A stretch of 64,000 bases of DNA, taken from positions 1 through 64,000 of IMG/VR virus record IMGVR_UViG_3300020202_000066. The stretch is one strand, 5' to 3'. Below the pieces are notes generated by a model. It had not been told where the DNA came from. It did no database searches and was given only the letters and a program-made list of their open reading frames with translations. Each line of letters starts with the position of its first letter. Position 1 is the stretch's first letter. Positions 1 to 64,000 of the stretch are shown here, one piece after another. The position numbers were made by a program, and so were the translations under genes. The DNA is from a virus.

Positions 1-135
1 AACAGCTCGACGAGCTCCTGCCTCGCAGCCAGGGAACGCACCCTTCCGCCACACCATCGAGTGGCCACAGGTCAGCGACGCGACCTTGAACGCGCCCGGC
101 GGCAGCTCCTGAACGTGCACCTTAACTCCCGTCAT
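1..135 (-). CDS. small protein, C-terminus cut by window edge
   Basis: Reads leftward from ATG at 135, with GGAGG at 140-144 placed four bases upstream. The visible 45 residues contain LTCGH and a later PGC, which could be part of a zinc site, but no family is recognised. The last 26 bases (1-26) are an exact inverted copy of 701-726, so the final eight or so residues may be an assembly artefact. Confidence 0.5.
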   Translation of the reverse strand, partial: MTGVKVHVQELPPGAFKVASLTCGHSMVWRKGAFPGCEAGARRAV

Positions 136-450
136 CATTCCTCCGTGTGCTGCGCCATCAGCTCTGGCGCGCGTTGATTTGCCCGGGAACCGGTGCAGGC
201 ATGCCGTGTTCCGGTCCCGGGACTTTCATCATCCAGCCGATCCGGTCTAGGCCGGCGCCGCTGGCACGCCCTGGTTCGGGCATCGGGAATCAATTGGGGC
301 CATCGGGGTCGGCCCTTACCTCGGGTCCCGGGCGCAGCTTTTTGGGCCTCGGCTGCTCATGCACGCTCACCTCCTCGGTTGGGGCAAGGAGAGTTCCCCA
401 CCGGAACCCTAGCGGCTCGCGGCCCAGGACCGAGCGGCTAGATTCGGGAC
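136..450. other. intergenic region between divergent genes
   Basis: About 315 bases between a leftward gene and a rightward gene. Open frames here lack ribosome binding sites and overlap each other, so none is called. A TAGATT hexamer at 440-445 lies just before the rightward ATG and could be a -10 box. Confidence 0.5.
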
Positions 451-612
451 ATGGCCTCCCGCGCACTTGAGCACATCCACGTGACCCCGGTTGGTGACGT
501 GGTCGAGCACGATGAGTCGCCGCTGTGCCCATGTGTACCTGTCGAGGAACCGAGGATCATCGGCGACGCCCATCTCTGGGTTCACAAGCTGTTCCGCGAG
601 AATCTGAACTGA
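451..612 (+). CDS. small acidic Cys-containing protein (53 aa)
   Basis: ATG at 451 to TGA at 610. It contains a CPC motif in its middle and ends in HKLFRENLN. No family is recognised. There is no Shine-Dalgarno sequence before the ATG, and TAGATT lies only about six bases upstream, so a leaderless or near-leaderless transcript is possible. It points toward the converging gene that ends at 635. Confidence 0.55.
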   Translation: MASRALEHIHVTPVGDVVEHDESPLCPCVPVEEPRIIGDAHLWVHKLFRENLN

Positions 613-634
613 GCGCTTTCAGCCGGGGGAGTGC

Positions 635-1726
635 TCAGCTCTTCCCGTCGCTGCTCACCGGCGCATCCGGATCCACGCCGCCGGCGACGTCCTCCATCAC
701 GCGAGGCAGGAGCTCGTCGAGCTGTTCCGCCTTGAGGAAGTCCAGGCCAGTGAGCTGACCGCTACCGGTGAAGTGCTCCCCGCGGATGATCATGTAGGAG
801 AGGTCTCCCTTCCGCGCGAAGAAGAAGCTCTTACCTAGCCCGGCGAGGTTGGCCTGGACCTTGACGTTGGTGTCGATCTGGATCGATACCTTGATCGGCC
901 GGTCGTGGTTTTCCTCCGCCGCCTTGCAGCTCAGCGCGGTGACGTACGCAGCCTCAGTCGCCGGGAGTAGATCGTTCAGCGGGATGAAGCGCTCCTCGCC
1001 GAACAGCTCCCGCTTCGGCGGCGGCAGGCTTACGAGGTAATCGTCGTAGCGGTCGCTGAACCGGCTGGTGAGGGCATGGTGCAGCTCGCGCTGAAGTAGC
1101 TGCTTCGGGCCGGTCGGCGGGCGGATGTTGAGCATCTCGGCGAAATGGCTGGTCGCCGGCTGCCCGACCTTCACCCGTTCCGAGTCCTGCTGGAACCCGT
1201 CGAAGTACGGATAGGCGATGAACTTCCGCGGCTTGTTGACGATGACCTGCTGCGCGGCCGCGATGATCTCTGCGTCGGACAGCTGCCGGGCGTCTTCGAA
1301 ATCGCACTTGAACAGGAAGTAGAACGGCAGGCTCTTGCACCGGCCCGAGTCCACCGTCGCGCCCACGTGAATGAGCAATCCGGCGCGCGCGGCGGGAACC
1401 TGCGCGTACCGCTCGGACAGCAGAAGCGCCCGCGGCTCGAACTCCTCGAGGCTCACGACTGAGACCATCGATCCCAGGAGATCGCGGTCCTCATCCCCGG
1501 CCTCTGAGTTCTTGAAGTTCCAGGCCTTGCACGACGAGGTGTCGTTGATGCTCGCTTTCCGCAGCCAGGCCGAGGAGAGGAGGGAGTCGAGAAGCTCTTG
1601 GAGGAGCTCCTCTCCGACCTCGAAGTGGCGCCGGCTGCGGACGTGATCGATGATCCTGCCGGCCTTCGCGTCACCGGTGCAGCGGTGGATGACCAGGTAC
1701 AACAGTCGCCAATCGAAATCCTTCAT
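635..1726 (-). CDS. DUF3900-like protein
   Basis: 363 residues starting at ATG 1726 behind GAGAGGATCGCG. The middle (FLFKCDFED near residue 138, then IAYPYF) and the C-terminal third (NLAGLGKSFFFARKG, then IRGEHFTG and GLDFLK) resemble DUF3900 proteins, a bacterial family of about 360 residues with no known function; length fits. The assignment is from memory of the family pattern. It follows the dUTPase fusion gene by 19 bases in the same leftward operon. A nucleoid-associated (NdpA-like) alternative was considered but fits less well. Confidence 0.6.
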   Translation of the reverse strand: MKDFDWRLLYLVIHRCTGDAKAGRIIDHVRSRRHFEVGEELLQELLDSLLSSAWLRKASINDTSSCKAWNFKNSEAGDEDRDLLGSMVSVVSLEEFEPRALLLSERYAQVPAARAGLLIHVGATVDSGRCKSLPFYFLFKCDFEDARQLSDAEIIAAAQQVIVNKPRKFIAYPYFDGFQQDSERVKVGQPATSHFAEMLNIRPPTGPKQLLQRELHHALTSRFSDRYDDYLVSLPPPKRELFGEERFIPLNDLLPATEAAYVTALSCKAAEENHDRPIKVSIQIDTNVKVQANLAGLGKSFFFARKGDLSYMIIRGEHFTGSGQLTGLDFLKAEQLDELLPRVMEDVAGGVDPDAPVSSDGKS

Positions 1727-1745
1727 CGCGATCCTCTCCCTCCCG

Positions 1746-2843
1746 TCAGCGAACGCCCGTGGATCCGAAGCCAGCTGTTCCCCGGGCGGAGGGCGTCAGC
1801 TCGTCAGACTCGATGATCTCGACCTGAGGCACCCGGTGCAGGGTGCCCTGGCAGATGCGGCTCCCCGGCTGCATTTCCGCTGCGTCCCACGCGGAGGGAT
1901 AGGGTGCTGTCATCACGACCCGGAGCGGGCCGCGATACCCCGCGTCGATCACTCCACCGATGACAGCCAGTCCATGCTTCGCGTGGCCCGAGCGCTCGCG
2001 GAGCTGGAGATACCAGCCGGGCGGGATCTCGATGGCAACCCCGAGCTCGAACACTCGGGTGAACGGCTTCAGCTTGTCGTCGGGAGTTGGGAGCCAGAAG
2101 AAGTCCAGGCCGGCGTCATCGTCGTGCGCGCGTACGGGTAGCCTCGCGTCCGGGTGGAGGCGCTTCACCCGAAGAGGGATAGACTCGGCGGTCGGCTTGA
2201 CCTTCACGGCTGGACCGCGAGTCAGCTGGATCGACTCCACCCCGATGGGCTCGTAGTACGGGAGGAGGTCGCTGCCGCCAAATCGAATGAGGTGGCTGTG
2301 CAGAGCCAGCCTCTCGGTGTACGTCATCCACTCGTCGGTGAGAACAATGCCGATGTAGATGGTGTAGTTGAGCAGATCGACAGCTGTGTCCAGCAGCTTC
2401 TCGTCGGCCACCCGGAGCTCGGCGCCAGCGAGGAGCGCATTCGAGATCCGGGAAAGCTTGTCCCCGATTCGAACGAAGAGCCCAAGTGTCGAGCCCTTCG
2501 CGATGTTCGCCGCGCCGTAGTCGTGATTCTTGTTCGTTGAGAGTGAGCGAGCGCGAGCGCATGTCTCTTCGAACAGGGTTCCGAGGTGATCCTGTTTTGT
2601 CAGCTGGCAGCAGAGGCGGAGAACGGCGAAACTCTCCGCGATCAAGTCAATCGATCGGTTCAGATTGACGGGAGTGCCCGCCTGCTTGAGAGTTCCCGCC
2701 TCCACGGATTGGAGCAGGAACCGAAGGTAGGTGACCTCGAGTCTTCCAACGAGGGCGGGGTCGGGCTGGCAGACGTCGAGGTTCATCTCGCGATGACGAT
2801 CGAGGCCCTTCTCGAAGAGGCTCTCGTAGAGCTGGATGTTCAA
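1746..2843 (-). CDS. DUF1599 (Nmad1)-dUTPase fusion
   Basis: 365 residues from a TTG start at 2843 with AGGAGGG upstream. Residues 85-165 carry the KNHDYG (105-110) and DLLNY (146-150) signatures of nucleotide modification associated domain 1 (DUF1599). Residues 210-365 are a trimeric dUTPase with all five motifs: DDDAGLDFF (231-239), RSGHAKHGL (274-282), GGVIDAGYRG (286-295), PGSRICQ (326-332) and RGTAGFGSTG (354-363). dUTPase hydrolyses dUTP to dUMP and pyrophosphate, keeping uracil out of DNA and supplying substrate for thymidylate synthesis; a ThyX gene is at 39.9 kb. The N-terminal domain suggests a link to modified or salvaged nucleotides. It follows the sliding clamp gene by nine bases. 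Confidence 0.9.
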   Translation of the reverse strand: MNIQLYESLFEKGLDRHREMNLDVCQPDPALVGRLEVTYLRFLLQSVEAGTLKQAGTPVNLNRSIDLIAESFAVLRLCCQLTKQDHLGTLFEETCARARSLSTNKNHDYGAANIAKGSTLGLFVRIGDKLSRISNALLAGAELRVADEKLLDTAVDLLNYTIYIGIVLTDEWMTYTERLALHSHLIRFGGSDLLPYYEPIGVESIQLTRGPAVKVKPTAESIPLRVKRLHPDARLPVRAHDDDAGLDFFWLPTPDDKLKPFTRVFELGVAIEIPPGWYLQLRERSGHAKHGLAVIGGVIDAGYRGPLRVVMTAPYPSAWDAAEMQPGSRICQGTLHRVPQVEIIESDELTPSARGTAGFGSTGVR

Positions 2844-2852
2844 GAAACCCTC

Positions 2853-3953
2853 CTACACGTGGGTGAGGGGCATCAGGATGGTGACGAATCCGCTATCGCC
2901 GGAGGGGCGCATCGTGCTGGGGTAGGTCTCCTTCGTGAATCCCCACGTGAAGTTGGGAGTGCCGCACGTTGCGAGGAAGTCGAGGACATACTTCGCGTTG
3001 AAGGCTAGCAGCCGGCCCGGTCCATCGAGGACGCACTCGACCTCGCGACGGGCCTCGCCGAATTCTGGTGACATCGAGCTGACGACTATCCGATCATCTC
3101 GGAAGTCGAAGAACACCTTGTTCTTCGTGTCCTTCGCGAGAGGGAGCACGCCCTTCAGGTTGTCGATCAGCTCCTGCGTCCGAATGCTCGCCGAGGTGGC
3201 CTGCGTCTTCGGGAGGATCGTGCGGAAGTTCGGGAACGTCTTGTCAGACAGACGAGCACGGATCTCCGTGGGGCCCAGGGTGAACCCCACGTGCTCCTCC
3301 GAGAGACTCACTCCGACGGTCGCCTGGCCCCTCAGCATGGGCAGCAGCTCGGCCAGAGAATGAGACGGCACGAGCGCCGTGAAGTCCGGGATCTCCACGC
3401 CCTCGACCTTGCGCGCCCACATCGCGAGTCGGACGCTGTCGGTGGCGACGATGCTCAACTCGCCGGCCACGCAGTCCAGGTGCACCTCCGCGTAGGTGGT
3501 CGACTCGCCACCGGCCACCGGCAGCACCTGGCGGAGGGCTTCGGTCAGCAGAGCTGTTGGAACATCGAACCGCTTCAGCGGATCGGTCACCGAGGTGACC
3601 ACCGATCCGAACACCTCGTAGCCGGACACGTCGTATCGCGCATCCGCGCTCGTCACGACAGCGCGCAGTCCCTGGGTGGAAACTTCCACCCTGTCCTGCC
3701 GCGACGTCAGGACGCCACGCAGGATGTCCATCCCCAGGCGGCCGACGATCGCGACGGAGCCGTTCTCGCCCTCATCCACGGGCATCGAAGTGGAGGCCGA
3801 GAGCTGGTGGTTCTCCGTCGCGAGCCGGAGAGTCCCGTCCCTCACCTCCATCTGCACGTTAAGATCGCTGTGCGTGACAGCGCTCGCCGGACAAACCTTA
3901 GCGACCGTCTCGAACGCACCCACCAGGGTTTCCTTGTGGCAGGCGAACCTCAT
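2853..3953 (-). CDS. dnaN: DNA polymerase III beta subunit-like sliding clamp
   Basis: 366 residues, the normal length for a bacterial beta clamp, which forms a ring that tethers DNA polymerase to DNA. Recognisable features are the N-terminal sequence MRFACHKETLVGAFETVAK, the three-domain spacing, ATDSVRLA in the middle, and a C-terminal stretch ending FVTILMPLTHV close to the classical MPMRL end. ATG at 3953 is preceded by GGGAGCGAGG and overlaps the upstream stop (ATGA), so the upstream start 48 bases earlier is not favoured. No polymerase gene is seen here, so the clamp may serve a host or off-window phage polymerase. Confidence 0.93.
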   Translation of the reverse strand: MRFACHKETLVGAFETVAKVCPASAVTHSDLNVQMEVRDGTLRLATENHQLSASTSMPVDEGENGSVAIVGRLGMDILRGVLTSRQDRVEVSTQGLRAVVTSADARYDVSGYEVFGSVVTSVTDPLKRFDVPTALLTEALRQVLPVAGGESTTYAEVHLDCVAGELSIVATDSVRLAMWARKVEGVEIPDFTALVPSHSLAELLPMLRGQATVGVSLSEEHVGFTLGPTEIRARLSDKTFPNFRTILPKTQATSASIRTQELIDNLKGVLPLAKDTKNKVFFDFRDDRIVVSSMSPEFGEARREVECVLDGPGRLLAFNAKYVLDFLATCGTPNFTWGFTKETYPSTMRPSGDSGFVTILMPLTHV

Positions 3954-4258
3954 TCCTCGCTCCCTTCGCAGGACGGAATCACGCCCTGCCACACTCCGCA
4001 CGATGACGGTTCCACGCCGAAGTCAGGTGGCTCCCACTCGGCGTTGGCGACGGCCGATGCCGTGGCGGCGGCGGCGCTCTCGACCGCGGCGCCACTATCG
4101 CCTGCTGGCGCGGTCGGCCCCTTCGAGATCAGGCGATCCCGCAGGCTCGCCTGAAGTCGCTCGACACACCCGGGCCGGATGAACCCGGCGCGCACCCATT
4201 CCTTGACCCACTGCCAAGCCAGCTTGTCTGCGGCTTGGAGCATCGGATCACCTTCCAT
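3950..4258 (-). CDS. small hypothetical protein, coupled to clamp gene
   Basis: 102 residues if started at ATG 4258 (GAGAGGTG upstream). A second ATG five codons later also has a good site (GGAAGGTG), so the exact start is open. The N-terminal half (KLAWQWVKEW) looks helical and the middle is Ala/Thr-rich. No family recognised. Its stop overlaps the clamp start (ATGA), indicating translational coupling. Confidence 0.75.
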   Translation of the reverse strand: MEGDPMLQAADKLAWQWVKEWVRAGFIRPGCVERLQASLRDRLISKGPTAPAGDSGAAVESAAAATASAVANAEWEPPDFGVEPSSCGVWQGVIPSCEGSEE

Positions 4259-4310
4259 CTCGATCACCTCTCTCCCCCCGGCTCTGAGGCTCGCACGTCG
4301 CCCGAGAGGC

Positions 4311-4517
4311 TCAGTGTGAGCGCTCGTTGACTGACTTGATCCAGGCGCTGTGTGTCTTGACCACCTGCTCCACCACAAGCAGCCGCGCCTCGCTGTTTGC
4401 CTGAGCGCTTCCGATCAGCACGATCTCCACGGTGAGCGCGCTCAGCATCACGCCCAGCGATGCCCCCATTCCGAGCAGCAGCGCGGCCTTGAACATCCGA
4501 GTCAGCGTGTCGCACAT
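4311..4517 (-). CDS. small membrane protein (68 aa)
   Basis: One long hydrophobic stretch (about residues 10-38) followed by a short charged tail (VVKTHSAWIK). AGGAGG lies about 10 bases before ATG 4517. It overlaps the next upstream gene by 16 bases. Function unknown. Confidence 0.75.
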   Translation of the reverse strand: MCDTLTRMFKAALLLGMGASLGVMLSALTVEIVLIGSAQANSEARLLVVEQVVKTHSAWIKSVNERSH

Positions 4518-4795
4518 CTACCGGATTCCTCCTTTGCTCCCGAGGTGCGCAGGTTCGCGATCAAGAAGATCGCGATACCCATCGCGACTCTCTCGAGCCC
4601 GCCGATCAGGACCACGCACGCTCCTTCGAGAACGATGGCCAGCCAGCTCAACACCGCGAACATCAGAGCCGCGTCGACGAAGGAGTTGCGAGCCCAGACC
4701 AACCCGGCGATCGTGAGCTGGATGATCAAGGCTGATCGCGCCGTGGGGGACCGCAGGGTGATGATCGTCTCGCCGTCGCTATCGGTGTCCGCCAT
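4502..4795 (-). CDS. small multi-pass membrane protein (97 aa)
   Basis: Starts at ATG 4795 with GGGAGACC upstream. Acidic N-terminus MADTDSDGE, then two to three hydrophobic segments. The ATG overlaps the stop of the Cys-rich gene before it (TGATG-type junction). No family recognised. Confidence 0.75.
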   Translation of the reverse strand: MADTDSDGETIITLRSPTARSALIIQLTIAGLVWARNSFVDAALMFAVLSWLAIVLEGACVVLIGGLERVAMGIAIFLIANLRTSGAKEESGRCATR

Positions 4796-5106
4796 CAGAG
4801 GTCTCCCTGCTGCTCGAGCAGGCGCTCGACCTTGCCGGTGCACCCAGCGAGCGACGAGCAAGCAGGTCGGCTGCAACGGCTGGGGTGAGGTCCTCTGCAG
4901 GAGTTCCACCCGCCAGGGTGGTGGTAGAGGAAGCAGCTCCTGCAAAGGTAGATCACGCTCCTACAGTGCTGGTCATGAGCTCGGAGCGGTGGAACGCTCA
5001 CGCAGGCCGTCGCGGGACCGGTGGGCCTGAAGCGATCACACGGCTGGCATCGCTCGGGGCAGCCATCCAGGGAATCGAAGTCGCGCCCGGAACTCTGTTC
5101 GCTCAA
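4795..5106 (-). CDS. Cys-rich small protein (103 aa), TTG start
   Basis: TTG at 5106 is preceded by AGGAGG with seven-base spacing, which decides the start. Cysteines include CPERCQPC near residue 16, CRSC in the middle and several later, so it may bind zinc. It is the first gene of the leftward clamp/dUTPase operon and begins just beside the palindrome-rich control region at 5144-5290. Confidence 0.7.
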   Translation of the reverse strand: MSEQSSGRDFDSLDGCPERCQPCDRFRPTGPATACVSVPPLRAHDQHCRSVIYLCRSCFLYHHPGGWNSCRGPHPSRCSRPACSSLAGCTGKVERLLEQQGDL

Positions 5107-5143
5107 GTCAGTCCTCCTGACCTGGTAGGGCCAACCTTGAGTT

Positions 5144-5167
5144 TCCGGAATCGCAGAGGATTCCGGA
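5144..5167. repeat. perfect inverted repeat (9-bp arms)
   Basis: TCCGGAATC and GATTCCGGA separated by six bases. It lies in the 250-bp gap between the leftward clamp operon and the rightward secreted-protein gene. There is no T-tract, so an operator or RNA hairpin is more likely than a terminator. Confidence 0.7.
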
Positions 5168-5194
5168 GAACCGGCGGAGGGCGGTGTGACGTGT

Positions 5195-5210
5195 GGCCCT
5201 GATCAGGGCC
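5195..5210. repeat. 16-bp perfect palindrome
   Basis: GGCCCTGATCAGGGCC is its own reverse complement. Such a dyad between divergent genes suggests binding of a dimeric regulator; the regulator is not identified. Confidence 0.7.
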
Positions 5211-5220
5211 AGGTGGCCTT

Positions 5221-5286
5221 GTACAGGTCCGAGTGGACCTGTACAGGTCCACCTGGATCTGGTTGGATCCACCTGCGGCAGGTGAA
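5221..5286. promoter_or_regulatory. iteron/operator cluster of CAGGT half-sites
   Basis: At least six CAGGT/ACCTG half-sites in about 65 bases, including the perfect 16-bp palindrome GGACCT-GTAC-AGGTCC at 5235-5250 and CACCTG-N3-CAGGTG at 5270-5284. The 19 bases 5224-5242 are identical to 18448-18466 inside the replication initiator gene. This may be a second binding site for the initiator or an operator controlling the divergent genes. Confidence 0.65.
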
Positions 5287-5362
5287 AGGTCCGGCCGCTG
5301 CATGGCATGCTGGCTCGAGGTAGCCCGCCCGCGGGCGCTGCAGCCTCGAGAGAGGCGAGGGG

Positions 5363-6004
5363 ATGGCTGGGATGCGCATGCGTCAGCTTGCTCTGGGGCT
5401 TGTGACCATGTTGGTGGCGTCGCTGACGGCGCAGTCCGCGCTCGCCAGAGGCAGAGGAGGGGGTACGGGCGCAGGCCACTTCACGTACGTCAGCGGCTAC
5501 ACCAGGAGTGACGGCACATCGGTCAGCGGCTACTCCCGATGGAGTGGCGGCGGACGGTCGGCGTCGTACTCCTCGGGGAGCTACGGCTACGGCAGCTCGG
5601 GATACTACGGCGACAGCGGAGGAAACTCGATCCAGGGCTCGATCTCCCGTGGCAACTGCTGGCGCTGCAGTGGTGCGGTGACTCACCCTGGCGGAATTCT
5701 CTGCGACGCGTGCGTGATTGCGGCCAACAACGAGGCTCGCAAAGTCGTCTGGGCGCGAGAGGACGAGGAAGAGCGGAGCCGCAACTCGCGCGGCGCAGTT
5801 GGTGTCTCGTCCCAAGATGCGGGTGTTCCAGTCACCGCCACGTCCGGATCGGCTGCGCCGACTGAGCCCACCCCCGCTGTGGGGGGAACCGACACGGGCT
5901 CTAGTTCGGATAGCGGCGGTGGCCCCAGCTATAGGCCGCAGAAGAAGCGCTGGGATCCAAGCGAGCACCCGCGGGATGCGCGCGGAAGGTTCAAGAAAAA
6001 ATAG
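5363..6004 (+). CDS. secreted Gly/Ser/Tyr-rich protein
   Basis: 213 residues with a signal peptide at residues 1-29 (hydrophobic LALGLVTMLVASL, cleavage likely after QSALA). A low-complexity GGG/SGYS/SYGYGSSGYYG region follows, then CWRCSGAV...CDAC resembling a zinc ribbon near residues 98-117, and a basic tail RDARGRFKKK. GGCGAGGGG precedes ATG 5363. Probably exported from the cell; it could act in superinfection exclusion or on the cell surface, but no function is supported by homology. Confidence 0.75.
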   Translation: MAGMRMRQLALGLVTMLVASLTAQSALARGRGGGTGAGHFTYVSGYTRSDGTSVSGYSRWSGGGRSASYSSGSYGYGSSGYYGDSGGNSIQGSISRGNCWRCSGAVTHPGGILCDACVIAANNEARKVVWAREDEEERSRNSRGAVGVSSQDAGVPVTATSGSAAPTEPTPAVGGTDTGSSSDSGGGPSYRPQKKRWDPSEHPRDARGRFKKK

Positions 6005-6181
6005 TTTGATGATCAGAGCTGCCGGGCGCGCCATGACGCATGGCCGAACCGCGCGGCGGTCATGCCATTTCCCGCCCCGGGTGTCACTCTTCTGGCATGG
6101 CGCTGCAGATTGCATGCCATCGATCGCGCCCCGTACCCTCCCCCCATAGCCGGTTGTTGCTGTACCAGGAGGGGGAGCGCG

Positions 6182-6265
6182 ATGAAGTCCGACCAGTTCG
6201 CCCGCAAGCGCCATGACGTTGGCCCGCCGACACGTGGTGCGCCTCCCGTCGAGCCTGCCGCCTGA
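6182..6265 (+). CDS. 27-residue peptide with strong RBS
   Basis: ATG 6182 follows GGAGGGGGAG; the peptide begins MKSDQFARKRHD and ends with Pro/Ala-rich residues. Too short for family recognition, but the ribosome binding site is among the best in this region. Confidence 0.4.
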   Translation: MKSDQFARKRHDVGPPTRGAPPVEPAA

Positions 6266-6760
6266 ACGACAAGCGCCCCGCTCGCTGACACCTGCGCCGT
6301 TCGCCCAGGTGGGCTTCGCCTTGCCGTGAACGCCTGACAGGAGCGCTGCCGCTGCGGCGGCTCCTGCCAGGTCCGCTTCCTGCCGATGGCTCCCATGGGG
6401 GCCAGCCATCCCGGACCGGCCCCGTTCGGTCTGGCGGTCGGTCGTTCTCGACGGCGGTCGCATCGCGTCCTCTCGATCCTCGGTCAACCCACCGGCCGGA
6501 GGGATTCTCCTGGGGTTCTCTCGTTCGGAACGCACCAGCCGATGGTGAGATCCGGAGAACAGCCCCCCTACCCCCCAGCCGGTAGAGACCGGCCCGGTGG
6601 CTCGAGTGACTGCTCCGGATCGCCCATCCGCGCACGACATCAGCCGCGTGGAGCCGACCCGTCGGCTGGGACTTCGATCAGCGCCCAGCTGCGTACCCCC
6701 AGGCCCTTCGATGAGGGCCATCGTTTGGATCCTAGCCGTCCACCTGCGGCGAGTCAAGGG
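6266..6760. other. non-coding control region with hairpins
   Basis: No convincing gene. Holds a stem-loop at 6339-6367 (CAGGAGC/GCTCCTG outer stem with a GCCGC/GCGGC inner stem), another at 6384-6409 (GATGGCT/AGCCATC), and segments (6553-6568 and 6647-6664) that recur at 7438-7552 ahead of the repressor gene with nearly the same spacing. Confidence 0.55.
6553..6664. repeat. regulatory block, copy A (partner at 7438-7552)
   Basis: Contains CGGAGAACAGCCCCCC at 6553-6568 and CGTGGAGCCGACCCGTCG at 6647-6664. The same two elements, the second with one base changed, recur 885 and 888 bases downstream, so a control region seems to have been duplicated with the two regulator genes. Confidence 0.6.
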
Positions 6761-6780
6761 GATCGAAAAAAGATTCGATC
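6761..6780. promoter_or_regulatory. A-tract dyad just upstream of -35 (operator or UP element)
   Basis: GATCGAA, six A-rich bases, then TTCGATC: a 7-bp inverted repeat ending three bases before a TTGACG box. The same CGAAAAA...TTCG design precedes three other promoters in this window. Confidence 0.6.
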
Positions 6781-6783
6781 GAC

Positions 6784-6813
6784 TTGACGATTCGCGCCAC
6801 GACCGAATAGACT
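6784..6813 (+). promoter_or_regulatory. sigma-70-type promoter of regulator gene
   Basis: TTGACG (6784-6789), 18-base spacer, TAGACT (6808-6813); the gene starts 14 bases later. The repressor gene promoter at 7795 has the same TTGACG-N18 layout. Confidence 0.6.
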
Positions 6814-6826
6814 CCGGAGGTAGGGC

Positions 6827-7366
6827 TTGAGCACCGGCGAGAAAGTCGATCGCCCGACGAAGCCAGGGAAGACCCGGATGAAGGAAATGTTGGAGGTCAG
6901 AGGCTTGAAGCAGAGCTGGGTAGCTCGGCGCCTCGGGCTGAAGACCAGCACCCTCTCCGGCTACGTCAGCGGTCGTAACCCCCCGCCTCGAGAGGTGCTC
7001 GATGCGATGGCGGAGTTGCTGCAATGCCGGGTGGAGGAACTCGAGAACGGGGTGGCGAAGGGCCGCAAGCACGTCGCTCGGATGACCGAGGTAGACACCG
7101 CGGTTCTCGTCGAGAGAATGGCAGCCAAGGACCTCACGGTTCAGGAGCTGGCGGATCTGTTGGAGGTTTCGAAGCAGACCGTGTACCTCTGGCGCAAGAA
7201 CCAGTCCTCGCCTGAGGGCGTGCACCTTGAGAATCTCTGCAGAGTGCTGGGAGTATCCGCTGCCGAGATCGTTCGGCCGATCAAACTGACTCCAGCACGA
7301 GTCGTCGCCGCGGGCGGCGAGCCTCCTGCCGCGAAGTCCCGCTCGCCCCGAAAGGCGGGCCGCTGA
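6827..7366 (+). CDS. transcriptional regulator with two XRE-type HTH domains
   Basis: 179 residues from a TTG start at 6827 with GGAGG six bases upstream. Residues about 15-72 (KQSWVARRLGLKTSTLSGY) and 92-150 (TVQELADLLEVSKQTVYLW) are two helix-turn-helix domains of the XRE/Cro type. The C-terminus is basic and flexible. It probably binds DNA as a regulator of the lytic/lysogenic decision. It has its own promoter with an A-tract dyad, and the repressor gene follows in the same direction after 482 bases. Confidence 0.82.
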   Translation: MSTGEKVDRPTKPGKTRMKEMLEVRGLKQSWVARRLGLKTSTLSGYVSGRNPPPREVLDAMAELLQCRVEELENGVAKGRKHVARMTEVDTAVLVERMAAKDLTVQELADLLEVSKQTVYLWRKNQSSPEGVHLENLCRVLGVSAAEIVRPIKLTPARVVAAGGEPPAAKSRSPRKAGR

Positions 7367-7437
7367 TGCGCGCATCTTCTCTCTCCCTTCGCTCCAGGGA
7401 TTCCCTCAGGCCGAATCCAGCTGCAGAAGGTGGGGCT

Positions 7438-7552
7438 CGGAGAACAGCCCCCCCTCCCCCCACAGGGAAGACCCCGTGCGCGGTAGGTAGAACGCCGTCC
7501 GCAACCCGCCGTCTGCTCCGCCCGCTCGCTGCAGCGTGGAGCCGGCCCGTCG
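7438..7552. repeat. regulatory block, copy B (partner at 6553-6664)
   Basis: CGGAGAACAGCCCCCC at 7438-7453 and CGTGGAGCCGGCCCGTCG at 7535-7552, 97 bases apart versus 94 in copy A. The rest of 7367-7642 holds no convincing gene. Confidence 0.6.
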
Positions 7553-7642
7553 TCCAGGAGTTCCAGCCCCTGGCTGCATGCCCCGCGGCCGTGAAGCCGC
7601 CGAAAGGAAGACTACAGGGCCCGGGGTGGGTTGTCGATAATC

Positions 7643-7662
7643 ACACTAACTTTTTCGAGTGC
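7643..7662. promoter_or_regulatory. operator-like inverted half of a long-range pair
   Basis: ACACTAACTTTTTCGAGTGC. Its reverse complement closely matches 7768-7787, 105 bases away. Paired AT-rich sites in very GC-rich DNA around a repressor promoter suggest looping or cooperative repressor binding. Confidence 0.55.
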
Positions 7663-7767
7663 CAAGGGGTTCTCGGCGGCGGTCGAGGGAGGCTGTCGGA
7701 TCCCTCATGGCCGCTAGATGTTTTGCCGTTCCTGCTCATGAGCGGCCGAGCGGGGGCCCCGCCCCAA

Positions 7768-7787
7768 GCACTTCGAAAAATTAGTGT
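7768..7787. promoter_or_regulatory. operator-like partner site upstream of repressor promoter
   Basis: GCACTTCGAAAAATTAGTGT, near reverse complement of 7643-7662. It ends seven bases before the TTGACG box of the repressor gene. Confidence 0.6.
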
Positions 7788-7794
7788 AATTTCG

Positions 7795-7824
7795 TTGACG
7801 TCAGTCGACCCGGCCGGCTACCCT
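7795..7824 (+). promoter_or_regulatory. promoter of repressor gene
   Basis: TTGACG (7795-7800), 18-base spacer, TACCCT (7819-7824). Twenty-four bases before ATG 7849, with GGTGAGG between. Confidence 0.5.
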
Positions 7825-7848
7825 TTGAAAGGTGAGGCGTGCGAATCG

Positions 7849-8694
7849 ATGGCGGACGAGCCTGAGAAATCTGAGGAGCGTAGGAAGACCGAGCTGGAGA
7901 AGAGAGTTCGCCAGACAGGGCTCAAGAAGAAGCACATCGCGAATCTGTTGGGTGTCCACGTCGTAACGTTTTCCAACTGGCTGAAGTATGGGAACATCCC
8001 AGACGACAAGTTGGCGATTCTGGTGGGGATTTGTCTGAGCAACGGGGTGCGGATGACGCCGGCGGAGATTCGAGCGGCCAACGGCTTCCTTCGGCCTCGT
8101 GGTCGGCCTTCGAAGAAGGCGGTGGCGCTGGGCCATTACGCTAGCCTCACGCACCTGCCTCGGAAGGAGCTTGCGAACATCCCGATCCAGACGAACGCCG
8201 CGATGCGAGTGCTTTCTCAATCGAGCCAGACCTCTCTCCTGCCTGTTCTTGGGCGGATCCCGGCGGGTGGGGTGCGTCGCATAGAAGAACTTGCTGAAGC
8301 TTCGATTGAGTATCCGACGGCGCAGCTGAAGCGGGGAGGTGAGCACTTCGCGCTCAAGGTTCATGGCGACTCGATGGACCGCCTCTTCATTGAGGACGGC
8401 GATCTCGCGATCATCCGGAAGCAGGAGACAGCGAAGGATGGGCAGGTGGTCGTCGCTGCTCTGGACGGAGAGGTCACCCTCAAGGTGCTGCGCCTTCGCA
8501 AGGACACCGCCACGTTACTCCCTGAGAGCAACAACCCGGCGCACCAGCCAATCGAATGCGGAGATCGGCCGCCCGAAATCTACGGTGTGCTCGTTGGCTT
8601 GTTGAAAGAAGAGCTTCCCAAGATCAAGACGGAGAAGTTTGCGCGTGTCCCGATGGTGCAGCGGGGGGCGCGCAGCAAGAAGGTGAGCAAGTGA
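7849..8694 (+). CDS. LexA/CI-like self-cleaving phage repressor (S24 peptidase)
   Basis: 281 residues from ATG 7849; an upstream in-frame extension to 7366 is rejected because it reads through the promoter. Residues about 15-65 form the DNA-binding HTH (LKKKHIANLLGVHVVTFSNW). Residues 130-260 are a LexA-type peptidase: cleavage site Ala139-Gly140 (IPAGG), nucleophile Ser175 (HGDSMD), general base Lys212 (EVTLKVL). Such repressors hold a prophage silent and cut themselves when RecA signals DNA damage. Its presence argues for a temperate, SOS-inducible phage. Probable targets are the dyads at 7643-7787 and related sites, by inference. Confidence 0.9.
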   Translation: MADEPEKSEERRKTELEKRVRQTGLKKKHIANLLGVHVVTFSNWLKYGNIPDDKLAILVGICLSNGVRMTPAEIRAANGFLRPRGRPSKKAVALGHYASLTHLPRKELANIPIQTNAAMRVLSQSSQTSLLPVLGRIPAGGVRRIEELAEASIEYPTAQLKRGGEHFALKVHGDSMDRLFIEDGDLAIIRKQETAKDGQVVVAALDGEVTLKVLRLRKDTATLLPESNNPAHQPIECGDRPPEIYGVLVGLLKEELPKIKTEKFARVPMVQRGARSKKVSK

Positions 8695-9968
8695 TGTCGC
8701 CGGCTGAGTTCGCGTCGTTTGTTCCGGCGGATTGCCGTGAGCGATTTCTTTCGCTCCTGCGGGTCTCGCCGCAATGTTGGGTGTTCGGGCGTCCCGACGC
8801 CATCCCGGGAAGGTACCGCAGCTTCAGCTTCTCAGGACGACTTCATCCCGCTCACCGGATTGCCTACACGTGGGTCAAAGGCCCGGTCTCGGACGAGCTG
8901 GTCATCGACCATCTTTGCCGCAATCCGAGCTGCGTGCGACCTGACCATCTCGAAGCAGTCACGGAGCGCGAGAACATTCTCCGAGGCGAGTGTCCGACGG
9001 CGCGCCGTCATCGCCAGCTCGCGAGTTACCGGCGTGCTTCCCTGCGTCAGGCGTCCGGCGATGTTGTCGGTGGCGTCCACTTCCTGGTCTGGATGGAGAC
9101 CACGATCAGCGGGCTGCGCCGAATTCGTATCGGTGCCGCGACCGGCGGTCCGAAGCCGGACGTGATTCACCAGTTCTCGACGCGTGACGCAGCAAGAGCT
9201 CAGCTAGCGTTCGAGGCTCTCTGTCGCGCTTCTGATCCGGTCGGCCTTGCTGATTGCTGGCAGCGCCCGTGGAACTACAGCCTCGGTTTCGGCAAGACCG
9301 ATATGGACTACTGGCCGCGGAACTTGACCGGCGCGGCCGAGGGTGGATGGCCGCCTCCGGAGTGGTGCGCACGTCCGGCGCTACTCACTACATGGGTGGC
9401 TGGCATCGGATCGAAAAAACAGCGGGTTTGCGTGGGGGTGCGTTGCGGCACTGACCTGCCTTACGTGCTTCGGGAGTTGCACTCGGGGGACGCTTCGACG
9501 GCGTGGGACGTACTTGATCTACTTCGCGCCAGTCACGATCCAGTACGGATCGCGGACTCGTTGCGAGAACGGTTCCACTCCAATCGAGTTCTCGGGGAGT
9601 TGTACCTTGACTATCCACTGTCGTCTCCACCGCAACGTGCGCGGCGAGTGCGATCGGGGCGGAAGAGAATTGGATCGGAGGTAGCCGTGGGCGCGAGCAG
9701 AGTGAAACCGTACAAGGGTGCGACGGTGCTGTACCGTGAGGACGGCGGTGAGTACGTTGCGCACGTGACGAACGTGCGGGGAGGACTTCACGACACCGTC
9801 GACCTGGTGGTGTTCAACGTCGGCTCGAAGCCGTTGCCGGATCTGAATACCAACGGAAGCAGGGAGCGCGTGTGCCAACGGGACGCGGTCGTGTTCGGCG
9901 AACTCTGCCCGGAGGCGCGGGCTCTCTGGCTCTGGCCGGATGTGCAGCCAGCGGTCTGGGGAGCATGA
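8694..9968 (+). CDS. HNH endonuclease read through into a small phage domain
   Basis: 424 residues from ATG 8694 (TGATG overlap with the repressor stop). Residues about 55-105 are an HNH_3-type nuclease: HRIAYTWVKG, VIDHLCRNPSCVRPDHLE. Two related segments follow, each ending SDPVGLADC or HDPVRIADS, suggesting internal duplication. The last 93 residues (VLYREDGGEYVAHVTNV) look like a separate phage protein: GTG at 9687 has GGAGG five bases upstream and could start it independently. So this may be one fused gene or a gene with an internal start. Confidence 0.75.
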   Translation: MSPAEFASFVPADCRERFLSLLRVSPQCWVFGRPDAIPGRYRSFSFSGRLHPAHRIAYTWVKGPVSDELVIDHLCRNPSCVRPDHLEAVTERENILRGECPTARRHRQLASYRRASLRQASGDVVGGVHFLVWMETTISGLRRIRIGAATGGPKPDVIHQFSTRDAARAQLAFEALCRASDPVGLADCWQRPWNYSLGFGKTDMDYWPRNLTGAAEGGWPPPEWCARPALLTTWVAGIGSKKQRVCVGVRCGTDLPYVLRELHSGDASTAWDVLDLLRASHDPVRIADSLRERFHSNRVLGELYLDYPLSSPPQRARRVRSGRKRIGSEVAVGASRVKPYKGATVLYREDGGEYVAHVTNVRGGLHDTVDLVVFNVGSKPLPDLNTNGSRERVCQRDAVVFGELCPEARALWLWPDVQPAVWGA

Positions 9969-10195
9969 GCGACGACGAAGCAAAGTGCAAGACAATCGCG
10001 CTGCCTGATCCGGTGGTCGCCAACGCGAAGCGGTACCTGGAGATCATCCGGGACGCCTCTGTGCCGATCGCACTGAAGGCCCTTGCTGAGAGCCGAGCGT
10101 CGGAGGCGCTCAAGATCGTGGAGGAGATCGAGTTGTTCGCCAGGAACGCTGGCAGGAACCTTCGCGATGCGATTGTGAAGGAGCAGAAGAAGTGA
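9965..10195 (+). CDS. small helical protein (76 aa)
   Basis: Starts ATGA at 9965 overlapping the previous stop. Predicted all-helical (IALKALAESRASEALKIVEE). No family recognised. First of three short GTGA/ATGA-coupled genes before the exonuclease. Confidence 0.75.
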   Translation: MSDDEAKCKTIALPDPVVANAKRYLEIIRDASVPIALKALAESRASEALKIVEEIELFARNAGRNLRDAIVKEQKK

Positions 10196-10422
10196 GCGGG
10201 CAGCCAGTGTCTCTCGTGCGGGCCGCGCTCGCACGGTGTGTTCACCGCGGGCTCCTGAAGGATGCCTCGGCGCTCCTTCGTGTCCCGTCCCATCGCCTGA
10301 CCGCGATCGCGCGTGGTGACGACGTGCCCAACAAGCTGGAGCAGCAGGCCATCGCCGCGCGGCTGCAGCTGCTGTTCTCAATGATTCGCCAGGCGCCGCC
10401 GCTGGCTCCGAGGAGTGCGTGA
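10192..10422 (+). CDS. small HTH-like protein (76 aa)
   Basis: GTG 10192 overlaps the previous TGA. The central LKDASALLRVPSHRLTAIAR resembles a helix-turn-helix, so it may bind DNA. Between the HNH gene and the recombination genes. Confidence 0.65.
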   Translation: MSGQPVSLVRAALARCVHRGLLKDASALLRVPSHRLTAIARGDDVPNKLEQQAIAARLQLLFSMIRQAPPLAPRSA

Positions 10423-10688
10423 GGTTGACCGGAATCCCCGAAGAGTCCGAGGGCGCGCTCGCGGAGTTGCCGGCGCCGGCGAGTGCTCGTGTCCGCGGCG
10501 TGCTCCTGGTCGAGGCGAACCTCAACACAGGGGAGATCACGTACGCGGCCCCGGGCGCGCTCGTAGGCGATCCGGCGCACCAGCGAGCGGCGTTGCTGCG
10601 GTTCGCGCTCGGTGTCGGTGGCATCAGGGATTCCATCGGCAATGGAACGACTCGCGTCCACGTGAATGCAGGGGCGGTGGAGGAGTGA
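10419..10688 (+). CDS. small hypothetical protein (89 aa)
   Basis: GTG 10419, GTGA overlap on both sides. Mixed alpha/beta composition with a conserved-looking LVEANLNTGEITYAAPG. No family recognised. Confidence 0.7.
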   Translation: MRLTGIPEESEGALAELPAPASARVRGVLLVEANLNTGEITYAAPGALVGDPAHQRAALLRFALGVGGIRDSIGNGTTRVHVNAGAVEE

Positions 10689-11548
10689 AGCTCAAGGCGC
10701 AGTGGCTGCCGGACCTTTCCGCGGAGGACTACTACGCGGACAGGGTGCTCGACGTCCCCACCCTGAACTACAGCACGGCGGCGCTGATGGTCAACCGGTC
10801 GTCGCGGCATGCGTGGCACAGCCATCCTCGACTCGGCGGCAAGCCCTCGCCAGCGGGCGACGGGGCAATGTCTGGGATCATCCTGCACAACCTCATCCTG
10901 GAGGGCGGACGGGACGTCGTCACGCTGGACTACGACGACTTCAGGTCGAAGGCCGCCAAGGAAGAGCGGGATGAGCTGCTCGCGCTCCGCAAGATTCCAG
11001 TTCTCAAGTCGAAGCTCGAACCCTACGCGGAGGCGGCCCTCAACTTCTCGCGGAACGCTCTGGAGTTCGGCATCAACCTGGTCTCGGTGGGGCGCCGAGA
11101 GGCCACCATCCATTGGCAGGAACGGTCAAGGCATGGATTGGTCGACTGCCGCGCTCGGCTGGACGCTGTCGTGGAAGCGATCGTCTACGACATCAAGACC
11201 ACGTCGGGGTCCGCGCATCCGGATGCGTGCGCCCGCAGGATTTACGAGCGCGGGTACCACATCCAGGCGAGTGCGTACCGGCGGGCGGTCGAGCGCGTTG
11301 AGCCTGACCTCGTCGGCCGTGTGAAGTTCGTGTTCCTGTTCTTCGAGACGGAGCCGCCGTACTCGGTGGTTCCTCTCACGCCATCCGGCGCGCTGCGGGA
11401 ACTTGGCGATCGCGACTGGGAGCGAGCGGTGGAGAAGTGGGCGGAGTGCCGGAAGAACGATCGCTGGCCGGGGTACGTGAGCGGAATCGAACAGGTGGAC
11501 CCGTTGCCCTGGGCGCTGTCCCGGGATCTGGATCAGGAGGCCGCGTAG
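10685..11548 (+). CDS. PD-(D/E)XK exonuclease (RecE/DUF3799-like)
   Basis: 287 residues from GTG 10685. The core RLDAVVEAIVYDIKTT supplies the catalytic Asp and the D-x-K, and HIQASAYRRAVE matches the Q-motif helix of RecB/RecE/Cas4-type nucleases. Such phage exonucleases resect double-stranded DNA ends for single-strand annealing recombination. The Sak4-like ATPase gene follows with no gap, as in known phage recombination pairs. Confidence 0.85.
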   Translation: MKLKAQWLPDLSAEDYYADRVLDVPTLNYSTAALMVNRSSRHAWHSHPRLGGKPSPAGDGAMSGIILHNLILEGGRDVVTLDYDDFRSKAAKEERDELLALRKIPVLKSKLEPYAEAALNFSRNALEFGINLVSVGRREATIHWQERSRHGLVDCRARLDAVVEAIVYDIKTTSGSAHPDACARRIYERGYHIQASAYRRAVERVEPDLVGRVKFVFLFFETEPPYSVVPLTPSGALRELGDRDWERAVEKWAECRKNDRWPGYVSGIEQVDPLPWALSRDLDQEAA

Positions 11549-12508
11549 ATGCCAGCAGCAGCAAGGAAGTTCGAGGACAAGCCTGCAGTGCGCCAGAAGA
11601 CCCCGCTGCTTCTGGGACTGATCGGTCCATCCGGAACCGGCAAAACATTCTCTGCGCTTCGACTTGCCACCGGAATTCAGAGCGTGATGAAGGGGGAGAT
11701 CTTCTTCATCGATTCCGAGGCCAGGCGAGCGCTTCACTACGCCGATCGGTTCAAGTTTCGGCACGTCGAGTTCGCCCCTCCCTTCGGGCCGCTCGACTAC
11801 CTCGACGCGATCGAGCACTGCGTTGGCAAAGGCGCGACGACCGTAATCGTCGACAGCATGTCGCACGAGCACGAAGGACCCGGAGGTGTGCTTGAGATGC
11901 ACGCTGCCGAGGTCGAGCGAATGTCCGGTGGCGATCCACGTAAGGCTGAGCGCGTCAAGCTGGGCGCGTGGAACAAGCCGAAGGTAGACCGCCGCCGGAT
12001 GATCAATCGCATCCTGCAGATGCAGTGCAACTTCCTTTTCTGCTTCCGCGCGAAAGACAAGCTCAAGATCACCACGGGGCAGGATCCTCGTCAGATGGGG
12101 TTCATGCCCATCGCTGGTGAGGAGTTTGTCTACGAGATGGTCGCGAAATTCCTCCTCCTGCCCGGAGCCAACGGCGTCCCGACGTGGCACTCGGACTACG
12201 AGGGCGAGCGGATGATGATGAAGATCCCGGAGCAGTTCCGGGAGATCTTCTCCAAGCCCGAGCAGCTGTCGGAGGATCTCGGTCGGCAGATGGCGCTCTG
12301 GGCTGCCGGTGCTCCCGCGCCTCTGTCGGCGAGCTCCAGAATCGACGATCTCCTGGCGGCGTACGCTGACTGCGGCGATTCGGTGTTCTTCTCCAGGCTC
12401 GAGCAGGATCGCAAGGATATCTGGCCGAAGATCACCGCGCCAGAGAAGGAGCGACTCAAGGCGGCGGCTGACGCCGTGCAGGCCCGCCTGAATGGGAGCC
12501 CGGCGTGA
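11549..12508 (+). CDS. Sak4/AAA_24-like RecA-fold recombination ATPase
   Basis: 319 residues from ATG 11549. Walker A GPSGTGKT at residues 26-33 and a Walker B-like TVIVDSMSHE near residue 100 show an ATPase of the RecA/AAA_24 kind. Phage Sak4 proteins of this fold promote single-strand annealing with a partner exonuclease, which lies directly upstream. The C-terminal 90 residues are an extra helical part. No SSB gene was seen nearby. Confidence 0.8.
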   Translation: MPAAARKFEDKPAVRQKTPLLLGLIGPSGTGKTFSALRLATGIQSVMKGEIFFIDSEARRALHYADRFKFRHVEFAPPFGPLDYLDAIEHCVGKGATTVIVDSMSHEHEGPGGVLEMHAAEVERMSGGDPRKAERVKLGAWNKPKVDRRRMINRILQMQCNFLFCFRAKDKLKITTGQDPRQMGFMPIAGEEFVYEMVAKFLLLPGANGVPTWHSDYEGERMMMKIPEQFREIFSKPEQLSEDLGRQMALWAAGAPAPLSASSRIDDLLAAYADCGDSVFFSRLEQDRKDIWPKITAPEKERLKAAADAVQARLNGSPA

Positions 12509-13131
12509 GCGGCGAGATTCGGATCCTTGGCATCGACCCGTCGATGAGCTGCAGCGGCTGGGCGCTCATCGACGGGGAGGCCAACGTCATCGAGTGCGGG
12601 ACGGAACGGGATCGCGAGCACGAACGTTCGGTGCCTGAGCGAATCAATGCGATGGCGTGGCGCCTGGCAGATGTCGTGAAGCGACTAGCGCCCACGCACG
12701 TGTACGCCGGAGAGCCGCTCATACACAACGCGAGGGGAAAGAGCATCAGTCTGATCAAGCTCGCGGGAGCCGTGGGTTTCGGGGCCCACGACCGAAGCAA
12801 TCGTGCGCTCACGGTCACCGGGATCCACGACGTGTCTGCGCGCCGAATCGTTGGGTTCAAGCCGACGAAGGTCAAAGGCGAGAAGGACAACGAGCGTGAG
12901 CAGCGGCTGAAGGCGGAGGTGTTCACGTTCGCGGTCCTGAATCTCAAGGGCGCGACGTTCACTTCGGTGGACGCGGCCGAGGCCGGGATCTTCGCGCTCG
13001 CTGGACTGAAGGTCGTGAAGGGCGAAGCGACGCTCACGGTGCCGAAGAAGGCGCGCAAGAAGCGCGAGGGCGGCGAGCGGAAGTCCAAGAGGGTGAAGCT
13101 CGCCGTGAGTGCAAAGGATCCGACGGGATGA
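12505..13131 (+). CDS. RuvC-like Holliday junction resolvase
   Basis: 208 residues from GTG 12505. The N-terminal RILGIDPSMSCSGWALID is the RuvC signature with the first catalytic Asp; AGEPLIH supplies the next acidic residue, and SVDAAEAGIFAL the C-terminal DxxD/E-type motif. It likely cuts recombination or replication junctions before packaging. The last 40 residues are a basic Lys/Arg tail absent from cellular RuvC. Confidence 0.8.
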   Translation: MSGEIRILGIDPSMSCSGWALIDGEANVIECGTERDREHERSVPERINAMAWRLADVVKRLAPTHVYAGEPLIHNARGKSISLIKLAGAVGFGAHDRSNRALTVTGIHDVSARRIVGFKPTKVKGEKDNEREQRLKAEVFTFAVLNLKGATFTSVDAAEAGIFALAGLKVVKGEATLTVPKKARKKREGGERKSKRVKLAVSAKDPTG

Positions 13132-13913
13132 GCATCGGCGGGCCGCGGCGCCCGGTGCGGTCATGCACCGGCTGCGGGTTTGGGTACCGAGGCATCGGGC
13201 TCTGCCCGGAATGCCGGTCCGGCAGTCAGGCCCGACGCGAGTTCTCGCTGCATTGGGCAGGCCCGGCGCCCACCTGTGTTGGGCCTGAATGCGGCGAGCA
13301 GGTCGAGAGACTTCGGCACGGTCAGTGGGCGCGGTACTGCAGCGCTGACTGTAAGGGTGCGTGGGAGGCCGAGAATCGGACAGTGACCGGACCGGCCCGT
13401 CCCAAGTGCGGCATCGATGGGTGCGATGAGCGAGTGCGGATCGTGAAGTTGGGCGAGGGACCCGAGGGTGGAAAGTTCGGCCGGCTGTGTAGCCGGCATC
13501 AGAAGGAGGGTGCGATGACCACGGAATCGGTGAGGCCCACAGAGGCAGCTCCTGCGCCTCTGGGGGAGGCAACGACGGCGGCTGTCCCGCCGGCGGCGGC
13601 AGCTTCCGAGGGCGACAGGCAAGCGGCCCAGGCGCCGCGGGGAAAGCGGAAGTACACCCGGCGTGTGCAGGTCCCGGCGAAGCAGCCGAAGGCGCCGCGA
13701 AAGCTGGCCCGGGCGCGGCGCCCGGCACCGGCGGAAGCGAAGCCAGCCGGGCATGGTGTTGTCTCCGAGCAGATGGGTGGCCAAGTGGTTCAGATGGTCA
13801 CCAGTCTGCACGCGTCCATGCAGATGATGGTGGGGATCAACTCCGCCACTGTCGTGCTCACCGTGAATCGGGACGGCCAGGTAACGGCCGCGGATCCCCG
13901 GTTCCAGGGGTAA
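13128..13913 (+). CDS. zinc-finger protein, paralogue 1
   Basis: 261 residues from ATGA 13128. The N-terminal 125 residues have several CxxC pairs (CTGCGFG, CPEC, CGPECG-like, YCSADC, CGIDGC). A Pro/Ala/Lys-rich linker follows, then a C-terminal segment ending VVLTVNRDGQVTAADPRFQG. The next gene has the same layout and a matching end, so the two are tandem paralogues. Function unknown; DNA or RNA binding is plausible. Confidence 0.8.
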   Translation: MSIGGPRRPVRSCTGCGFGYRGIGLCPECRSGSQARREFSLHWAGPAPTCVGPECGEQVERLRHGQWARYCSADCKGAWEAENRTVTGPARPKCGIDGCDERVRIVKLGEGPEGGKFGRLCSRHQKEGAMTTESVRPTEAAPAPLGEATTAAVPPAAAASEGDRQAAQAPRGKRKYTRRVQVPAKQPKAPRKLARARRPAPAEAKPAGHGVVSEQMGGQVVQMVTSLHASMQMMVGINSATVVLTVNRDGQVTAADPRFQG

Positions 13914-13916
13914 CAC

Positions 13917-14780
13917 GTGCCGCTGAAGAGCTGGCCTCGGCCGGTGAAGTGCGAGGAGTGTGGAGGCCAGTTCCGCGGCGCGGGCTCGGTGTGTGCGGTG
14001 TGCAGAGAGCAGCCGGGCCAACGGCGACAGAGCGTGCGGAGGGCGGCAATGAGCGGGCCGACCATCTGCGAAGCGGGCGACTGCGATGAGCCAGTGCGCC
14101 GGGGCATCGATGGCAAGCCAGACACGGTGTGCTCCAAGGAGTGTGCTGAGGTGGTGCGACGAATGCACGGCTCGAGAGGGGAGCAGACGCCGACCCGAGC
14201 CGTCACGAGCGTCGTGGTTCGCAAGCCCGATCCCGACAAGCGGCTCGCTGCCGCGGCGGTCGCCATCGACCAGCGCACCCCCCGGTGCTTGTCGTCCGAG
14301 TGCAAGGAACGGGCGGCGCCGAGCCTGAAAGGCGGGTTCCGCCGCTACTGCAGCGATCGCTGCATGTGGGCTCATCACGGTGAGCGGCGGGCCACGAGGC
14401 GGGCCCAGATGGGAAGTCAGACTGCGATGGTTGAGACGGAGCGCGGCGGCGCGGGAGGGATGATGAGTGAGGCCGAGGTGGACCCCGCGCCGGCGCCGGT
14501 TTCGATCCAGCCGAAGCCCGAGGCAACCGAGGTCTTCCACGAGGTAACGGATGCGCGGGAGCTCGCGGCGGAGGTGGCCGCCGGCGCCATGCACAGTCCC
14601 GACATCATCCCGGGATCTGAGCCACAGGTCGATCCGATCTGGGACGCTCACAGCCTGCTCCGGCATCTCCGCGATGCGCTGGGATTCATCCCGGGCGCGG
14701 AGAGCGTGACGGTGCAGATCACAATCACCAAGGACGGGCGGATCACGCCGGCGGCGCCGGTGTTCGGGGGTGAGCGATGA
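13917..14780 (+). CDS. zinc-finger protein, paralogue 2
   Basis: 287 residues from GTG 13917. Zinc-finger-like CEECGGQF, CAVC, CEAGDCDEP, CLSSECKE and YCSDRC, then a flexible acidic linker, then QITITKDGRITPAAPVFGG, which matches the end of the previous gene. No known family. Lies between the RuvC-like and methyltransferase genes. Confidence 0.8.
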   Translation: MPLKSWPRPVKCEECGGQFRGAGSVCAVCREQPGQRRQSVRRAAMSGPTICEAGDCDEPVRRGIDGKPDTVCSKECAEVVRRMHGSRGEQTPTRAVTSVVVRKPDPDKRLAAAAVAIDQRTPRCLSSECKERAAPSLKGGFRRYCSDRCMWAHHGERRATRRAQMGSQTAMVETERGGAGGMMSEAEVDPAPAPVSIQPKPEATEVFHEVTDARELAAEVAAGAMHSPDIIPGSEPQVDPIWDAHSLLRHLRDALGFIPGAESVTVQITITKDGRITPAAPVFGGER

Positions 14781-16921
14781 GCTTGTTCAGCGCAGCCGAG
14801 CTGGAAGCACAGGGAGACCTGGGCTTCCCGGAGGGGCTTCAGTCGGACGACGAGGATGGAGAGTGCGATCCGTTCGGCGACCTCGAGCCTGACTACTTTG
14901 AGGCCACGCCCGTCAGTGCAATGCCGACATGGCGACTCATCAACTCTGGCGCACTGGAAGCCCTTCGGCAGATGCCTGACGAGTCTGTCAATTGCGTGGT
15001 CACCAGCCCTCCGTATTGGAATCTCCGTGACTACGGAGTCGAGGGCCAGCTCGGACTTGAGGAAACCCCGGAGGAATGGTGTGCGAATCTCGTCGCCATC
15101 TTTCGGGAAGTCCGGCGAGTACTCCGGTCGGACGGTACGTGCTGGGTGAACCTCGGCGACTCGTGGGCGAGCGACACCGGCGGCGGTGGCGGTGGCTTCT
15201 TGGGCTCCATCAATCGCACGTTCAACAAGTCGCACTTCCGACGGGGAATCCCGCCGGGATACAAGGAGAAGGACCTGATTGGCCAGCCGTGGATGTTTGC
15301 GCTCGCCGCTCGTGCGGACGGCTGGTACCTGCGGCAGGAAATGGTCTGGTGTCTTTCCGGCGGAACACGGGTTTACGCGCGCACTCAGAAGGGCGATGGG
15401 CCGATCACCGTCAAGGATCTCGTGCGACTCAAGCCCAGCACGGTCAAGCTCTGGAATGGGTCGAAGTGGACCCAAGTTCTTGGGTGGTCGTTGTCACCGG
15501 AGCCGCGAGAGGGGGCCTTCGAAATTGAGTTCCGCAGCGGTGAGCGGGTGGGCTGCACACAGGGCCACGTTTGGCCCACTCAACGAGGCAACGCGCGCGC
15601 CGATCAACTGGAACTCGGTGATGTGGTGCAGACCTGCGGACTACCAGCTCCGGATGTCCAGTACGCGCCTGCCCATATCGACGAGGATGTGGCGTGGCTG
15701 ATTGGAGCCTTCCTTGCAGATGGCTCCTACGACTCCAAGCGGAGGATCCAGCTCGCGGGCAACACCGTGAAATCGGCCCAGAGGGTAGCTCGACTCGCTT
15801 CCACCGCTGCAGCGTTCGGTGGCACCCTTCGCAAGTACACGGACGGAAACAAGAGCGACATCGTCGTGGACAGCCCGGCCCTTTCCGCAATCATCGGCCA
15901 GTACATCTCAGGTAAGAGTGCCCGAACCAAGGGGATCAAGTCGCGAGCCTGGCGACACAGCAACGACTGGCTCGGCGCCCTCTTCTCGGGATACCTCGCG
16001 GGCGACGGGCACTATGAGGTCGAGAACGACCGTTGGCGCCTTAGCTTCTGTCGCAACGACCGACTCGCCTCTGACCTGCGGACGCTATGCGCCCGCTGCG
16101 GATTCCGCCTCTCAGTCAGGGCTGGTTTCACGACGGGCTTCGGCAGCCGCTGGGCGACATACAAGGGGGAGGTCCGTCTCTCTCCGGCAAAGGGACACCA
16201 CAACGAGCAGGATCGCGGTGAGGTGGTCGCCATTCGCCACTCGAACGCGAGGCAGTTTTGGGACATTGGTGTGGAGGACGAACCACACCTCTTCTCCCTC
16301 GCTTCTGGAGTCCTCACGCATAATTGCAAACCGAACCCGATGCCGGAGAGTGTCTTAGATCGGCCGGCGCGAAGTCACGAGCAGCTATTTCTGCTGAGCA
16401 AGCGTGCGCGCTACAGGTACGACTGTGACGCGGTCCGTGAGCCCCACGTCCACCCGGATCGTGGGAACGCAGCTGATGAGGCGCAGCGGGCGTTCGACCG
16501 GAAGAAGCTGACCGCCCGATCGATGCCCTCCGGAGGCCTCGAAACGGGGCGAGCCCAGACATTCCGGGCAATGGACCGTGGACGCGTCAGGACCTACCAC
16601 CCGCTTGGAAGGCACCGACGCAGTGTCTGGACCATTCCAACGCAGGCCACGCCCGAGGCTCACTTTGCAACATACCCGGAGAAGCTGGTGGAGCCGTGCA
16701 TCCTCGCTGGCTGCCCGGAAGGTGGGGTCGTCCTTGATCCATTCGCCGGCAGCGGCACCACTGGCGTCGTGGCTCTGAAGAGGGGCCGCTCGTTCATCGG
16801 CATCGAGCTGAAGCCAGAGTACTGCGGCATCGCACGGAAGAAGCTGGCCGGCGCAGCACCGCTCTTCGCGAGGGAGTGGTCGCCCGATCCCGCACCCAGT
16901 GATGACGGGGGTGGGGACTGA
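14777..16921 (+). CDS. DNA (N4-cytosine/N6-adenine) methyltransferase with an intein
   Basis: 714 residues from ATGA 14777; 389 after removal of a 325-residue intein. The N-part carries TSPPYW (residues 76-81), the catalytic motif IV of N6A/N4C methyltransferases. After the intein come the KPNPMPESV motif and DPFAGSGTTG, the S-adenosylmethionine-binding motif I, in the permuted beta-class order. The intein splits VW from CKPNPMP, a conserved functional spot, as is typical for inteins. It probably protects phage DNA from restriction. Confidence 0.93.
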   Translation: MSLFSAAELEAQGDLGFPEGLQSDDEDGECDPFGDLEPDYFEATPVSAMPTWRLINSGALEALRQMPDESVNCVVTSPPYWNLRDYGVEGQLGLEETPEEWCANLVAIFREVRRVLRSDGTCWVNLGDSWASDTGGGGGGFLGSINRTFNKSHFRRGIPPGYKEKDLIGQPWMFALAARADGWYLRQEMVWCLSGGTRVYARTQKGDGPITVKDLVRLKPSTVKLWNGSKWTQVLGWSLSPEPREGAFEIEFRSGERVGCTQGHVWPTQRGNARADQLELGDVVQTCGLPAPDVQYAPAHIDEDVAWLIGAFLADGSYDSKRRIQLAGNTVKSAQRVARLASTAAAFGGTLRKYTDGNKSDIVVDSPALSAIIGQYISGKSARTKGIKSRAWRHSNDWLGALFSGYLAGDGHYEVENDRWRLSFCRNDRLASDLRTLCARCGFRLSVRAGFTTGFGSRWATYKGEVRLSPAKGHHNEQDRGEVVAIRHSNARQFWDIGVEDEPHLFSLASGVLTHNCKPNPMPESVLDRPARSHEQLFLLSKRARYRYDCDAVREPHVHPDRGNAADEAQRAFDRKKLTARSMPSGGLETGRAQTFRAMDRGRVRTYHPLGRHRRSVWTIPTQATPEAHFATYPEKLVEPCILAGCPEGGVVLDPFAGSGTTGVVALKRGRSFIGIELKPEYCGIARKKLAGAAPLFAREWSPDPAPSDDGGGD
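15350..16324 (+). other. intein with LAGLIDADG (DOD) homing endonuclease
   Basis: Residues 192-516 of the methyltransferase. Starts with Cys (CLSGGTRVYA, block A). Block B is GCTQGHVWPT with the T-x-x-H. The two endonuclease helices are LIGAFLADGSY and LFSGYLAGDGHY, each with the acidic residue. Block F is FWDIGVEDEPHLF and it ends GVLTHN before a Cys +1 extein residue. All splice residues (Cys1, T..H, His-Asn, Cys+1) are present, so splicing should work, and both active-site acids suggest an active homing nuclease. Confidence 0.95.
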
Positions 16922-17199
16922 TGGCCGACCTCCTTCCGTTCGTCAGCCAGTCGGCGCCTGCTCCTGTGGATCGCGCCGTGGACGACATCCGGCTGCGCCG
17001 CGCTGGTGACTGGGAGTGGTTCACCGCGGCGGACGTTGACGCGCTGATCAAGAGGGTCGATGAGCTCGAGCGTCGGGAGCTCCGCTTGGTGGAGCTGTTG
17101 CGGCAGGGCGAGCTGGTCGCGGCTGACGTCCCAGCATCGGCGCCGGGCGCCGACGCAGCGCTGGTGTTTCTGCGGGCTGCGAGCGAGGTCACTCGATGA
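16921..17199 (+). CDS. small helical protein (92 aa)
   Basis: ATG 16921 overlaps the methyltransferase stop (TGATG). Contains WFTAADVDALIKRVDELERR, likely a coiled coil. No family recognised. Confidence 0.75.
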   Translation: MADLLPFVSQSAPAPVDRAVDDIRLRRAGDWEWFTAADVDALIKRVDELERRELRLVELLRQGELVAADVPASAPGADAALVFLRAASEVTR

Positions 17200-17354
17200 A
17201 CCGAACCGATTGGTTGGCCGAGGCACTGTGGTGCTGGCTGATGGCGATCTGGCTCTTCCTGTTCGCGTGGCACCTGCAGCTATCACCGCCGGTGCTGGAG
17301 CGACCAGGGGTCTTGGACAGGTCAATGAACGAAAAGGACAACGGAGCGAAGTGA
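17196..17354 (+). CDS. single-span membrane protein (52 aa)
   Basis: ATGA overlap at 17196. Begins MNRTDWLAEA followed by a Trp/Leu-rich membrane helix (WCWLMAIWLFLFAWHL) and an acidic-basic tail ending NEKDNGAK. Function unknown. Confidence 0.7.
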   Translation: MNRTDWLAEALWCWLMAIWLFLFAWHLQLSPPVLERPGVLDRSMNEKDNGAK

Positions 17355-17365
17355 GAGGAGAGAGC

Positions 17366-17602
17366 ATGGGAAGGACGACTCAAGGGCGGCGCCCGATGGC
17401 GCAAGGTAGTAGGAGCCGACCGGCCGTCAGGCGGCGCCATTCTGACAAGGAGCGACGCGACCTGGTCCGCCAGTTCGTACGCAGCGGCGTGAGCGATGAC
17501 GAGTTCCTCGCCACGCTTCCGCCCACGCAGCGCGTGAGCTCCAAGACGCTCTACAACTGGCGGAAGGTCTTCGCGCCGAAGTCGATCAAGAGCCGGTCGT
17601 AG
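17366..17602 (+). CDS. HTH-type small protein (78 aa)
   Basis: ATG 17366 follows AGAGGAGAG; GTG 17351 is an alternative start that overlaps the previous stop. Basic N-terminus, then SDKERRDLVRQFVRSGVSD and SSKTLYNWRKVF, which resembles a transposase-type or phage HTH. Probably DNA-binding. Confidence 0.65.
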   Translation: MGRTTQGRRPMAQGSRSRPAVRRRHSDKERRDLVRQFVRSGVSDDEFLATLPPTQRVSSKTLYNWRKVFAPKSIKSRS

Positions 17603-17629
17603 TACCCACAACCTAGTCCATCTTTCCCC

Positions 17630-17650
17630 GAGATCCCCGCCTGGGGTCTC
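17630..17650 (+). terminator. stem-loop, possible terminator
   Basis: GAGA(T)CCCC, four-base loop, GGGGTCTC. No T-run follows, so termination efficiency is doubtful; the only sizeable gap in this part of the operon is here. Confidence 0.35.
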
Positions 17651-17671
17651 CCCTGCCTTTCGGAGGTCGCG

Positions 17672-18004
17672 ATGAACGACGTGAGAGTAGCTCCTGCGGT
17701 CCTAGCGCTGGACCCGGCCGCCCGCGCCAAGCGGCGACAGGAGCGCATCGACCGCATCACGAGCTTCGTGAAGGAGCAGGCGCAGACCATCGCGAACATC
17801 GAGGCCCGCGTCGAGGCAGCTGACGCGCGAGTGAGGAACACAGAGGTTCGTCTTGAACGGGCCGCCCGGCTCCTGGGCTTCCGGGTGGCCGAGGTGGATC
17901 GACTGCAGACCGTGCTCCGCCAGCTGTTGGAGGCGAGCGCGGTGCCGGCGGACCGGATCCGAGACGTGATGGATGCGCTCGCCGTGACGCCGGCGAGCGG
18001 CTGA
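17672..18004 (+). CDS. coiled-coil protein (110 aa)
   Basis: GGAGG precedes ATG 17672. Residues 20-75 form a strong coiled coil (ERIDRITSFVKEQAQTIANI and onward). No family recognised. It directly precedes the replication initiator. Confidence 0.75.
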   Translation: MNDVRVAPAVLALDPAARAKRRQERIDRITSFVKEQAQTIANIEARVEAADARVRNTEVRLERAARLLGFRVAEVDRLQTVLRQLLEASAVPADRIRDVMDALAVTPASG

Positions 18005-18092
18005 CGCTGCCGCTCCGAGGTCCGCCTAGAGTTCGGTGCGGAGGGAGATAGAACCCCGCGCCACGGAGTCCCGGTGAAGAGAGGAGGTCCCT

Positions 18093-19016
18093 GTGGCTGG
18101 ACGGATTCTGCGCCTGAAGATGGATGAAGACCAGGTCTCGAGGACTCAGGTTTCGATGCCGGCTCCGACGGATGCGTCGCGCGCGTGGGCGCTCGCGGCC
18201 TTCGGCAAGCTGCGATGCGAGCCGCTGGCGGTGCTCTACCGGCTGGCGCTCGCAGCAGGTCCCACGCGCGTGGCACCGATCAGCGTTCGGGCGCTTGCCC
18301 AGACCCTCGGTCTCGGCCGGGACACAGTGAAGTGCTGCATCGCGCAGCTGTCGCGCATCGGTCTCGTTCGGCGCATGGGACCCCGGGCCTGGGAGCTTGT
18401 CGTGGACCCGATGCACCCGGACCCGACGGCCCTCGAACTGACCTGGGCAGGTCCGAGTGGACCTGTGCAGGTCAATTCGGACGTGGCTGGGTCAATGCCC
18501 GCGGTGGGATCCAGCTCGCAGGACCGGGTAGGTGCGACGGAGAAACCTCCGCCGGCGGAGGCCAAGACCAAGAAGCGCCGCGGCCCGAAGGCTGCCAGGG
18601 GCGAGCGGCGGCGAGAGCCCGACAAGGACGTCGCCCACTCTCCTGAGGAGCGCGAGATCATCCGGGAATTCCGGAAGGCGTACCTCACTCATGCGGACCC
18701 CGGCTACAAGGGCTTCACACCCTACATCAACAAGACGGAGGTCGAGTCGGCCGGGCGGCTCCTCAAGAAGCACGGCCGCGAACTCATTCTGAAGGTCATC
18801 GACTGGACCGTGAAGCACAAGGAGACGCCGCGGGCCGGCAGTCGGTGGACTGGGTGGAGCGGCGTGATCAAGTCGCTGTCTAACCTCCTCGAGCACTTCG
18901 CAACGCTCGAGCAGAAGATGCGCTTCGCCCAGGCGAAGCCAGAGCGGCCGACCTTCCTCGGTCATGTGATGGACCTCGATGCCCCCGGTGAAGGAGGTGA
19001 TGGCGATGGCCGCTAG
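18093..19016 (+). CDS. winged-helix replication initiator-like protein
   Basis: 307 residues from GTG 18093 (GAGGAGG upstream). Residues 30-95 look like a winged helix (APISVRALAQTLGLGRDTVK...IGLVRRMG). A linker of about 70 residues follows and then a C-terminal domain with FTPYINKTEVESAGRLLKKH. The DnaB helicase gene follows with an 11-base overlap, as with lambda O/P-type or DnaD-like initiators. The linker is encoded by CAGGTC iteron-like repeats (18440-18473), so the origin may lie inside this gene. Confidence 0.7.
   Translation: MAGRILRLKMDEDQVSRTQVSMPAPTDASRAWALAAFGKLRCEPLAVLYRLALAAGPTRVAPISVRALAQTLGLGRDTVKCCIAQLSRIGLVRRMGPRAWELVVDPMHPDPTALELTWAGPSGPVQVNSDVAGSMPAVGSSSQDRVGATEKPPPAEAKTKKRRGPKAARGERRREPDKDVAHSPEEREIIREFRKAYLTHADPGYKGFTPYINKTEVESAGRLLKKHGRELILKVIDWTVKHKETPRAGSRWTGWSGVIKSLSNLLEHFATLEQKMRFAQAKPERPTFLGHVMDLDAPGEGGDGDGR
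18440..18473. repeat. iteron-like dyads inside initiator gene (candidate origin)
   Basis: Two near-palindromic units GACCTG-N2-CAGGTC in tandem. Nineteen bases (18448-18466) are identical to 5224-5242. In lambdoid phages the origin iterons lie in the middle of the initiator gene, in the same relative place as here. Confidence 0.55.
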
Positions 19017-20289
19017 GCTGCGAGCGATTGATAACGAAACCCGGATCGCATCCGGGAACCCTGCCGTGCCGGACGAGAGCGAAGAGGTCGAGGCTCTCGC
19101 CCTCTCGTGCATGATCCTCCATCGGCGGGCCTGCTACGAGGCGATGATCTACCCGCTGACGCGAGAGCACTTCACCTCGCAGAAGCACCGACTGCTGTTC
19201 GACGTAGCAACTGCGGCGTACGAGGAGGGTGAGAGTGGCGAGGTCGGCCTGATCTTCCACCGAATGGAGCAGGCTGGGAGAGCTCAGTCGTATTCCCTCG
19301 TGGACCTCCTGAGCGTGTTCGAGCTGGCTCCGACCTCCACGATGATACGTGTGTATGCGCAGCGGCTGGAGGAGCTCAGGCTACGGCGCGCACGGCGGGA
19401 ACGGTTGGTGCATGCCTACGACCTCCTCCGGAGTGGGGATGAGGACGGCGCGGAGTCGGCACTCCGGGAGGCTCTCGAAGTTCCGCGACTGGACAAGGCC
19501 ATCGAGTCGCAGGATCTCCAGGTAGAGCGCTTGGCTGAGGAGCTGAAGGCCGAGCCCGAGTCAGGGGTCGTTGGGCTGCCGACGGGATTCAGCCGCCTGA
19601 ACCGAGCGACCTGGGGCCTCACGCCCGCGACGTACTGGCTGATCTTGGGACAGACGTCGGCCGGCAAAACGACGCTGGTCCTGCAGATCCTGCTGGCCGC
19701 GGCCATGGCGGGTGGCGCGGTCTACATATGGTCCAAGGAAATGAACCGCCTGAAGCTGCAGCGCCGACTGCTGCGCATGCTCTCCGGCGTCGAGCTCCGG
19801 CCAGGCGGCTGGAACAAGCTGACCCCCGAGCAGCGGGCGCGAGTCGAGTCAGCGTTGGCGGAGCTCAAGCAGTTGCCTATCACGATCGATGACCGGGCGA
19901 GCGACCTGCCCCAAATGGTGGCACAGGCTCGCCGCCTCGCCGGGAAGATCCGGGTTTTCTGCGTCGACCACATCGGACTCGTTGACCATCCCAAGCTCAC
20001 GGGAACAGAGGCGCTCGACAAGGCATCGACGGCGATCCGCAACGTGATCTGCAACGAGGCCGAGGCGACCTGCCTGGTGATTGGCCAGTACGACAAGGCC
20101 AGTTCCACCGAAGCTCGACCGAGCATGGCCGGGGTCCGGGGGTCGGCGCGGCTGATCCAGGACCCGGACATCGTGCTCCAGCTCTCTCGCGAGGAGCTCC
20201 TTATCACCAAGGGCCGAGACACCGGGTGCGGCTCCATCAAGCTGGAGTGGGACGCGCGCCTCGTGAAGTACAACGAGGCGATGCTCTGA
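19006..20289 (+). CDS. DnaB-type replicative helicase
   Basis: 427 residues. ATG 19006 is chosen because GGAGG lies eight bases upstream. N-terminal DnaB domain (residues about 15-110), then RecA-like core with Walker A GQTSAGKTT, VYIWSKEMNRLKLQRR, and VFCVDHIGLVDHP as Walker B/H3-type motif. It unwinds DNA at the fork as a hexameric ring. Loading is probably by the initiator encoded just upstream. Confidence 0.9.
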   Translation: MAARLRAIDNETRIASGNPAVPDESEEVEALALSCMILHRRACYEAMIYPLTREHFTSQKHRLLFDVATAAYEEGESGEVGLIFHRMEQAGRAQSYSLVDLLSVFELAPTSTMIRVYAQRLEELRLRRARRERLVHAYDLLRSGDEDGAESALREALEVPRLDKAIESQDLQVERLAEELKAEPESGVVGLPTGFSRLNRATWGLTPATYWLILGQTSAGKTTLVLQILLAAAMAGGAVYIWSKEMNRLKLQRRLLRMLSGVELRPGGWNKLTPEQRARVESALAELKQLPITIDDRASDLPQMVAQARRLAGKIRVFCVDHIGLVDHPKLTGTEALDKASTAIRNVICNEAEATCLVIGQYDKASSTEARPSMAGVRGSARLIQDPDIVLQLSREELLITKGRDTGCGSIKLEWDARLVKYNEAML

Positions 20290-20546
20290 TGGGCTACCTG
20301 GAAGACATGAAGGAGCGGCTGAAGAAACGGTTCTTCGAGATTCCAATCGTTCCCGGCCCGGAGGATGATCCGCGGGATGTGGATACTCGAGCGGATGGCT
20401 TGGTGTGGTTGATCGGCTGGATCGACGACCACCCGAAGGCGACGCGCGAAGAGTATCTGGCCGAGATGGATCGGGTGAAGAGCGAGGGGCCTGGATGGAT
20501 TCCGCGGCGACCTTGGCCTGAGGAGTCGAAGGGGGCGGGGCAGTGA
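20289..20546 (+). CDS. small hypothetical protein (85 aa)
   Basis: TGATG overlap with the helicase stop. Begins MGYLEDMKERLKKRFFEIP; Trp-containing middle WLIGWIDDHPK. No family recognised. Confidence 0.7.
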   Translation: MGYLEDMKERLKKRFFEIPIVPGPEDDPRDVDTRADGLVWLIGWIDDHPKATREEYLAEMDRVKSEGPGWIPRRPWPEESKGAGQ

Positions 20547-20923
20547 GATTCGATCAGAAGCGCCCGTGCGCCGAATGTCCCTTTCTCCGCACTGCCGGCG
20601 GGTATCTCCACCCGGTGCGGGCGAGAGAGATCGCCGAGAACATGCTCGACTGGAACGGTCAGACCTTCCAGTGCCACAAGACGCTCCACATCGCGGAGAA
20701 ACGATTCGGCAAGGCGGACGCTCAGCATTGCGCGGGCGCCTTGATCTTCGCGGAAAAGAACGACGTGATGACGCAGGCGATGCGGATGGCTGGGCGCCTG
20801 GGCATCTACGAGCCAGGGCTGGCCGACAATGGGCGGCAGTCCGCACGGGTTTACGACAGCGCTGCGGAGATGATCCGCGCGCACGCAGACCAAGTACGTC
20901 CTCGCATCAAGAAGCCGCGCTAG
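20543..20923 (+). CDS. DUF6283-like Cys-motif protein
   Basis: 126 residues from GTG 20543. The N-terminal RPCAECPFLRT with later FQCHKT and HCAGAL gives four Cys in the spacing of DUF6283 proteins, common in phages and of unknown function; zinc or another metal is likely bound. Assignment from the motif. Confidence 0.65.
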   Translation: MRFDQKRPCAECPFLRTAGGYLHPVRAREIAENMLDWNGQTFQCHKTLHIAEKRFGKADAQHCAGALIFAEKNDVMTQAMRMAGRLGIYEPGLADNGRQSARVYDSAAEMIRAHADQVRPRIKKPR

Positions 20924-20976
20924 TCGAGCGCAATCTATCCAAGAACAACGAGGTGCTGACTGAGAGGGGTTCGCCC

Positions 20977-21381
20977 ATGAATTCGGACGAATTGAACGCG
21001 TTCGCAGCCCAGGTGACGGCCGCCGCTCTGACACTTCCGCACGCGGCTCGCGGCCGACAGAACGACGCGGGTGCTGTGCTGGTCTCTGCCGGCATCCTGA
21101 TCACCCCGATGTACACGGACCCCGCGCTCCCTGGGAAGGTGTTCAGCGCCGACCTGGTCGAGCTCAAGCAGGGGCGCCTCGGTGTCCATCAGGTGCTCAC
21201 GATCCGCGACGGTGAGATCGGCAACAACGCCAACGTGCGGCCGATGCCCCAGAGTATCGGCAATCCGTCGGCGATCCTCTCGCTGCTCGGCGGCCACCTC
21301 CTGCCAGGCGTTCTGGGGAATGTGCTCGCCGGCGGCGATCCGCTGTCGCTCCTGACAAGCCTCCTCCGGGATCGGAAGTAG
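20977..21381 (+). CDS. hypothetical protein (134 aa)
   Basis: ATG 20977 after GAGAGGGG. Mixed composition; a hydrophobic C-terminal stretch (AILSLLGGHLLPGVLGNVLA) could be a membrane or buried helix. No family recognised. Confidence 0.65.
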   Translation: MNSDELNAFAAQVTAAALTLPHAARGRQNDAGAVLVSAGILITPMYTDPALPGKVFSADLVELKQGRLGVHQVLTIRDGEIGNNANVRPMPQSIGNPSAILSLLGGHLLPGVLGNVLAGGDPLSLLTSLLRDRK

Positions 21382-21386
21382 TCCCG

Positions 21387-22802
21387 ATGAAAACCATCTT
21401 GGCGGCCGACCTGTTCGCTGGTGCCGGTGGGGCGACCACCTCACTTCGGCGCGCATGTGATGAGCTGGGACTCGGCCTCTCAGCGGTTGCCGTGAACCAC
21501 TGGCCGATCGCCGTCAAGACGCACTCGCTCAACCATCCCGAAGTTCAGCACTTCTGCGAGACCGTCGAGCAGGCGAATCCGAGGGAGTGCGTGCCAGGTG
21601 GTCGACTGCACGTGCTCCTGGCCGGGCCTTCGTGCACCCATCACAGTCGGGCCCGGGGCGGCCGGCCGGTGAACGATCAGGCGAGGACCAGCGCGTGGCA
21701 CATCCTCCGCTGGTGTCAGGAGTTGTACGTCGACAACGTGATCATTGAGAACGTCGAGGAGTTCCGATCTTGGTCTCCGGTCGGACTCAACGGCAAGCCT
21801 TTGAAGCGCCGGACCGGCGAGACCTACAACGCGTTCCTCGCCGCGCTCCGCTCACTGGGCTACCGAGTCGAGGACCGAATCCTCAACGCAGCAGACTACG
21901 GGGACCCGACGACGCGGCGCCGGCTGTTCATCGTCGCTCGCCGCGGCGGCCGGCCGATTCGTTGGCCCGAGCCGACACATGCTCCGACGGGCGTCCAGTC
22001 CCTGTTCGGCGGGCTCCAGCCGTGGCGATCCGCACGCGAGATCATCGACTGGTCCATCCCCGGCAAGTCGATCTTCCGCAGGAAGAAGCCGCTCAAGCCC
22101 AAGACGATGGCGCGGATTCTTGCCGGCCTCGAGCGCTTCGGCGGGTCAGTGCTAAAGCCGTTCATCGTCGTGCTCCGCGCGAACATGGGGGCGCGTCCGC
22201 TCAACGAGCCGCTACCCACCATCGTTGCAAGCGGGCAGCACATTGGGCTTTGCGAACCATTCGTGCTGCAGCAGCAGTCTGGTGGCGCGCCGCGCTCCAC
22301 GAGGCAGCCGCTGCCGACGCTCGCCGCCAAGGGCGCCCAAGCGCTCGTGCAGCCCTTCCTCGTGCCGCTCTATGGAGAGCGGAAGGGGCAGGCGCCGCGC
22401 ACGCACTCCGTCGATGAGCCTGTCCCGACGATCCCGGCGACGGGATCCGGGAAGTTCCTCGTCGTGGAACCGCTCATCACCTCTTACTACAGCGGCAGCG
22501 CCGGCGCGTCGCGCGTGTCAGAGCCACTGCCCACCGTCACGACGAAGGATCGCTTCGGCCTCGTGCTGCCGGTCGTCGACGGCCAAGCCCTGGATATCCA
22601 CTTCCGGATGCTGCGGCCGCACGAACTCGCGCGCGCGATGTCGTTCGGGGATGAGTACCAGTTCGCCGGCAATCAGGAGCAGGTGGTTCGCCAGATCGGA
22701 AATGCTTGGCCCTGCCGGTTGGGGCAGGCGCTTGTGGAATCGATGCTGCGCGACTACGCGACAGAACGGAGGTCGGCCGAGCTCCGTGAGCTTGTCGGCT
22801 GA
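21387..22802 (+). CDS. DNA (cytosine-5) methyltransferase
   Basis: 471 residues. Motif I DLFAGAGG at residues 8-15, motif IV AGPSCTHHS (the usual PCQ replaced by PSC-T, catalytic Cys kept), ENV as IENVEEF, TTRRRLF for motif VIII, and QIGNAWP for motif X. The target-recognition part (about 250-400) has four repeats of the type PLPTI...GLCEPF, known in phage enzymes of this class. It methylates cytosine in phage DNA, probably against restriction. This is the second methyltransferase in the same operon. Confidence 0.9.
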   Translation: MKTILAADLFAGAGGATTSLRRACDELGLGLSAVAVNHWPIAVKTHSLNHPEVQHFCETVEQANPRECVPGGRLHVLLAGPSCTHHSRARGGRPVNDQARTSAWHILRWCQELYVDNVIIENVEEFRSWSPVGLNGKPLKRRTGETYNAFLAALRSLGYRVEDRILNAADYGDPTTRRRLFIVARRGGRPIRWPEPTHAPTGVQSLFGGLQPWRSAREIIDWSIPGKSIFRRKKPLKPKTMARILAGLERFGGSVLKPFIVVLRANMGARPLNEPLPTIVASGQHIGLCEPFVLQQQSGGAPRSTRQPLPTLAAKGAQALVQPFLVPLYGERKGQAPRTHSVDEPVPTIPATGSGKFLVVEPLITSYYSGSAGASRVSEPLPTVTTKDRFGLVLPVVDGQALDIHFRMLRPHELARAMSFGDEYQFAGNQEQVVRQIGNAWPCRLGQALVESMLRDYATERRSAELRELVG

Positions 22803-22814
22803 AGGGAGATGGAC

Positions 22815-23651
22815 ATGCAATTCGAGAATGAGTGTAAGCGTAAGGTCTGGACGGGAAGCGAGTACGACTACGATCGGCGCGAGGAGCGGTACCAGTTCGA
22901 CAAGCCGCCGCGGCTGCTGTTCTTCTGGTCGCGTCTCTTTCAGGCGGTGATCTCGCAGGCAGGCACATTCCTGCTGACCGGGAAGTATCACACCCAGGAC
23001 TGCGGGATTTACAAGTGCGAAGGCGGCTGCAACATGCCGGGTGCCGGCAGTCTCGTGCTCAGCAGCAGCGGGGCCTACTGGGATGGCTACTACTGCAAGG
23101 GCACCAGCAAGGAAATGGCGCAGCGGAAGATGAACGCCCTCATCTCGGAGGTCGCTCTCAGCTGGGATCCAAACAACCCGATCGAGTCGATGCTGACTTC
23201 TGCGGCGGCGCAGGTGAAGGGGCTCACAGCCGAAGAGCTCAAGAGCGCGATCGAGAAGTCCAGGTGTGGTGGTGCCTTCGGCGGGGACGCGCTGTCGGAC
23301 TTCTTCAGCTGGAACCCATTCTCGAAGGCCCCGGAGGATCGAGACTATCTGCGGTTCACCCGTGTCCAGATCGGCGGTGAAGACCCGGAGGTGGTCGAGC
23401 AGTCGTTCCGTGACAAGGACCTTGGCCACGACCTGCTGCAGCGGGTGCAGGAAGCGGTGAACAAAGCCCATGCCGGGCAGGGCTACCACTTCAACGCGAT
23501 GTGCTGCTCGCCGCGGCGGATGGATGACGGATCGCTGAAGTTCTGGATCAACACAGGCCGGCGCACTCAGATCGACGGCTGGAAGACGCAGGCCGAGATC
23601 GAGTCGTTCATTGCGTCCGGGGAGAAGCTGGTCGATTCGGCCAGGTACTGA
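22815..23651 (+). CDS. hypothetical protein (278 aa) with Cys-rich N-terminal half
   Basis: ATG 22815 has GGGAG at good spacing; ATG six bases earlier sits directly against that site. Residues about 60-100 hold CGIYKCEGGC and YYCKGTS. The C-terminal part has mixed charges. No family recognised; conserved-looking hydrophobic and aromatic content suggests a soluble enzyme or scaffold. Confidence 0.7.
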   Translation: MQFENECKRKVWTGSEYDYDRREERYQFDKPPRLLFFWSRLFQAVISQAGTFLLTGKYHTQDCGIYKCEGGCNMPGAGSLVLSSSGAYWDGYYCKGTSKEMAQRKMNALISEVALSWDPNNPIESMLTSAAAQVKGLTAEELKSAIEKSRCGGAFGGDALSDFFSWNPFSKAPEDRDYLRFTRVQIGGEDPEVVEQSFRDKDLGHDLLQRVQEAVNKAHAGQGYHFNAMCCSPRRMDDGSLKFWINTGRRTQIDGWKTQAEIESFIASGEKLVDSARY

Positions 23652-23664
23652 TCGGCGCTGGCTG

Positions 23665-23889
23665 ATGGATGGAGATCGATTGCGGCCATCACCGCTCGCG
23701 TGCGCCGAGTGCAGCTGCCACGTGCGCTGGGAGTACCGGGGCGGCGGGATCTACCGCGCGGAGTGCGTGTGCTCGGAATGGATGTTTCTGGAAGGGGACG
23801 TGCTCGTGACTCGGAAGCCGCCGTCGGCGCGGTTCTGGGAAAGCGTGTCGGTTCGGTGGGGAGGTCACGAACGTGAACTGGGTCACTGA
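23665..23889 (+). CDS. small zinc-ribbon-like protein (74 aa)
   Basis: CAECSCHVRW and CVCSEW give a paired Cys motif. Overlaps the next gene by 17 bases. No family recognised. Confidence 0.6.
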   Translation: MDGDRLRPSPLACAECSCHVRWEYRGGGIYRAECVCSEWMFLEGDVLVTRKPPSARFWESVSVRWGGHERELGH

Positions 23890-24214
23890 GACGCTGCACA
23901 TCGCGGCTGATGGGACGATCGGCGAGCACCGCATCGGACCCCGGGGGGTGATCAGTCCGGGGGCGAGCGCACAACCGGAACTGGCGCTTCGCGTGCGGTC
24001 CGATGGCTGGGTGATATGGCTGTGGAGGAGGGCGGATGACCGGCGCCTGCAGTTGGTGGATGAGATCCAGACAGCTCTGGGGATCCCACTGATGTGCGCC
24101 GATCCAGCGGCCTCGCCGACAGCACGCCGCTGCATCGTGGCGCGCGAGCTGTTCGGATGGCTCGATGGCGCGTGTCTGGCTCTCGGGCTGCCGCCTGGAG
24201 CCAGGGTCGTCTGA
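23873..24214 (+). CDS. hypothetical protein (113 aa)
   Basis: GTG 23873 with GGGAGG eight bases before. LALRVRSDGWVIWLWRRADD suggests a beta-rich fold. No family recognised. Confidence 0.65.
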   Translation: MNWVTETLHIAADGTIGEHRIGPRGVISPGASAQPELALRVRSDGWVIWLWRRADDRRLQLVDEIQTALGIPLMCADPAASPTARRCIVARELFGWLDGACLALGLPPGARVV

Positions 24215-24251
24215 CCAGCTTATTGGGGTGCAGACGGAGGAGGAGTTGGGT

Positions 24252-24587
24252 GTGGAGACGACGATCGACAGCAAGCGGAGCGGGGTGAGGGCGGTGCGCG
24301 TCACGTGGGGCGCGCTGGAGTGGCGGGATGACCGCGGTTGGGCGGGCGGGGGCTGGTACGGCGAGCCGGGCTCGATGGTACCTCTGGTCGGCGCTGTCGG
24401 CATCGCCGGCTACCTCATCGCCTGCCCCGGGTGCGGGCGCCTCGGCGGGCCGAAGGAGGGCGCGAGGTGGGAGGTGACCGCCGGAAACCCGGCGGATGTC
24501 ACGACGCTGACCGTCCGACCCAGCATCGCGAAGGACTGCTGCGGGTGGCACGGGTACCTGACGAACGGGGTGTTCACGAGCTGCTGA
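24252..24587 (+). CDS. DUF6527-like protein
   Basis: 111 residues. GTG 24252 is preceded by GGAGGAGG; GTG 24228 is an alternative. The C-terminal half has CPGCGRLGG, PSIAKDCCGWHGYLTNG and GVFTSC, close to the pattern of DUF6527 phage proteins (a Cys pair followed by an SI...C..W-G motif). Function unknown. Confidence 0.6.
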   Translation: METTIDSKRSGVRAVRVTWGALEWRDDRGWAGGGWYGEPGSMVPLVGAVGIAGYLIACPGCGRLGGPKEGARWEVTAGNPADVTTLTVRPSIAKDCCGWHGYLTNGVFTSC

Positions 24588-24591
24588 GGGG

Positions 24592-24774
24592 ATGGGCGTG
24601 GAGTGGCCGCCAGAGCTGTCGTGTGAGACCTGCCAGGACGTGGTCCGGTGGCGGAAGTCGGGCGCGATGCTCTGGTGGTTCGCCGGCCCGTGCTCCTGCT
24701 CGGCTTGGGCTGTGCGAGGAGACGGGCGGGTGTTCGTGAGGCGGCCGGGGTGGCGCAGGGAGCGCCCGGCCTGA
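24592..24774 (+). CDS. small CxxC protein (60 aa)
   Basis: ATG after GAGGGG. LSCETCQD and PCSCSAW make a zinc-knuckle-like pair. No family recognised. Confidence 0.6.
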   Translation: MGVEWPPELSCETCQDVVRWRKSGAMLWWFAGPCSCSAWAVRGDGRVFVRRPGWRRERPA

Positions 24775-24820
24775 CCGGCCTGGTGGGGCCGCGGATGGTG
24801 CGGACGGAGGAGGCGGGGCG

Positions 24821-25024
24821 ATGGCCGAGATCAGCGTGGAGAGCAAGGTCGAGTTCGAGCTGGAGTGCGAGAAGTGCGACGGCGAGCTGGAGGGAGAGCT
24901 CCGGACCACCCGCTACAGCGGCAAGCAGAAGCTGCACGTCCAGCCGTGCAAGGCGTGTCTGAAGGAAGCCCAGGAAGAGGGCGTTGAGCAGGGGAAGGAA
25001 GAGGCGGGTGAGGAGTCTGCGTAG
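24821..25024 (+). CDS. small zinc-ribbon protein (67 aa)
   Basis: GGAGGAGGCGGGGCG precedes ATG 24821. CEKCDGELEG and PCKACLKEA form a classic four-Cys ribbon; the tail is acidic. Overlaps the start of the HNH gene. Confidence 0.65.
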   Translation: MAEISVESKVEFELECEKCDGELEGELRTTRYSGKQKLHVQPCKACLKEAQEEGVEQGKEEAGEESA

Positions 25025-25772
25025 CCGGCAGAGTGGAGAGCGAAACCCGAACTGGCGCGGCGGGCGTGTGGTGACTCAGGAGGGATATGTGCTGATCCGC
25101 CTCCCCGGTCATCCGATGGCCGATTGCCGCGGCTATGTCTACGAGCACCGGCTCGTGGCAGCGCAACGGGCCGGTCGTTCGCTGCGCGAGGAGGAAGTGG
25201 TTCACCACATCAACGGTGACAAAGCGGACAACCGCCCAGAGAACCTGGAGCTCTGTCCGACGGGGGCTCACCACCGGTTCCATCACCGCACAGCGGAATC
25301 GGCAACCCTTCGCTCATCCCCCGACGAGCCGAACCAATTGGTCGCATGTGCCTGTGGGTGTGGTGCGACCTTCTTGCGCTTCGACGCGGCGGGGCGTCGG
25401 CGGGAATTCGTTTGCGGACACAACCCGTCAGCTCGACCGACTCTCGATGCCGTGCGGGATGCTGTCCTTCATGGAGCGTGTCGCGTTCCCGAAGTGGTCT
25501 CCTTGGTAAGATTGACATCCGGTGCCGTCAGGATAGCACTCTCGAAGCTTGCTCGGTCTGGCGAGGTCGAGCGACGAGCGGTAGGCGTCTACGGCCCACC
25601 GGGCTCCGGGCCGCTGCGCGTCCAGAAGACCATCGAGTGTGAGTGCGGATGCGGGGCCACACTCGAGAGGTATGACGCTGCTTGGCGTCCCCGACGGTTC
25701 ATATCGGGCCACAACGGCCGAGTCGCGAAGGCCCGTGGTGGCCGCGTGGCAGTCGATGCCACGAGGAGGTGA
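25008..25772 (+). CDS. HNH endonuclease with duplicated CGCG modules
   Basis: 254 residues from GTG 25008 (GGAAGAGGC upstream). Residues about 45-95 are the HNH nuclease: YEHRLVAAQRAGR, VVHHINGDKADNRPENLELC. After it come two copies of a Cys-containing module (ACGCGATFLRFDAAGRRR and ECGCGATLERYDAAWRPRR, each ending GHN) with a winged-helix-like stretch (TSGAVRIALSKLARSGEVER) between them, perhaps for DNA recognition. Likely a free-standing mobile nuclease. Confidence 0.8.
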   Translation: MRSLRSRQSGERNPNWRGGRVVTQEGYVLIRLPGHPMADCRGYVYEHRLVAAQRAGRSLREEEVVHHINGDKADNRPENLELCPTGAHHRFHHRTAESATLRSSPDEPNQLVACACGCGATFLRFDAAGRRREFVCGHNPSARPTLDAVRDAVLHGACRVPEVVSLVRLTSGAVRIALSKLARSGEVERRAVGVYGPPGSGPLRVQKTIECECGCGATLERYDAAWRPRRFISGHNGRVAKARGGRVAVDATRR

Positions 25773-25778
25773 TGTCCA

Positions 25779-26877
25779 ATGTCTTCCAATTCGGAAATCG
25801 AATGGTGTGATTCCACGTGGAATTGTGTCCGCGGATGTTCCCGAGTTTCGGAGGGCTGCCAACGGCCGTAACTGCTATGCGGAGCGGATCGCTGCTCGCT
25901 TCTCCGGTCCGGGGATGCCCTACGCGGGACTCGCGAAGATGACGCCTGCGGGCCCTCGGTGGACCGGGGACGTGCGGCTGGTGAAAGAGCGCTTGGCAGA
26001 TCCGCTGCGCTGGCGGGAGTCGCGGCGCATCTTCGTGAACAGCATGGCGGATCTGTTCCACGAGAGGCTCAGCAACCAAGACATTGCCGAGGTCTTTGCG
26101 GTGATGGCGCTCGCCAAGCATCACACGTTCCAAGTCCTGACGAAGCGCCCGCAGCGGATGCTCGACTGGTTCACAAAATGGATATCGTTCGGGGAGACAG
26201 ACCAGGCGGCGTTCATGCGCCAGCGCAAAACGAAGGGCGGCGTTTGGGATGCCGCACATTGGAAGGCCATTCCCTGGCCCCTCCCGAACGTCTGGCTTGG
26301 CGTCAGCGTCGAGGACCAGCGCGCCGCCGACGAGCGGATCCCGCTGCTGCTGCAGACGCCCGCGGCGGTGCGGTTCCTCAGCATCGAGCCACTGCTTGGG
26401 CCGGTTGTTCTGCCGGTCGCTTCGAAGCACCAGTGGCCCGACCAGATCGTCGGGCTCGCCAACGGTGAGGAGCCGGACGACTGGAAGTACTGGGCACAGC
26501 GGGACGGCGGCATTCGGTGGGTGATCGTTGGCGGGGAGTCAGGCCCGGGTGCTCGCCCGATGCACCCCGGCTGGGCGAGATCGCTGCGGGATCAGTGCGC
26601 AGCGGGTCAAGTTCCGTTCTTCTTCAAACAGTGGGGAGAGTGGCGGCCGCAGCTGGCGTCTGTCGCCGGAGCTCCCACGCCTCTCTGCACGGCCACCAAC
26701 TGGGGAACGCTGAAGGACGACGGGCGTTTCATGCCGGGGGTTTCGCCGTGGAATGGCCGACAGCTGGAGGACTCCAGCGACGAGGCCGAGTGCGTGATGG
26801 TCCGCGTCGGCAAGAGCGCGGCCGGCGCACTGCTCGACGGGGTGCGGCATGTGGCGTTCCCGGAGGTGCCAAGATGA
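25779..26877 (+). pseudogene. DUF5131 (phage Gp37/Gp68-like) gene broken by a +1 frameshift
   Basis: The N-terminus starts at ATG 25779 (GGAGG upstream) and reads EIEWCDSTWN, then GCSRVSEGCQ, but hits TAA at 25869. The rest of the family sequence (NCYAERIAARFSG onward) continues in the next frame to 26877. In relatives the pattern is GCxxCYAE, so about seven extra bases (AACGGCC-like, near 25861-25867) separate the third and fourth Cys. Without them the reading frame would be intact. Real mutation, sequencing error or programmed shift cannot be told apart here. Family function is unknown; the Cys cluster suggests a metal centre. Confidence 0.75.
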
Positions 26878-27188
26878 TGCGTCTCGACGAACTCTTCGAA
26901 GGTGTCCAGCTGGACTTCGGCAGCTGTGGCCAGCGGCGGTTCTTCACCCCTGACGGAGGGCCCATTTGCCCCATCGCTCACGCGGCGGTGGCAAAGGGAT
27001 TCAAGCTGCCGAGCGAGAGCTGTCACCGGCGAACGGATCCGGACTTCGGACAGGACCTGATCGTTGCTCACTTCGATCTGAAGAACACGGAGGTCAACCG
27101 CTTCACGAGGGAATGGGATGGCGACAGCGAGACTCCTCCCACGATTCGATTCGAGCGGGCTCTCAAGGCGGCGCCCTCGGGGCTGTGA
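26874..27188 (+). CDS. hypothetical protein (104 aa)
   Basis: ATGATG at 26874 overlapping the previous stop. Contains FGSCGQRRFFTPDGGPICP and DLIVAHFDLKN. No family recognised. Confidence 0.7.
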   Translation: MMRLDELFEGVQLDFGSCGQRRFFTPDGGPICPIAHAAVAKGFKLPSESCHRRTDPDFGQDLIVAHFDLKNTEVNRFTREWDGDSETPPTIRFERALKAAPSGL

Positions 27189-27412
27189 TGAGCGGGCTCC
27201 CTGTTTACCGCCACTACAAGGGAGGCATGTACGAGGTGGTCGCGCTCGCGAAGGACTCAGAGACGCAGGAGATGATGGTCGTGTACCGCTCGCTGAAGGA
27301 TCAGGGCGTGTGGGTGCGGCCCGCGTCGATGTTCCACGGGATGGTCGAGGTGCCGGAACGCCGGATGGTTCCGCGGTTCGAGCGGATCTGGGGCTTCAAA
27401 GGAGAGGGATGA
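27188..27412 (+). CDS. DUF1653 family protein
   Basis: 74 residues. YRHYKGGMYEVVALAKDSET, MVVYRSLKDQGVWVRPASMF match the DUF1653 signature closely (short bacterial and phage proteins of unknown function). TGATG overlap upstream, ATGA overlap downstream. Confidence 0.88.
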   Translation: MSGLPVYRHYKGGMYEVVALAKDSETQEMMVVYRSLKDQGVWVRPASMFHGMVEVPERRMVPRFERIWGFKGEG

Positions 27413-27702
27413 CGGACCCGCTCTACGAGATCGAGATCCCATCCGGAGATTCCGACCTCGATCGCGTCGGAGTGCTGGTCGTTTGCTACAGCGAGCGGGC
27501 CGACCTGTGGAACCCCGGGCGGCGGTGCTGCATCCGTGCGTGCCAAACGGTCACAACGGACGGATACAAATTCTTCATTCGGGCCACTGGGAAGGGCCAA
27601 CGCTTCTACATGTGCGACCGGCATCGAAAGAACAGGTACATCAGGAATGCGACGATCTCACGGTGGGCGGCGTCGCAAGGTATCGAGGTGGAGTTGAAGT
27701 GA
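27409..27702 (+). CDS. Cys-containing hypothetical protein (97 aa)
   Basis: ATGA overlap. CCIRACQ in the middle and MCDRHRK later may form a zinc site. No family recognised. Confidence 0.7.
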   Translation: MTDPLYEIEIPSGDSDLDRVGVLVVCYSERADLWNPGRRCCIRACQTVTTDGYKFFIRATGKGQRFYMCDRHRKNRYIRNATISRWAASQGIEVELK

Positions 27703-28019
27703 GCGACGCGACGATCGGCTACATCGACAGCGGCCCGGTGCGCCCGATCCGCTATGAGCTGTTGTATTTCTGGTCGCCAACCTGTCATCCGTGCCGGGAG
27801 GTCTCGCTCCACGTCAGCTACCTGGAGCGACAGCTGGCCGGGCGTGTTGACGTCGAGCGCATCGAGGTGACGACGCAGCCCGACGTGGCGAACCGGTACC
27901 AGGTGATGTCCGTGCCCACCGTGCTTCTCCTCCGCGACGGCCGCGTGGTGCGGTCGGCGGTCGGGGCGCGGACCCTGCAGCAGCTGCGGGAGCTCGTGGA
28001 GGAGGGGATGGGGGAGTGA
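27699..28019 (+). CDS. thioredoxin-like protein
   Basis: 106 residues, the length of a thioredoxin. Active site SPTCHPC near residue 27, cis-Pro region MSVPTVLLLRDG, and the following DGRVV strand-turn are intact. Probably reduces disulphides, perhaps of a phage nucleotide enzyme. GTGA overlaps on both sides keep it in the operon. Confidence 0.85.
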   Translation: MSDATIGYIDSGPVRPIRYELLYFWSPTCHPCREVSLHVSYLERQLAGRVDVERIEVTTQPDVANRYQVMSVPTVLLLRDGRVVRSAVGARTLQQLRELVEEGMGE

Positions 28020-28237
28020 GGCTCGCCACCGAGGAGGAGATTGCCTACGCGCGCATCTGCAGTGACCAGATGCTCAAAGACATTCAGGATACGGCCCGTC
28101 TGGGAATCAAGCTGGTCGACGTCCTGCGCCAAGCGCTGAGAGATGATCGACTGAAACACCTGCCGCACGAGGGCAGGCTGTGGTCTGGATGTGCAGCGTG
28201 CCGGGCGATTGCATTGCTGCGTGAGGTGGTCGGATGA
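28016..28237 (+). CDS. small protein of the 'MSD' array (73 aa)
   Basis: GTG 28016. EEIAYARICSDQMLKD, then LVDVLRQAL and a CAAC pair. First member of a run of short genes that share beginnings and ends with each other (see 28234-31513). Confidence 0.65.
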   Translation: MRLATEEEIAYARICSDQMLKDIQDTARLGIKLVDVLRQALRDDRLKHLPHEGRLWSGCAACRAIALLREVVG

Positions 28238-28518
28238 GCGACGAGAAAATCCAGCTGTTCGACCTGGCCTATCTGGATGAATGTAAGCGCGATGCGACAC
28301 AGCTCGAGGGCTTCGATGCGATCGCGGTCTCGATGCCCCTCTCGTACGCGATGCGGTTCGAGGCCAACGCCCGGCTGGCCCGGGAACTCGTGTCGCTGGC
28401 GAAGGACGCAATCGTCGTGCTCGAGGAGCATATGGTGAGCGACAGCACGCTCGCTGCACATGCCGCTCTGCTGCTGACGGACATCCAGCGGCTGCTTGCG
28501 AAGGTGGAAGAACCATGA
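28234..28518 (+). CDS. 'MSD' array protein, helical (94 aa)
   Basis: Starts MSDEKIQLFD and ends LLTDIQRLLAKVEEP, like the proteins at 28685 and 30199. All-helical. No family recognised. Confidence 0.7.
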   Translation: MSDEKIQLFDLAYLDECKRDATQLEGFDAIAVSMPLSYAMRFEANARLARELVSLAKDAIVVLEEHMVSDSTLAAHAALLLTDIQRLLAKVEEP

Positions 28519-28688
28519 GCGACCGCAAGCCCTATCTCTGCGCCGAGGCCGAGCCCTGGCATCCGCCGATAGCCACCCCTGTCTGGCACCCTGACGCCGT
28601 ACAGGTGCGCGAGTGCGATCACGAGTGCTGCGTCATCTGGCAGTGCCCGTGGTGTCACCTGGAATTCAGAGAGGAGCTGCCGCAATGA
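28515..28688 (+). CDS. 'MSD' array Cys-rich protein (57 aa)
   Basis: ATGA 28515 to TGA 28688. MSDRKPYLCAEAE start; CDHECC and CPWCHLEF give a zinc-finger-like motif. ATGA overlaps at both ends. Confidence 0.7.
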   Translation: MSDRKPYLCAEAEPWHPPIATPVWHPDAVQVRECDHECCVIWQCPWCHLEFREELPQ

Positions 28689-28939
28689 GCGACGAGAGAA
28701 TCAGCATGCCGACGGCCGACGATCTGAAGCTGGGCGACTTTGCTTTTTCGCGAGTCGCGTTCAGTGAGAGGTGGGACTGGAAAGCGAGCGTCAGCCTCGC
28801 TCGCATGATCTCCGCCGCCCGCCTGTCGGTTGAGCTCGTGCGGCTACTGCGGCTCGCTCGCGACAACGACTACCACTCAATCGTGGCCATCCAGGCGCGC
28901 GCAGCTATTGACGCGCTCCTCGCGCGGGTGGAGGGCTGA
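28685..28939 (+). CDS. 'MSD' array protein, MPTADDL type (84 aa)
   Basis: Begins MSDERISMPTADDLKL and ends IDALLARVEG. The protein at 30199 begins MSGEKIRMPTAEQLEH and ends LRALLARVEGP; the two are clear paralogues. Confidence 0.72.
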   Translation: MSDERISMPTADDLKLGDFAFSRVAFSERWDWKASVSLARMISAARLSVELVRLLRLARDNDYHSIVAIQARAAIDALLARVEG

Positions 28940-28940
28940 G

Positions 28941-29288
28941 ATGGGCGATGGAGCGTGTTGTCACTACTGCCGCAAGTACGTATGCGAGTGCGAGCGTGCG
29001 CCGGAGCCTAAGGCACTGCGCTGGAATGCGCCGGACAGCAAGCGCATCGCGTACCTGGACAAGCTCGCCAAGGATTACGCTGCCCAGCTCGACGCCAACA
29101 CCGCCCGCATCGCCGCGCTCGAGCAGCAGGTGGCGTGCAGTGCGAAAGAGCGAGAGAGGCTTCAGGTGCTGCTGCGGGAGGGCGTGGCGCTGATGTCCGC
29201 CGTCGACTACTGGGGGCCCTCCGTTCCAGACGCCGTCCATGACTGGGAGGTCCGCGCCCGGCGCGAGCTGGGGGGCGAAGGCGCATGA
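28941..29288 (+). CDS. 'MSD' array protein, Cys head and coiled coil (115 aa)
   Basis: Head MGDGACCHYCRKYVCECE is nearly the same as the start of the gene at 30932. Coiled coil in the middle. The tail (LQVLLREGVALM ... RRELGGEGA) matches the tails at 29285 and 30453. Confidence 0.7.
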   Translation: MGDGACCHYCRKYVCECERAPEPKALRWNAPDSKRIAYLDKLAKDYAAQLDANTARIAALEQQVACSAKERERLQVLLREGVALMSAVDYWGPSVPDAVHDWEVRARRELGGEGA

Positions 29289-29686
29289 GCGACGTGCCGG
29301 TATGCGCAGAGGGCGGGCACCGCTTTGCTGGCGAGTCCTGGGATGCCCCGTGTGAGTCCTGCGGTGTCGATCGACACGACGCTTTCGTGAGCGGGTTGCG
29401 TCACCGCATCGCCGAGCTTGAGAAGCAAATGACTGAGATGGCCGAAGCCAGGGAGCGCGCGTCGCTTGCGCTCGAGATGGATCGGATTCTGATCCAGAGG
29501 AGATTCACGCTGAAGGAGCGGTACGTGGGTCGCCTACAGGCTGACCTCGCCGCAGCCAACGAGGAGCGGAGCAGGCTGCGGGGGTTGCTGCGGAGGGGTC
29601 AGAAGCTGACGCAGTGGTCATCCTCCGGGGACATCTTGAGCTGGTCCAACGCCATCGACCGCGAGCTGGGGGAGGAGGGGCGATGA
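29285..29686 (+). CDS. 'MSD' array coiled-coil protein (133 aa)
   Basis: Cys pair CESCGVDRHD near residue 23, long coiled coil (IAELEKQMTEMAEARERASL), and shared tail LRGLLRRGQKL ... RELGEEGR. Confidence 0.7.
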   Translation: MSDVPVCAEGGHRFAGESWDAPCESCGVDRHDAFVSGLRHRIAELEKQMTEMAEARERASLALEMDRILIQRRFTLKERYVGRLQADLAAANEERSRLRGLLRRGQKLTQWSSSGDILSWSNAIDRELGEEGR

Positions 29687-29934
29687 GCAGGGACACGCAC
29701 TTCCTGCTTGGCATCGTGCTGTGCTGCGTCGGCCTGCTCTGCCTGCTCGAGGCGGCCTACCCGGACGAGCAGCAGCACCGGGTCGATGCGCTCTACCGGG
29801 AGCGGGACGCCCTGCGGGCCTTGCTCCAGGAGGGGGTCCAGGCGGTCCGTACCGGATGCGATTGCCCGCAGGAGCGCTGCTCGCCGGAGCTGCGAAGGTG
29901 GGCCGACGACGCTGTCCGCGAGCTGTGGAGGTAG
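29683..29934 (+). CDS. 'MSD' array membrane-anchored protein (83 aa)
   Basis: N-terminal membrane helix (FLLGIVLCCVGLLCLLEAA) followed by a short coiled coil and the shared tail (LRALLQEGVQAV ... VRELWR). So one array member carries the common tail on a membrane anchor. Confidence 0.7.
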   Translation: MSRDTHFLLGIVLCCVGLLCLLEAAYPDEQQHRVDALYRERDALRALLQEGVQAVRTGCDCPQERCSPELRRWADDAVRELWR

Positions 29935-29938
29935 GGCG

Positions 29939-30202
29939 ATGAGCGAGACGCACCAGATCAAACAGATCGCCGATCCGCATCCGGGAGGTCAGCAGTGTGG
30001 CGCGCGGCCGCTCTATGCAGCCTGTGGCCGATGCGGTCGGACGTGGGCTCTACCGGACCGTGAGATCCACAACGCCGCGGGTCGGCAGTCGCTCCGGCAG
30101 CAGTGGGAGTGGCTGCAGCTGCAGCCGTGTCCGGGCACGTCGGGTCCGCAGGAGAGCGACCATCGACGATTGGGTGCGGAGAGCGACAGGGAGGAACGAT
30201 GA
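29939..30202 (+). CDS. 'MSD' array CxxC protein (87 aa)
   Basis: MSETHQIKQIADPHPGGQQC start, ACGRCGRTW zinc-ribbon-like pair, helical middle. No family recognised. Confidence 0.65.
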   Translation: MSETHQIKQIADPHPGGQQCGARPLYAACGRCGRTWALPDREIHNAAGRQSLRQQWEWLQLQPCPGTSGPQESDHRRLGAESDREER

Positions 30203-30456
30203 GCGGGGAGAAGATCAGGATGCCGACGGCGGAACAGCTGGAGCACTGGCGCATCATGCGGCTGACGAGTGGCGGGCCGCTTAAGGGCGCCGAAGTCGTG
30301 ATGTCCACTGACGAGCATGTTTTGCTCTCGGACCTCGCGCTCCTGGCGGTGGAGCTGGTGAGGTTGCTGCGCGCGGCGGATCCAGCCACCGCTTACTGGC
30401 CATACCCGGGGTCAGATGAGCTTCGCGCGCTCCTCGCGCGGGTGGAGGGGCCATGA
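30199..30456 (+). CDS. 'MSD' array protein, MPTAEQL type (85 aa)
   Basis: Paralogue of the gene at 28685 at both ends; the middle differs (LTSGGPLKGAEVVMS). Overlaps the next ATG. Confidence 0.72.
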   Translation: MSGEKIRMPTAEQLEHWRIMRLTSGGPLKGAEVVMSTDEHVLLSDLALLAVELVRLLRAADPATAYWPYPGSDELRALLARVEGP

Positions 30457-30935
30457 GCGACAAGTCGGTGATCCAAAAGGTCGTGGAGAGCGCGGCTCAG
30501 GTGCATGCCGAGCGAGTCGCGAAGGACCGGCGCATTGCCAAGCTCGAGAAGCAGGTGGAAGAGCTTCGCAGCGAGCTGACCGTCAGCCGCGCGAAGATTG
30601 CGTTCTATCGGCGACGCCTCCAGCTGATCGCTGGGGAGCGGGACCGGCTGAAGCGCGGAGAGGCGGACCTGCTGGCGGACATCGACCGGATGCAGGCGCA
30701 CGGGATCCAGCAGCAGGCGATGGTCGTCAGGCTGAGCGAGGAGCGGGGCAGGCTGCGTGGCCTTCTGCGGGTCGCGGACAGATTCATCAGGCACCGCGGG
30801 CCCTGTGACTGGAGCACGTCCAGCGAGTGTCACTGCATGTTCGTTCAGTTGCAGCACAACATCCGGTGTGAGTTCGATCCCGAGCCCCACATGGATGCTG
30901 ACGAGTTGCGCGAGCTGGGAGGGGAGGGGCGATGA
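30453..30935 (+). CDS. 'MSD' array long coiled-coil protein (160 aa)
   Basis: Residues 10-105 are almost continuous heptads (IAKLEKQVEELRSELTVSRA). Then the shared tail: LRGLLRVADRF, a Cys/His stretch (CHC), and LRELGGEGR. Confidence 0.72.
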   Translation: MSDKSVIQKVVESAAQVHAERVAKDRRIAKLEKQVEELRSELTVSRAKIAFYRRRLQLIAGERDRLKRGEADLLADIDRMQAHGIQQQAMVVRLSEERGRLRGLLRVADRFIRHRGPCDWSTSSECHCMFVQLQHNIRCEFDPEPHMDADELRELGGEGR

Positions 30936-31513
30936 GCGACGGCGCGTGCTGTCACGAGTGCCGCAGGTACCAGTGCATCTGCGGCGCGCCGGAACAGATC
31001 GACACCCGGCGACCGGCCTCTGATCGGGCGGCCGCGGATGGCGTCGGCTCTGGCGGCTCCCGGCGTCAGCGTCTGCTTGCTCTACTGAGGCGGGCGATCG
31101 AGCTGGTTGACCACGAGCCTCACTGTGGCTCGCGCCTCGGTGCGACTTGCCGGTGCCGCTACGGAGCATGGGCTTTGGACGTCGATCGCGAGTTCGGAGG
31201 AAATCCCGGCGAGCGCGCTCTTCACGCAACGACGTGCTGGACTGGAATGCAGTCGGGCGCGGCGTGCGACTGCGGTGGCTCGGTGATCACTCGGGGAGTG
31301 GATAGCCCGGCGGCCGCCAGCATTGTCGGCGAGTTCGGTGAGGTCTTGCGGTCGCACACCATCGTTATCTGTCAGAAGTGCTACGACCTTGAGGGCCATA
31401 TGTGCCACACGCCTGAGTGCGTCTTCTGCCGGCGCTCAATGAGCGAGGTCGCCGCCATCCTCGACACGCTGCTGATCCGTCCCCTGATCGACGGGGAAAG
31501 GCTGAAGCTATGA
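30932..31513 (+). CDS. 'MSD' array Cys-rich protein (193 aa)
   Basis: Head MSDGACCHECRRYQCICG is shared with the gene at 28941. The central RLLALLRRAIELVDHEPHC resembles the shared tail. A unique C-terminal half has CDCGG, CQKCYD, CHTPECVFC, probably binding several zinc ions. Confidence 0.7.
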   Translation: MSDGACCHECRRYQCICGAPEQIDTRRPASDRAAADGVGSGGSRRQRLLALLRRAIELVDHEPHCGSRLGATCRCRYGAWALDVDREFGGNPGERALHATTCWTGMQSGAACDCGGSVITRGVDSPAAASIVGEFGEVLRSHTIVICQKCYDLEGHMCHTPECVFCRRSMSEVAAILDTLLIRPLIDGERLKL

Positions 31514-31872
31514 GCCACGCGCCGAAGCCTCTGCGACTCAAGATGGTCGGACGTTGGGCTGAACAGTGGGTGTCGGTCGCCAAGGCGCTGCCGCCGCCAG
31601 GGTTGCTAGTTCTGGTGATGATCCGTGGTGATGACTTCCCGGCTCTCGGGCACCTCAAGTACGGAGCGGGCGATCCGCTGTCGCCCTACTTCGTGTGTCC
31701 GCAGATTGGCGCTATGGCGCCGCGCGGTTTGAAGCACCCCGAGTGGGACGACATCACGCACTGGTACGCGATGGAGAATATGCCTCCTTGGATCTCAGGG
31801 ACGGGCTGGCGTCCGCCGGGCCACGCATCCTCCGAGTGGGGATTGGGCGGGCGCGGGTGGGTGAAGAGATGA
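31510..31872 (+). CDS. DUF551-like protein (120 aa)
   Basis: Pattern WVSVAKALPPPGLLVLVMI ... DITHWYAMENMPPW fits the DUF551 layout (W-x-SV-x-LP-P...THW). Such small phage proteins have no known function. ATG 31510 overlaps the array's last gene. Confidence 0.65.
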   Translation: MSHAPKPLRLKMVGRWAEQWVSVAKALPPPGLLVLVMIRGDDFPALGHLKYGAGDPLSPYFVCPQIGAMAPRGLKHPEWDDITHWYAMENMPPWISGTGWRPPGHASSEWGLGGRGWVKR

Positions 31873-32267
31873 TCCCGGTGAATCCCTTGACGCCCGAGGA
31901 GCCTGACGTGGCTGTCTCGTGCGCCGACATCCTGTCGGCCATTCGCCGGTGGCGATACCGGCCGGCCGGCGAGGCTGAGCTGCAGGAGGCTATCGGCCAG
32001 GCGCTCGCGGCGGCCTGCATCGCGTTCGAGCGCGAGGTCCCACTCTCCGCGGCAGACCGCATCGACTTCCTGGTGGGCAGCATCGGGCTCGAGCTCAAGG
32101 TGGACGGCGGCCCCGCGGCCGTCATGCGTCAGCTGCAGCGCTATGCCCTCAGCGAGCGAATCTCCGAGTTGGTGCTGGTGACCACGCGGAGCCAGATGGC
32201 GCGCGTACCTTCATCCCTGGCGGGCAAGGGTATTCACGTGGTGGTGCTTCGAGTGGGGTTGCAATGA
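31869..32267 (+). CDS. PD-(D/E)XK nuclease-like protein (132 aa)
   Basis: SAADRIDFLVGSIGLELKVD gives the catalytic Asp and the E-x-K; VMRQLQRYALSERISELVLVT is the usual following helix/strand. A small restriction-like fold, possibly a nuclease or a Holliday junction-type enzyme; target unknown. The SNF2 helicase gene follows with an overlap, and the two may act together. Confidence 0.7.
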   Translation: MIPVNPLTPEEPDVAVSCADILSAIRRWRYRPAGEAELQEAIGQALAAACIAFEREVPLSAADRIDFLVGSIGLELKVDGGPAAVMRQLQRYALSERISELVLVTTRSQMARVPSSLAGKGIHVVVLRVGLQ

Positions 32268-33982
32268 GACCGGTCGGAAGCGTGGTGCTGGACCCGGAGA
32301 AGCGCGCGTGGCGGATCGAGTGCGAGCCACACGTGATGCTCCGGTTGAAGCGCGTGTTCGCGAAGGTCAACCGCGGGAGTTACAGCACGGTGGATCTCGC
32401 GGACACGACCGAGAACGCGCGGGAGCTGCTGTGGTTCCTCGATCGGTACCCGATGACGATCCTACCGAAGGGCTACCTGAAGGATAGAGCGGAGCAGCAC
32501 ATCGCCAAGCAGGCCCAGATCGCGGAGGTCTTGGCGCCGACGTACGTGCCGCGTTCGTTCGAGCTGGCGATCCCTCCTCGCGAATATCAGCGGCTCGCGG
32601 CGGACGTCGTGCTCAAGACCGGCGTGCTTCTCTTGGCGGACGATGTTGGGCTGGGAAAGACTGTGTCGTCCATCACGATGATCTCCGATCCCCGGGCTCG
32701 GCCAGCGCTCGTAGTCACGCTGACCCATCTCCCTCGACAGTGGAAGGCGGAACTCGCCCGGTTCGCGCCCAACCTGCTGGTTCACATTCTGCGCAGTGGG
32801 AAGCCGTACGAACTCGAGCGGAAGCGCGCGTGTCGAGGCCGGACACCAGACGTGATCATCACGAACTACCACAAGCTGGCCGGCTGGGCCGAGACGCTCG
32901 CCGGGCGAGTGAAGTCTGTCACGTTCGACGAGGCACAGGAGCTCCGCCACTCGGACACCGCCCGCTACGGCGCAGCGAAGCACCTTGCCGCGAAAGCGGC
33001 GTACGTCCTCGGCCTCACGGCCACGCCCATCTACAACTACGGCGGCGAGATCTACAACATCCTCTCGTGCCTGCGGGAAGACTGCCTCGGGACGCCGGAG
33101 GAGTTCGGCCGCGAGTGGACCGGCGGCGCCATCTACGACAGCACCGCCAAGGTGATCGTGAAGGACCCTCGGAGTCTCGGTGCCTACCTCCGCACGTCCG
33201 GCCTGATGCTCCGTCGAACCCGTGCTGAGGTCGGCCGCGAGATTCCTCCGATCCAGACGGTGGTCCACGAGATCGATGCGGATCCCGACGCTCTCGACAA
33301 GGTCGCCGGTAACGCCGCCGAGCTCGCGCGGATCATCCTGGACCAGGGTGGCCAGAAGGGCTTCGTCAAGATGCAGGCCTCGGAGCAGCTCAGCTACCTG
33401 CTCCGACAGGCAACGGGCATCGCCAAGGCACCCTACGTCGCGGACTTCGTTCGCCTGCTCGTCGAGAGCGGCGAGCAGGTCGTGCTCTACGGCTGGCACC
33501 GAGAGGTCTACGCACTGTGGAGGGAGCGGCTCGCCGACCTGAAACCGGCGATGTACACCGGCTCGGAAACCACGTCCCAGAAGGAGGCAGCGAAGGCTGC
33601 GTTCCTCTCCGGGGAGGCGCGAGTGTTGCTGATCTCGCTCCGCGCTGGAGCCGGCCTTGACGGGCTGCAGCGCAAGTGCCGCATCGTCGTCTTCGGGGAG
33701 CTGGATTGGAGCCCCGGGGTGCTTGAGCAGTGCATCGGGCGGGTCGCGCGTGACGGTCAGGAGGGGCAGGTTCTTGCGTACTACTTGGTCGCAGATTCGG
33801 GCTCCGATCCCGTCGTGTCCGACGTTCTCGGGCTGAAGAGCTCACAGTCTCATGCGATCCGCGATCCGGATGCCAAGCTGATTGAAGCCCAGACGGTCGA
33901 TCCGGATCGTGTGAAGCGCCTGGCTCAGGCGTATCTCGAGCAGATCTCGAAGGCATCCGGCATGGAGGTGGATAGGTCGTGA
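32264..33982 (+). CDS. SNF2-family DNA helicase/translocase
   Basis: 572 residues. Motif I DDVGLGKT, motif II DEAQ (DEAH in most relatives), motif III LTATPIYN, and in the second RecA lobe LISLRAGAGLDGLQ and QCIGRVARDGQ (motif VI). An ATP-driven double-stranded DNA translocase; phage versions are thought to remodel protein-DNA complexes. Reads ATGA-coupled from the nuclease-like gene. Confidence 0.9.
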   Translation: MRPVGSVVLDPEKRAWRIECEPHVMLRLKRVFAKVNRGSYSTVDLADTTENARELLWFLDRYPMTILPKGYLKDRAEQHIAKQAQIAEVLAPTYVPRSFELAIPPREYQRLAADVVLKTGVLLLADDVGLGKTVSSITMISDPRARPALVVTLTHLPRQWKAELARFAPNLLVHILRSGKPYELERKRACRGRTPDVIITNYHKLAGWAETLAGRVKSVTFDEAQELRHSDTARYGAAKHLAAKAAYVLGLTATPIYNYGGEIYNILSCLREDCLGTPEEFGREWTGGAIYDSTAKVIVKDPRSLGAYLRTSGLMLRRTRAEVGREIPPIQTVVHEIDADPDALDKVAGNAAELARIILDQGGQKGFVKMQASEQLSYLLRQATGIAKAPYVADFVRLLVESGEQVVLYGWHREVYALWRERLADLKPAMYTGSETTSQKEAAKAAFLSGEARVLLISLRAGAGLDGLQRKCRIVVFGELDWSPGVLEQCIGRVARDGQEGQVLAYYLVADSGSDPVVSDVLGLKSSQSHAIRDPDAKLIEAQTVDPDRVKRLAQAYLEQISKASGMEVDRS

Positions 33983-34278
33983 CGTCTCAGGTAGCGGTGA
34001 CCCAAGACGAAGGCTGCGCTCTTCCAGGTCATCTGACCCTGGAGCAGGCCATCGCGTACATCGGGTGCTCGAAGACCTGGTTCTTTGCCAACGCCCGTAA
34101 GCATCTTCCGATCGTCCGACTCCACCGGGTGTTCTACCTCCGCTCCGATCTGGACGCGTTCATCGCGGCCCAGCGCAAGGAGCCGACGGTGGTCCCGATC
34201 AAGACCGGCCGCTCCCGGCGGGCCAGACGTCACGCAGACGCGAGTTGGCAGGACCTCGCGAAGAAGCACCGGCTGTAG
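33979..34278 (+). CDS. excisionase-like HTH_17 protein (99 aa)
   Basis: GTG 33979. LTLEQAIAYIGCSKTWFFANARKHLP ... YLRSDLDAFIAAQ is a MerR/excisionase-type DNA-binding fold. Just upstream of the integrase, so an excisionase (recombination directionality factor) is the natural guess; a basic tail follows. Confidence 0.75.
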   Translation: MTSQVAVTQDEGCALPGHLTLEQAIAYIGCSKTWFFANARKHLPIVRLHRVFYLRSDLDAFIAAQRKEPTVVPIKTGRSRRARRHADASWQDLAKKHRL

Positions 34279-34323
34279 CAGGGAGCCGCTCACCGGCGAG
34301 GTGACGGAGATCGGAGTGGACAC

Positions 34324-35577
34324 GTGGGCGAGAAGTGGAAGAAGCAGCCGTACCGCATCACAGCGCGGGGCGAGTCCTGGGAAGTGAGCCTCTACGTAGA
34401 CGGACACCGGGAGCGGAAGTCCTTCAGATGGGAGACTCCCAACGACCCGGTTGCGCGTAAGAAGGCCGAGGAGTGGGCGATTTCCTTCAAGGCCGACGCC
34501 TTCCGCGGACTCATCGGCGCCAAGAAGAAGCATCCACCGCTGCCGTTCCGGGGGCTGGCGGCGCTCTTCCTCGACGACCTGGAGTCCTCCACGAAGAACG
34601 CGAAGGGGGCGGAGAGTAGGTCTCGTCGGACCTACGTCTACTACCGCGACCGGCTCGCCCTGTACATCAGCCCGGAGCTCGGGGACATCGAGGCTCGCGA
34701 GGTGCGACGGGCTGACATCCGCCGCTACTTGAAGAAGATGAGTGACGCTGGCCTCGGGCAGGACGAGCTGAACAAGCACGTCCAGATCATCAAGCGGGTG
34801 TTCAACTGGGGGATCGAGCAGGAGAAGGTCGACGCCAACCCGGCGGCCCTACTCAAGAAGGAGAAGGCTCCCCGCAAGGTGCCGATCCGGTTCTACACGC
34901 TGGCGGAGCAGGCGGTGATCCTCGAGAAGTTGAAGGGGCCCGCGTACGGGCTGATGCTGGTGGCCTTCAAGGCCGGACTCCGGCGGCGCGAGCTGATGGG
35001 GATGCAGCTCTCCTGGATCCACTGGGACGCGAACCTCATCGAAGTGCCCTTCACGCAGCAGTTTCGGGACAAGAGCAAGGAGGGCCGGTTCGTCCCGCTG
35101 GACCCAGCCATCCGCGACTGGCTGGAGACACTCGGGCGGAAGGCCGGCCCGGTGTTCTTGACCCGGCGCTCCTACAAGTCATCGAAGGGCTTGGTCCGTC
35201 CGCTCCGCGATCCGCGGAAGCTGCTCGCTGAGATCGAGCGAGCCGTCGGCTTCCACGTGAAGCTTCACGACTGCCGGCATAGCTTCGCGTCGGTGCTCTT
35301 GGGCCAAGGGGTTGACATGCGCGATGTGCAGATAGTCCTCGGCCACGCGAGCATCACGACCACAGAGATCTACAGCCACCACGAGCCCGAGTATCTGGAA
35401 CCGGTTCGGAAGGCGATGGAGGCCGCTCGGCAGAAGGTGGCCAACCGCCACAAAACCGCCACAAGCGGGGAGGGGCCGCCGGAAGCGGCAACGGGATCAG
35501 CGGTCCAGAAGCCAGACCAGGAGCGAGAAGGAGAGGAGCGCCCTCGACTGGGATCGAACCAGCGACCCACGGATTAG
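34324..35577 (+). CDS. int: tyrosine site-specific integrase
   Basis: 417 residues from GTG 34324. N-terminal arm-binding domain, SAM-like core-binding domain (residues about 75-175), then catalytic domain: Arg in AGLRRRELM, HDCRH box, LGHASITTTEIY with the His and nucleophile Tyr. The reading frame ends inside a tRNA-Arg fragment (stop at 35575-35577), so the last residues are encoded by attP itself. Arm-type direct repeats lie inside its 3' end (35442) and just beyond attP (35684). Confidence 0.93.
   Translation: MGEKWKKQPYRITARGESWEVSLYVDGHRERKSFRWETPNDPVARKKAEEWAISFKADAFRGLIGAKKKHPPLPFRGLAALFLDDLESSTKNAKGAESRSRRTYVYYRDRLALYISPELGDIEAREVRRADIRRYLKKMSDAGLGQDELNKHVQIIKRVFNWGIEQEKVDANPAALLKKEKAPRKVPIRFYTLAEQAVILEKLKGPAYGLMLVAFKAGLRRRELMGMQLSWIHWDANLIEVPFTQQFRDKSKEGRFVPLDPAIRDWLETLGRKAGPVFLTRRSYKSSKGLVRPLRDPRKLLAEIERAVGFHVKLHDCRHSFASVLLGQGVDMRDVQIVLGHASITTTEIYSHHEPEYLEPVRKAMEAARQKVANRHKTATSGEGPPEAATGSAVQKPDQEREGEERPRLGSNQRPTD
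35442..35467 (+). repeat. integrase arm-type repeat, copy 1
   Basis: 26 bases, CAACCGCCACAAAACCGCCA plus six more, matching 35684-35709 with one difference. Each copy itself holds two ACCGCCAC units. Lies 72 bases before the attP core. Confidence 0.7.
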
Positions 35578-35586
35578 AAGTCCGTG
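35539..35586 (-). other. attP: 3' half of tRNA-Arg(TCT)
   Basis: On the minus strand this is the anticodon arm (ACGGA-CTTCTAA-TCCGT would read around 35569-35585), variable loop, T arm (GCTGG-TTCGATC-CCAGT) and acceptor 3' strand of a tRNA-Arg with anticodon TCT. The 5' half is missing. Phages carry such a 3' half so that integration restores the host tRNA gene. The crossover is probably in or near the anticodon loop. Confidence 0.85.
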
Positions 35587-35683
35587 AATAAGCTATGTCA
35601 TTCTGGCTCGATGCTGATCTGGAGCGGCCTCGCCGGTGTCAATCTGTCGCAATCGGTCCCGATCTCTCCGCTTGAAGGCTGGG

Positions 35684-35709
35684 CAACCGCCACAAAACCG
35701 CCACGAGCG
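35684..35709 (+). repeat. integrase arm-type repeat, copy 2
   Basis: Same orientation as copy 1, 98 bases beyond the attP core. Supports a P-core-P' layout as in lambda-type attachment sites. The rest of 35587-35737 has no gene. Confidence 0.7.
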
Positions 35710-35737
35710 CCTCCGCTGACTGGTGGTCTTTTTACAT

Positions 35738-36502
35738 TCACAAGTCAGGGCGGCGAGGGCCGGGCCGTCTGCCTGCGCCGCGCACCGGCCGGCGCGGACC
35801 GGTCTGCTGGCGGCCGCGGCCGCTGGTATTGGCCCGCGGCGGCAGCCCGAGAGACCGCATCCGGCCGCGCACCGATCGTTCCGATCGACGCAGGCGCGCC
35901 CCTATTTCCCTCAGAGTGAGGGACTTGTCCCGGAGCATGGCATCTTCCTCCCGCGTCCACGTCCTCCGCCCAGTCCCGACGTGAGGGTCACGCGCTCGCC
36001 GTGCGCGCGCGTACTGCGTGCTCGAGTGCGGATGACGCCGGCGCCACGCAGCGTTGCTCCACCGGCTCTGACACGGACGACACGATTTGAGTCCCCGGGC
36101 TGGCCGGCGGCGGCCGCACACCGGACAGAGGCCGGCGGCTGTCCTCTCGGCCCTCCGCCGATCGAGGGCCTCTCGCGCGCGCTGGCGCGACTCGTCCGGG
36201 GGGAGCGCCTGGCGGAGTCGGATTATCCCAAGCAGGTGGGCACGCATGGCGCATGCTTGTTCGCTCCGGCCGATCGTCTCGGCCACCTGCGCAAGCGTCA
36301 AGCGCGTGTCCGCCAGCGTGCGGTCCTCCGCCGCGGACCACGGACGCGGCGGCGGTCGTAGGAGCGGCAGGCCGAGCTTGTAGCGTCGCTGGATGCAGGC
36401 GACGCGGCTGCGCCCGATCCGAGCAGCCAGCGCGTTGATGTCGCGCGCGCGCCTGAGCGCGGCGTCCTCCGTTGCGGTCCATGGTCTACTCGATGATGTC
36501 AT
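35738..36502 (-). CDS. protein with three Myb/GcrA-like HTH repeats and a zinc knuckle
   Basis: 254 residues from ATG 36502 (GGAGTGAGGG upstream). Three repeats share the plan W-T/S-x-x-ED-x-x-L...IGRS...R...LGL: near residues 8-48, 54-94 and 181-220. Between repeats 2 and 3 is CPVCGRRRPARGLKSCRPC, a four-Cys site. It is probably a sequence-specific DNA-binding protein; phage homologues of GcrA-like or Myb-like type are seen. Tail rich in Arg/Pro. Confidence 0.78.
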   Translation of the reverse strand: MTSSSRPWTATEDAALRRARDINALAARIGRSRVACIQRRYKLGLPLLRPPPRPWSAAEDRTLADTRLTLAQVAETIGRSEQACAMRAHLLGIIRLRQALPPDESRQRAREALDRRRAERTAAGLCPVCGRRRPARGLKSCRPCQSRWSNAAWRRRHPHSSTQYARARRARDPHVGTGRRTWTREEDAMLRDKSLTLREIGARLRRSERSVRGRMRSLGLPPRANTSGRGRQQTGPRRPVRGAGRRPGPRRPDL

Positions 36503-36602
36503 TCCCTCACTCCGACCTTCGCCGGGCTGCGTGCCCCGCCGCCCCCCCCATCATCTTCGCGGGGTGCGCGCCCGCGGCCACCCCCGAGCCAAGGAGGACC
36601 GC

Positions 36603-36752
36603 ATGCCCGGCGACACCCGCGCCCTCCGCGGGGTCGCCCGCCTCACCGGGAAGGACCCCGCCGCGCTGCTGCCCGCGCTCGTGCGGAACGGGCTGCTGAG
36701 GCAGGCGAGGGGCCGGTTTGGACGTATCGGGAGCGAGCCGGGCGCGCCGGGC
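36603..36752 (+). CDS. possible truncated gene start
   Basis: AAGGAGG precedes ATG 36603, and the first 38 codons (RALRGVARLTGKDPAALLPA and onward) show the strong G/C third-position bias of real genes here. After that the bias fades and the frame runs on the reverse side of a convincing minus-strand gene. It looks like a 5' gene remnant at a mosaic junction; the end given is only the edge of the neighbour. Confidence 0.3.
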
Positions 36753-37016
36753 TCAACGAGCCGGGCGTCCGCTGTCAATCTCGCCCCTGACCTCGATGCC
36801 GGGGGATTCGATCACGGTGAACACGCCAGAACACCGCTTGGCGTACTCGACCGCCTCTTCTCGGCTCGGGAACGCCAAGCTGTGGCCAGGGTCGTAGGGA
36901 AGTCCGCCGACGTGCACCGCGATTCGCCATGTACCGTTCTGCTGCACGCCGCTATCGTCATGGATCAGCGGCATCTCGAAGATGAAGAGCCGCACCTGAT
37001 CCTGCCCTCGCTTCAT
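36753..37016 (-). CDS. hypothetical protein (87 aa)
   Basis: ATG 37016 behind GGAGGAGCG and overlapping the upstream stop. QVRLFIFEMPLIHDD start and FPSREEAVEYAKRCSGVFTV in the middle. No family recognised. Confidence 0.72.
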   Translation of the reverse strand: MKRGQDQVRLFIFEMPLIHDDSGVQQNGTWRIAVHVGGLPYDPGHSLAFPSREEAVEYAKRCSGVFTVIESPGIEVRGEIDSGRPAR

Positions 37017-37255
37017 CGCTCCTCCTTGTTCGTCGCGCACCCACACTCGACCGCGGGCACCAGCGAGCAGCACGGCGGCAGCCGTCGGGCGTTCTGCTGG
37101 TCGCGGCACCACAGCACGTCGTCTGCCACCTCGGCGCGGGTGCCTACGAGCTGGTGCTCCGCCGGGTGCCGACCGGTGCAGCGCAGGCACCACCGCTCGA
37201 GGGTCGACTCGTCCTCGATCCGGGGAATCTTGCCGCCGACGCCGGTCCAGGTCAT
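37013..37255 (-). CDS. Cys-rich small protein (80 aa)
   Basis: ATG 37255 behind GAGAGGAG. WCLRCTGRHPAEHQLVGTRA, then LWCRDQ and CCS...CGCATNKEER: a pattern seen in phage zinc-binding proteins. ATGA overlap with the next gene. Confidence 0.72.
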   Translation of the reverse strand: MTWTGVGGKIPRIEDESTLERWCLRCTGRHPAEHQLVGTRAEVADDVLWCRDQQNARRLPPCCSLVPAVECGCATNKEER

Positions 37256-37323
37256 GTTGCTCCTCTCGCCCGGGTCTCCGCCCGCGCTTCGCCTACTTCT
37301 TCTCCCACGCCCCTCGGAGAGGG

Positions 37324-37346
37324 GCCCGCGCCTGGCTGGCGCGGGC
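37324..37346 (-). terminator. strong stem-loop after 26-residue peptide gene
   Basis: GCCCGCGCC, five-base loop, GGCGCGGGC: nine perfect pairs. It follows the stop of the leftward peptide gene at 37372. No clear T-run. Confidence 0.5.
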
Positions 37347-37371
37347 TGTGGACTGGGCTAGTCAGGCCCTG

Positions 37372-37452
37372 CTACACTCGGACTGTCACCCTCCAGGTGA
37401 TCGCGATCTGGCCGACCTTCACCGTCAGCTGGATCGTGTAGGTGCGCCGCAT
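37372..37452 (-). CDS. 26-residue peptide with own promoter and terminator
   Basis: ATG 37452 behind GGAGGGAG. The peptide (MRRTYTIQLTVKVGQIAITW and six more residues) alternates polar and hydrophobic residues like an amphipathic strand. It is the only gene between promoter 37579-37607 and the hairpin at 37324. The leader contains a GCCCCAG/CTGGGGC hairpin at 37472-37491. Possibly a peptide toxin or a leader; unproven. Confidence 0.5.
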   Translation of the reverse strand: MRRTYTIQLTVKVGQIAITWRVTVRV

Positions 37453-37578
37453 AGGCTCCCTCCTTTCAGGGGCCCCAGTGGCTGCTGGGGCTTCTGTGAC
37501 CCGGGTGTCGGGTCAACGGGATGGGGCCTTTTCCTTTTCTCCTGCCCGGGGCCGCGTCGCGCGTCCCTCACACTCTTA

Positions 37579-37607
37579 ACTGTAACGCGAGAGTTACTGA
37601 TGCGCAA
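37579..37607 (-). promoter_or_regulatory. promoter B, TTGCGC-N17-TACAGT
   Basis: On the minus strand -35 TTGCGC (37607-37602), 17 bases, -10 TACAGT (37584-37579). The following 30 bases are nearly identical to those after promoter A (38381-38409), so both leaders start alike. Confidence 0.7.
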
Positions 37608-37610
37608 GCG

Positions 37611-37946
37611 TCATCGCGAACTTTTTTCGCGCGGCCTTCGGGCGACCGGCTGCGCCCTGATCTCCGCCGACCGCTGACGCTCGCCTGGCGTCAGATCCTC
37701 CTCGTCGACTGGGACCTCCACCCGGCCGGGCTCCTCCAGGTCGAGCGCGAGGGTGAGCGTCCCGCCGAGGGCTCGCACGTACCGGTCCAGCGCTGCGACG
37801 CCCGCGCGCCAGTCCCGCTCCAGGCGTAACACCGCCTGCGGCGTCACGCCCAGCCGCTCGGCGACCTCCACCCGGTTGAGTCCCGCCAGATGCCGGGCGG
37901 CGTCCAACCCGTCGACACGCTGCGCGCCGCTTCGTCTCGTCGCCAT
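37611..37946 (-). CDS. XRE-family regulator (antitoxin-like, 111 aa)
   Basis: ATG 37946 behind GGAGGAG. ARHLAGLNRVEVAERLGVTPQAVLRLERD is a Cro/XRE helix-turn-helix, followed by LDRYVRALGGTLTLALDL, a layout common in HigA-type antitoxins and small phage repressors. Its 3' end overlaps the A-tract dyad of promoter B. It may control promoters A and B. Confidence 0.78.
   Translation of the reverse strand: MATRRSGAQRVDGLDAARHLAGLNRVEVAERLGVTPQAVLRLERDWRAGVAALDRYVRALGGTLTLALDLEEPGRVEVPVDEEDLTPGERQRSAEIRAQPVARRPREKSSR
37615..37631. promoter_or_regulatory. CGCGAA-N5-TTCGCG dyad upstream of promoter B
   Basis: Perfect 6-bp inverted repeat around an A/T tract, seven bases upstream of -35. Either an operator or an UP-type element. 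Confidence 0.6.
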
Positions 37947-37980
37947 TGTCTCCTCCTCTGGGCAGCGCCCGGGCCTCCCG

Positions 37981-38148
37981 CTACTTTGCCGGCGCCAGCT
38001 CAATCGCGGCCTTCCCGGCCGGCCCGTCTGTAGCCAGTGCCTCTAGCAGCTCGTCGAGTTCTGCGTCCCGCGGCGCGGGCGACGGCGCTACCAGCCCAGC
38101 GATCGCCGCCATCACCGCGTCAATTCCATCCCCGTCCAACTCGTCCAT
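37981..38148 (-). CDS. small acidic protein (55 aa)
   Basis: ATG 38148 behind GGGAGGGAGGG. MDELDGDGIDAVMAAIAGLV, then LDELLEALATDGPAGKAAIE. Helical, no family recognised. Middle gene of the three-gene operon from promoter A. Confidence 0.6.
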   Translation of the reverse strand: MDELDGDGIDAVMAAIAGLVAPSPAPRDAELDELLEALATDGPAGKAAIELAPAK

Positions 38149-38190
38149 GTTGCCCTCCCTCCCTGCACGCCACCACGACCCAAGCGCACC

Positions 38191-38210
38191 GGGCCCCCTC
38201 TCGGGGGCCC
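38191..38210 (-). terminator. GGGCCCCC/GGGGGCCC stem-loop
   Basis: Eight pairs with a four-base loop just after the stop of the 37-residue gene. May attenuate transcription into the two genes downstream. Confidence 0.5.
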
Positions 38211-38216
38211 CTCCGG

Positions 38217-38330
38217 CTACTTCGCCCGCTCCCTCTCCATCACCTCGATCAGGTGGTCCAGCGCTGCGTCCCTCTCCGGGCTGGCTTCGGTCGCCATCAG
38301 GGCCTCGAGCACTTCCTGCATCTCGTTCAT
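38217..38330 (-). CDS. 37-residue helical protein
   Basis: ATG 38330 behind GAGGGAGG. MNEMQEVLEALMATEASPER then a helical end LIEVMERERAK. First gene after promoter A. Confidence 0.55.
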   Translation of the reverse strand: MNEMQEVLEALMATEASPERDAALDHLIEVMERERAK

Positions 38331-38380
38331 CTTGTCCTCCCTCACCGCCGGGGCCGCGTCGCGCGTCCCTCACACTCTCA

Positions 38381-38409
38381 ACTGTAACGTGTGAGTTGTA
38401 GTTACGCAA
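38381..38409 (-). promoter_or_regulatory. promoter A, TTGCGT-N17-TACAGT
   Basis: -35 TTGCGT (38409-38404), 17 bases, -10 TACAGT (38386-38381) on the minus strand. The leader from -10 onward repeats that of promoter B over about 40 bases. Confidence 0.7.
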
Positions 38410-38416
38410 GAGATTT

Positions 38417-38432
38417 CGCGAATATTTTTCGG
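38417..38432. promoter_or_regulatory. A-tract element upstream of promoter A
   Basis: CGCGAATATTTTTCGG, an imperfect version of the dyad at promoter B, seven bases before -35. Confidence 0.55.
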
Positions 38433-38801
38433 AAGCCCGCCGGCCCCGCCTGGAACGCTGTCTCGCTGCCGCTGCTGCTCCCGCTTCGCGACCGACGTGA
38501 GCCCCCCGACGCAGCGTCGGAACAGCGCGTCACCGCACACCGACGGACATGCTTCTCACCTGGAGCGCCGCATCCGCTTCGTCCGCTGGACGGCCTCTCC
38601 TACAGGTAGCCGTGCCGCTGGACCAGCGGCCGCCGGGACTCGCGGGGCCACTGCCGGCCGTACCACTTCCGCTTACCACGTACCCATGCCTCGCTCCCGC
38701 CCTCGTTCTGGGCCGTCCTCGCGTTGTGCGCGGCTACGGTGAGTCCAAGGGTCGCGCATCAAGACTTGGCGCGATCTTCGGCTGACACGTGGAGGTCGCG
38801 C
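38433..38801. other. non-coding gap between divergent genes
   Basis: About 370 bases with no supported gene. On the minus strand a basic segment (ending LVQRHGYL) is open for some 45 codons but has no start codon, so it may be a decayed gene end. Confidence 0.4.
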
Positions 38802-39131
38802 GTGGGGAACCTGACGGATAGCGGCATGGTGCGGGCGGCGACGTGGATGTGTATCGCGTGCGCCTTGGTCACAGCGTGCCTGGTGGGGTGGCTGGAGTAT
38901 CGCGTCCGAGGGGGACGGCTCGACGCACCAGCGCGCGACGTGGAGTCCGTCCCGCACGATGGACAGGGCGGCGCCGTGCCAGTCCTCCACCGGCCGGAGG
39001 ACTGCCCGGCGAGCTTTCGTCTGCTCTCCCCGTCGATCGCCGCGCCGAGCGACTCGGACGCCTTGGTCTGCTACGGCCTGACGGTCGGCGCGGCGACCTT
39101 CAGCGGCAGCACGGGGATGACGGGGCTGTGA
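38802..39131 (+). CDS. membrane-anchored protein next to endolysin (109 aa)
   Basis: GTG 38802 after GGAGG. One membrane helix near the N-terminus (WMCIACALVTACLVGWLEY) and a periplasmic-looking rest ending in Gly/Ser/Thr. Overlaps the endolysin start (GTGA), so a role in lysis (pinholin or spanin-like) is plausible but not shown. Confidence 0.65.
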   Translation: MGNLTDSGMVRAATWMCIACALVTACLVGWLEYRVRGGRLDAPARDVESVPHDGQGGAVPVLHRPEDCPASFRLLSPSIAAPSDSDALVCYGLTVGAATFSGSTGMTGL

Positions 39132-39622
39132 GGGTCGAGGAGCTCCTCAAGAGGGCCCGTTCCCAGATCGGACGGAAGACCATCTACCGCCTCGGGTCCG
39201 GCGGCATGTGCCCCGGGGCCGACCGGCCGACCGGCGATGACGGCGCCTGCGACTGCTCCGGCTTCGTGTGCTGGGCGCTGAGGCTCTGCCGAAACACGAA
39301 CCATCCGTTCTACATGAAGCAGACGGGCGGGTGGATCAACACCAACGCGATGGCGGCTGACATCAAGGCAACCGCCGGGTTCTTCGAGAAGTTGTCGAAG
39401 GCGAAGCCGGGCTGCATTGTGGTGTACCCGGGCGGTATCCCTGGTCACAAGATCGGGCATGTCGGCATCGTCGCGTCTGTCTCCGGCGGCCGGCCAGGCA
39501 CCGTGATCCACTGCAGCTCCGGCAACTTCCGGACTCACGGTGACGCGATACGGGAGACCGGGCCCGAGGTCTTCGACACCCCGCACTCTCTGTTCGGCTG
39601 GTACTCCGGTCTCGAGGGGTGA
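39128..39622 (+). CDS. NlpC/P60-like endolysin
   Basis: 164 residues. CDCSGFVCWAL places the catalytic Cys at residue 43 (DCSGF), and GHKIGHVGIVASV gives the His at 111, the standard order of NlpC/P60/CHAP-type cysteine peptidases, which cut peptide links in peptidoglycan. No signal peptide, so release needs a holin. Starts within the stop of the membrane protein gene. Confidence 0.85.
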   Translation: MRVEELLKRARSQIGRKTIYRLGSGGMCPGADRPTGDDGACDCSGFVCWALRLCRNTNHPFYMKQTGGWINTNAMAADIKATAGFFEKLSKAKPGCIVVYPGGIPGHKIGHVGIVASVSGGRPGTVIHCSSGNFRTHGDAIRETGPEVFDTPHSLFGWYSGLEG

Positions 39623-39688
39623 CCGTGCCCCGACTCGCTGCCGCGGCCGTGCAGGTGAACGCGGACTGCGGCAGCGCGGCGCGCTGAG

Positions 39689-39877
39689 ATGTTGATGCCC
39701 CGAGGACTTCCGCCCCGCCCGATCACAGTCCGATCCCTCGTCCGGCTCAAGGGCGGTGGCCCGCTGATGGTGGTCCACGTGCTGATCCACAAGCGGGCGC
39801 ACTGCCTCTGGCTCGCGGACGGTCGTACGCACGCTCGGTGGTTCCCGCTCGTCGCGCTCGAGCTCGAACGTGACTGA
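39689..39877 (+). CDS. YodC-like DUF2158 protein (62 aa)
   Basis: SLVRLKGGGPLMVVHVLIHK ... LWLADGRTHARWFPLVALE matches the short YodC/DUF2158 pattern (V-x-LKSGGP-x-MTV...C-W-F). The ATG at 39695 is an alternative start. No clear RBS. Function unknown. Confidence 0.65.
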   Translation: MLMPRGLPPRPITVRSLVRLKGGGPLMVVHVLIHKRAHCLWLADGRTHARWFPLVALELERD

Positions 39878-40775
39878 CGCTAGCGTCAGAGCGGCTATGC
39901 TCTCCCGCATGAAGTTCCCCGCCATCCACTCTCAGGTGCATCACACCGCTGCCGGGACGCCGTACCTCCGCGAGCCCGGTATTGTGCTGATCGCGCAGCC
40001 GCAGGTCGACCTCTCAGGGCTCCGCGGATTCCTGGAGGGCTTCGATCCGGAGCTCGAGTTCCCCGCCTACCTGGACGACCCCGTGCAGCTGCCGCCGGCG
40101 GAGCAGCTCGTGAAGGTCGCTGGCCAGCTGTGCTATGCGTCCTTCGGGCCGAAGCGCACTCTGAACGAGCGGGCGCAGGCTTACCTGGACCACATCAAAG
40201 AGTCAGGTCACGGTTCCGTGTGCGAGCACGCGAACTTCACCTTCCTTCTGTACGGAGTTGATCGGGCTCTGACGCACGAGCTGGTCCGGCATCGAGCTGG
40301 CGTCGCGATCTCGCAGCTGAGCCAGCGATTCGTGGATGGGAAGGTTCTGCGTTTCGTGGAGCGGCCGGAGTACCAGGGCCATCCGCATCTGCACGAGCGC
40401 TTCGAGCTCTGGATCGATCTGGCCGCCGAGGAGTACCGGATCCGCACCGAGATCCTGCTCGAGCTCCAAGGCGACGGAGTCGAGCTTCTGTCGGACGAGG
40501 ACCGCACGGGGCGACGGAAGAAGGTTCAGCAGGCGTCGCGATCCTGTCTGCCGAACGAGACGGAAGCCCCCATCATCATCACGCCGAACGCGCGAGCGCT
40601 TCGCCACATCATCGAGATGAGAGGGGCGGGCGCGGCCGACATCCCGATCCGGCTCGCGGCAATGGGGATGCTGGAGGTCATGCAGCAGTTGGCCCCGATG
40701 CTGTTCTCCGACTACGACGTTGTGCAGCACACGGACGGCACGCAGGTCGCATCGACCAAGTGGCGCAAGGTCTAG
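39870..40775 (+). CDS. thyX: flavin-dependent thymidylate synthase ThyX
   Basis: Up to 301 residues. The ThyX signature RHRAGVAISQLSQRFV (RHRxxSxNxxSxRY type) and EHANFTFLL before it are clear. It makes dTMP from dUMP using FAD and NADPH. With the dUTPase fusion and DnaN it forms the nucleotide side of replication. The start is uncertain: GTG 39870, ATG 39897 or ATG 39909 are possible, and a perfect 16-bp palindrome (39874-39889) lies between the first two. Confidence 0.9.
   Translation: MTDASVRAAMLSRMKFPAIHSQVHHTAAGTPYLREPGIVLIAQPQVDLSGLRGFLEGFDPELEFPAYLDDPVQLPPAEQLVKVAGQLCYASFGPKRTLNERAQAYLDHIKESGHGSVCEHANFTFLLYGVDRALTHELVRHRAGVAISQLSQRFVDGKVLRFVERPEYQGHPHLHERFELWIDLAAEEYRIRTEILLELQGDGVELLSDEDRTGRRKKVQQASRSCLPNETEAPIIITPNARALRHIIEMRGAGAADIPIRLAAMGMLEVMQQLAPMLFSDYDVVQHTDGTQVASTKWRKV
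39874..39889. repeat. 16-bp perfect palindrome at the thyX start
   Basis: CTGACGCTAGCGTCAG. If translation starts at 39897 or 39909 this would be an upstream operator or RNA hairpin controlling thyX. Confidence 0.6.
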
Positions 40776-40792
40776 GGCCCCGATCGAGGCCA

Positions 40793-41107
40793 TCACCAGT
40801 GCGGGTGCTTTCTCTTGGCTCGTCGGCGTCGGCGAGCGCGCGCTTCGGGCGACTGAGACGCCGGCGGCGCGCCAGAAGGGAAGGGGGGCAGCCTGCGAGG
40901 CTCGGGCTCTCGGGGTGCGCCGACGAGCGAAGGAGGCAGGACGCCAAGTGCGATCGCGGCCAGGATCAGCTGCGTAGATGGCGGAAGCGGCGGCGAAGGC
41001 CTGATCAAGGTCGTCTGGCCGGGGATGCTTTCGGCGACGAGCTGGCAGTCGCACGGAGACACCACGTGGCCGCAGACGAGCACCATGTTCTCCGCTTCGT
41101 CGTTCAT
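40793..41107 (-). CDS. small Cys/Pro-rich protein (104 aa)
   Basis: ATG 41107 behind GGGAGTG, ATGA overlap with the gene before. N-terminal CGHVVSPCDCQ suggests a metal site; middle hydrophobic (LILAAIALGVLPP); Arg-rich tail. No family recognised. Confidence 0.6.
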   Translation of the reverse strand: MNDEAENMVLVCGHVVSPCDCQLVAESIPGQTTLIRPSPPLPPSTQLILAAIALGVLPPSLVGAPREPEPRRLPPFPSGAPPASQSPEARARRRRRAKRKHPHW

Positions 41108-41460
41108 TCTGCACTCCCGCTCTCGATGTCCAGCCGGCGCGCGATCGCCTCAGCCTTCTCCTCCTCGCGCTCGTAGCGGTAGTCGATCCAGCGGAGGCGG
41201 ATGGACGCAAGCGCCGACGGGATCATCGAGACGAACAGCAGCGCAAACACGAGCGGCTGCGACACGCCGAGGAAGACCAGTCCGAGCGCCGCTCCTGCCA
41301 GCCAGCGTTCCGCCTTCTCCCTCAGTGACCGCCGCTGCTCACGGTGGCGGTCACGGCGCCGCACTTGGGCGACGGCCAACTTCACCAGGGCCGAGCCGCT
41401 TCGGTCGACATTCAGATCTTGGCTCGGGGGCGCGGGGATCACGCCGTGCTCGAAGCTCAC
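41104..41460 (-). CDS. membrane protein with charged termini (118 aa)
   Basis: GTG 41460 chosen because it overlaps the upstream stop (GTGA) as elsewhere in this genome. Basic linker (RRRDRHREQRRSL) then hydrophobic AALGLVFLGVSQPLVFALLF and an acidic-basic tail. Function unknown. Confidence 0.65.
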   Translation of the reverse strand: MSFEHGVIPAPPSQDLNVDRSGSALVKLAVAQVRRRDRHREQRRSLREKAERWLAGAALGLVFLGVSQPLVFALLFVSMIPSALASIRLRWIDYRYEREEEKAEAIARRLDIESGSAE

Positions 41461-41639
41461 CGGCCCCACCACCCGTCATCGGAGGGGATCTCCGGCAGGG
41501 CGGTAGCGATGAACAGTCCCGCTGCCGCGGCGCCCGCTACAGCGCAGGCGAGCTCCCTGGCAGGGCCGGCCTCAAGAAGCGCGTAGCTGCAGGTGGCCGC
41601 GCACAGGATGCACCCGAGGAGAAAGCTGATCGGGTTCAT
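41457..41639 (-). CDS. small two-span membrane protein (60 aa), holin-like size
   Basis: ATG 41639 behind GGGAGG. Two hydrophobic segments (FLLGCILCAATCSYALLEA and ELACAVAGAAAAGLFIATAL). Size and topology fit a class II holin but nothing else supports it. Confidence 0.65.
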   Translation of the reverse strand: MNPISFLLGCILCAATCSYALLEAGPARELACAVAGAAAAGLFIATALPEIPSDDGWWGR

Positions 41640-41685
41640 GGGTCCTCCCTTCTCGGGAGAACCCTAGCCGCGATCGAGAGGAGTT

Positions 41686-42150
41686 CTAGGGCTCGGGCGC
41701 GATCTCACTCCGGGCAGGTTCGCGCTCCGCCCCGGTCTCGGTCGAGCCGTCGGGGAACACCACGATGCAGGGAACGCCGCTTTTCCGGGCGAAATCGATC
41801 GTGTACCACGTACCGCCGCGAGCCTGGTGCGTGGACTCGCGCGGGCAGCCGATGATGAGGTCGACACTCCGCACGATCGCCCGATTCCGAGCGAAGTGAG
41901 TGGCTGGAGGGGCGACCTCATCGTTGAAGGAGAAGCAACCCTGCCATGGGTCGCCGTCGGGACCGGGCATGGAGTGGATCCGCGGGCGCGGCTGCATCTT
42001 GTCCGCGATGGCGGCTACCTCGACGTCGACGCCGCTGCACTGCCCGTGGACGAACAGTGCCGGGCGGTGCTCCTGAAGGAGGTCGAGCACGCGCTCGCGC
42101 TGCGCAGGCGTCATCCCGTAGCGGGTTCCGGTGATTCCGATTCGGGTCAT
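41686..42150 (-). CDS. SLOG-domain (cpYpsA-type) nucleotide-binding protein
   Basis: 154 residues from ATG 42150. GITGTRYGMTPAQRERVLDL, HGQCSGVDVEVAAIA, FARNRAIVRSVDLIIGCP and GGTWYTIDFARK follow the Rossmann-type SLOG/cpYpsA plan (G-x-R-P loop near the start, GAD/GVD, R-N-R). SLOG proteins bind nucleotides or nucleotide-derived signals and occur in several conflict systems. Biological role here unknown. Confidence 0.78.
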   Translation of the reverse strand: MTRIGITGTRYGMTPAQRERVLDLLQEHRPALFVHGQCSGVDVEVAAIADKMQPRPRIHSMPGPDGDPWQGCFSFNDEVAPPATHFARNRAIVRSVDLIIGCPRESTHQARGGTWYTIDFARKSGVPCIVVFPDGSTETGAEREPARSEIAPEP

Positions 42151-42199
42151 CGCTGCTACCTCGCGATCTTGGTTTCGAGAGATCACGATAGCATGTCGT

Positions 42200-42409
42200 T
42201 CAGGTGGCGGTCGCTGGCCTTGGACGGCCGACGCGCTTGCACGTCACCTTGAACTTCCGGAACTCCTGGATGCTCAGCAGCTCTGGCGCGGCCGCGGAGA
42301 GGTACACGATCAGCACGTCTCCGGCGCCGACACCCACCGAGACCAGCCCACGAGTGCCGGACTTGTCCAGGCTGGCGTAGAGTTCACGTGCGGCGGTGGC
42401 GGCCGTCAT
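42200..42409 (-). CDS. small protein (69 aa) before tRNA cluster
   Basis: ATG 42409 without a clear RBS. TRGLVSVGVGAGDVLIVYLS then FKVTCKRVGRPRPA. The same short pattern is seen in phages; no function known. Confidence 0.6.
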   Translation of the reverse strand: MTAATAARELYASLDKSGTRGLVSVGVGAGDVLIVYLSAAAPELLSIQEFRKFKVTCKRVGRPRPATAT

Positions 42410-42448
42410 AGCTCGAAGCGTACCAGCTCTGGCGGCAAGCGAACGCGA

Positions 42449-42530
42449 TGGGGCCGTGCCGAATCGAACGGCCAAGCGCGGCGGCATCTGCTCTACAGGC
42501 AGACGGTGGATCCCACTCCCCAGCAGCCCC
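42449..42530 (-). tRNA. tRNA-Tyr(GTA)
   Basis: Acceptor GGGGCTG/CGGCCCC with one wobble, anticodon loop CTGTAGA on a TCTGC/GCAGA stem, and the longer variable arm typical of bacterial tRNA-Tyr. CCA not encoded. Confidence 0.85.
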
Positions 42531-42541
42531 GGGAACCGAAG

Positions 42542-42616
42542 TACCGCCAGCGGGATTCGAACCCGCACTGTCACGACTCTCGATCGTGTGCCTCTGCCAG
42601 GTTGGGCTACGGCGGC
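42542..42616 (-). tRNA. tRNA, anticodon GAG by position (isotype uncertain)
   Basis: Good cloverleaf: GCCGCCG/TGGCGGT acceptor and GCGGG-TTCGAAT-CCCGC T arm. The anticodon stem CACGA/TCGTG encloses TCGAGAG, placing GAG (Leu) at 34-36, but base 33 is C and the variable loop is short, unlike class II tRNA-Leu. Confidence 0.65.
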
Positions 42617-42623
42617 AAGAAAG

Positions 42624-42707
42624 TACCCGGGGTGGGAGTCGAACCCACAAATGGACTCGCGTCCGCTGGGTCTGAGCCAGCTGGCTATCCCGTTCGCCTA
42701 CCCGGGC
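42624..42707 (-). tRNA. tRNA-Leu(CAG)
   Basis: GCTGG-CTCAGAC-CCAGC anticodon arm, long variable arm as expected for Leu, acceptor GCCCGGG/CCCGGGT. Confidence 0.88.
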
Positions 42708-42723
42708 AAGATGAACCGCACCA

Positions 42724-42796
42724 TGCCGACCCGCGGGATCGCACCGCGTTCTCCCGCTCTTCAGGCGGGCGTGAGGACTACCTTCACCAGATCGGC
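42724..42796 (-). tRNA. tRNA-Phe(GAA)
   Basis: CCCGC-CTGAAGA-GCGGG anticodon arm; acceptor GCCGATC/GGTCGGC; T loop TGCGATC departs from TTC. Confidence 0.85.
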
Positions 42797-42807
42797 GAGA
42801 GATCGCG

Positions 42808-42881
42808 TGCCCGCCCCGGGATTCGAACCCGGAACCTTCCGCTTTTGAGACGGATGCCTCTACCGGTTGGACCAGGCGGGC
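42808..42881 (-). tRNA. tRNA, anticodon CAA (Leu) on a short-variable body
   Basis: TCCGT-CTCAAAA-GCGGA gives CAA at 34-36, but the variable loop is only five bases. Acceptor GCCCGCC/GGCGGGC. Confidence 0.7.
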
Positions 42882-42886
42882 GAGAG

Positions 42887-42957
42887 CAGGCCCTGACGGA
42901 TTCGAACCGCCACCCGACGGGTTGGAGCCGTCGATGCTGCCGTTACACCAAGGACCT
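42887..42957 (-). tRNA. tRNA-Trp(CCA)
   Basis: GACGG-CTCCAAC-CCGTC anticodon arm, discriminator G, acceptor AGGTCCT/AGGGCCT. Confidence 0.88.
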
Positions 42958-42976
42958 GAGTGGGGAGTGCAGCTGG

Positions 42977-43049
42977 CTCCGGGAGCAGGGATCGAACCTG
43001 CGGCGGACCGGTTAACAGCCGGCTGCTCTGCCAACTGAGCTATCCCGGA
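42977..43049 (-). tRNA. tRNA-Asn(GTT)
   Basis: GCCGG-CTGTTAA-CCGGT anticodon arm; acceptor TCCGGGA/TCCCGGA; discriminator G. Confidence 0.9.
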
Positions 43050-43058
43050 GCGAGCTGG

Positions 43059-43127
43059 TTGCGGGCCCGGGTGTCGATCCCGGCATTCCAGGCTTATGAG
43101 GCCCGGCTGATCGCCGAATCGCCCGCA
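43059..43127 (-). tRNA. tRNA-Met(CAT)
   Basis: CGGGC-CTCATAA-GCCTG anticodon arm; acceptor TGCGGGC/GCCCGCA; D arm shorter than usual. A lysidine-modified Ile reading is possible in principle. Confidence 0.8.
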
Positions 43128-43146
43128 ACGAGTTAGGGCTGGGCCG

Positions 43147-43323
43147 TCAGGCCCCGGGATTGAGAAGGCGCAGAAGGCACCAGGCCCATGCGGGCCCGGT
43201 AAAGAGGGGGAGCCGCCACAAGTGCGGCCGTGCAGCGGGATAACGCCGAGGGACGGACGTGGTGGTCGGGAGCGCAGCACCGACCGCGGGCGCTGCCGGG
43301 CGGATCGAATGCTGTCCAGTCAT
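43147..43323 (-). CDS. possible small protein inside tRNA cluster (58 aa)
   Basis: ATG 43323 behind GAGGAGCC. Ends with a Trp/Leu-rich hydrophobic stretch (LWRLPLFTGPAWAWCLLRLL) like a membrane peptide. It fills most of the 267-base gap in the tRNA run. Low certainty. Confidence 0.35.
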   Translation of the reverse strand: MTGQHSIRPAAPAVGAALPTTTSVPRRYPAARPHLWRLPLFTGPAWAWCLLRLLNPGA

Positions 43324-43394
43324 CGGTGGCTCCTCGGGGCACGTCAGGCCCTCGGGGTCGACGTAGGATCCGACGGCGGCGGTGGGTGCAATAA

Positions 43395-43465
43395 AGGCCC
43401 CAGAGAGAATCGAACTCTCGCCACCGGGTTACAAAGCCGGCGCTCGACCTTCGAGCTATGAGGCC
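43395..43465 (-). tRNA. tRNA-Thr(TGT)
   Basis: Loop TTTGTAA on CCGGC/CCCGG (inner pair mismatched); acceptor GGCCTCA/TGGGGCC. Confidence 0.78.
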
Positions 43466-43468
43466 GAA

Positions 43469-43542
43469 GAGCCCTGACGGCGGATCGAACGCCGGTCTGC
43501 TGCTTACGAAACAGCCATCCTACCAACTGGACGATCAGGGCT
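43469..43542 (-). tRNA. tRNA-Thr(CGT)
   Basis: GCTGT-TTCGTAA-GCAGC; acceptor AGCCCTG/CAGGGCT. Confidence 0.83.
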
Positions 43543-43544
43543 GA

Positions 43545-43616
43545 AGCTCTCGCCGGGGGTCGAACCCGGGTTTCGGTCTTACCAAGACCGCGTGCTACCA
43601 GCTGCACCACGGGAGC
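43545..43616 (-). tRNA. tRNA-Thr(GGT)
   Basis: CGGTC-TTGGTAA-GACCG; acceptor GCTCCCG/CGAGAGC with one mismatch. With the two neighbours it covers all Thr codons. Confidence 0.83.
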
Positions 43617-43620
43617 GGAG

Positions 43621-43692
43621 TGCGGGTCGAGCGAGTCGAACGCTCTCATCCAGTTTGGAAGACTGGCATGCAACCACCAACATCTGGCCCGC
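43621..43692 (-). tRNA. tRNA-Gly(TCC)
   Basis: CCAGT-CTTCCAA-ACTGG; acceptor GCGGGCC/GACCCGC with one mismatch. Confidence 0.83.
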
Positions 43693-43702
43693 ATGAAACT
43701 GA

Positions 43703-43775
43703 AGTGCCCGGCGGGGCTCGAACCCGCGACCTCCTCGTTGGCAACGAGGCGTTCCGCCAACCGAACTCCGAGCAC
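43703..43775 (-). tRNA. tRNA-Gly(GCC)
   Basis: CCTCG-TTGCCAA-CGAGG; acceptor GTGCTCG/CGGGCAC. Confidence 0.87.
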
Positions 43776-43779
43776 AGGA

Positions 43780-43851
43780 TGTGGCGAGAGGGAGTCGAAC
43801 CCTCGTGACCGGATTCACAGCCCGGCGCCTGTACCGCTCGGCCATCGCCAC
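43780..43851 (-). tRNA. tRNA-His(GTG)
   Basis: CCGGG-CTGTGAA-TCCGG; acceptor GTGGCGA/TCGCCAC; an extra G precedes the 5' end as required for His identity. Confidence 0.87.
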
Positions 43852-43873
43852 CACGATCAGCACTCGAACCTGG

Positions 43874-43947
43874 CGAACATGATGGGACTCGCACCCACTT
43901 TCTCCGGCGTGACGGGCCGGCGTCTCGACTGCTTCGACCTCATGTCC
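43874..43947 (-). tRNA. tRNA-Asp(GTC) with C33
   Basis: CCGGC-CCGTCAC-GCCGG: base 33 is C instead of the near-universal U. Acceptor GGACATG/CATGTTC; discriminator G fits Asp. Confidence 0.78.
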
Positions 43948-43951
43948 GTAG

Positions 43952-44025
43952 TTCGCCCGGAGGGACTCGAACCCCCGAAATGGCTGGGTGTAGGCCAGCT
44001 GCCTTTGCCGCTTGGCGACGGGCGA
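43952..44025 (-). tRNA. tRNA, anticodon TAC (Val) with C33 on a Gln-like body
   Basis: GCTGG-CCTACAC-CCAGC. Acceptor TCGCCCG/CGGGCGA. The D region (TCGCCAAGCGGCAAAGGCA) looks like tRNA-Gln. Isotype by anticodon only. Confidence 0.7.
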
Positions 44026-44030
44026 ATGGA

Positions 44031-44101
44031 TGGAGCTCCAGGGAATCGAACCCTGATCTGCCGGGTGCAAGCCGACCGTCCTCCCGTTGAACGAGAGCCC
44101 C
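44031..44101 (-). tRNA. tRNA-Ala(TGC)
   Basis: GTCGG-CTTGCAC-CCGGC; acceptor GGGGCTC/GAGCTCC. The G3-U70 Ala identity pair is present (G3 with T70). Confidence 0.88.
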
Positions 44102-44102
44102 A

Positions 44103-44140
44103 GAAAGAGAAACCCCCGGGCCAGGTGAGTGGTCCGGGGG
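44103..44140 (-). terminator. intrinsic terminator in tRNA cluster
   Basis: CCCCCGG stem (44113-44119 with 44134-44140) followed on the minus strand by a TTTCTCTTT tract. Directly after a 25-residue peptide gene and just before tRNA-Ala, so it limits transcription of the tRNAs downstream of it. Confidence 0.75.
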
Positions 44141-44165
44141 CCTTGAGCGCGCTCTTCAGTTCGCG

Positions 44166-44243
44166 CTACAGGGCGGACCACCCGCCGGCATCGACGCCGG
44201 CCGCGTGTGCGGTCGTCCCTGTGTGCACAGTGAAGAGCAGCAT
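44166..44243 (-). CDS. 25-residue peptide before terminator
   Basis: ATG 44243 behind GGAGACG. MLLFTVHTGTTAHAAGVDAG and five more residues. Same RBS-peptide-terminator layout as 45224-45292. Could be a leader peptide for attenuation of tRNA transcription. Confidence 0.4.
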   Translation of the reverse strand: MLLFTVHTGTTAHAAGVDAGGWSAL

Positions 44244-44282
44244 GGTCGTCTCCTATCACGGTCGTGGCTATCGCGGTGCAAG

Positions 44283-44354
44283 TCCTCGCGGAGAGATTCG
44301 AACTCCCAGCCGTCTGGTTCGAAGCCAGCCGCTCTTCCGCTGAGCTACGCGAGG
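44283..44354 (-). tRNA. tRNA-Arg(TCG)
   Basis: GCTGG-CTTCGAA-CCAGA; acceptor CCTCGCG/CGCGAGG. Confidence 0.87.
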
Positions 44355-44358
44355 ATGA

Positions 44359-44431
44359 TGTACCCGGCAAGGCTCGAACTTGCGGCCGCCCTGGTAGGAA
44401 CAGGGTGCTCCTCCGACTGAGCTACGGATGC
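44359..44431 (-). tRNA. tRNA-Arg(CCT)
   Basis: CCCTG-TTCCTAC-CAGGG; acceptor GCATCCG/CGGGTAC with one mismatch at pair 2-71. Confidence 0.8.
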
Positions 44432-44453
44432 AGGAGCCACACACGGGAACTGG

Positions 44454-44528
44454 TCTGCGCGGAGGGACTCGAACCCCCGGTCTCCTGCTCCCAAGGCAGG
44501 CGCTTTCGCCAGGCTAAGCTACGCGCAG
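44454..44528 (-). tRNA. tRNA-Pro(TGG)
   Basis: CCTGC-CTTGGGA-GCAGG; acceptor CTGCGCG/CGCGCAG. Confidence 0.88.
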
Positions 44529-44531
44529 AGA

Positions 44532-44602
44532 TGCACCCACGTGGAATCGAACCACGGGCTCGGTCTTCGGAGGACCGCATCCTTCCTCTGGACGATGGGT
44601 GC
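44532..44602 (-). tRNA. tRNA-Arg(CCG)
   Basis: CGGTC-CTCCGAA-GACCG; acceptor GCACCCA/TGGGTGC. Confidence 0.88.
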
Positions 44603-44609
44603 TGCTTGG

Positions 44610-44677
44610 TGCCTCTGTCGGGAGTCGAACCCGATGGGCAGCCTTCGCAGGGCTGCCTCCAATCCCCTGGCAGAAGC
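44610..44677 (-). tRNA. tRNA-Arg(GCG), shortened D arm
   Basis: CAGCC-CTGCGAA-GGCTG; acceptor GCTTCTG/CAGAGGC followed by encoded CCA. At 68 bases the D region is clearly short. GCG is an uncommon Arg anticodon. Confidence 0.7.
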
Positions 44678-44684
44678 ACGGAAG

Positions 44685-44756
44685 TAGGCCGTCGTGGTGC
44701 TGCCCCACGCTCCTCCGACTTATAAGGTCGGCGCTCTGCTGATGAGCTAACGGCCC
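44685..44756 (-). tRNA. tRNA-Ile(TAT) with non-consensus T loop
   Basis: CCGAC-CTTATAA-GTCGG; acceptor GGGCCGT/ACGGCCT. T stem CGTGG/CCACG is good but the loop is GGCAGCA, lacking T-psi-C. Confidence 0.72.
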
Positions 44757-44818
44757 AGATGGCCGGGAAGCGTGGAGCTATATACGCCGTCGGGGAGACG
44801 GCACCGGGGGTGGGCAGA

Positions 44819-44864
44819 ATGGTCGCCTCGGGGCGAAGCTGGTGAGTGCGATGTGGGCGACCAT
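44819..44864. repeat. inverted repeat in tRNA gap
   Basis: ATGGTCGCC and GGCGACCAT, 28 bases apart. It sits in the 149-base gap (44757-44905), which also holds a short GCCGTC/GACGGC hairpin and no supported gene. Confidence 0.5.
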
Positions 44865-44905
44865 GGTCCAGCGTAGCGCGCACGCGCGGTGGCTGGTGCA
44901 GATGA

Positions 44906-44992
44906 CGGAGAGCCAGAGACTCGAACTCTGACGCGGTGAACCGCCCGCCGGGTAGCAACCGGGGCCCGATACCAGTTACGGGATAGCTCTCC
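44906..44992 (-). tRNA. tRNA-Ser(GCT)
   Basis: Anticodon loop TTGCTAC with CCGG stem; long variable arm (CGGGCGG...CCGCG); acceptor GGAGAGC/GCTCTCC; discriminator G. Confidence 0.87.
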
Positions 44993-45000
44993 AGGAACAG

Positions 45001-45081
45001 AGGAGGGCGGAGGTGTCGATCCCCGAGCCCGAAGGCCCCACCGTTTTCAAGACGGCTTGCCGCGCCGGCGGCGCGCCCTCC
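45001..45081 (-). tRNA. tRNA-Ser(TGA)
   Basis: CCGT-CTTGAAA-ACGG anticodon arm; long GC-rich variable arm; acceptor GGAGGGC/GCCCTCC. T stem has a weak outer pair. Confidence 0.8.
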
Positions 45082-45095
45082 AGGAACAACACCAG

Positions 45096-45165
45096 AACGC
45101 TGGCCGGGAATCGAACCCGGGCCGGTACCTTTGCAGGGCACCTCCGCGCCACGCGAATCCAGCGC
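45096..45165 (-). tRNA. tRNA-Cys(GCA)
   Basis: GTGCC-CTGCAAA-GGTAC; acceptor GCGCTGG/CCAGCGT; discriminator U as required for Cys. Confidence 0.86.
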
Positions 45166-45205
45166 AAAGAGAAAGCCCCCGGCGGTCCTGTGACTGCCGG
45201 GGGCT
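45166..45205 (-). terminator. intrinsic terminator in tRNA cluster
   Basis: AGCCCCCGGC/GCCGGGGGCT ten-pair stem, then TTCTCTTT on the minus strand. Lies after the 22-residue peptide gene and before tRNA-Cys, matching the layout at 44103-44140. Confidence 0.78.
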
Positions 45206-45223
45206 CTCGATCCTGCGTCGTCG

Positions 45224-45292
45224 TCAGGGCGTCGAGACTCCCGGCCAGCCGGCGCCGCGGGAACTCGACGAACAGGTGACGATGCGGATCAT
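45224..45292 (-). CDS. 22-residue peptide before terminator
   Basis: ATG 45292 behind GATAGGAG. MIRIVTCSSSSRGAGWPGVS and two more. The sequence before its start (GATAGGAG...GACCATG) resembles that of the 25-residue peptide at 44243. Confidence 0.4.
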   Translation of the reverse strand: MIRIVTCSSSSRGAGWPGVSTP

Positions 45293-45368
45293 GGTCTGCT
45301 CCTATCCGCGTCGGGACGCGGTGGGTGCACGCTCGGGCGATCGAAGGAGGTTCACGGGGGGGAAGAGG

Positions 45369-45671
45369 CTAGACGCCGACGGAGACGACCTTTCCCAGGA
45401 TCGCGGTCCGCTTGACCCAACCGTTGATGCGGCCGATGTTGTTCCCGATGAGAGCTCGGTCTCCCTGCAGCTGCTTGACCAGATGCAAGAGGAATCCTCC
45501 ACGCCAGCGGACGAACACCGCGTCTCCGACCGCTACGGCCATGGGATCGACCGGCGCGATGGTCACGAGCTCGCCGCTCTCGATCCGGCCGCGCATCGAC
45601 CCCCCGAGCGGACGAACCTTCGCGACTCGACCAGCAGAGATCTCCCGCAGCGCATCCGATGCCCAGCCCAT
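45369..45671 (-). CDS. stand-alone S24/S26-type peptidase domain (100 aa)
   Basis: ATG 45671 behind GGAGGAG. GGSMRGRIESGELVTI puts a nucleophile Ser at 25, and FLLHLVKQLQGD gives Lys at 66, the Ser-Lys pair of LexA/UmuD/signal peptidase folds. No HTH and no membrane helix, and no clear Ala-Gly cleavage site, so it may process another protein or be a UmuD'-like remnant. Located between tRNA genes. Confidence 0.75.
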   Translation of the reverse strand: MGWASDALREISAGRVAKVRPLGGSMRGRIESGELVTIAPVDPMAVAVGDAVFVRWRGGFLLHLVKQLQGDRALIGNNIGRINGWVKRTAILGKVVSVGV

Positions 45672-45760
45672 CGCCTGACTCCTCCGGCGACCTTCGTGCG
45701 GCCGCCACCGATGCCGGGCGAGTAGGTCGCGCGCTGCGATTCGGGTGCGCGGATCTCGAG

Positions 45761-45846
45761 AGGACCGGAAGGGGATCGAACCCTTCGTGCGCCTCGCGGC
45801 GCGACGGCTTAAAAGGCCGCTGCCGACACCAGTCGGCCACCGGTCC
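45761..45846 (-). tRNA. tRNA, anticodon TTT (Lys) on a class II body
   Basis: GCGGC-CTTTTAA-GCCGT gives TTT, but there is a long variable arm (CGCGCCGCGAGGCGCACG), typical of Leu/Ser. Acceptor GGACCGG/CCGGTCC. True isotype uncertain. Confidence 0.65.
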
Positions 45847-45848
45847 GA

Positions 45849-45918
45849 TACCCCCGCCAGGAATTGCACCTGGGTCTCCACGTCATCAGCGTGGCATCCT
45901 GCTGTTGAACGACGGGGA
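45849..45918 (-). tRNA. tRNA-Ile(GAT)
   Basis: CCACG-CTGATGA-CGTGG; acceptor ATCCCCG/CGGGGGT; T loop TGCAATT. Confidence 0.83.
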
Positions 45919-45923
45919 TGCGG

Positions 45924-45996
45924 ATGAACCCGCCGGGATTCGCACCCGGATGCCCGGATTAAGAGTCCGGTCCGTTGCTGTTACGGTCACGGGTCC
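45924..45996 (-). tRNA. tRNA-Lys(CTT)
   Basis: CCGGA-CTCTTAA-TCCGG; acceptor GGACCCG/CGGGTTC. Confidence 0.87.
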
Positions 45997-46008
45997 AGAG
46001 GAGGGGAG

Positions 46009-46081
46009 CAGCTCCTGATCGTGTCGAGCGATCACCTTCCGGGTCAAAGCCGGACGTGCAGAGCCGCTACACCAAGCAGCC
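46009..46081 (-). tRNA. tRNA-Gln(TTG)
   Basis: TCCGG-CTTTGAC-CCGGA; acceptor GGCTGCT/AGGAGCT with one mismatch and one wobble; T loop CTCGACA. Diverged but foldable. Confidence 0.65.
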
Positions 46082-46090
46082 GGGGGAGAG

Positions 46091-46161
46091 CAGCCGCCCA
46101 GGGAATCGAACCCCGACCCTCTCGGTCAGAACGAGGTGTGCTGCCACTACACCCGGCGGCT
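46091..46161 (-). tRNA. tRNA-Gln(CTG)
   Basis: CTCG-TTCTGAC-CGAG anticodon arm; acceptor AGCCGCC/GGCGGCT; discriminator G. Confidence 0.83.
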
Positions 46162-46356
46162 TCGGAATTGATCCAGCTGGTTGACGGTGGGGCGGTGAAG
46201 CGAGAGCAGCGCCTCACTCTTACCCGCCGAGCGCCCTCGGCAGACCCCTCCGCCGACCAGCTACGCCTGGCGTTGCTGGATGGGTTTGGCCCGTCCGGGC
46301 CCGGGAATGCCGGCACCCGCGACGGGCCGACGCTTGAGCAGGAAGGAGCGGAGGAG
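46162..46356. other. gap in tRNA cluster
   Basis: About 195 bases with no supported gene or clear RNA. It contains a GC-rich palindromic stretch CCCGGGCCCGG near 46295. Confidence 0.35.
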
Positions 46357-46429
46357 TAGCCCGCCAGGGACTCGAACCCTGCTTTCCTGGCTGAGAACCA
46401 GGTGTCCTGGCCGGATAGACGAGCGGGCC
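46357..46429 (-). tRNA. tRNA-Glu(CTC)
   Basis: CCTGG-TTCTCAG-CCAGG; acceptor GGCCCGC/GCGGGCT. Confidence 0.86.
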
Positions 46430-46435
46430 ATGAGA

Positions 46436-46507
46436 TAGCCCGCCGGAGACTCGAACTCCGCTTCCCCGTTTGAAGGACGGGGGACTTCACCCATAGTCGA
46501 GCGGGCC
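46436..46507 (-). tRNA. tRNA-Glu(TTC) with C33
   Basis: CCCGT-CCTTCAA-ACGGG: anticodon TTC, base 33 is C. Acceptor shared with the neighbouring Glu(CTC), from which it may have been copied. Confidence 0.78.
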
Positions 46508-46633
46508 GCGAGGAACGCGAGAAGGGCCCCGAGGGGCCGGCGTTCGAGCGGACCGGTGAGCGAGGGTGAGGAGTGCATGCGCCGGCATAGCGCTGCCCGG
46601 CCGGCGCGGGTGCATGTCGAGGACGACTGCGAG

Positions 46634-46900
46634 CTACTGGCCCGTCGACGTCGGATGCGGAGGCGGGTTGGTTTCGAGGTGCTCGAGCAGCGCGCGTACT
46701 GCGCAATCCTTCGACTCGATCAGCTTCCTGAGCGCCACGGTGCGCTCCGCGCTGCCGGGGAGCATCTGGACGAGCTGGTGAGCTAGCACGCAGTACGGCT
46801 CGCTGGCCTTCTGCAAGAAGAACGGCAGGTGCGCGAAGCGGAAGAACTTCAGCAGGGGCTCGGGGGGCGGTGCCGCGGGGACTTCGGTCGTGTCGGTCAT
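46634..46900 (-). CDS. Acb2/Tad1-like hairpin protein (candidate anti-CBASS/anti-Thoeris sponge)
   Basis: 88 residues from ATG 46900 (GAGGAGAG upstream). FFRFAHLPFFLQKASEPYCV ... LPGSAERTVALRKLIESKDCAVRA fits the short helical-hairpin phage family annotated Acb2/Tad1-like, with the ERTVALRKL...KD.AVRA helix. Characterised members bind cyclic nucleotide or ADP-ribose signals and so block CBASS or Thoeris immunity. Ligand and activity of this member are inferred, not shown. It leads the leftward tRNA region. Confidence 0.68.
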   Translation of the reverse strand: MTDTTEVPAAPPPEPLLKFFRFAHLPFFLQKASEPYCVLAHQLVQMLPGSAERTVALRKLIESKDCAVRALLEHLETNPPPHPTSTGQ

Positions 46901-47091
46901 AGGCAGACTCTCCTCGTGGTCGGAGCCAGAATGACTTGGGCGTCGGTGTGAGCCGCTGGAAGCTCCCCGGCGTCAGGGCCCCGCGTGCGATGGAACCGGG
47001 TCTTGTCCCCACGGGCCTGTGCTTCGGCCAACCTCGACCGTCAGCAGCTCGGGCGAACCGTAGGCGCGCCGGGGCGCGGGCGCAAGCACTG

Positions 47092-47229
47092 TCAGCCGGG
47101 GATAGCGAGGGCCACCAGGCTGACGACCGCGACCGACTCCAGGATCGCGACGAAGTCGAACAGCAGGATGGCTCGCTCCGTCGGCTCGAACGACCTTCCG
47201 TCGAGCCAACGGGCGATCAGGTACGTCAC
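47092..47229 (-). CDS. 45-residue membrane protein
   Basis: GTG 47229 behind GGGAGG. MTYLIARWLDG start and a hydrophobic C-terminal half (ILESVAVVSLVALAIPG). Third in a row of three small membrane proteins. Confidence 0.65.
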   Translation of the reverse strand: MTYLIARWLDGRSFEPTERAILLFDFVAILESVAVVSLVALAIPG

Positions 47230-47241
47230 GGATACCTCCCT

Positions 47242-47415
47242 TCAGCGCGGCAGCACGACCTCCGTCGGCGTGTGTCCGTTCACCAGGTAGTAGATCAGCC
47301 CGTGCCAGCCGTAGCAGTGAACGATCCACGCGAGGATCGGGATCCCGATGAGGATGAAGAGGATGAGCACGGCGGCTTCATCGGATGATTCGCCGCGTCG
47401 GTTGAGGCGGGTCAC
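47242..47415 (-). CDS. 57-residue membrane protein
   Basis: GTG 47415 overlaps the previous stop (GTGA). One strong helix (AAVLILFILIGIPILAWIVH) and a short tail. Function unknown. Confidence 0.65.
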   Translation of the reverse strand: MTRLNRRGESSDEAAVLILFILIGIPILAWIVHCYGWHGLIYYLVNGHTPTEVVLPR

Positions 47416-47684
47416 TTCGCATCGTCTCCCACACCGGTGAACTTCACCGAGCAGCGGAGGTGCTTGCCGGGCGTGCTGGCCCACCAGTCGTAGAGCCACG
47501 CGACGAGGGCGAACGGGGTCACGAGGAGGGCGCACACGCCGGCGACCAGCAGAGGTCCGCCGATCAGAAGGATGACCAAGAGCCACGGGAAGGCCAGCGG
47601 CGTGCAGCCGAGCGCAGCAACCCACCCCGGCCAGATCTGAAAGCCCCATCCGATCAGGGACACGATCGCGAGCGCATATGGCAT
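47412..47684 (-). CDS. 90-residue multi-pass membrane protein
   Basis: ATG 47684 behind GGAGG at six bases. Two to three hydrophobic segments (LAIVSLIGWGFQIWPGWVAA, LLVILLIGGPLLVAGVCALL). Together with the two proteins downstream it could be a holin-like or superinfection-exclusion set; there is no homology to prove it. Confidence 0.65.
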   Translation of the reverse strand: MPYALAIVSLIGWGFQIWPGWVAALGCTPLAFPWLLVILLIGGPLLVAGVCALLVTPFALVAWLYDWWASTPGKHLRCSVKFTGVGDDAK

Positions 47685-47895
47685 CACGTGCCTCCTCAGC
47701 AGCTACTCGTCCCCGGCCTGCGGCCAGTTGGGCAACAAGGCACTGGCCAGTGCAGTGGTTTCACCGTAGCCGAGGTACGGCCCAGCGGGGGACGGTCAGT
47801 CTCGGCGGAGGGGACCGCGACCAACTCCTTAAGGAATTGCAAATTCAGCTGGGATCATGGTTCCATGTCCGCACGGGGGGGCATTGGAGGTTCGC

Positions 47896-48852
47896 ATGAC
47901 GGATCCGGGAACAACGAAAAGATCCATCTACTTCTTTCGGGTGAGGGTAGCTCCGGACACGAACGGACGAGCACAGGAGTTCAATCCGGACGAGGCTGTG
48001 CGACGCATCGCAGAACTCTCATTCGCGCGGAACATCACCGGTGCCAGCAGCGCCTACCACACTTACCAAGACGGTTCTGCGGTCGCTGTATGGCCCCTGC
48101 CGCAGACCCCGGCCCCGCGGGTTGGTTTGAAACTCGGGGGGCTGCGGAGGCAGAACCTACCTCACCTTGAGGACGGTGGAAATCTTGACGCGCTGAATCT
48201 GCAGGTCGGAAAGAACTTGGCGGAGTTGACTCACATGGTCTTCTTCAAGGAAAAGAAGCAACTAATCGTGGCTTCGGAGGCCAACTTTTTTGGTCCAAGG
48301 CCAACCAGATTTCCGTATTATCTTCAGGCGAAGTTTTCGGATATGCCCCAGATCTTCCTGGAGCTGCTCGTCAATGAACACATGGCCAAGAAGTTGAACA
48401 CGCTCGAGGATATCCGCCTGCTTCGCCTCAAGCTGCGACGGAGCAACGCCGATGTTCTGAAAGAGGCCAGCCCGAGCCTGGCTAAAGCCCTCCAAGCGGC
48501 ATGCGAAGATGCAGACGCGCCCGTGTTCGAACTCACTCTGCGCGCCGATGAGCGCTCGCGCCAGGCGCTGAACCCTTCCTTGATCGACATGGTTAAGAAC
48601 ATCATCGGCTTGGGTCTTGTCGATAGAGGTAGGGAGGAGATTGTTGTCCGAGGCTATAGCAACGAAACTTCCCGAGTGGAGGAGTTCGACCTCCTAAAGG
48701 ACCGCGCTGTGGTGAAGACTGTGGTCATGAAGGAGTCCGAGAAGTCTCGGAATGTTGACTCTGAGGACATGATCTCTAAGATGATCGAGTCCTACGAGGG
48801 AGAGAAGTCATGGCTGCTGAAGGCCCCGTCGCTCGCATCACTTCGGCAGTAG
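47896..48852 (+). CDS. DUF6731-like protein, first gene of a two-gene cassette
   Basis: 318 residues from ATG 47896 (GGAGG upstream). IYFFRVRVAPDTN, RRIAELSFARNI, YHTYQDGSAVAVWPLPQ, LAELTHMVFFKEKK, FFGPRPTRFPYYLQAKF, EDIRLLRLKLRRSNADVLKE follow a family I recall as DUF6731, whose members lie next to small membrane proteins. Codon use is unlike neighbours: AGA, TTT, TAT and CTT codons cluster around 48285-48340. The strand is opposite to the surrounding genes. All this points to a recently acquired accessory cassette; a defence role is inferred only. Confidence 0.72.
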   Translation: MTDPGTTKRSIYFFRVRVAPDTNGRAQEFNPDEAVRRIAELSFARNITGASSAYHTYQDGSAVAVWPLPQTPAPRVGLKLGGLRRQNLPHLEDGGNLDALNLQVGKNLAELTHMVFFKEKKQLIVASEANFFGPRPTRFPYYLQAKFSDMPQIFLELLVNEHMAKKLNTLEDIRLLRLKLRRSNADVLKEASPSLAKALQAACEDADAPVFELTLRADERSRQALNPSLIDMVKNIIGLGLVDRGREEIVVRGYSNETSRVEEFDLLKDRAVVKTVVMKESEKSRNVDSEDMISKMIESYEGEKSWLLKAPSLASLRQ

Positions 48853-49361
48853 ATCTCTTCCTCCAACGCTGGTTCCTGGCGATTGATTTTTGCGTCTCTT
48901 CGGGCGCTTTCCTGATCCTGCTCGGAATCAATGCCTGCAGACCGTTCGTCTCAGTCCCGGCCGGGATGAGGTCGATGCTCTACAGCACCACCGTTTCGCT
49001 CTGTGGCTCGCTTCTTGGGTTTCTCATATCAGCTGTCTCTATCATCATTGCCTTGGCCTCGCTGCCACAGTTCCAGATTCTGAAGGACAGCGGTGCGCTG
49101 CCACAGCTGTACCAAGTCTACTTCCAGGCCATATTTTGGCTTGGCGCAGCCACCGCTTGGGCCTTTGCGGCGATGCTCATCGACACGGATGCGAGCCCGC
49201 ATCCCTGGGTTGGATGGGTGCAATTCTGGCTGTTGCTCGTGGCTGCGATCCGGACGTATCGATCGGTCCGGTATCTTCGAAAGATGACTGTGGCGGCCGC
49301 CGCAGCACCGGCCGATGCTGACCGCGCTAGAGCACCGGAGCCGGAGTCGGCCTTCGGCTAG
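48810..49361 (+). CDS. multi-pass membrane partner of the DUF6731-like gene
   Basis: 183 residues from ATG 48810, overlapping the previous gene by 43 bases. About four hydrophobic segments (AIDFCVSSGAFLILLGINA, VSLCGSLLGFLISAVSIIIA, FWLGAATAWAFAAMLI, FWLLLVAAIRTY) and a short basic-acidic tail. A gene pair of soluble sensor plus membrane effector is a common defence layout; here it is a hypothesis. Confidence 0.75.
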   Translation: MAAEGPVARITSAVDLFLQRWFLAIDFCVSSGAFLILLGINACRPFVSVPAGMRSMLYSTTVSLCGSLLGFLISAVSIIIALASLPQFQILKDSGALPQLYQVYFQAIFWLGAATAWAFAAMLIDTDASPHPWVGWVQFWLLLVAAIRTYRSVRYLRKMTVAAAAAPADADRARAPEPESAFG

Positions 49362-49484
49362 CCGATCGGTGCCCGCTTCGTAGGGCAGGAAGAGTGGTCA
49401 GCAACTCTGGTTGACCCGATGGAACATCGCCGGATCGGCCGGCAAGCGCGCTAGGAGGAGTGGACGTCGCGACGGTGGCGGGTC

Positions 49485-49685
49485 TCACTTCCTCCGGATC
49501 GGGATCGTGCGCCATCCGCTCTCAGGCTTCGAGTCGACCCACACGACCTCGCCCTCGACGCCGCAGCGGAGGCACTCCCAGCCATCGAGCACCAACGGCC
49601 CGGCGGTCGTCGAGTGCCGTGCGGCCTCCTTCAAGCGCTCCGCATCGCGGTGGATCCACAGGTGATCCCAGAGCCAGCACCACAC
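49485..49685 (-). CDS. small CxxC protein (66 aa)
   Basis: GTG 49685 with GCGAGG eight bases before. VWCWLWDHLWIHRDAERL start; WECLRCGVEGEVVWV zinc-ribbon-like pair. No family recognised. The 120 bases to the left hold no gene. Confidence 0.55.
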   Translation of the reverse strand: MWCWLWDHLWIHRDAERLKEAARHSTTAGPLVLDGWECLRCGVEGEVVWVDSKPESGWRTIPIRRK

Positions 49686-49700
49686 GGCCGTCACCTCGCT

Positions 49701-49749
49701 GTTCTCACTTCGGCCCGGTGCTGAGAACACCGGGCTCGCCGTTCTCAGC
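49701..49749. promoter_or_regulatory. GTTCTCA/TGAGAAC dyad cluster
   Basis: Three copies of GTTCTCA (one inverted). Two alternative hairpins are possible: GCTGAGAAC/GTTCTCAGC (49720-49749) and GCCCGGTG/CACCGGGC (49713-49735). They compete, which is typical of operators or switch-like leaders. Confidence 0.5.
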
Positions 49750-49804
49750 GCGGCAAGTACGGGTGGAGCGTGGGGAGGCGAGGCGTTCGGCCGGCTGCGG
49801 GATG

Positions 49805-50128
49805 TCAGTCCACGAACTCCGCCGGCCGGTCATCGACCTCGACGGGCTCCCGCTCCGCCATCGCCGCGGTCCGATCGATCTTGAACCGGTCGCCGTTGCC
49901 CCATGGCGTGGCGGTCACGAGCCAGTTCCGGTGCTCGCAGCCGGCGCAGTCCAGGTACCGTCGGCCGTCGACCTCCCCGGCGGTGAAGTGGCGATCGAGC
50001 GTGGGCTCCCCGCCGCGCTTCTTCGGCACGTGGTCGACGAAGAGAGGACCGCCGCACCCGCCGCACTCGGGCGAGCCGACCAAGGTGAGCGTGGAGTCGG
50101 GGGTCAGGGTTCGCGGGAGCGCGGGCAT
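49805..50128 (-). CDS. zinc-ribbon protein (107 aa)
   Basis: ATG 50128 behind AAGGAGG. ECGGCGGPLFVDHV ... LDCAGCEHRNW makes a four-Cys ribbon. No further family. First gene after a strong promoter (50176-50204). Confidence 0.75.
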   Translation of the reverse strand: MPALPRTLTPDSTLTLVGSPECGGCGGPLFVDHVPKKRGGEPTLDRHFTAGEVDGRRYLDCAGCEHRNWLVTATPWGNGDRFKIDRTAAMAEREPVEVDDRPAEFVD

Positions 50129-50175
50129 GGGGATCCTCCTTGGGGTTGCGGTGTAGGTGGTGCGGTACACCCGTG

Positions 50176-50204
50176 AGTGTAATTTGGGTGTGCGCCGCTG
50201 TCCA
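50176..50204 (-). promoter_or_regulatory. promoter TGGACA-N17-TACACT
   Basis: On the minus strand -35 TGGACA (50204-50199), 17 bases, -10 TACACT (50181-50176). Imperfect inverted repeats GGTACACCC/GGGTGTGC flank the -10 region. Confidence 0.65.
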
Positions 50205-50219
50205 CCATGATCGGAGGGA

Positions 50220-51167
50220 TCACCCGGACCGGAGCCCCGGCAGCCGGCACCGGGGGCAGACCTCGTACAAGCGGGCGTCTTTGCACACTGCGCAGGGCAG
50301 CTTGAGCGTGTCGCACTCCTGCCGGTACCGCAGCGCACAGGGATCGCAGAGCTCGAATTCGTCGGGCACCGAGGTCCTGAGGTCCATCGATGCGCAGGCG
50401 GCACAGAGGTGACTCGTGCATGCCTCCACCGCGAGCGCTTCCTCCGCACGGTTCGGCCGCGGCCGGGGGACCTCCCACCCCTTGCCGCACTTCTCGCAGC
50501 CGACCTGCCTGCGCTGGAAGCCGATGGAGGGTCCGTCGACGAGCTTGTGGCGGATCACGGCCGCCGCGGCGGTGGGTGGATCGTTCGGCTGCGCGGACTC
50601 CTCGACAGGGGGCAACGGATCGGTGGAGCTCCGAGGAATTTTGGGGGAGTCCTCCGCCGCGGGCGGACAGCGAGGGGGGCGACCGGCCTGGTCGAGGGGC
50701 TCGTACACGACCACCCGGACGTCGGGGAGCCCGGCGAAGGCGCGCTCGATCAGGGGGCGGACGTCGGACCAGGCGAGCCCGCCCAAGCCGCAGCCCAGTG
50801 CGGGGATGGCGATCGATGGGATGCTCCGCTCCTTCACCTCACGGACCAGCGCGGCCAGCCCGGTCTCGATGTAAGCCAGAGTGCTCTTGCCGGTCCAGCG
50901 CCGCTTCGTCGGGAAGTTGATGATGAGGGAGCGGGGCCCGAGTCGACCCAGGTCGAACACGAACAGGCGGCCCGGGTAAACGTCGCCGCGGTCGCACGCT
51001 GCGACGTAAGCCTTGAAGTTCTCTGGATACGCGGCTTTGAACTTGGCGGCGAGGCCCGCTCCCATCACGCCGAGGCAGTTCACGGGGTTGACCAAGGCCA
51101 CGACGTCGGCCCAGAGAATGTCGCCTGTGTTGAACTCGATGTGGGACGGGCTGGGCTGGATGTTCAA
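50220..51167 (-). CDS. DarG-like macrodomain protein with C-terminal zinc fingers
   Basis: 315 residues from TTG 51167. Residues 8-160 are a macrodomain: NTGDILWADVVALVNPVNCLG, GVMGAGLAAKF, NFPTKRRWTGKS and ALGCGLGGLAW match the DarG subfamily, which removes ADP-ribose from DNA. Residues 215-315 add CEKCGKGW, CAACAS, CDPCA, CAVC, CPRC. A phage macrodomain could reverse DarT ADP-ribosylation of phage DNA or degrade ADP-ribose signals. No DarT gene is next to it, so an anti-defence role is more likely than a toxin-antitoxin pair. Confidence 0.82.
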   Translation of the reverse strand: MNIQPSPSHIEFNTGDILWADVVALVNPVNCLGVMGAGLAAKFKAAYPENFKAYVAACDRGDVYPGRLFVFDLGRLGPRSLIINFPTKRRWTGKSTLAYIETGLAALVREVKERSIPSIAIPALGCGLGGLAWSDVRPLIERAFAGLPDVRVVVYEPLDQAGRPPRCPPAAEDSPKIPRSSTDPLPPVEESAQPNDPPTAAAAVIRHKLVDGPSIGFQRRQVGCEKCGKGWEVPRPRPNRAEEALAVEACTSHLCAACASMDLRTSVPDEFELCDPCALRYRQECDTLKLPCAVCKDARLYEVCPRCRLPGLRSG

Positions 51168-51236
51168 GCGGCACGACCTTTCGGGACGGGACTGGAGCCA
51201 GGGAGACCACCCGGCACCGTAGCCGCTCCGTGAAGT

Positions 51237-51803
51237 TCAGTCGACCTCGATCGCGGCGCGCAGCGTCACCCGCGCCCGACGCAGGGCCGACCGGTGCGCC
51301 CCCGAGTGAACTCCCGTCGCCGCGGTGATCTCCCGTTCCTGGTGGCGCTGGATCGGCCCGAGAATGACGGCGGTCCGCTGCTTCTTCGGCAGCATGTTGA
51401 TCTTCGCCACCAACCGGGAGAGCACGTCCCGTACCTCGACGGCGATCTCCGGTCCCCGCTCCGGCCGGTCCGGCGGCTGCACACCCACAGCATCCAGGCT
51501 CTCGCACGTGGTCTGCGCAAGGCGCCGGGCCTGCCGCCGGTACCGCATCGACCGGATCATCGCGGTGTTCAGCGCCACGCGGTAGAGCCAGGATGAGAAG
51601 AGGCTCCGGTGCTGGAACGAGGGGAGAGAGCGGTGGACCTGCAGCCACACGTCCTGCACGGCGTCCTCGAGCTCGAACTCAACCACGTACCGTGTGCAGG
51701 CTCGCCGGACGAGCGCGACGTGACGGCGGTACAGGGACGCGAAGGCGTCGTGGTCTCCGGCTGCGGCGAGAGCGACGGCATCGTGGTCCGGGTCGGGCGT
51801 CAC
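51237..51803 (-). CDS. ECF-type sigma factor
   Basis: 188 residues from GTG 51803. Sigma region 2: FASLYRRHVALVRRACTRYV, LEDAVQDVWLQVHR, LFSSWLYRVALNTA. Region 4: LPKKQRTAVILGPIQ, EREITAATGVHSGAHRSALR. No anti-sigma gene is adjacent. A phage-encoded sigma factor would turn host RNA polymerase to chosen promoters, perhaps late genes. The divergent intergenic region at 51804-52117 is the obvious place for its own promoter. Confidence 0.85.
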   Translation of the reverse strand: MTPDPDHDAVALAAAGDHDAFASLYRRHVALVRRACTRYVVEFELEDAVQDVWLQVHRSLPSFQHRSLFSSWLYRVALNTAMIRSMRYRRQARRLAQTTCESLDAVGVQPPDRPERGPEIAVEVRDVLSRLVAKINMLPKKQRTAVILGPIQRHQEREITAATGVHSGAHRSALRRARVTLRAAIEVD

Positions 51804-52117
51804 TGCTGGACCACTTCCTGAGAATTCCGGAAAATTTTGGGGAGGAGAGAGGGGGACCGATTTTGGAAAAATGGGATGTTACGAGGGGGGGCTACCGGGA
51901 CCCCCTCCGAGGCGGTAATAATTCCCCACCCTGCCGCGGTGGCCCGCGCCGCCGAGGCACGCCCGCCGGACCGAGCTGTCGGCTGCTGCCGACACCGAGC
52001 CGCGCTCGGCGCGGTCGACTCGGCTGGCCTGTCGAGGTCGAAACCTGTTGCGCACACCCCGAGAATCGGGTATGAGAATGGTACTTCTGGTTTGAAGTCG
52101 ACGAGAGGAGTGCGGCG
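51804..52117. other. divergent intergenic region, sigma gene / recombinase
   Basis: About 314 bases without a supported gene. Unusually A/T-rich stretches (AATTTTGGGGAGG near 51833, ATTTTGGAAAAATGGG near 51862) and a GAGGGGG/CCCCCTC stem-loop around 51884-51909. AATTTTGGGG recurs at about 50637. Confidence 0.45.
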
Positions 52118-53071
52118 ATGGAGACCCGACCTGTCCCTTCCGAGCTCGTGGTCACCCACGAGATCCCCGCCGACCGGAACCCGGCGCTGGTCTATCTGGG
52201 CAGCCTTGGGGCCGGCAGTCTCCACTCCCAGACCGGCGCGCTCGAGCAGATGGCCCGCCTCCTCAGCGGCGGACTCGTCGGCCTGCGGGAACTCAACTGG
52301 TCCGCCGTCCGATACCCGCACGTCGCGCGCCTCAGGACATTGCTGGTCGACCAAGGCAAGGCGCCCGCGACGGTGAACCGATTCCTGGCAGCCATCAAGG
52401 GAACTGCCCGGGAATCCTGGCGACTCGGGTACATCGATGCCGAAGAGCTGCGGCGTGTCGAAGACGTGAAGTCCGTGCGAGGCTCGACCCTCCCCGCAGG
52501 CCGGGCACTTTCCATCGCCGAGGTTCAGGCGCTCGGCAATGCGTGCGACCGGACCACCCCCGGCGGGGCGCGCGATGCTGCGATGATCGCAGTCCTGTTC
52601 GGCGGGGGCCTGCGCCGGCAGGAGCTGGTCTCGCTTGACCTCAGCGACTACACGCCCGTGACCGGCGAGCTCCGCATCCGCGCTGGCAAGGGGCACAAGG
52701 AGCGGCTCGTGTACGCGACCAACGGCAGCGCGACCCTCCTGGCCGCCTGGCTTGCGCATCGCGGCGGCGAGCCGGGGCCGCTGTTCGTCCCCGTGAACAA
52801 GGGCGGTCGGGTGACGATCGCTCGCTTGAACCCACAAGCGGTGTACATGATGCTGCGAGCTCGTGGCGCCGAGGCGGGCCTCGCCCCCTTCAGCCCGCAC
52901 GACCTGCGCCGGACCTTCATCGGCGAGCTGCTGGACCGTGGGGCCGACCTCGCTGCAGTGCAGCAGCTCGCCGGTCACGCGAACATCACCACGACCGCCC
53001 GGTACGACCGCCGCGGAGAGCGCGCCAAGCGCAAGGCCGCCGAGCTCCTGCACATCCCGTTCGGCCAGTAG
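52118..53071 (+). CDS. second tyrosine recombinase (XerC/D-like)
   Basis: 317 residues from ATG 52118 (GAGAGGAG upstream). Catalytic Arg in GGGLRRQELVSL, SPHDLRRTFIGEL box, AGHANITTTARYDRR with His and Tyr nucleophile. Shorter than the integrase at 34.3 kb and more Xer-like. Possible roles are resolving genome multimers, inverting a segment, or a second integration system; no repeat target was identified next to it. Confidence 0.87.
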   Translation: METRPVPSELVVTHEIPADRNPALVYLGSLGAGSLHSQTGALEQMARLLSGGLVGLRELNWSAVRYPHVARLRTLLVDQGKAPATVNRFLAAIKGTARESWRLGYIDAEELRRVEDVKSVRGSTLPAGRALSIAEVQALGNACDRTTPGGARDAAMIAVLFGGGLRRQELVSLDLSDYTPVTGELRIRAGKGHKERLVYATNGSATLLAAWLAHRGGEPGPLFVPVNKGGRVTIARLNPQAVYMMLRARGAEAGLAPFSPHDLRRTFIGELLDRGADLAAVQQLAGHANITTTARYDRRGERAKRKAAELLHIPFGQ

Positions 53072-53073
53072 CA

Positions 53074-53682
53074 TCACGCCGCCTTCGTGCCGGCAGCCGC
53101 GGCGGCCGCCTTGGCAGCTTCCTTCGCCCGGGCCGCGGCCTTGCGCGCCTGGCGCTTCTCCTCGCGGGTGAGCTTCCTCGCGCGATGCTTCGGCTTCTTC
53201 GGCCGACCGTGCGGAACAGAAGCAACGCCCCGCAGCACGCCGAGGCGCTTGGCGTTGTCCCCGAGTTCGCGGTCGATCTGCTCGTCCGTGAGCTTGTCGG
53301 GGTCCGCGTCCTGGTCCACGACCTGGATCTTGCCGGTGTCGATGCGCAGCTTGATGCGCGACTGCCGCGCCTCGCGCGCCTGCTTGATCAGCGCCGCCTG
53401 CTGGGTCGCGGTGATGGGCCGGGGCTTGCCGTCTGCGTCCTTCGCGTCGAGCTCCGCGAGGGCTCGCTCCTCCAGCGACACGAAGAACGCCTCACAGCCC
53501 GCGAGGAACTCGGCGGGCTTCTGGTTCCAGCTGTCGCGGTGCCGCGCGCGCAGGCGCTTCTTCCAGACGCGAACACTGTCGGCGTCGGCCTGGAAGTGGT
53601 CCTCGATCTGGGAGTTGCGCCAGCCGGCGAGGACCATGCGCTCGAGGTCGCGCATCTCGACGTCGGTCAGTCTGCGGGCCAC
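53074..53682 (-). CDS. terminase small subunit-like HTH protein
   Basis: 202 residues from GTG 53682 (GGGAGG upstream). N-terminal HTH (MVLAGWRNSQIEDHFQAD ... VWKKRLRARHRD), a long helical middle (QQAALIKQAREARQSRIKLR), and a Lys/Ala-rich basic tail. This layout resembles small terminase subunits, which select phage DNA for packaging, but no large terminase lies in the window. The long non-coding stretch beside it could be the packaging site. Confidence 0.5.
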   Translation of the reverse strand: MARRLTDVEMRDLERMVLAGWRNSQIEDHFQADADSVRVWKKRLRARHRDSWNQKPAEFLAGCEAFFVSLEERALAELDAKDADGKPRPITATQQAALIKQAREARQSRIKLRIDTGKIQVVDQDADPDKLTDEQIDRELGDNAKRLGVLRGVASVPHGRPKKPKHRARKLTREEKRQARKAAARAKEAAKAAAAAAGTKAA

Positions 53683-54629
53683 GGAGACCTCCCGGTCGAC
53701 CGGCGGCGCGGCACCTGGGGGTTGCAGGTGTTCCAGCCTCGGGTCGATCCGAGGGGCACTGTACACGCTTCGACGTCGAGTCAAGCGGACCCGCGAGAAA
53801 CCACCGGGCGAGGTATGACTCGGTGAGTCAAGACGACCCGCGCGCAGGCGCGCGCGCACGTGGGGAGGGGGGAATTCCAAGATGTTGCCCGCAACTTCAC
53901 ATGAAGCGGCCGGTCGTTTCCTCCCCTCTCTTCTCCACGCGCGCGCGAGTACTACTAGCGAGCTGAGTCCCCACTCGGCCGAAGAGAATCCGAGGGCCCG
54001 GTCGGGCTCGTGGCGTGCCCTCCCTCTTGGGCTTCCCGCTTCCTGCGCCGCTCTCCGCCCCTCCCGGCCGGCTTTCTCCCGCTCCTGCCCTCGCCCGCCC
54101 CTCCCGCTCCGCTCGGCTTCGCCCTCGCTCCTGGCCGTCGTTTCAGCTCCGCCCGACGGACCCGGTACGGGGGATCGGACCCCCTCCGGGTCCCTTGCCC
54201 TTCCGCTTCCCATCTAGGTTTCCGCGGGTTTCATAGCGCCACTTTGTGCACGCTGAAACCAAGTGCTCTCACGGTGCTCCTGTTCTGCCCGGCCGGCCGG
54301 TCTCCGGATGCACCTCTGCCTGGTCTGTCTTGCGCGGGTGGTTGTCGTTCCCTCTCCGACCGGAAACGCGCAGTTGAGGGACGGGGATGGGGGCGAGAAA
54401 AGTGCGCGCATGGGTTGCGAGGGGGGTCAGAGCTGCTAGGGTCCGGGATGTGGGCGGTCTGGCCGGGACCGCCGCTGGTGGGGGGAGCGGACCGCGGTTG
54501 CTTGGCCGCGGAGGGCAGGGGATGCGCGCAGTGGGGCTTTCGCGGGGTGGGGTTCCTCGCGGAGTCGTTCGCTGTGTGCCGCTGGTCCCGATGCCCTTGA
54601 GCCCGGCTGTCGTCCTGACGGGAGGCCCT
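53683..54629. other. long non-coding region with strand asymmetry (candidate cos/pac)
   Basis: About 947 bases without a supported gene. From about 54000 to 54200 the plus strand is strongly pyrimidine-rich (repeats of CCCTCC, GCTCC), then from 54370 to 54560 it is G-rich. Inverted repeats occur at 54158-54193. Next to a small-terminase-like gene and between divergent operons, it is a natural candidate for a packaging or end site. Confidence 0.45.
54158..54193. repeat. nested inverted repeat
   Basis: Outer arms GGACCCGG/CCGGGTCC, inner arms GGGGG/CCCCC. A strong hairpin or protein-binding dyad within the candidate packaging region. Confidence 0.6.
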
Positions 54630-54989
54630 GTGACTGAGCCTGTGGTGATCGCGCAGCAGAGTGATCGATCCGCGGAGGAGTACAACGACCCCGACACGAA
54701 GCGCTACGTCGTCGGAGTCGTGCGCGAGGTCCTGTGTCAGGCCGGGTCCATCCTCGGTGAGGTGGCGCTCGCGGCTGACCGGCTCGATGTCGTGGTGGAC
54801 GGCATCGCCTGTGGGAACAGCCTCCTCGACGACCTGAAGAAGCTCGGGGACGGGGCGGCGGACATGACGGCCGCGGGGGCTGCTGCGAGGGACCACGCGG
54901 CGACCATCGTCGCCCAGATCGTGGCGTTCTTCCACATGACGAAGCGGGACTTCGCTCCCGTGACCCCCGCGCCGCTGAGGAGCCTCTGA
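54630..54989 (+). CDS. helical hypothetical protein (119 aa)
   Basis: GTG 54630 behind GGGAGG. Helical, with SILGEVALAADRLDVVVDGI and ARDHAATIVAQIVAFFHMTK. No family recognised. First gene of a plus-strand run. Confidence 0.72.
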   Translation: MTEPVVIAQQSDRSAEEYNDPDTKRYVVGVVREVLCQAGSILGEVALAADRLDVVVDGIACGNSLLDDLKKLGDGAADMTAAGAAARDHAATIVAQIVAFFHMTKRDFAPVTPAPLRSL

Positions 54990-55411
54990 TGTCGGAGGTC
55001 GTCGACCTCGCCCGGGTGCGCTCTGTGACGCGGCTCCGCTACGAGCTCGCGATCGCCGCGGGGCGTGTGCTCGGAGCTGTGCTCGCGCTCCGGTGGGACC
55101 GCCTCGACCTGTACGAGGCATGCGAGGCGGGCATCGTCCGGGTGAAGGTCACCAGCGGCGACGCGATGGTCACGCTGCAGACCTTTCGGCCGACGCGGAT
55201 GCACATCCTCGCGGAGAGCACCGACATCGGAGGACCTACCGGGAACGAGGTGGACAGCGTGCCAGCCGACAGCCTCGAGGTGGGCATCGGTCTGGTGATG
55301 CTTACCCAGCTGGCCGTGCTCCGGAAGTCCGCGATGGAGCCACGGAGGAGTGCGCTGGGGGATGAGCTCAGGCGGATCATCCGGCGCGGGAAGGTGGCTG
55401 TCGGTGGGTAA
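54989..55411 (+). CDS. hypothetical protein (140 aa)
   Basis: TGATG overlap. Begins with helices (LRYELAIAAGRVLGAVLAL), then beta-like VRVKVTSGDAMVTLQTF. No family recognised. Confidence 0.7.
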   Translation: MSEVVDLARVRSVTRLRYELAIAAGRVLGAVLALRWDRLDLYEACEAGIVRVKVTSGDAMVTLQTFRPTRMHILAESTDIGGPTGNEVDSVPADSLEVGIGLVMLTQLAVLRKSAMEPRRSALGDELRRIIRRGKVAVGG

Positions 55412-55805
55412 GAGTCCCTACTGGCTCAGGAGCGGGTCACTGCGTCACGGGTCGGCTCGCCTTGATGCTGAGGGGTTGCCGCCTGAACCGATCGGTGCCG
55501 GCGCCGACGAGTGGCCGAAGTGTCGCAAGTGCTCCCGGCGGATGCCGGAGGGACGCTTCGGTTTCTGCTCCAACCGCTGCTCGATGCTCTACCACCAGTG
55601 TGGCTTCAACGCCTCCCACAAGCGGCCGATGGTGCGGGCCTTCTTCGAGAAGGTGGCGAGCCTGATCGAGTCGGATATGCCGCCGGCGGTCCGAGCTGCT
55701 CTCGAAGAGTTCCTCGCGGAGCACAAGGGCGCTGCATGGTCGGGGTTCGAGAGCTGGTTCACTGAAGAGCTGTGCCGCCGCATCACCGGCCGTAGGAGGG
55801 TCTGA
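55404..55805 (+). CDS. zinc-finger hypothetical protein (133 aa)
   Basis: GTG 55404. WPKCRKCSRRMPEGRFGFCS and NRCSMLYHQC suggest a FCS-type zinc finger; the second half is helical (AFFEKVASLIESDMPPAVRA). Confidence 0.7.
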   Translation: MGKSPYWLRSGSLRHGSARLDAEGLPPEPIGAGADEWPKCRKCSRRMPEGRFGFCSNRCSMLYHQCGFNASHKRPMVRAFFEKVASLIESDMPPAVRAALEEFLAEHKGAAWSGFESWFTEELCRRITGRRRV

Positions 55806-55808
55806 GCT

Positions 55809-56216
55809 GTGGAGATCGTCAATGCCCGGCGCGGGCAGAACCCGTTCGCCGGCTACGCTGGCCAGTGGATCCTCCTCTACCAGGATCCGGGGTTCCGGCT
55901 CCCGTTCTGCTTCTGGGACGAGACGCGGCAGCGCATCCCCACCTTCAAGTCGAAGGACGACGGCATTCGTGCGATGCAGTACCACGCCGTCTCTCGCGGC
56001 TTCTGGGCTATCTACGGCCGGTACGAACCCAAGTTGGTTCAGTACGAGAGCATGAAGGAGTTCGCGGACTACTACCACCAGATGCACTACACGCTGGAGA
56101 TCCCCGTGGTCTGGTTCGGCTCCGTCGCCGAGATGGACGAGGTCGCCGAGTGCCGCCGGCTGATCACGCCCGGTGTGGTCCCGACGATGACAGGACTCAT
56201 GGCGGTGGGCGAGTGA
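55809..56216 (+). CDS. hypothetical protein (135 aa)
   Basis: GTG 55809 with GGAGG about 10 bases before. Rich in aromatic residues (WILLYQDPGFRLPFCFWDE, YYHQMHYTLEIPVVWFG). Likely a folded soluble domain; no family recognised. Confidence 0.7.
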   Translation: MEIVNARRGQNPFAGYAGQWILLYQDPGFRLPFCFWDETRQRIPTFKSKDDGIRAMQYHAVSRGFWAIYGRYEPKLVQYESMKEFADYYHQMHYTLEIPVVWFGSVAEMDEVAECRRLITPGVVPTMTGLMAVGE

Positions 56217-56344
56217 CCCGCCACGAGGGTGATCCGGAGCTTGTGCGTGACGCCCGAGCCCTAGCCCTGTCCTTCGTCGCACTCATCCTGACCATCCTGA
56301 CCGTGGCGCTGTGGTGCGCAGCGTTGCCTATCCCGGCGGTCTGA
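56213..56344 (+). CDS. 43-residue membrane protein
   Basis: GTG 56213, GTGA overlap. MTRHEGDPELVRDARALAL then a membrane helix (FVALILTILTVALWCAALP). Confidence 0.65.
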   Translation: MTRHEGDPELVRDARALALSFVALILTILTVALWCAALPIPAV

Positions 56345-56345
56345 C

Positions 56346-56972
56346 GTGGGACGCCCGCGCACCCGCAAGCCCAAGACCTGCACGGCCTGCGGCCAGGTGT
56401 TCGAGGACAGGACGAAGGCCGGCGACCGCCGGCGGTGCCGCCTGCCCGGGTGCGGCTGGAAGTGCACCTGCTACTACTGCAAGGCGCCCTTCGTGAGCCA
56501 CGGTCCTCGTCCGCCGACGATCTGTCGCGCGGAGGAGTGCCAGCTGAAGTACAAGCGCAACCGGCAGCGCGCCTACTACCGGCGGCCGGAGAACGTCGAG
56601 AAGGTCAAGGGCTGGTGGGCGAACGCCCGCGCCAAGGCGCTGGCGGCCGCGAAGGCGAAGCAGGCAGAGCTCGCGAAGAAGGGGATCAAGAAGTGCCTGA
56701 CTGCGATCCGTGACCCGAGCTACCCCTACGTCGACAAGCGCAAGAAGCGGCGCCGGGACCGGGTCTGCGAGAACTACAAGATGGGCTGGTGCTACGCCGT
56801 GAAGCCCGAAGCCCGGTGCCCGCTCCGCCAGGCGGACCGGCCGGGATGTTCGATGTTCAAGCCGACGTCTGAGTGGCTCGCGAAACAGAAGCCCGCGCCG
56901 GACGTACCGCCGAAGAAGGCTAGAACGCCAGACGAGCCTGGTACTGGATCAGCTCCGGCATCGGATACGTGA
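56346..56972 (+). CDS. Cys-rich basic protein (208 aa)
   Basis: GTG 56346. Zinc sites CTACGQVF, CRLPGCGWKCTCYYC; long basic helix (ARAKALAAAKAKQAELAKKG); then CENYKMGWCYAVKPEARC. Probably nucleic-acid binding. Its last 53 bases overlap the converging baseplate gene. Confidence 0.72.
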   Translation: MGRPRTRKPKTCTACGQVFEDRTKAGDRRRCRLPGCGWKCTCYYCKAPFVSHGPRPPTICRAEECQLKYKRNRQRAYYRRPENVEKVKGWWANARAKALAAAKAKQAELAKKGIKKCLTAIRDPSYPYVDKRKKRRRDRVCENYKMGWCYAVKPEARCPLRQADRPGCSMFKPTSEWLAKQKPAPDVPPKKARTPDEPGTGSAPASDT

Positions 56973-57303
56973 TCCCGCTGCCGTAGTCCAAGACGATCTC
57001 TGCCTCGTACAGGCCGGGGTCGACCAGATCGGTGGCGGCCCAGTCGTAGTGGGCGAGCCCGCCGACCGCGTTGTCCACGTCCATCTCGGTGTCGTCGGCG
57101 TTGATCACCGTTGTGTCGCCGGCGCGGCGGAGCTTGAAATGCGGCGTGATGCTGGTGAGGTTCAGCGCTGTCCCGTCCGGGTTCGTGAACGCGAACTCCT
57201 GTCGCGGGCGCCTGGCTCCGGTGACGATCGGGATGACCACACTGCGGAAGTCTGCGCCCACGGTCAGGACCTTCGTGGTGAGCCGGATCTCGATCGCGCT
57301 CAT
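56920..57303 (-). CDS. BppU-like baseplate upper protein domain (127 aa)
   Basis: ATG 57303 behind GGAGGCC. EFAFTNPDGTALNLTSITPH, then GGLAHYDWAATDLVDPGLYEA fits the Ig-like N-terminal domain of BppU (DUF2479), used to hold receptor-binding proteins on the baseplate. First of the leftward fibre genes that runs to the window end. Confidence 0.72.
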   Translation of the reverse strand: MSAIEIRLTTKVLTVGADFRSVVIPIVTGARRPRQEFAFTNPDGTALNLTSITPHFKLRRAGDTTVINADDTEMDVDNAVGGLAHYDWAATDLVDPGLYEAEIVLDYGSGITYPMPELIQYQARLAF

Positions 57304-58112
57304 TGAGGCCTCCGGTCCAGCCGGTCAAGGATCCGCTGGACGTCCCGTCCCATCCGCTCGACCTTCGCCTTGATCTCGGGCACACCTTGGACGACGGCAA
57401 CGCGCTCGATGATCTGATCGCGGCACGTCGAGCCGAGCCACATTAGCGATGCGCCCAGCACGGTCACGAGGCTCCAGAGCAGGAAGTCCCGACCTGCCCA
57501 CCATGCCTTCGCGAGCGCCGGAAGGGTCATCCCTGCGATCTGCTGCTTCGCCGTGCTCACTGACTTGGCCAGCTGGAGAACCTCTTGATCTCGGACTGCT
57601 GCGCCGTTGTTGACCTGCCTCACGGTGCTGGAGATCAGCTCACTCAGGCTCTCGATGCCGCCGGAGACGTCGGCGAATCCCTTGCGAGTTTCCTCGACAA
57701 ACGCGTCGAGCCCCTTCTGGATGCTGTCGATCCGGTAGGCGGTGTCCGCGTCCATCATCGCCTTGCGCACGATGCCGACGAAGCTGTAGCTGTCCCCAAC
57801 CAGCTGAGGCTTGTAGAACACCGGCAGATGACGCGGCGCGCGGAAGTGTTGGTCCGCAGTGAGGAAGATCACACGGATGGACGGGTGGTGCTCGATGATC
57901 CAGGCCGCGAGCGCCTCCCCATTCATCCCTGGGAGGGTTACGTCGGCGACCACGACGCTGATGGAGTTGCGCTTCAGCCGCTCAATGGCCGCCGCGGCCG
58001 TCGGGACACCCTCAGGATGCAGACCGGCCTCAGTGAGGATGTGTTGCATCAGGTCGAGCACGTCCTGATCGTCGTCGACTACCAACACTGTGCGCGGGCC
58101 GGTGCTGGACAT
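57300..58112 (-). CDS. response-regulator receiver protein with membrane anchor
   Basis: 270 residues from ATG 58112 (GGAGGG upstream). Residues 8-125 are a CheY-like receiver domain with every phosphorylation residue: Asp13-15 (VVDDDQD), phospho-acceptor Asp57 (VVADVTLPGMNG), Thr85 (IFLTADQ), Lys101 (FYKPQ). Instead of a DNA-binding output it has a coiled coil (about 135-200), a membrane helix (about 215-235, LLWSLVTVLGASLMWL) and a second coiled coil. ATGA-coupled to a baseplate gene. No partner histidine kinase is seen. Role unknown; host two-component signals may feed into it. Confidence 0.88.
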   Translation of the reverse strand: MSSTGPRTVLVVDDDQDVLDLMQHILTEAGLHPEGVPTAAAAIERLKRNSISVVVADVTLPGMNGEALAAWIIEHHPSIRVIFLTADQHFRAPRHLPVFYKPQLVGDSYSFVGIVRKAMMDADTAYRIDSIQKGLDAFVEETRKGFADVSGGIESLSELISSTVRQVNNGAAVRDQEVLQLAKSVSTAKQQIAGMTLPALAKAWWAGRDFLLWSLVTVLGASLMWLGSTCRDQIIERVAVVQGVPEIKAKVERMGRDVQRILDRLDRRPQ

Positions 58113-58137
58113 GGTCTAGGCCCTCCGGGGATGCGCG

Positions 58138-58569
58138 CTACTGGTTCATACCGCGGCCCGTGAACACAGCCGCCGCGGCGTCGTTGTTCGTGATCCGGTA
58201 CTTGCCCCACCCGGATGGAAGGAGCTGGAGGTCTGACCCGCCCTGTGCGGTGTTGATGGTGATGGTGTTGACGGCAGTGGTGCCAGCGGCGCTGGTCGCG
58301 GCCCACTTCGTGAAAGGGCCCGCCTGCGAGTTTGACTGCAGCACCTCGATCGTTACGTTGACGCTCCCCACGGTCGTGACGACCCAGTCCACGCCGTGGA
58401 TCGTCGAGTCGCCGATGTAGAACGGCTGCGTGGTCGTGGCTGACGTGCCGGCCGCGACATACTGGCTAGTGAAGAGCCGGTCGATAGACGGGGCGTAGAC
58501 CTTCGAGTGAGCGCTGCTGACGGCCGGCAGCGCGCAGAGCAGGAGTGCAATCAGCAGCCACCGCGTCAT
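58138..58569 (-). CDS. exported hypothetical protein (143 aa)
   Basis: ATG 58569 behind GGGAGGG begins with a signal peptide (MTRWLLIALLLCALPAVSSA). ATG 58620, also with a ribosome site, is an alternative. The mature part is beta-rich (QPFYIGDSTIHGVDWVVTTV). In a fibre operon, so perhaps a small adhesin or fibre accessory; export of a phage structural protein would be unusual. Confidence 0.65.
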   Translation of the reverse strand: MTRWLLIALLLCALPAVSSAHSKVYAPSIDRLFTSQYVAAGTSATTTQPFYIGDSTIHGVDWVVTTVGSVNVTIEVLQSNSQAGPFTKWAATSAAGTTAVNTITINTAQGGSDLQLLPSGWGKYRITNNDAAAAVFTGRGMNQ

Positions 58570-58634
58570 CGCACCCTCCCTTTCGATGGTGTAGCACTGG
58601 GCGAACTTCTTGGACTTCATCGCTCAACCTCTCT

Positions 58635-59846
58635 TCAGTGCAACGGCCGGATGACGATCCGCTCGCGTACCAGAGTGTTGCCTGCCGCGGCATCGCCCCA
58701 CTGCACCGCTACGCCGAGGTTCTTGGCGGTGGTGGTGTCCGCGGCGGTGCTTCCGCGCTTGGATCGGCCCGCGTCGCCTGTCCCATTGGTGATCGAGCCT
58801 GAGAGGCTGCCCGCTACCGTGCCGCTCGCACCTACCGCTCGAAACTCAACGAGCCCCTTCACCGACCACGCCGCATCGGTCAAACTTGCGTCCACATCGA
58901 AGGCGGGGGTTCGCGCAACGACGGTGCTCCCGTACATCAGCGCAAATGTGATGCTCGTTGGCGATGCGCTCGTAGAGAGCTTTCCGGATGCGAGGATCTC
59001 CCACGCTTGGCCCAACACTGCCGACGATGCTGCCAGCGAGAGCGTCGGGGTCAGCATCGTCTCCGTGGTAGTGTTGGCGATCGGGCTCGTGTCGTCGGTG
59101 CTGACGTACTTGTCGGCCCGGAGGGCAAGGATCCCGCTCCATGCGGAGTAGCTCCCAGTGCCGGTGAGTGCGCTGATCGTCGGCGCATCGGCGTCGACCT
59201 CGATCGTGATGATCAAGTCTGTCGGCGATCCTGGTGTCGTGCGTCGCACCAACAAGATTGCGTCGTGAGAGGCGTTCGACTTAAGAACGAGGGCGAAGTC
59301 ACCTGCGCCATTGTAGTCGTTGAAGCCAGCGTCAGAGATCGGCGGGATGGTGCGGTACTCGTCTGCCGTGAGATCCATCCGCACTGAGAAGACGTAGGAC
59401 TTCGCAGCCGCCAGTGCGCTTCCGCCGGCGGGGGGCGCGATAGACACTCGAAGCGTCTGTCCACCGAAATTGTGGACGAAGTTGGCTACGAACGCATAGT
59501 CGTCGGTGTTGCCTCCGAGCGTTCTGCTGTACTTCACGATGCGCTTCGTGCCCACGATGGTGACCACACCGTCGGAATTTGTGATGTCAGCATAGGCGCC
59601 AGCCGGCCCGGTTGATCCGGTTGATCCGGTTGCACCCGTCGCGCCCGTGGCTCCGGCAGAGCCAGCGGGGCCTGCTGAACCTGCCGCGCCGGTGCTTCCG
59701 GTTGCGCCTGTGGATCCCGTCGCGCCCGTGGCTCCCGTAGCACCGGTAGCTCCGGTCGCGCCGATACCACCGCCGGCCCCAGCTCCCGCCCAGCCGAATG
59801 CGGAGGAGTGAAGGACGAGGAGCAGAACTGCCGTGCGGATTCTCAT
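58635..59846 (-). CDS. exported collagen-like fibre protein
   Basis: 403 residues from ATG 59846 (GGAGGCGCT upstream). Signal-like N-terminus ([20 protein letters not shown]), then a run of GAT/GST/GPA triplets (collagen-like triple helix), then a beta-rich globular C-part of about 300 residues. Phage fibres often use Gly-X-Y stalks with a receptor-binding head, but a signal peptide is odd for a virion protein. Confidence 0.75.
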
Positions 59847-59873
59847 AGCGCCTCCATCCCCCCGGGGTTCCAA

Positions 59874-60272
59874 CTACTGGTCCACTCGGTTTTCGGTGAT
59901 GTCAATCTGAACCGTCGTGTCCGCGCCGTTGCCCGCATCGTCCGTGACTCGCACTCGGATCAATGGGAGCCACGTGTCCGGGATGTTGACTGCGTGCGGA
60001 CTAGAGTCCGAGATCGTGATGAGAGCTCCTTGGACTTCCAGCTCCGGGGTCAGTGCTGTGTACTTTGTATCCGTGTCGGCGGTCGCACCCTCGACGAAGA
60101 CCTTCAGGGCGGGGCTCGATCCGGCAGCCTTGATCCAGAGGGACATCTTCCCGATGCCCCGCTTGTGCCGGAAAGGAGTGCTTTTGATGTTCTGGCTGGC
60201 GCCCGGCACAGCAGTGCCGGCGGGCAGCAGCGTCTTGACGTTGTACTCAAGGTCGAGCAGGTCAACGGCCAT
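59874..60272 (-). CDS. fibre-region beta-rich protein (132 aa)
   Basis: ATG 60272 behind GGAGG. LLDLEYNVKTLLPAGTAVPG then Ig-like ITISDSSPHAVNIPDTWLPL. Likely a small structural or tail-fibre domain. Confidence 0.68.
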   Translation of the reverse strand: MAVDLLDLEYNVKTLLPAGTAVPGASQNIKSTPFRHKRGIGKMSLWIKAAGSSPALKVFVEGATADTDTKYTALTPELEVQGALITISDSSPHAVNIPDTWLPLIRVRVTDDAGNGADTTVQIDITENRVDQ

Positions 60273-60285
60273 GGCTCCTCCGTGA

Positions 60286-61092
60286 CTAGCGGTTCTGGCC
60301 CGCGTCCCGCACCGTGCCGGCGTATGGAATCGTGACCGCGAGCATCGTGGTGTCCCGCACGACGGTCTCCGCGTAGCCTCCGACGATGCCGTGACCCCAG
60401 CGGGCGAAGCTGCAGTCCTTGAACAACGCGGAGGTCTCGCCAGCGCCGCCTGCATTGACCCACGCGCCGTACGTCCCGGATCTGGTGACAGCCAGCGAGA
60501 ACGAGCAGTCGGAGACCACGGTGCCGCCGGCACGATCCAGATGCAGGCCGACAACCTCGCCGCCCGCCGGTACCGTCATGCCCACCACGGAGCAGTGCTC
60601 GACCCGCATTCCGGGGCCAATCGCCTTGAACCCCATCGGGCGCGTCGAGCTGGCGAGTGTGGATCCGCCGGCGTCACTCACGGTGCAGTCACGGATGCGC
60701 CCGGCGCGACCATCGATCCAGAGACCGAGGTACGTTGGGGTGACCGAGAGGTTCGCCATCTCGTGACCTGATCCGCCGAGATACCCGCAGCAGTAGAAGC
60801 CGCGAATCGAGCCATTGCGGACGCGCACGTTGGTGCGGCCGGAACACCACACGCCGAAAGCGATCGTGCCGGTACCGGCGTTGCCGACGAGCGCGTGGCC
60901 GCCGAGATCCAGCGTCACGTCGTTGGCGGCAATGACAACCGCATGTCCGGTGGCGTGCGGATAGGAGAGTGTGGAGGCAAGGCGGTACTCGCCCGGAGCC
61001 GAGATGCTGACGGGGAGGCTCGCGATCTGGATGGGCGCGGCGATGGCGCCTGCCGAGAGCAGCGCGATCAGCGCCAGGTGGAGCAGCCGCAT
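60286..61092 (-). CDS. right-handed beta-helix protein with signal peptide
   Basis: 268 residues. Signal-like start (MRLLHLALIALLSAGAIAAP), then pectin-lyase-type repeats: VVIAANDVTLDLGGHALVGN, NVRVRNGSIRGF, GRIRDCTVSDAGG, MRVEHCSVVGM, TVVSDCSFSLA, SALFKDCSFAR. Parallel beta-helices in phages are tail spikes or depolymerases; this one may instead be exported. GGAGGCGGC precedes the ATG. Confidence 0.8.
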   Translation of the reverse strand: MRLLHLALIALLSAGAIAAPIQIASLPVSISAPGEYRLASTLSYPHATGHAVVIAANDVTLDLGGHALVGNAGTGTIAFGVWCSGRTNVRVRNGSIRGFYCCGYLGGSGHEMANLSVTPTYLGLWIDGRAGRIRDCTVSDAGGSTLASSTRPMGFKAIGPGMRVEHCSVVGMTVPAGGEVVGLHLDRAGGTVVSDCSFSLAVTRSGTYGAWVNAGGAGETSALFKDCSFARWGHGIVGGYAETVVRDTTMLAVTIPYAGTVRDAGQNR

Positions 61093-61104
61093 AGCGCCGC
61101 CTCC

Positions 61105-61227
61105 TCAGTAGTCGATCACCACCGTGGTGAGGATGACTTCCTGAGTGACCTCGGTGACGATGGACTCAACTGTAGCCGCGGACACGACGACTTCCTGAGT
61201 CACCGTCGTCTCGATGATCGCTGACAT
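61105..61227 (-). CDS. 40-residue protein with internal repeat
   Basis: ATG 61227 to TGA 61105. Two related halves: TTVTQEVVVSAATVES and TEVTQEVILTTVVIDY. Beta-prone. RBS weak. Lies between the membrane protein and beta-helix genes. Confidence 0.5.
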   Translation of the reverse strand: MSAIIETTVTQEVVVSAATVESIVTEVTQEVILTTVVIDY

Positions 61228-61236
61228 TCAGATTCA

Positions 61237-61713
61237 CTACGCAGCTGGTGAGGGTGGCTTGGGTACCCCGATGCCGGGGCTCTGCGGTTGGGCGGCTTTG
61301 AGCCGAGCGTGGATCGCCAGCGCTAGGCTATCCAGCATCTCCTGGCTGAAGGCCGGTACCGCTGGAGTCGACTGCGTTGCAGGCAGCGAGGCCTTCTCCA
61401 TCTCCCGTCGATGCGTCCATTCTGCGAGAGCCTTGACGTCGAAGCTGGGAGGGCGAGCCTTGCCGAGGGCTCGCCAGAGGTCGTCGGCGTACTTGAGTCC
61501 CTTCTCCAGCCAGTCGTGGTCATCCTCCGGATTCTGGCGTCGGTACTTCGCGACCATGGCGTAGGCGCCAGCAAGGATGGTCTGGACGTCCTCCTGGAGC
61601 TCCTTGTTCTGCAGGTACTTGCCGAGACCCCAGTAGCCGAGGATCGCCAGGACGACGAACGCGACGGCGTCCACATGCGCATGTAGAAACGCAAGTACCT
61701 GATCGAGAGACAC
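61237..61713 (-). CDS. membrane protein with long cytoplasmic tail (158 aa)
   Basis: GTG 61713 is placed because GGAGG lies eight bases before; GTG 61722 touches that site. N-terminal helix (AVAFVVLAILGYWGLGKYLQ), then a helical domain (AYAMVAKYRRQNPEDD ... WLEKGLKYADDLWRAL) and a Pro-rich end. Size and layout resemble LLH-type holins, without proof. Confidence 0.65.
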   Translation of the reverse strand: MSLDQVLAFLHAHVDAVAFVVLAILGYWGLGKYLQNKELQEDVQTILAGAYAMVAKYRRQNPEDDHDWLEKGLKYADDLWRALGKARPPSFDVKALAEWTHRREMEKASLPATQSTPAVPAFSQEMLDSLALAIHARLKAAQPQSPGIGVPKPPSPAA

Positions 61714-61814
61714 TTGGATCACCTCCGGTCGAGGACAAGCGTTCGGGGGGCGAACTCTATCTCATCGCGCCGCTGAGGACGAGGCGCTGTCGATGTAGTC
61801 ATCGTAGCCGAGAC

Positions 61815-64000
61815 TCAGTTCAGTAGATGAACCTCGAACTGCTCGATGATGAGGGTTGAGAAGATGTTGGTGAGTACTCCGACGCTCCCACCGATCGTTG
61901 TGGAGCCAGAAGTATTGCCATTCGGGACGGAGCTACGTCCGGAGAAGTTGGGCGATGAAGTAGACCCGCCGAATTCTCCTCTTATCCATCCTGTCAGGTC
62001 TGCAGTTCCGGCACCCGATGAGCGGACCCATACGTCGAACTGGAGGTACCACGGTTTATCGGTTTGATTGACCGGAACTGATACCGAGGAAGAAGACACG
62101 GTCATCGTACTGAACGTCGCATTGAAGGACGCCGTGGGCGCCGAGCCGGTCGATGTGTACCTCCCGTACCATGTCGCTCTAAAGTGACGGCCGGTGAGAT
62201 TAAAGGCTGCGCTTGGTGCGGCGAAAGTATTCGGGCTCGCGAATACATTCGTTCCGAGCGAATTGCCAAGGTTGCCGCTGTCCGAGTTGTTCTGGTACAG
62301 CAACGTGGGCACCACACCAGCGAACGACGTCCCTGTGCCCGGAATGACGGCACACCATGCCTGCTTGGCAGTGTCGTACCAGAGGTCACCATTCGCGGCG
62401 GTGGCGAAGGGACCAGTCCCGCCTGTCGAGTGGAGGCAGGTGTCCGCCGCGAGGTTCACGGCTCGAGCGCATTCGAGGTTAATGTCCCCGCCAGATGCGA
62501 TCAGGTTGATAGTCTTGATCGCCCCCGAGGAGCTCGCGCCTCCAGTGAGGAGGTCGATTCGTCCACCGGTTGCTCCGGTCCCGCCAGTTCCGGCGATCAG
62601 CTTGACCCGTCCCGAAACGCCCGTGCCTACTGCATTTCCGCCAGAGATCGTATTGTCGCCGCCATTGGCGTTGTTGCCTTGGCCGGAACCGCCAGAGACT
62701 GAAGCCGGTCCACCGTTGCCTGCGCTTGACCCGCCGTTGCCTGCGGCCGCAGAGAATGCCCCCCCGGCGCCAGTGACGCCGGGGGCGCCGCCGACCGCGT
62801 TGAGGGCGCCTCCCGTCGATCCGCTGTTGCTGGTGGCGCCGCCCTTGATGTTCGAGGAGTAGCCAGTCCCGCCGGTGTTCGTGGGGGGCTCGAGCGTGAA
62901 GTTGGCGGCAGACATCGTGGGCGAAGTGGCGAGCAGTGGGGCGGGAAGGGTGCCTGCAAGCGCGGCGCTCAGTGATCCCGAGTAGGATCCCGTGGCTCCG
63001 GTGGCGCCTGTCGAGCCTGTGGCGCCCGTGGCCCCGAGGTCGCCGGTGCGTGAGAATACGAGGGCGATCGGGTCTCCGTTCGTGAACGGCGAACTCGCCG
63101 AGGCGCTCACATACACGAGCGTGATCTTGCGGTAACCGGTCCCGCTGGCAATGGATCCGGAGATTGTGAACAGGGCCCACTTCGATGGGTCGGTTCGATG
63201 CACAGCTCGGAGGTGGCCACGCACGGCGGATGTCGAGTCGGCAAGGGTGTCGACGATCCCGCTGATGGTCGTGCTGAAGGCGTCCGCGTTGTTGGCGTAG
63301 CTCTTGGTAACCGACGACATCGTGCCGTGGTCGAATCGTGCCTTGCCGGCCCCCGGATCGGCGTCGGTTGTGCCGTTGTCGAACGCGAACGCGAGCGTGA
63401 CAGCGCCGCCAACGGCGCCAGTACTTCCGGTCGCCCCGGTCGCGCCCGTACTTCCGGTCGCGCCCCCAGCACCTGCGGAGCCTGCGGCTCCTGTGGATCC
63501 TGTGGATCCTGTTGCGCCAGTGGCGCCTGTTGATCCGGTCGCTCCAGTCGAGCCAAGGTCACCGGTGCGGCTGAAGGCGAGTGCAGTCAGGTCGCCGGGA
63601 CCAAAGCTGGTGTCGCCACCTACCCAAGCGAGGGGGACCTTGACGTAGGTCGTCGCGTCGGTCACCGAGCCTGTGATGCGGTACTCTGCCCAGGAATCAT
63701 AGTCCTCAAGATCGATCAGCCGGAGGGTCCCTTTCACAGCGCTCGAGCTGTCGTCGAGTGCGAGGAGGACGGACTCTAGATTTGTTCCGACGAAAGCGTT
63801 CTTGTTGATGTAGAGGAAAGTCGCGCTGTCCACGGCCGCATTGTTGAAACGAAATAGTCCCGCGCCGGGATTGCTATCCGCGGTGGAGCCGCTGTCGAAC
63901 ACGTACCGTCCGAGCTCTCCTCCGAAGGCGCCGGTCGCGCCCGCTGGGCCGACGAAGCCTGGACCGATAGGGCCGGTGGCTCCAGTGGATCCAGTTGCGC
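61815..64000 (-). CDS. collagen-like tail fibre, N-terminus beyond window
   Basis: At least 728 residues, open at the right edge, where the frame still reads Gly-X-Y triplets ([15 protein letters not shown]). Three triplet stalks alternate with beta-rich blocks of about 80 residues (LAFAFDNGTTDADPG type, seen twice). A Gly/Ala/Asn-rich middle and a beta-rich C-terminal domain (RHFRATWYGRYTSTGSAPTA) follow. The block repetition looks like tandem duplication. A receptor-binding fibre is the best reading. Confidence 0.82.
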   Translation of the reverse strand, partial: ATGSTGATGPIGPGFVGPAGATGAFGGELGRYVFDSGSTADSNPGAGLFRFNNAAVDSATFLYINKNAFVGTNLESVLLALDDSSSAVKGTLRLIDLEDYDSWAEYRITGSVTDATTYVKVPLAWVGGDTSFGPGDLTALAFSRTGDLGSTGATGSTGATGATGSTGSTGAAGSAGAGGATGSTGATGATGSTGAVGGAVTLAFAFDNGTTDADPGAGKARFDHGTMSSVTKSYANNADAFSTTISGIVDTLADSTSAVRGHLRAVHRTDPSKWALFTISGSIASGTGYRKITLVYVSASASSPFTNGDPIALVFSRTGDLGATGATGSTGATGATGSYSGSLSAALAGTLPAPLLATSPTMSAANFTLEPPTNTGGTGYSSNIKGGATSNSGSTGGALNAVGGAPGVTGAGGAFSAAAGNGGSSAGNGGPASVSGGSGQGNNANGGDNTISGGNAVGTGVSGRVKLIAGTGGTGATGGRIDLLTGGASSSGAIKTINLIASGGDINLECARAVNLAADTCLHSTGGTGPFATAANGDLWYDTAKQAWCAVIPGTGTSFAGVVPTLLYQNNSDSGNLGNSLGTNVFASPNTFAAPSAAFNLTGRHFRATWYGRYTSTGSAPTASFNATFSTMTVSSSSVSVPVNQTDKPWYLQFDVWVRSSGAGTADLTGWIRGEFGGSTSSPNFSGRSSVPNGNTSGSTTIGGSVGVLTNIFSTLIIEQFEVHLLN

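Follow-up and report, generated by a model that had tools for sequence, protein, structure and literature searches.

Complete sets of phage tRNA genes have been described before. The jumbo myovirus XacN1 (384 kb) carries 56 tRNAs in its terminal repeats, including tRNAs for all 20 amino acids and suppressor tRNAs with the anticodon CUA, whose targets were searched for by its authors without success (PMC5852040). In mycobacteria and in mycobacteriophages of clusters C, V and M, tRNA array units are defined by at least 20 tRNA genes at a density of at least 2 tRNAs per kb and contain all 20 isotypes; the phage arrays have 21–29 tRNAs at about 4–6 per kb, and those of cluster C also list 'Sec' and 'Pyl' anticodons (PMC5966550). 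Refilling of the tRNA pool against anticodon nucleases was proposed for the cluster C1 phages, and this hypothesis predicts an avoidance of tRNA-fMet (PMC10264068). A phage-encoded suppressor tRNA also reads stops within 41 ORFs of the stop-recoded phage phAss-1 (PMC10607447). PTH2 peptidyl-tRNA hydrolases were noted across jumbo phages (PMC7824862), and neither early in-frame stops nor suppressor tRNAs are mentioned there.

The window analyzed here (the whole stretch of 64,000 nucleotides, part of a 90 kb record) contained 33 tRNA genes at 42449–46507, every one on the minus strand, which corresponds to 8.1 tRNA/kb (33 in 4.06 kb) and exceeds both array unit thresholds as well as the density of the mycobacteriophage arrays. 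All 33 anticodons were distinct and, as in XacN1, each of the 20 amino acids had at least one. The array alone thus joins the known full sets; the first-pass annotation had called such a set uncommon in one phage, which is correct, albeit with published precedents in XacN1 (PMC5852040) and the mycobacteriophages (PMC5966550). Beyond single tRNAs, no sequence kinship with the mycobacteriophage arrays was found.

The count of 33 genes for 20 amino acids, first read from the sequence alone, was reproduced by a combination of ARAGORN, Rfam and hand reading. ARAGORN found 29 of the 33, all on the minus strand. The other four came from Rfam or hand reading: Asp-GTC (43874–43947; CCA encoded, G55) and Ile-TAT (44685–44756; T-loop GGCAGCA with G54 and G55) scored 44.7 and 44.1 bits, respectively, with RF00005 (cut-off 29 bits) and were parsed by a cloverleaf script, Lys-CTT (45925–45996) scored 50.3 bits, and Arg-GCG (44610–44677), with a short D arm, was below the cut-off at 21.5 bits, having been parsed by the script with the acceptor, anticodon and T stems all paired and CCA encoded. 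ARAGORN, Rfam and the script agreed on the tRNAs with GAG (42541–42616), CAG (42623–42707), CAA (42807–42881), CCA (Trp, 42886–42957, G73), TAC (43951–44025) and UUU (45760–45846) anticodons. ARAGORN and Rfam supported Phe-GAA (42724–42796; T-loop TGC, G55), Asn-GTT (42974–43049; CCA encoded), Thr-TGT (43395–43465), Thr-CGT (43469–43541), Thr-GGT (43545–43616), Gly-GCC (43703–43775; T73), His-GTG (43780–43851; A73), Ala-TGC (44027–44102), Arg-TCG (44282–44354), Arg-CCT (44357–44432), Pro-TGG (44451–44528; CCA encoded), Arg-CCG (44532–44602), Ile-GAT (45849–45919), Gln-TTG (46008–46081), Gln-CTG (46090–46161) and Glu-CTC (46356–46429). The remaining genes were called by ARAGORN: Tyr-GTA (42449–42530; class II, A73), Met-CAT (43056–43127; CCA encoded, short D arm), Gly-TCC (43620–43692; weak in Rfam at 26.6 bits), Ser-GCT (44904–44993; class II, G73), Cys-GCA (45095–45165; U73) and Glu-TTC (46436–46507), all of them also by the script, and Ser-TGA (45000–45081; class II, T73).

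Scoring by covariance models, which the first-pass annotation had named as the check for pseudo-tRNAs, placed 25 of the 33 above the RF00005 or tRNA-Sec cut-off, leaving eight (Tyr, Met, Gly-TCC, Arg-GCG, the two Ser, Cys and Glu-TTC) to ARAGORN or hand reading. In 32 of the 33 the script recognized a cloverleaf whose acceptor, anticodon and T stems were nearly complete; the one it missed, Ala, was seen by eye to fold as an ordinary cloverleaf and to have G3:U70, the identity pair for alanine. Chance as the origin of the array calls is excluded.

Four isotypes had been assigned by anticodon alone, with mixed outcome. Val-TAC looks sound, being class I with A73. Both Leu-GAG and Leu-CAA have a class I body with a 5-nt variable region, which is odd for Leu; this amino acid is still secured by the class II Leu-CAG (A73). 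'Lys-TTT' at 45760–45846 is doubtful because of its long variable arm, a D arm with a 6-bp stem and a 4-nt loop, T73 and a match to the tRNA-Sec model (51.3 vs 47 bits), and Lys is secured by Lys-CTT (A73). Therefore, reassignment of isotypes opened no gap among the 20 amino acids. The Met tRNA has U1–A72 and a stem without the three G–C pairs, i.e., it is of the elongator type, so the array has no initiator tRNA. The unusual T-loops with G55 occurred together with A18 in at least four of five cases, Ile-GAT and Lys-CTT among them, as though a tertiary contact had been preserved; a limited literature search found nothing on G18/U55 tRNA variants. The odd T-loops and D arms, the eight genes under the Rfam cut-offs and two with an unexpected N73 might indicate that the array partly consists of passively acquired or decaying genes of which only some function. 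This is improbable given that base pairing in the acceptor, anticodon and T stems is almost complete throughout, that no anticodon is duplicated and that A18 co-occurs with G55.

Assuming four-way wobble by U34, only AGA, CTA and TTA lack a reader, and they make up 0.41% of the phage codons. A Watson-Crick cognate was present for 65% of the phage codons compared to 55% expected from random choice within amino acids (p = 0.014), a modest fit of the array to the phage's own codon use. This fit would speak for the array chiefly offsetting differences in codon usage between the phage and its host(s), which we regard as rather unlikely: no exact reader exists for GCC, GTC, CCC and TCC, which are frequent, whereas the rare AGG and ATA have one, and full coverage exceeds what compensation requires. 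The suggested independence from host tRNAs stood only in part. The array of this tailed, probably temperate phage is a near-complete, non-redundant elongator set, which fits the idea of translation in a host whose tRNAs are depleted, and so does the lack of tRNA-fMet, as anticodon-nuclease evasion predicts. However, neither an initiator tRNA nor, among 42 phage proteins scanned against PHROGs, any aminoacyl-tRNA synthetase or tRNA-repair enzyme was found, so that a host-independent translation kit is not present within that scope. The array tRNAs would be charged by host synthetases, so that translation of phage mRNA would depend little on the remaining host elongator tRNAs. The first-pass reading, an anti-defence kit replacing tRNAs cut by host anticodon nucleases, is compatible with this explanation and can be entertained tentatively: the set is near-complete with unduplicated anticodons, and tRNA-fMet, whose avoidance is predicted (PMC10264068), is absent, but no nuclease or repair gene was found among the 42 proteins.

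Searches by DNA and by terminase protein found no close relatives of this phage. The major capsid protein had relatives in 32 contigs at about 26–38% identity, and no tRNAs were present in the stretches of these contigs that were examined; hence, the array has no traceable homologue among them. Relatives of the PTH2-like gene described below or of integrase 1 were not found in bacterial genomes.

On the same contig, outside the window, a 34th tRNA with the anticodon UCA (87187–87258, plus strand), a putative opal suppressor, is followed 13 nt downstream by a Shine-Dalgarno-preceded ATG of a PTH2-like gene (87272–87622, plus strand). This gene begins ATG-GTC-TTC-ACG-TGA, thus having an in-frame UGA (87284–87286) as codon 5, and, lying directly behind the tRNA, would be its likeliest target. 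Like XacN1, this phage has a suppressor in addition to a tRNA set complete for the 20 amino acids, here UCA instead of CUA. UGA was the commonest stop, ending 75 of the 119 called genes, so there is no general recoding in this phage, and reassignment of the code 4/15 type, in which the stop would be little used, was rejected. A selenocysteine system was also rejected: the UCA tRNA has the wrong shape, with a variable region of 3–4 nt, and the Sec-like tRNA of the array reads with UUU. The mechanical gate-like pattern occurred three more times in this GC-rich genome, at 20495, 25087 and 46931, by chance, one of them lying within an HNH gene but out of its frame. Compensating tandem stops were not seen among the called genes, although a UCA suppressor should cause UGA read-through elsewhere.

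The gene product is probably PTH2-like, with a predicted peptidyl-tRNA hydrolase activity. Pfam PF01981 was matched by 8 of 13 family members (best 2e-6), the member of this phage being weak (E 0.022, below the gathering score), and the family matched PDB 2zv3 at 4.8e-5. An AF2 model of the relative A2 (pLDDT 95.2) resembled archaeal PTH2, matching PDB 3erj (1.6e-6), 2zv3 and 1xty, which gives A2 the PTH2 fold. By profile and predicted fold, the jumbo-phage PTH2 (PMC7824862) belong to the same family.

Among 52 family loci examined, mostly from jumbo phages, 36 had an ATG followed by an in-frame stop at codon 2–9 (30 detected by script, plus XacN1, RAS14, L173, L174, L175 and L178). The stop was UAG in 35 of them and UGA only in the phage studied here, whose early UGA is known from one metagenomic assembly without a close relative. 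A purine (A or G) directly followed every gated stop (36/36), and the first 28 gated loci formed 16 protein clusters at 70% identity. The early stop matched the suppressor anticodon of the phage: UGA with UCA here and UAG with CUA in the relatives. Near the family gene, CTA was the commonest anticodon (35 of 111 tRNAs), and the UAG-reading tRNAs of the gated relatives were located either close to the gene or elsewhere in the genome. All of the gated phages that were checked more widely (BF, the GAP32-sized and CBB-sized genomes, SNUABM_19, RAS14, LR756511 and XacN1, for the latter as recorded in PMC5852040) had a CUA tRNA, and none was seen in the ungated RaK2 and Hallingskeid. Gate and suppressor are not inseparable, since the ungated L072, L083, L043 group and L092 also adjoin a CUA tRNA; in the gated L062, L071, L075 and L180 no suppressor was found within 3 kb of the gene. 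A search without control found no family member in Atu_ph07, another phage with a UCA tRNA. In the cultured BF, XacN1 and RAS14 the gene is unannotated or annotated with a later start, as in XacN1 ORF364, where an early UAG (ATG AAG TAG ACC) lies ahead of the annotated start.

An alternative is that the early stop closes a short leader ORF and that the PTH2-like protein starts at a later non-AUG codon, making suppressors irrelevant. The gene of this phage has a GTG seven codons past the TGA, and short leader ORFs of this kind, or minigenes, can regulate downstream genes (PMC8708949). Nevertheless, we consider this quite improbable: in most gated loci ATG, GTG and TTG are absent between the stop and the conserved core, the Shine-Dalgarno suits the first ATG ahead of the stop, and a shared motif is retained immediately behind the stop, roughly P-Y-x-Y-V and, in nine loci that differ by synonymous changes, N-[DE]-K-T-W-I-Y-V. 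That these phages are generally UAG- or UGA-recoded, with the early stop being one of many reassigned codons, is more improbable still; L061, L066, L080 and L176 do have extra in-frame TAGs, but UGA ends most genes in the phage studied here, the gated layout is limited to the family gene in a 45-kb stretch of BF, and phages unrelated to each other have the stop in this one gene, at codon 2–9. In contrast to phAss-1 (PMC10607447), with which the gated phages share a phage-encoded suppressor tRNA reading a stop codon, a single gene family is concerned here and the code otherwise seems standard.

Gating of the PTH2-like gene by a suppressor tRNA is therefore the reading preferred, as judged from sequence. 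A near-complete elongator array together with a UCA opal suppressor gating the adjoining PTH2-like gene is, as a joint explanation, likely. On balance, we also favor the PTH2-like gene, its frame shut by a stop at codon 2–9, as a dedicated target of the suppressors, read only by the phage's own tRNA, in a pairing that many lineages would have conserved and in which stop and anticodon would change together (UAG with CUA, UGA with UCA). In this phage the frame would open only if the suppressor outcompeted release factor 2, and in the others a CUA tRNA would open the UAG-shut gene. Early drop-off in translation yields peptidyl-tRNAs that the product probably recycles, and synthesis of the product would then track the supply of suppressor tRNA and release-factor activity. 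The first codons would form a minigene of 1–8 codons, a site of peptidyl-tRNA drop-off, so that supply of the hydrolase would keep pace with the need for it. Charging, read-through, hydrolase activity and regulation are all inferred here. A comparable circuit is that of prfB (RF2), which is autoregulated via an in-frame UGA at codon 26 and a +1 frameshift. In both genes an early in-frame stop would tie synthesis of a translation factor to termination efficiency, but the PTH2-like gene involves no change of frame, and the phage encodes a dedicated suppressor tRNA in place of a frameshift.

For phage biology, the array is compact and nearly complete in its decoding, in a record of only 90 kb, and is useful for testing whether a phage can translate with elongator tRNAs of its own. 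Annotation misses or mis-starts the PTH2-like gene in cultured phages, and the matched in-frame stop heading one gene family provides a concrete and cheaply testable suppressor target. This addresses the question of why phages using the normal code carry suppressor tRNAs, and the recurrence of the arrangement in many unrelated giant phages suggests what the purpose of phage 'suppressor' tRNAs may be.

The tRNA array on the minus strand at 42449–46507 is real and complete, and of an already known kind. ARAGORN identified 29 tRNAs, Rfam added Asp, Ile-TAT and Lys-CTT, and Arg-GCG, which scores low but encodes its CCA, brought the total to 33, with no anticodon repeated and all 20 amino acids covered, in agreement with the gene number and the complete set claimed in the first-pass annotation. 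The genes are packed at 8.1 per kb with a few short ORFs in between. For 32 of the 33, a cloverleaf parser found the acceptor, anticodon and T stems to be nearly complete, and the tRNA-Ala that it missed was normal when inspected by eye; no initiator tRNA was present among them. Under strict wobble 11 sense codons were left without a reader (13.7% of phage codons), and if U34 can decode all four codons of a box only AGA, CTA and TTA are (0.41%), both percentages being based on genes from a home-made gene caller.

Isotype identity elements were taken from the sequence and compared with general knowledge. The tRNA-Ala contains G3:U70, Leu-CAG and Ser-GCT are class II with A73 and G73, respectively, Lys-CTT and Val have A73, and the Cys and Thr tRNAs have U73. 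The tRNA-His carries A73, an alphaproteobacterial trait, giving a weak hint of such a host. Four isotypes had previously been assigned from the anticodon alone: Val was supported by its A73, while Leu-GAG and Leu-CAA, with class I bodies, and the UUU tRNA (45760–45846) became doubtful. The latter is class II with a 6-bp D stem, 4-nt loop and T73, and matched the Rfam tRNA-Sec model above cut-off; its amino acid is uncertain, and it would misread Lys codons if not charged with Lys. Ser-TGA (T73) is also doubtful. All four doubtful tRNAs are dispensable for the 20-amino-acid coverage, which remained without a gap.

The T-loops of five tRNAs (Phe, Asp, Ile-TAT, Ile-GAT and Lys-CTT; 42724–42796, 43874–43947, 44685–44756, 45849–45919 and 45925–45996, respectively) carry G55 in place of U55. 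In four of these tRNAs the D-loop has AG instead of the usual GG (A18 for G18), Phe being ambiguous, while GG was found in all 27 parsed tRNAs whose position 55 is not G. The 18–55 tertiary pair thus looks covariant, which favors function rather than decay, and the substitution suggests a loss of pseudouridine 55. Because of this oddity ARAGORN missed three of the five.

The window covers bases 1–64000 of an IMG/VR virus record that comprises 89,959 bases in full, with tailed-phage proteins (terminase, portal, head protease, major head protein, tape measure) at 70–86 kb; searches of the phage collection and of IMG/VR yielded no close relative. Two different tyrosine-type integrases (34324–35574 and 52118–53068) and a CI/UmuD-like repressor (7849–8691) indicate that the phage is probably temperate. 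The integrases flank the array region, and the array may lie in a mobile segment. The 1.2-kb stretch directly after the first integrase (35578–36752) has no called gene and is a candidate attachment-site region. Between the array and the second integrase, the product of 50220–51167 matched phrog_335 (annotated as phosphatase; 3.7e-36) and is perhaps a macro-domain protein.

What specialists would find surprising is a gene on the same contig beyond the window that, judging from sequence conservation, is putatively suppressor-gated. A 34th tRNA with the anticodon UCA (87187–87258, plus strand) is followed after 13 bases, including AGGAGG, by an ATG whose frame (87272–87622, plus strand) meets TGA at codon 5 (87284–87286) and then stays open for 111 codons. 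The protein has relatives in jumbo phages, and the family matches peptidyl-tRNA hydrolase PTH2 (best 2e-6 against PF01981; 4.8e-5 against PDB 2zv3); the predicted structure of a relative (pLDDT 95) matched archaeal PTH2 structures. PTH2 of jumbo phages is already known, in an account lacking the early stop (PMC7824862), and no description of this stop was found in the literature covered, which was consulted mostly in part and took in few subscription journals.

Most relatives found share the layout of ATG, few codons, stop and open frame, with UAG as the stop: 36 of 52 examined loci were gated (35 with UAG, and this phage alone with UGA), 30 by a strict script and six by eye (XacN1, RAS14, L173, L174, L175, which also has a later in-frame ATG, and L178). 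The first 28 formed 16 clusters at 70% identity. A purine follows the gate stop in every gated locus, and this is the best context for nonsense suppression. Ungated members include RaK2, Hallingskeid and the L043 group; in the IMG/VR contigs L043–L053 the PTH2-like domain is fused to an N-terminal domain, the gene has no early stop, a CUA tRNA lies directly downstream, and MK[ET]QI corresponds to the position of the XacN1 UAG (codon 3).

Among 111 tRNAs around the gene, CTA was the most frequent anticodon (35). Every gated genome, from a cultured phage or of large size, that was surveyed over a wider stretch (BF, SNUABM_19, RAS14, LR756511, IMG/VR 2595698888 and 2974588491) has a CUA tRNA, as does gated XacN1 (PMC5852040); none was among the tRNAs found in ungated RaK2 and Hallingskeid, where weak calls were only partly resolved. 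In phage contigs L081, L082 and L090, the surroundings of the gated gene include several CUA tRNAs as well as tmRNA-like genes. The gene is unannotated in SNUABM_19 and Serratia phage BF (KY630187, L127, about 286083–286417), and in RAS14 and XacN1 (AP018399, L055, ORF364) its annotated start lies downstream of the stop; the early UAG apparently caused the omission in BF and the late start in XacN1.

The UCA tRNA would necessarily be charged by host synthetases, Trp being the likeliest guess from C35, A36 and G73. Since UGA is the main stop of this phage, suppression presumably is weak or depends on context. Without the suppressor tRNA, ribosomes would yield a peptide of 1–8 residues and terminate at the gate; with charged suppressor present, they would continue into the PTH2-like frame. 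Peptidyl-tRNA drop-off is frequent in early translation (PMC10192219), and the product, if a hydrolase, would release tRNAs from peptidyl-tRNAs.

Follow-up and report, generated by a model that had tools for sequence, protein, structure and literature searches.

Genomic setting of the receiver gene

The window, meaning the whole 64,000-nucleotide stretch of viral DNA that was analysed, corresponds to positions 1-64000 of a virus record that is 89,959 bp long, and its minus strand carries a gene for a protein that joins a receiver domain to a coiled coil, one membrane helix and a short C-terminal coil (Table 1). The last 126 bases of the record are identical to bases 21-146 and the first 20 bases differ; the terminal identity most likely marks a complete circular genome of ~89.8 kb, and the 20 bases at the start are most likely an assembly artefact. 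A tape-measure protein and a large terminase are encoded in addition to the portal protein, a match to capsid E is weak, and an S24/CI-type repressor together with two integrases indicates that the phage is probably temperate. The record is thus probably that of a temperate tailed phage. A search for the histidine kinase HATPase domain, which was positive in 14 of 14 control genomes, returned nothing from the phage genome, and because that genome is apparently complete, the phosphodonor must be the host's. Other genes include an ECF-type sigma factor (51237-51803, minus strand; Sigma70 region 2, E=2.8e-11, and region 4, E=7e-6), a homologue of the DNA polymerase III beta clamp that is complete, all three domains being present (2853-3953, minus strand), and, in a temperate phage of 90 kb, an array of 29 tRNA genes (42449-46507, minus strand).

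Table 1. Coordinates of the receiver gene, its parts, its neighbours and other loci discussed in the text (window positions unless stated)
Feature	Position	Strand	Evidence
Receiver gene, CDS of 270 aa; receiver domain followed by coiled coil, single membrane helix and short C-terminal coil	57300..58112	-	
Shine-Dalgarno GGAGGG, ATG of receiver gene 8 nt on	58121..58126	-	sequence
Receiver domain, residues 8-108; D13/D14, D57 (codon 57942-57944), T85, K101-P102; helix alpha4 absent	57789..58091	-	Pfam, alignment, AF2
Continuous helix, residues 111-168 (alpha5 running on as coiled coil)	57609..57782	-	AF2; 103-degree periodicity
Predicted transmembrane helix, residues 209-228	57429..57488	-	hydropathy 1.68 over 19 residues
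C-terminal amphipathic/coiled segment past membrane helix, residues 232-266	57315..57419	-	AF2 helix 245-266; 106-degree periodicity
ATGA stop/start overlap of receiver gene with next gene	57300..57303	-	sequence
Downstream gene in overlap; product of 127 aa, all-beta, with weak likeness to BppU_N (baseplate upper protein)	56920..57303	-	Pfam E=0.0022, below cut-off
Upstream gene, same operon, 160 aa, predicted Sec signal peptide	58138..58620	-	
Collagen-repeat fibre-like gene, predicted signal peptide	58635..59846	-	Pfam Collagen E=6e-7; PHROG tail fibre
Right-handed beta-helix gene, predicted signal peptide	60286..61092	-	Pfam E=6e-8
Collagen-repeat fibre-like gene, signal peptide	61815..64000 (start at 64448 of record, beyond window)	-	Pfam, PHROG
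Tyrosine integrases, two different	34324-35577; 52118-53071	+; +	
CHAP endolysin	39128-39622		
Portal protein fused to Mu gpF-like domain, single ORF	81360-83756 of record	-	
Hydrophobic-repeat receiver proteins on viral contigs	L101:5989-6675; L097:5989-6690; L107:5989-6690; L124:5989-6681		

The receiver gene is the penultimate member of a tightly packed minus-strand run behind the tail genes, with an upstream gap of 25 bp. The first-pass annotation gave its coordinates, strand, length (57300-58112, minus strand, 270 residues) and residue numbering correctly throughout, and described it as translationally coupled through an ATGA to a baseplate-like gene. The sequence confirms the overlap with the gene at 56920-57303, and a ribosome site of the GGAGG type precedes each of the two genes, that of the downstream gene being GGAGG at 57309-57313. 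The label given to the neighbour stands in part: a BppU_N match exists, but it is sub-threshold. The structure model of the downstream product is all-beta with low confidence, and its fold matches were set aside, the model being too weak for them to be meaningful. A search of 55000-64000 with the sigma-70 consensus only found no promoter-like site, which makes late co-transcription likely; judged by operon position, the receiver gene is likely transcribed late along with the tail and fibre genes.

Predicted Sec signal peptides, assigned by a simple rule and not by SignalP, are present in four of the seven upstream genes at 58138-64448. Such signals on four fibre-like or collagen/beta-helix genes (58138-58620, 58635-59846, 60286-61092 and 61815-64448) are unusual for virion proteins, and the products of these genes may be exported to the cell envelope.

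Codon use of the receiver gene falls at the 51st percentile within the phage, that is, it is typical, and its GC3 is 0.82 against a phage mean of 0.81. Typical codon use argues that the gene is not a fresh capture, and together with GC3 and the Shine-Dalgarno site it argues against a reading frame arisen by chance. These data also bear on the possibility that the gene is a host-derived accessory gene, or moron, serving the lysogen and not the lytic cycle. Morons are often located in tail regions, lambda lom being an example, and the phage is probably temperate; against this, the receiver gene has no promoter-like site of its own in the sigma-70 type search, lies just 25 bp from the gene upstream and shows no foreign signature in codon use, so that we regard a moron as unlikely.

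The receiver domain

PF00072 (Response_reg) is the sole Pfam family matched by the protein, at E=3.9e-16 over residues 9-88 and with a score of 59.6 bits, above the curated cut-off of 30.2, and a sequence search of the PDB returned 36 distinct sequences at E<=1e-3, nearly all of them receivers. The receiver residues had been described as intact, and alignment bears this out for the acid pair D13/D14, D57, T85 and K101. In the 12-receiver alignment (A9) of the window protein and 11 others, built on trimmed receiver domains, V11, D13, D14, L26, D57, P61, G65, K101 and P102 are invariant and T85 occupies the conserved Thr/Ser position; in the structure alignment of receivers the sequences ended ahead of the K101 region. 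The spacing from T85 to K101 is 16 residues as opposed to ~22 in CheY-like receivers, which implies that there is no helix alpha4, and K101-P102 is followed by an insertion of about six residues. The short spacing and the insertion together explain why the Pfam match is limited to residues 9-88. A similarly short stretch is found in three receivers from viral contigs (L092, L096 and L103) and is thus a known kind of receiver variation.

Structure prediction, which had been proposed as a check, agrees with these results. From an input alignment of 19 sequences covering the receiver part only, AlphaFold2 (AF2) modelled residues 8-84 as a confident receiver fold lacking helix alpha4, with a mean pLDDT of 89-97 per 10-residue block over residues 11-90; strands 1-4 and helices 1-3 are confident, alpha4 is unmodelled, the beta5 region is weak and alpha5 is prolonged. 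A Foldseek search of the PDB with this model returned receivers. On the strength of its sequence match, the receiver domain can be taken as genuine with statistical certainty.

The protein could be a virion or assembly factor that provides a membrane tether for fibre or baseplate assembly, with the receiver acting as a protein-binding scaffold and not as a phosphorylation switch. Its position among fibre-like genes and its overlap with the weakly BppU_N-like gene would suit such a role, but a scaffold has no need of the full site, T85 and K101-P102 included, and we consider it improbable.

The phage also encodes a Macro-domain protein (50220-51167, minus strand; E=1.4e-20) that is possibly a counter-defence against ADP-ribose signalling. 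Cyclic-phosphate-processing receiver (cRec) domains are linked to NAD/ADP-ribose processing and have been described in jumbo phages (PMC7824862), and the presence of the Macro domain would be in keeping with a receiver of that kind engaged in an NAD/ADP-ribose conflict. However, Pfam assigns the protein to the conventional Response_reg family and to no other, and the receiver operon does not include the Macro gene, from which 6 kb separate it; a cRec is thus scarcely credible.

A predicted coiled-coil and membrane-helix output

The first-pass annotation had proposed that the output is a coiled coil plus a membrane helix in place of DNA binding, and periodicity, the hydrophobic segment and the lack of an output-domain match all agree with it. 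AF2 places a 58-residue helix at 111-168, followed by helices at 175-193, 197-225, 228-240 and 245-266. Hydrophobic periodicity over residues 111-168 peaks at 103 degrees, the heptad angle of coiled coils (P=0.0025 versus shuffles), and over residues 232-266 at 106 degrees (P=0.007 versus shuffles). A single hydrophobic segment is of membrane-helix length, starting at about residue 210, and the AF2 helix in this region (197-225) is of low confidence. The flanking charges are ambiguous for topology, with 1-2 K/R before the membrane helix and 4 after it; the receiver is assumed to be cytoplasmic because phosphodonors are cytoplasmic. Pfam and PHROG searches found neither a DNA-binding output domain of the OmpR, NarL or NtrC class nor an enzymatic one, and the C-terminal 153 residues matched no Pfam family and gave one weak PHROG match only (E=0.015).

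Since the receiver is followed in line by the alpha5 helix, the coil, the membrane helix and the second coil, phosphorylation of the receiver by host kinases might alter the coil dimer and, through the membrane helix and the C-terminal coil, act on a periplasmic or envelope target such as the exported fibre-like proteins, the cell wall or lysis. That neighbouring gene products look exported favours such an inside-out switch; the low confidence of the membrane helix in AF2 and a topology that is only predicted weigh against it, as does the position of the CHAP endolysin gene, which is far off and leaves a direct link to lysis without genetic support. We hold the switch to be possible but doubtful. 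A lysis role next to the endolysin was rejected, given the distance of the CHAP gene.

Search for relatives

Scans of viral contigs with peptides of the protein itself, from the whole sequence and from the C-terminal half, recovered no full-length relative, such scans needing short exact peptides, and tblastn with the C-terminal half reached no viral contig. The tblastn searches were likewise negative for plasmids and for cultured phages, the latter a collection that includes contaminated records. About 690 sampled bacterial genomes, from phyla that may not include the host, also yielded no full-length relative; for the C-terminal half the genomes searched were 284 of the phylum to which a Polyangiaceae locus belongs and 399 of that of an alphaproteobacterial locus. 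A Myxococcota match to the C-terminal half (L129, E=8.5e-6) is regarded as a chance one, as the stretch has no matching gene, and 28 loci from one genome scan were receiver-only matches, most of them drawn in by the shared peptide DDDQDVLD. Receiver matches in the phage collection were largely bacterial contamination under phage labels and were left uncounted. Portal-based relatives of the phage comprise 55 contigs, all distant, and the window protein and the phage's hub-region protein were both absent from the 30 searched, many of which are fragments. In the literature, of which coverage was partial, no described phage protein of receiver-coil-membrane architecture was found, a weak negative.

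The first-pass annotation had held that homologues restricted to bacterial chromosomes would count against its proposal; this was not observed, there being no full-length relative in any of the searched sets, and the window protein appears to be a singleton so far. The lack of homologues could also mean that the ORF arose by chance, comes from contaminating host DNA or is a captured gene in decay. This is very unlikely in view of the receiver match at E=4e-16, the intact site, the Shine-Dalgarno sequence, the operon overlap and the phage-like codons within a phage genome.

Receivers in other phages

The statement that receiver proteins are rare in phages needs qualification, because they are uncommon but known: examples include PHROGs 731 and 5982, several phage entries of BFVD, the reported carriage of narL by phages (PMC9636769) and four IMG/VR contigs. 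These contigs emerged from a scan of viral contigs for receivers that yielded 33 loci, four of which (L097, L101, L107 and L124) encode a protein of 228-233 residues with a complete receiver followed by paired hydrophobic repeats. D11, D12, D13, D55, T83 and K105 are invariant in this family, in which identity to L097 is 61-94% for the other three members, and no further contig emerged from a dedicated scan. The 123-kb L101 contig carries a T4-type major capsid gene (gp23, E=1e-77) and a portal gene (gp20, E=7e-109), markers which identify it as phage and which established phage status for this contig alone among the four. Outside the receiver, no similarity was found between the window protein and this family, the C-terminal parts being unlike. 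A second, unrelated family on four viral contigs thus indicates that membrane-anchored receivers recur on viral contigs.

Proposed mode of action

The evidence supports a real phage whose late structural operon encodes a membrane-anchored receiver and whose genome has no partner kinase. The reading that we favour, plausible though short of probable, is that a membrane-tethered orphan receiver takes phosphate from the host's kinases and acts, late in infection, as a competitor of the host's own regulators. The protein would act as a phage response regulator held in the inner membrane of the host, if the predicted topology is right, and its place in the operon suggests that it is made late, alongside tail and fibre genes. 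The N-terminal receiver would face the cytoplasm, where D57, lying in an intact site, could be phosphorylated by host histidine kinases or by acetyl phosphate. Because alpha5 is continuous with the long coiled coil, the protein would probably dimerise and be parked beside membrane-bound kinases. Competition of this kind would draw phosphate or kinase contacts off host regulators and damp a membrane-sensed response; that the response is one to envelope stress, caused by the fibre-like proteins which the operon would export, is a guess from the surrounding genes. Separate precedents exist, by analogy, for each step, namely a phosphate sink (PMC5964349), kinase inhibition (PMC9430884), phage targeting of kinases (PMC10714779) and a membrane-anchored output (PMC5847659). 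Points against competition are that a pure phosphate sink would not need a C-terminal coil past the membrane, that the flanking charges are ambiguous and that no homologue was found which could attest selection on the active site. A membrane competitor dependent on host kinases nevertheless best accommodates the intact phospho-site, the lack of an output enzyme and of a phage kinase, the membrane tether and the dimer-type coil; signalling outward through the membrane to an envelope target ranks next, and the other explanations considered above are less likely.

A more far-reaching proposal is that a temperate phage reads host-kinase phosphorylation with a receiver of its own and uses the coil and the membrane helix to pass the signal on to proteins of the envelope or the fibres, thereby tuning late infection to the state of the host, and that membrane-anchored receivers have arisen at least twice in phages; taken as a whole, this is speculative and rather unlikely.

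What appears new here is that a late operon of a phage encodes a receiver whose predicted output, a coil plus a membrane helix, matches no known family, an arrangement which suggests that a phage taps host kinase signalling at the cell membrane. It is already known that phage binding proteins block host two-component signalling; a membrane-held phage receiver with an intact phospho-acceptor would, if true, amount to a direct tap into host kinase output. The window protein thus offers a concrete case in which to ask whether, during assembly, viruses read the phospho-signalling of bacteria or drain it. That an unrelated second family exists on viral contigs, including a T4-like one, suggests that the strategy is recurrent.

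Comparison with known systems

The window protein shares with PF00072 regulators of the CheY, NtrC and PhoB types the fold, the acid pair, the phospho-acceptor Asp, the Thr and the Lys-Pro, but departs from them in having no known output domain, in the missing alpha4 and the insertion after K101-P102, and in possessing a membrane helix and being encoded by a kinase-less phage. Proteins of the L097/L101/L107/L124 family likewise place membrane segments after a receiver and occur on viral contigs; unlike the window protein, they have two paired hydrophobic repeats as output instead of a coil and one helix, normal alpha4 spacing, and a location that is not beside fibre genes. A receiver coded by a phage is also found in PHROG 731, PHROG 5982 and the BFVD entries from Myoviridae sp. 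ctrnx29 and Alteromonas phage vB_AmeM_PT11-V22, but the PHROG matches are confined to the receiver, the BFVD matches are of receiver-level fold, and the coil and membrane part is not shared.

Among cellular systems, archaeal response regulators with the membrane-anchored output domain MetOD3 (PMC5847659) also join a receiver to a membrane-anchored part, a likeness of described architecture, whereas they come from methanogens. LovR, which acts in a phosphate sink (PMC5964349), and the receiver protein Osp, which directly inhibits its kinase (PMC9430884), resemble the window protein as receivers without a DNA-binding output and in the proposed mode of action, although both are single-domain cellular proteins with known partner kinases. 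Finally, the PIT4 protein of phage LSL4 binds several host kinases, reportedly at their kinase domains (PMC10714779); although it is the product of an early gene and has not been reported as a receiver protein, it parallels the role proposed here in being made by a phage and acting on the two-component systems of the host.
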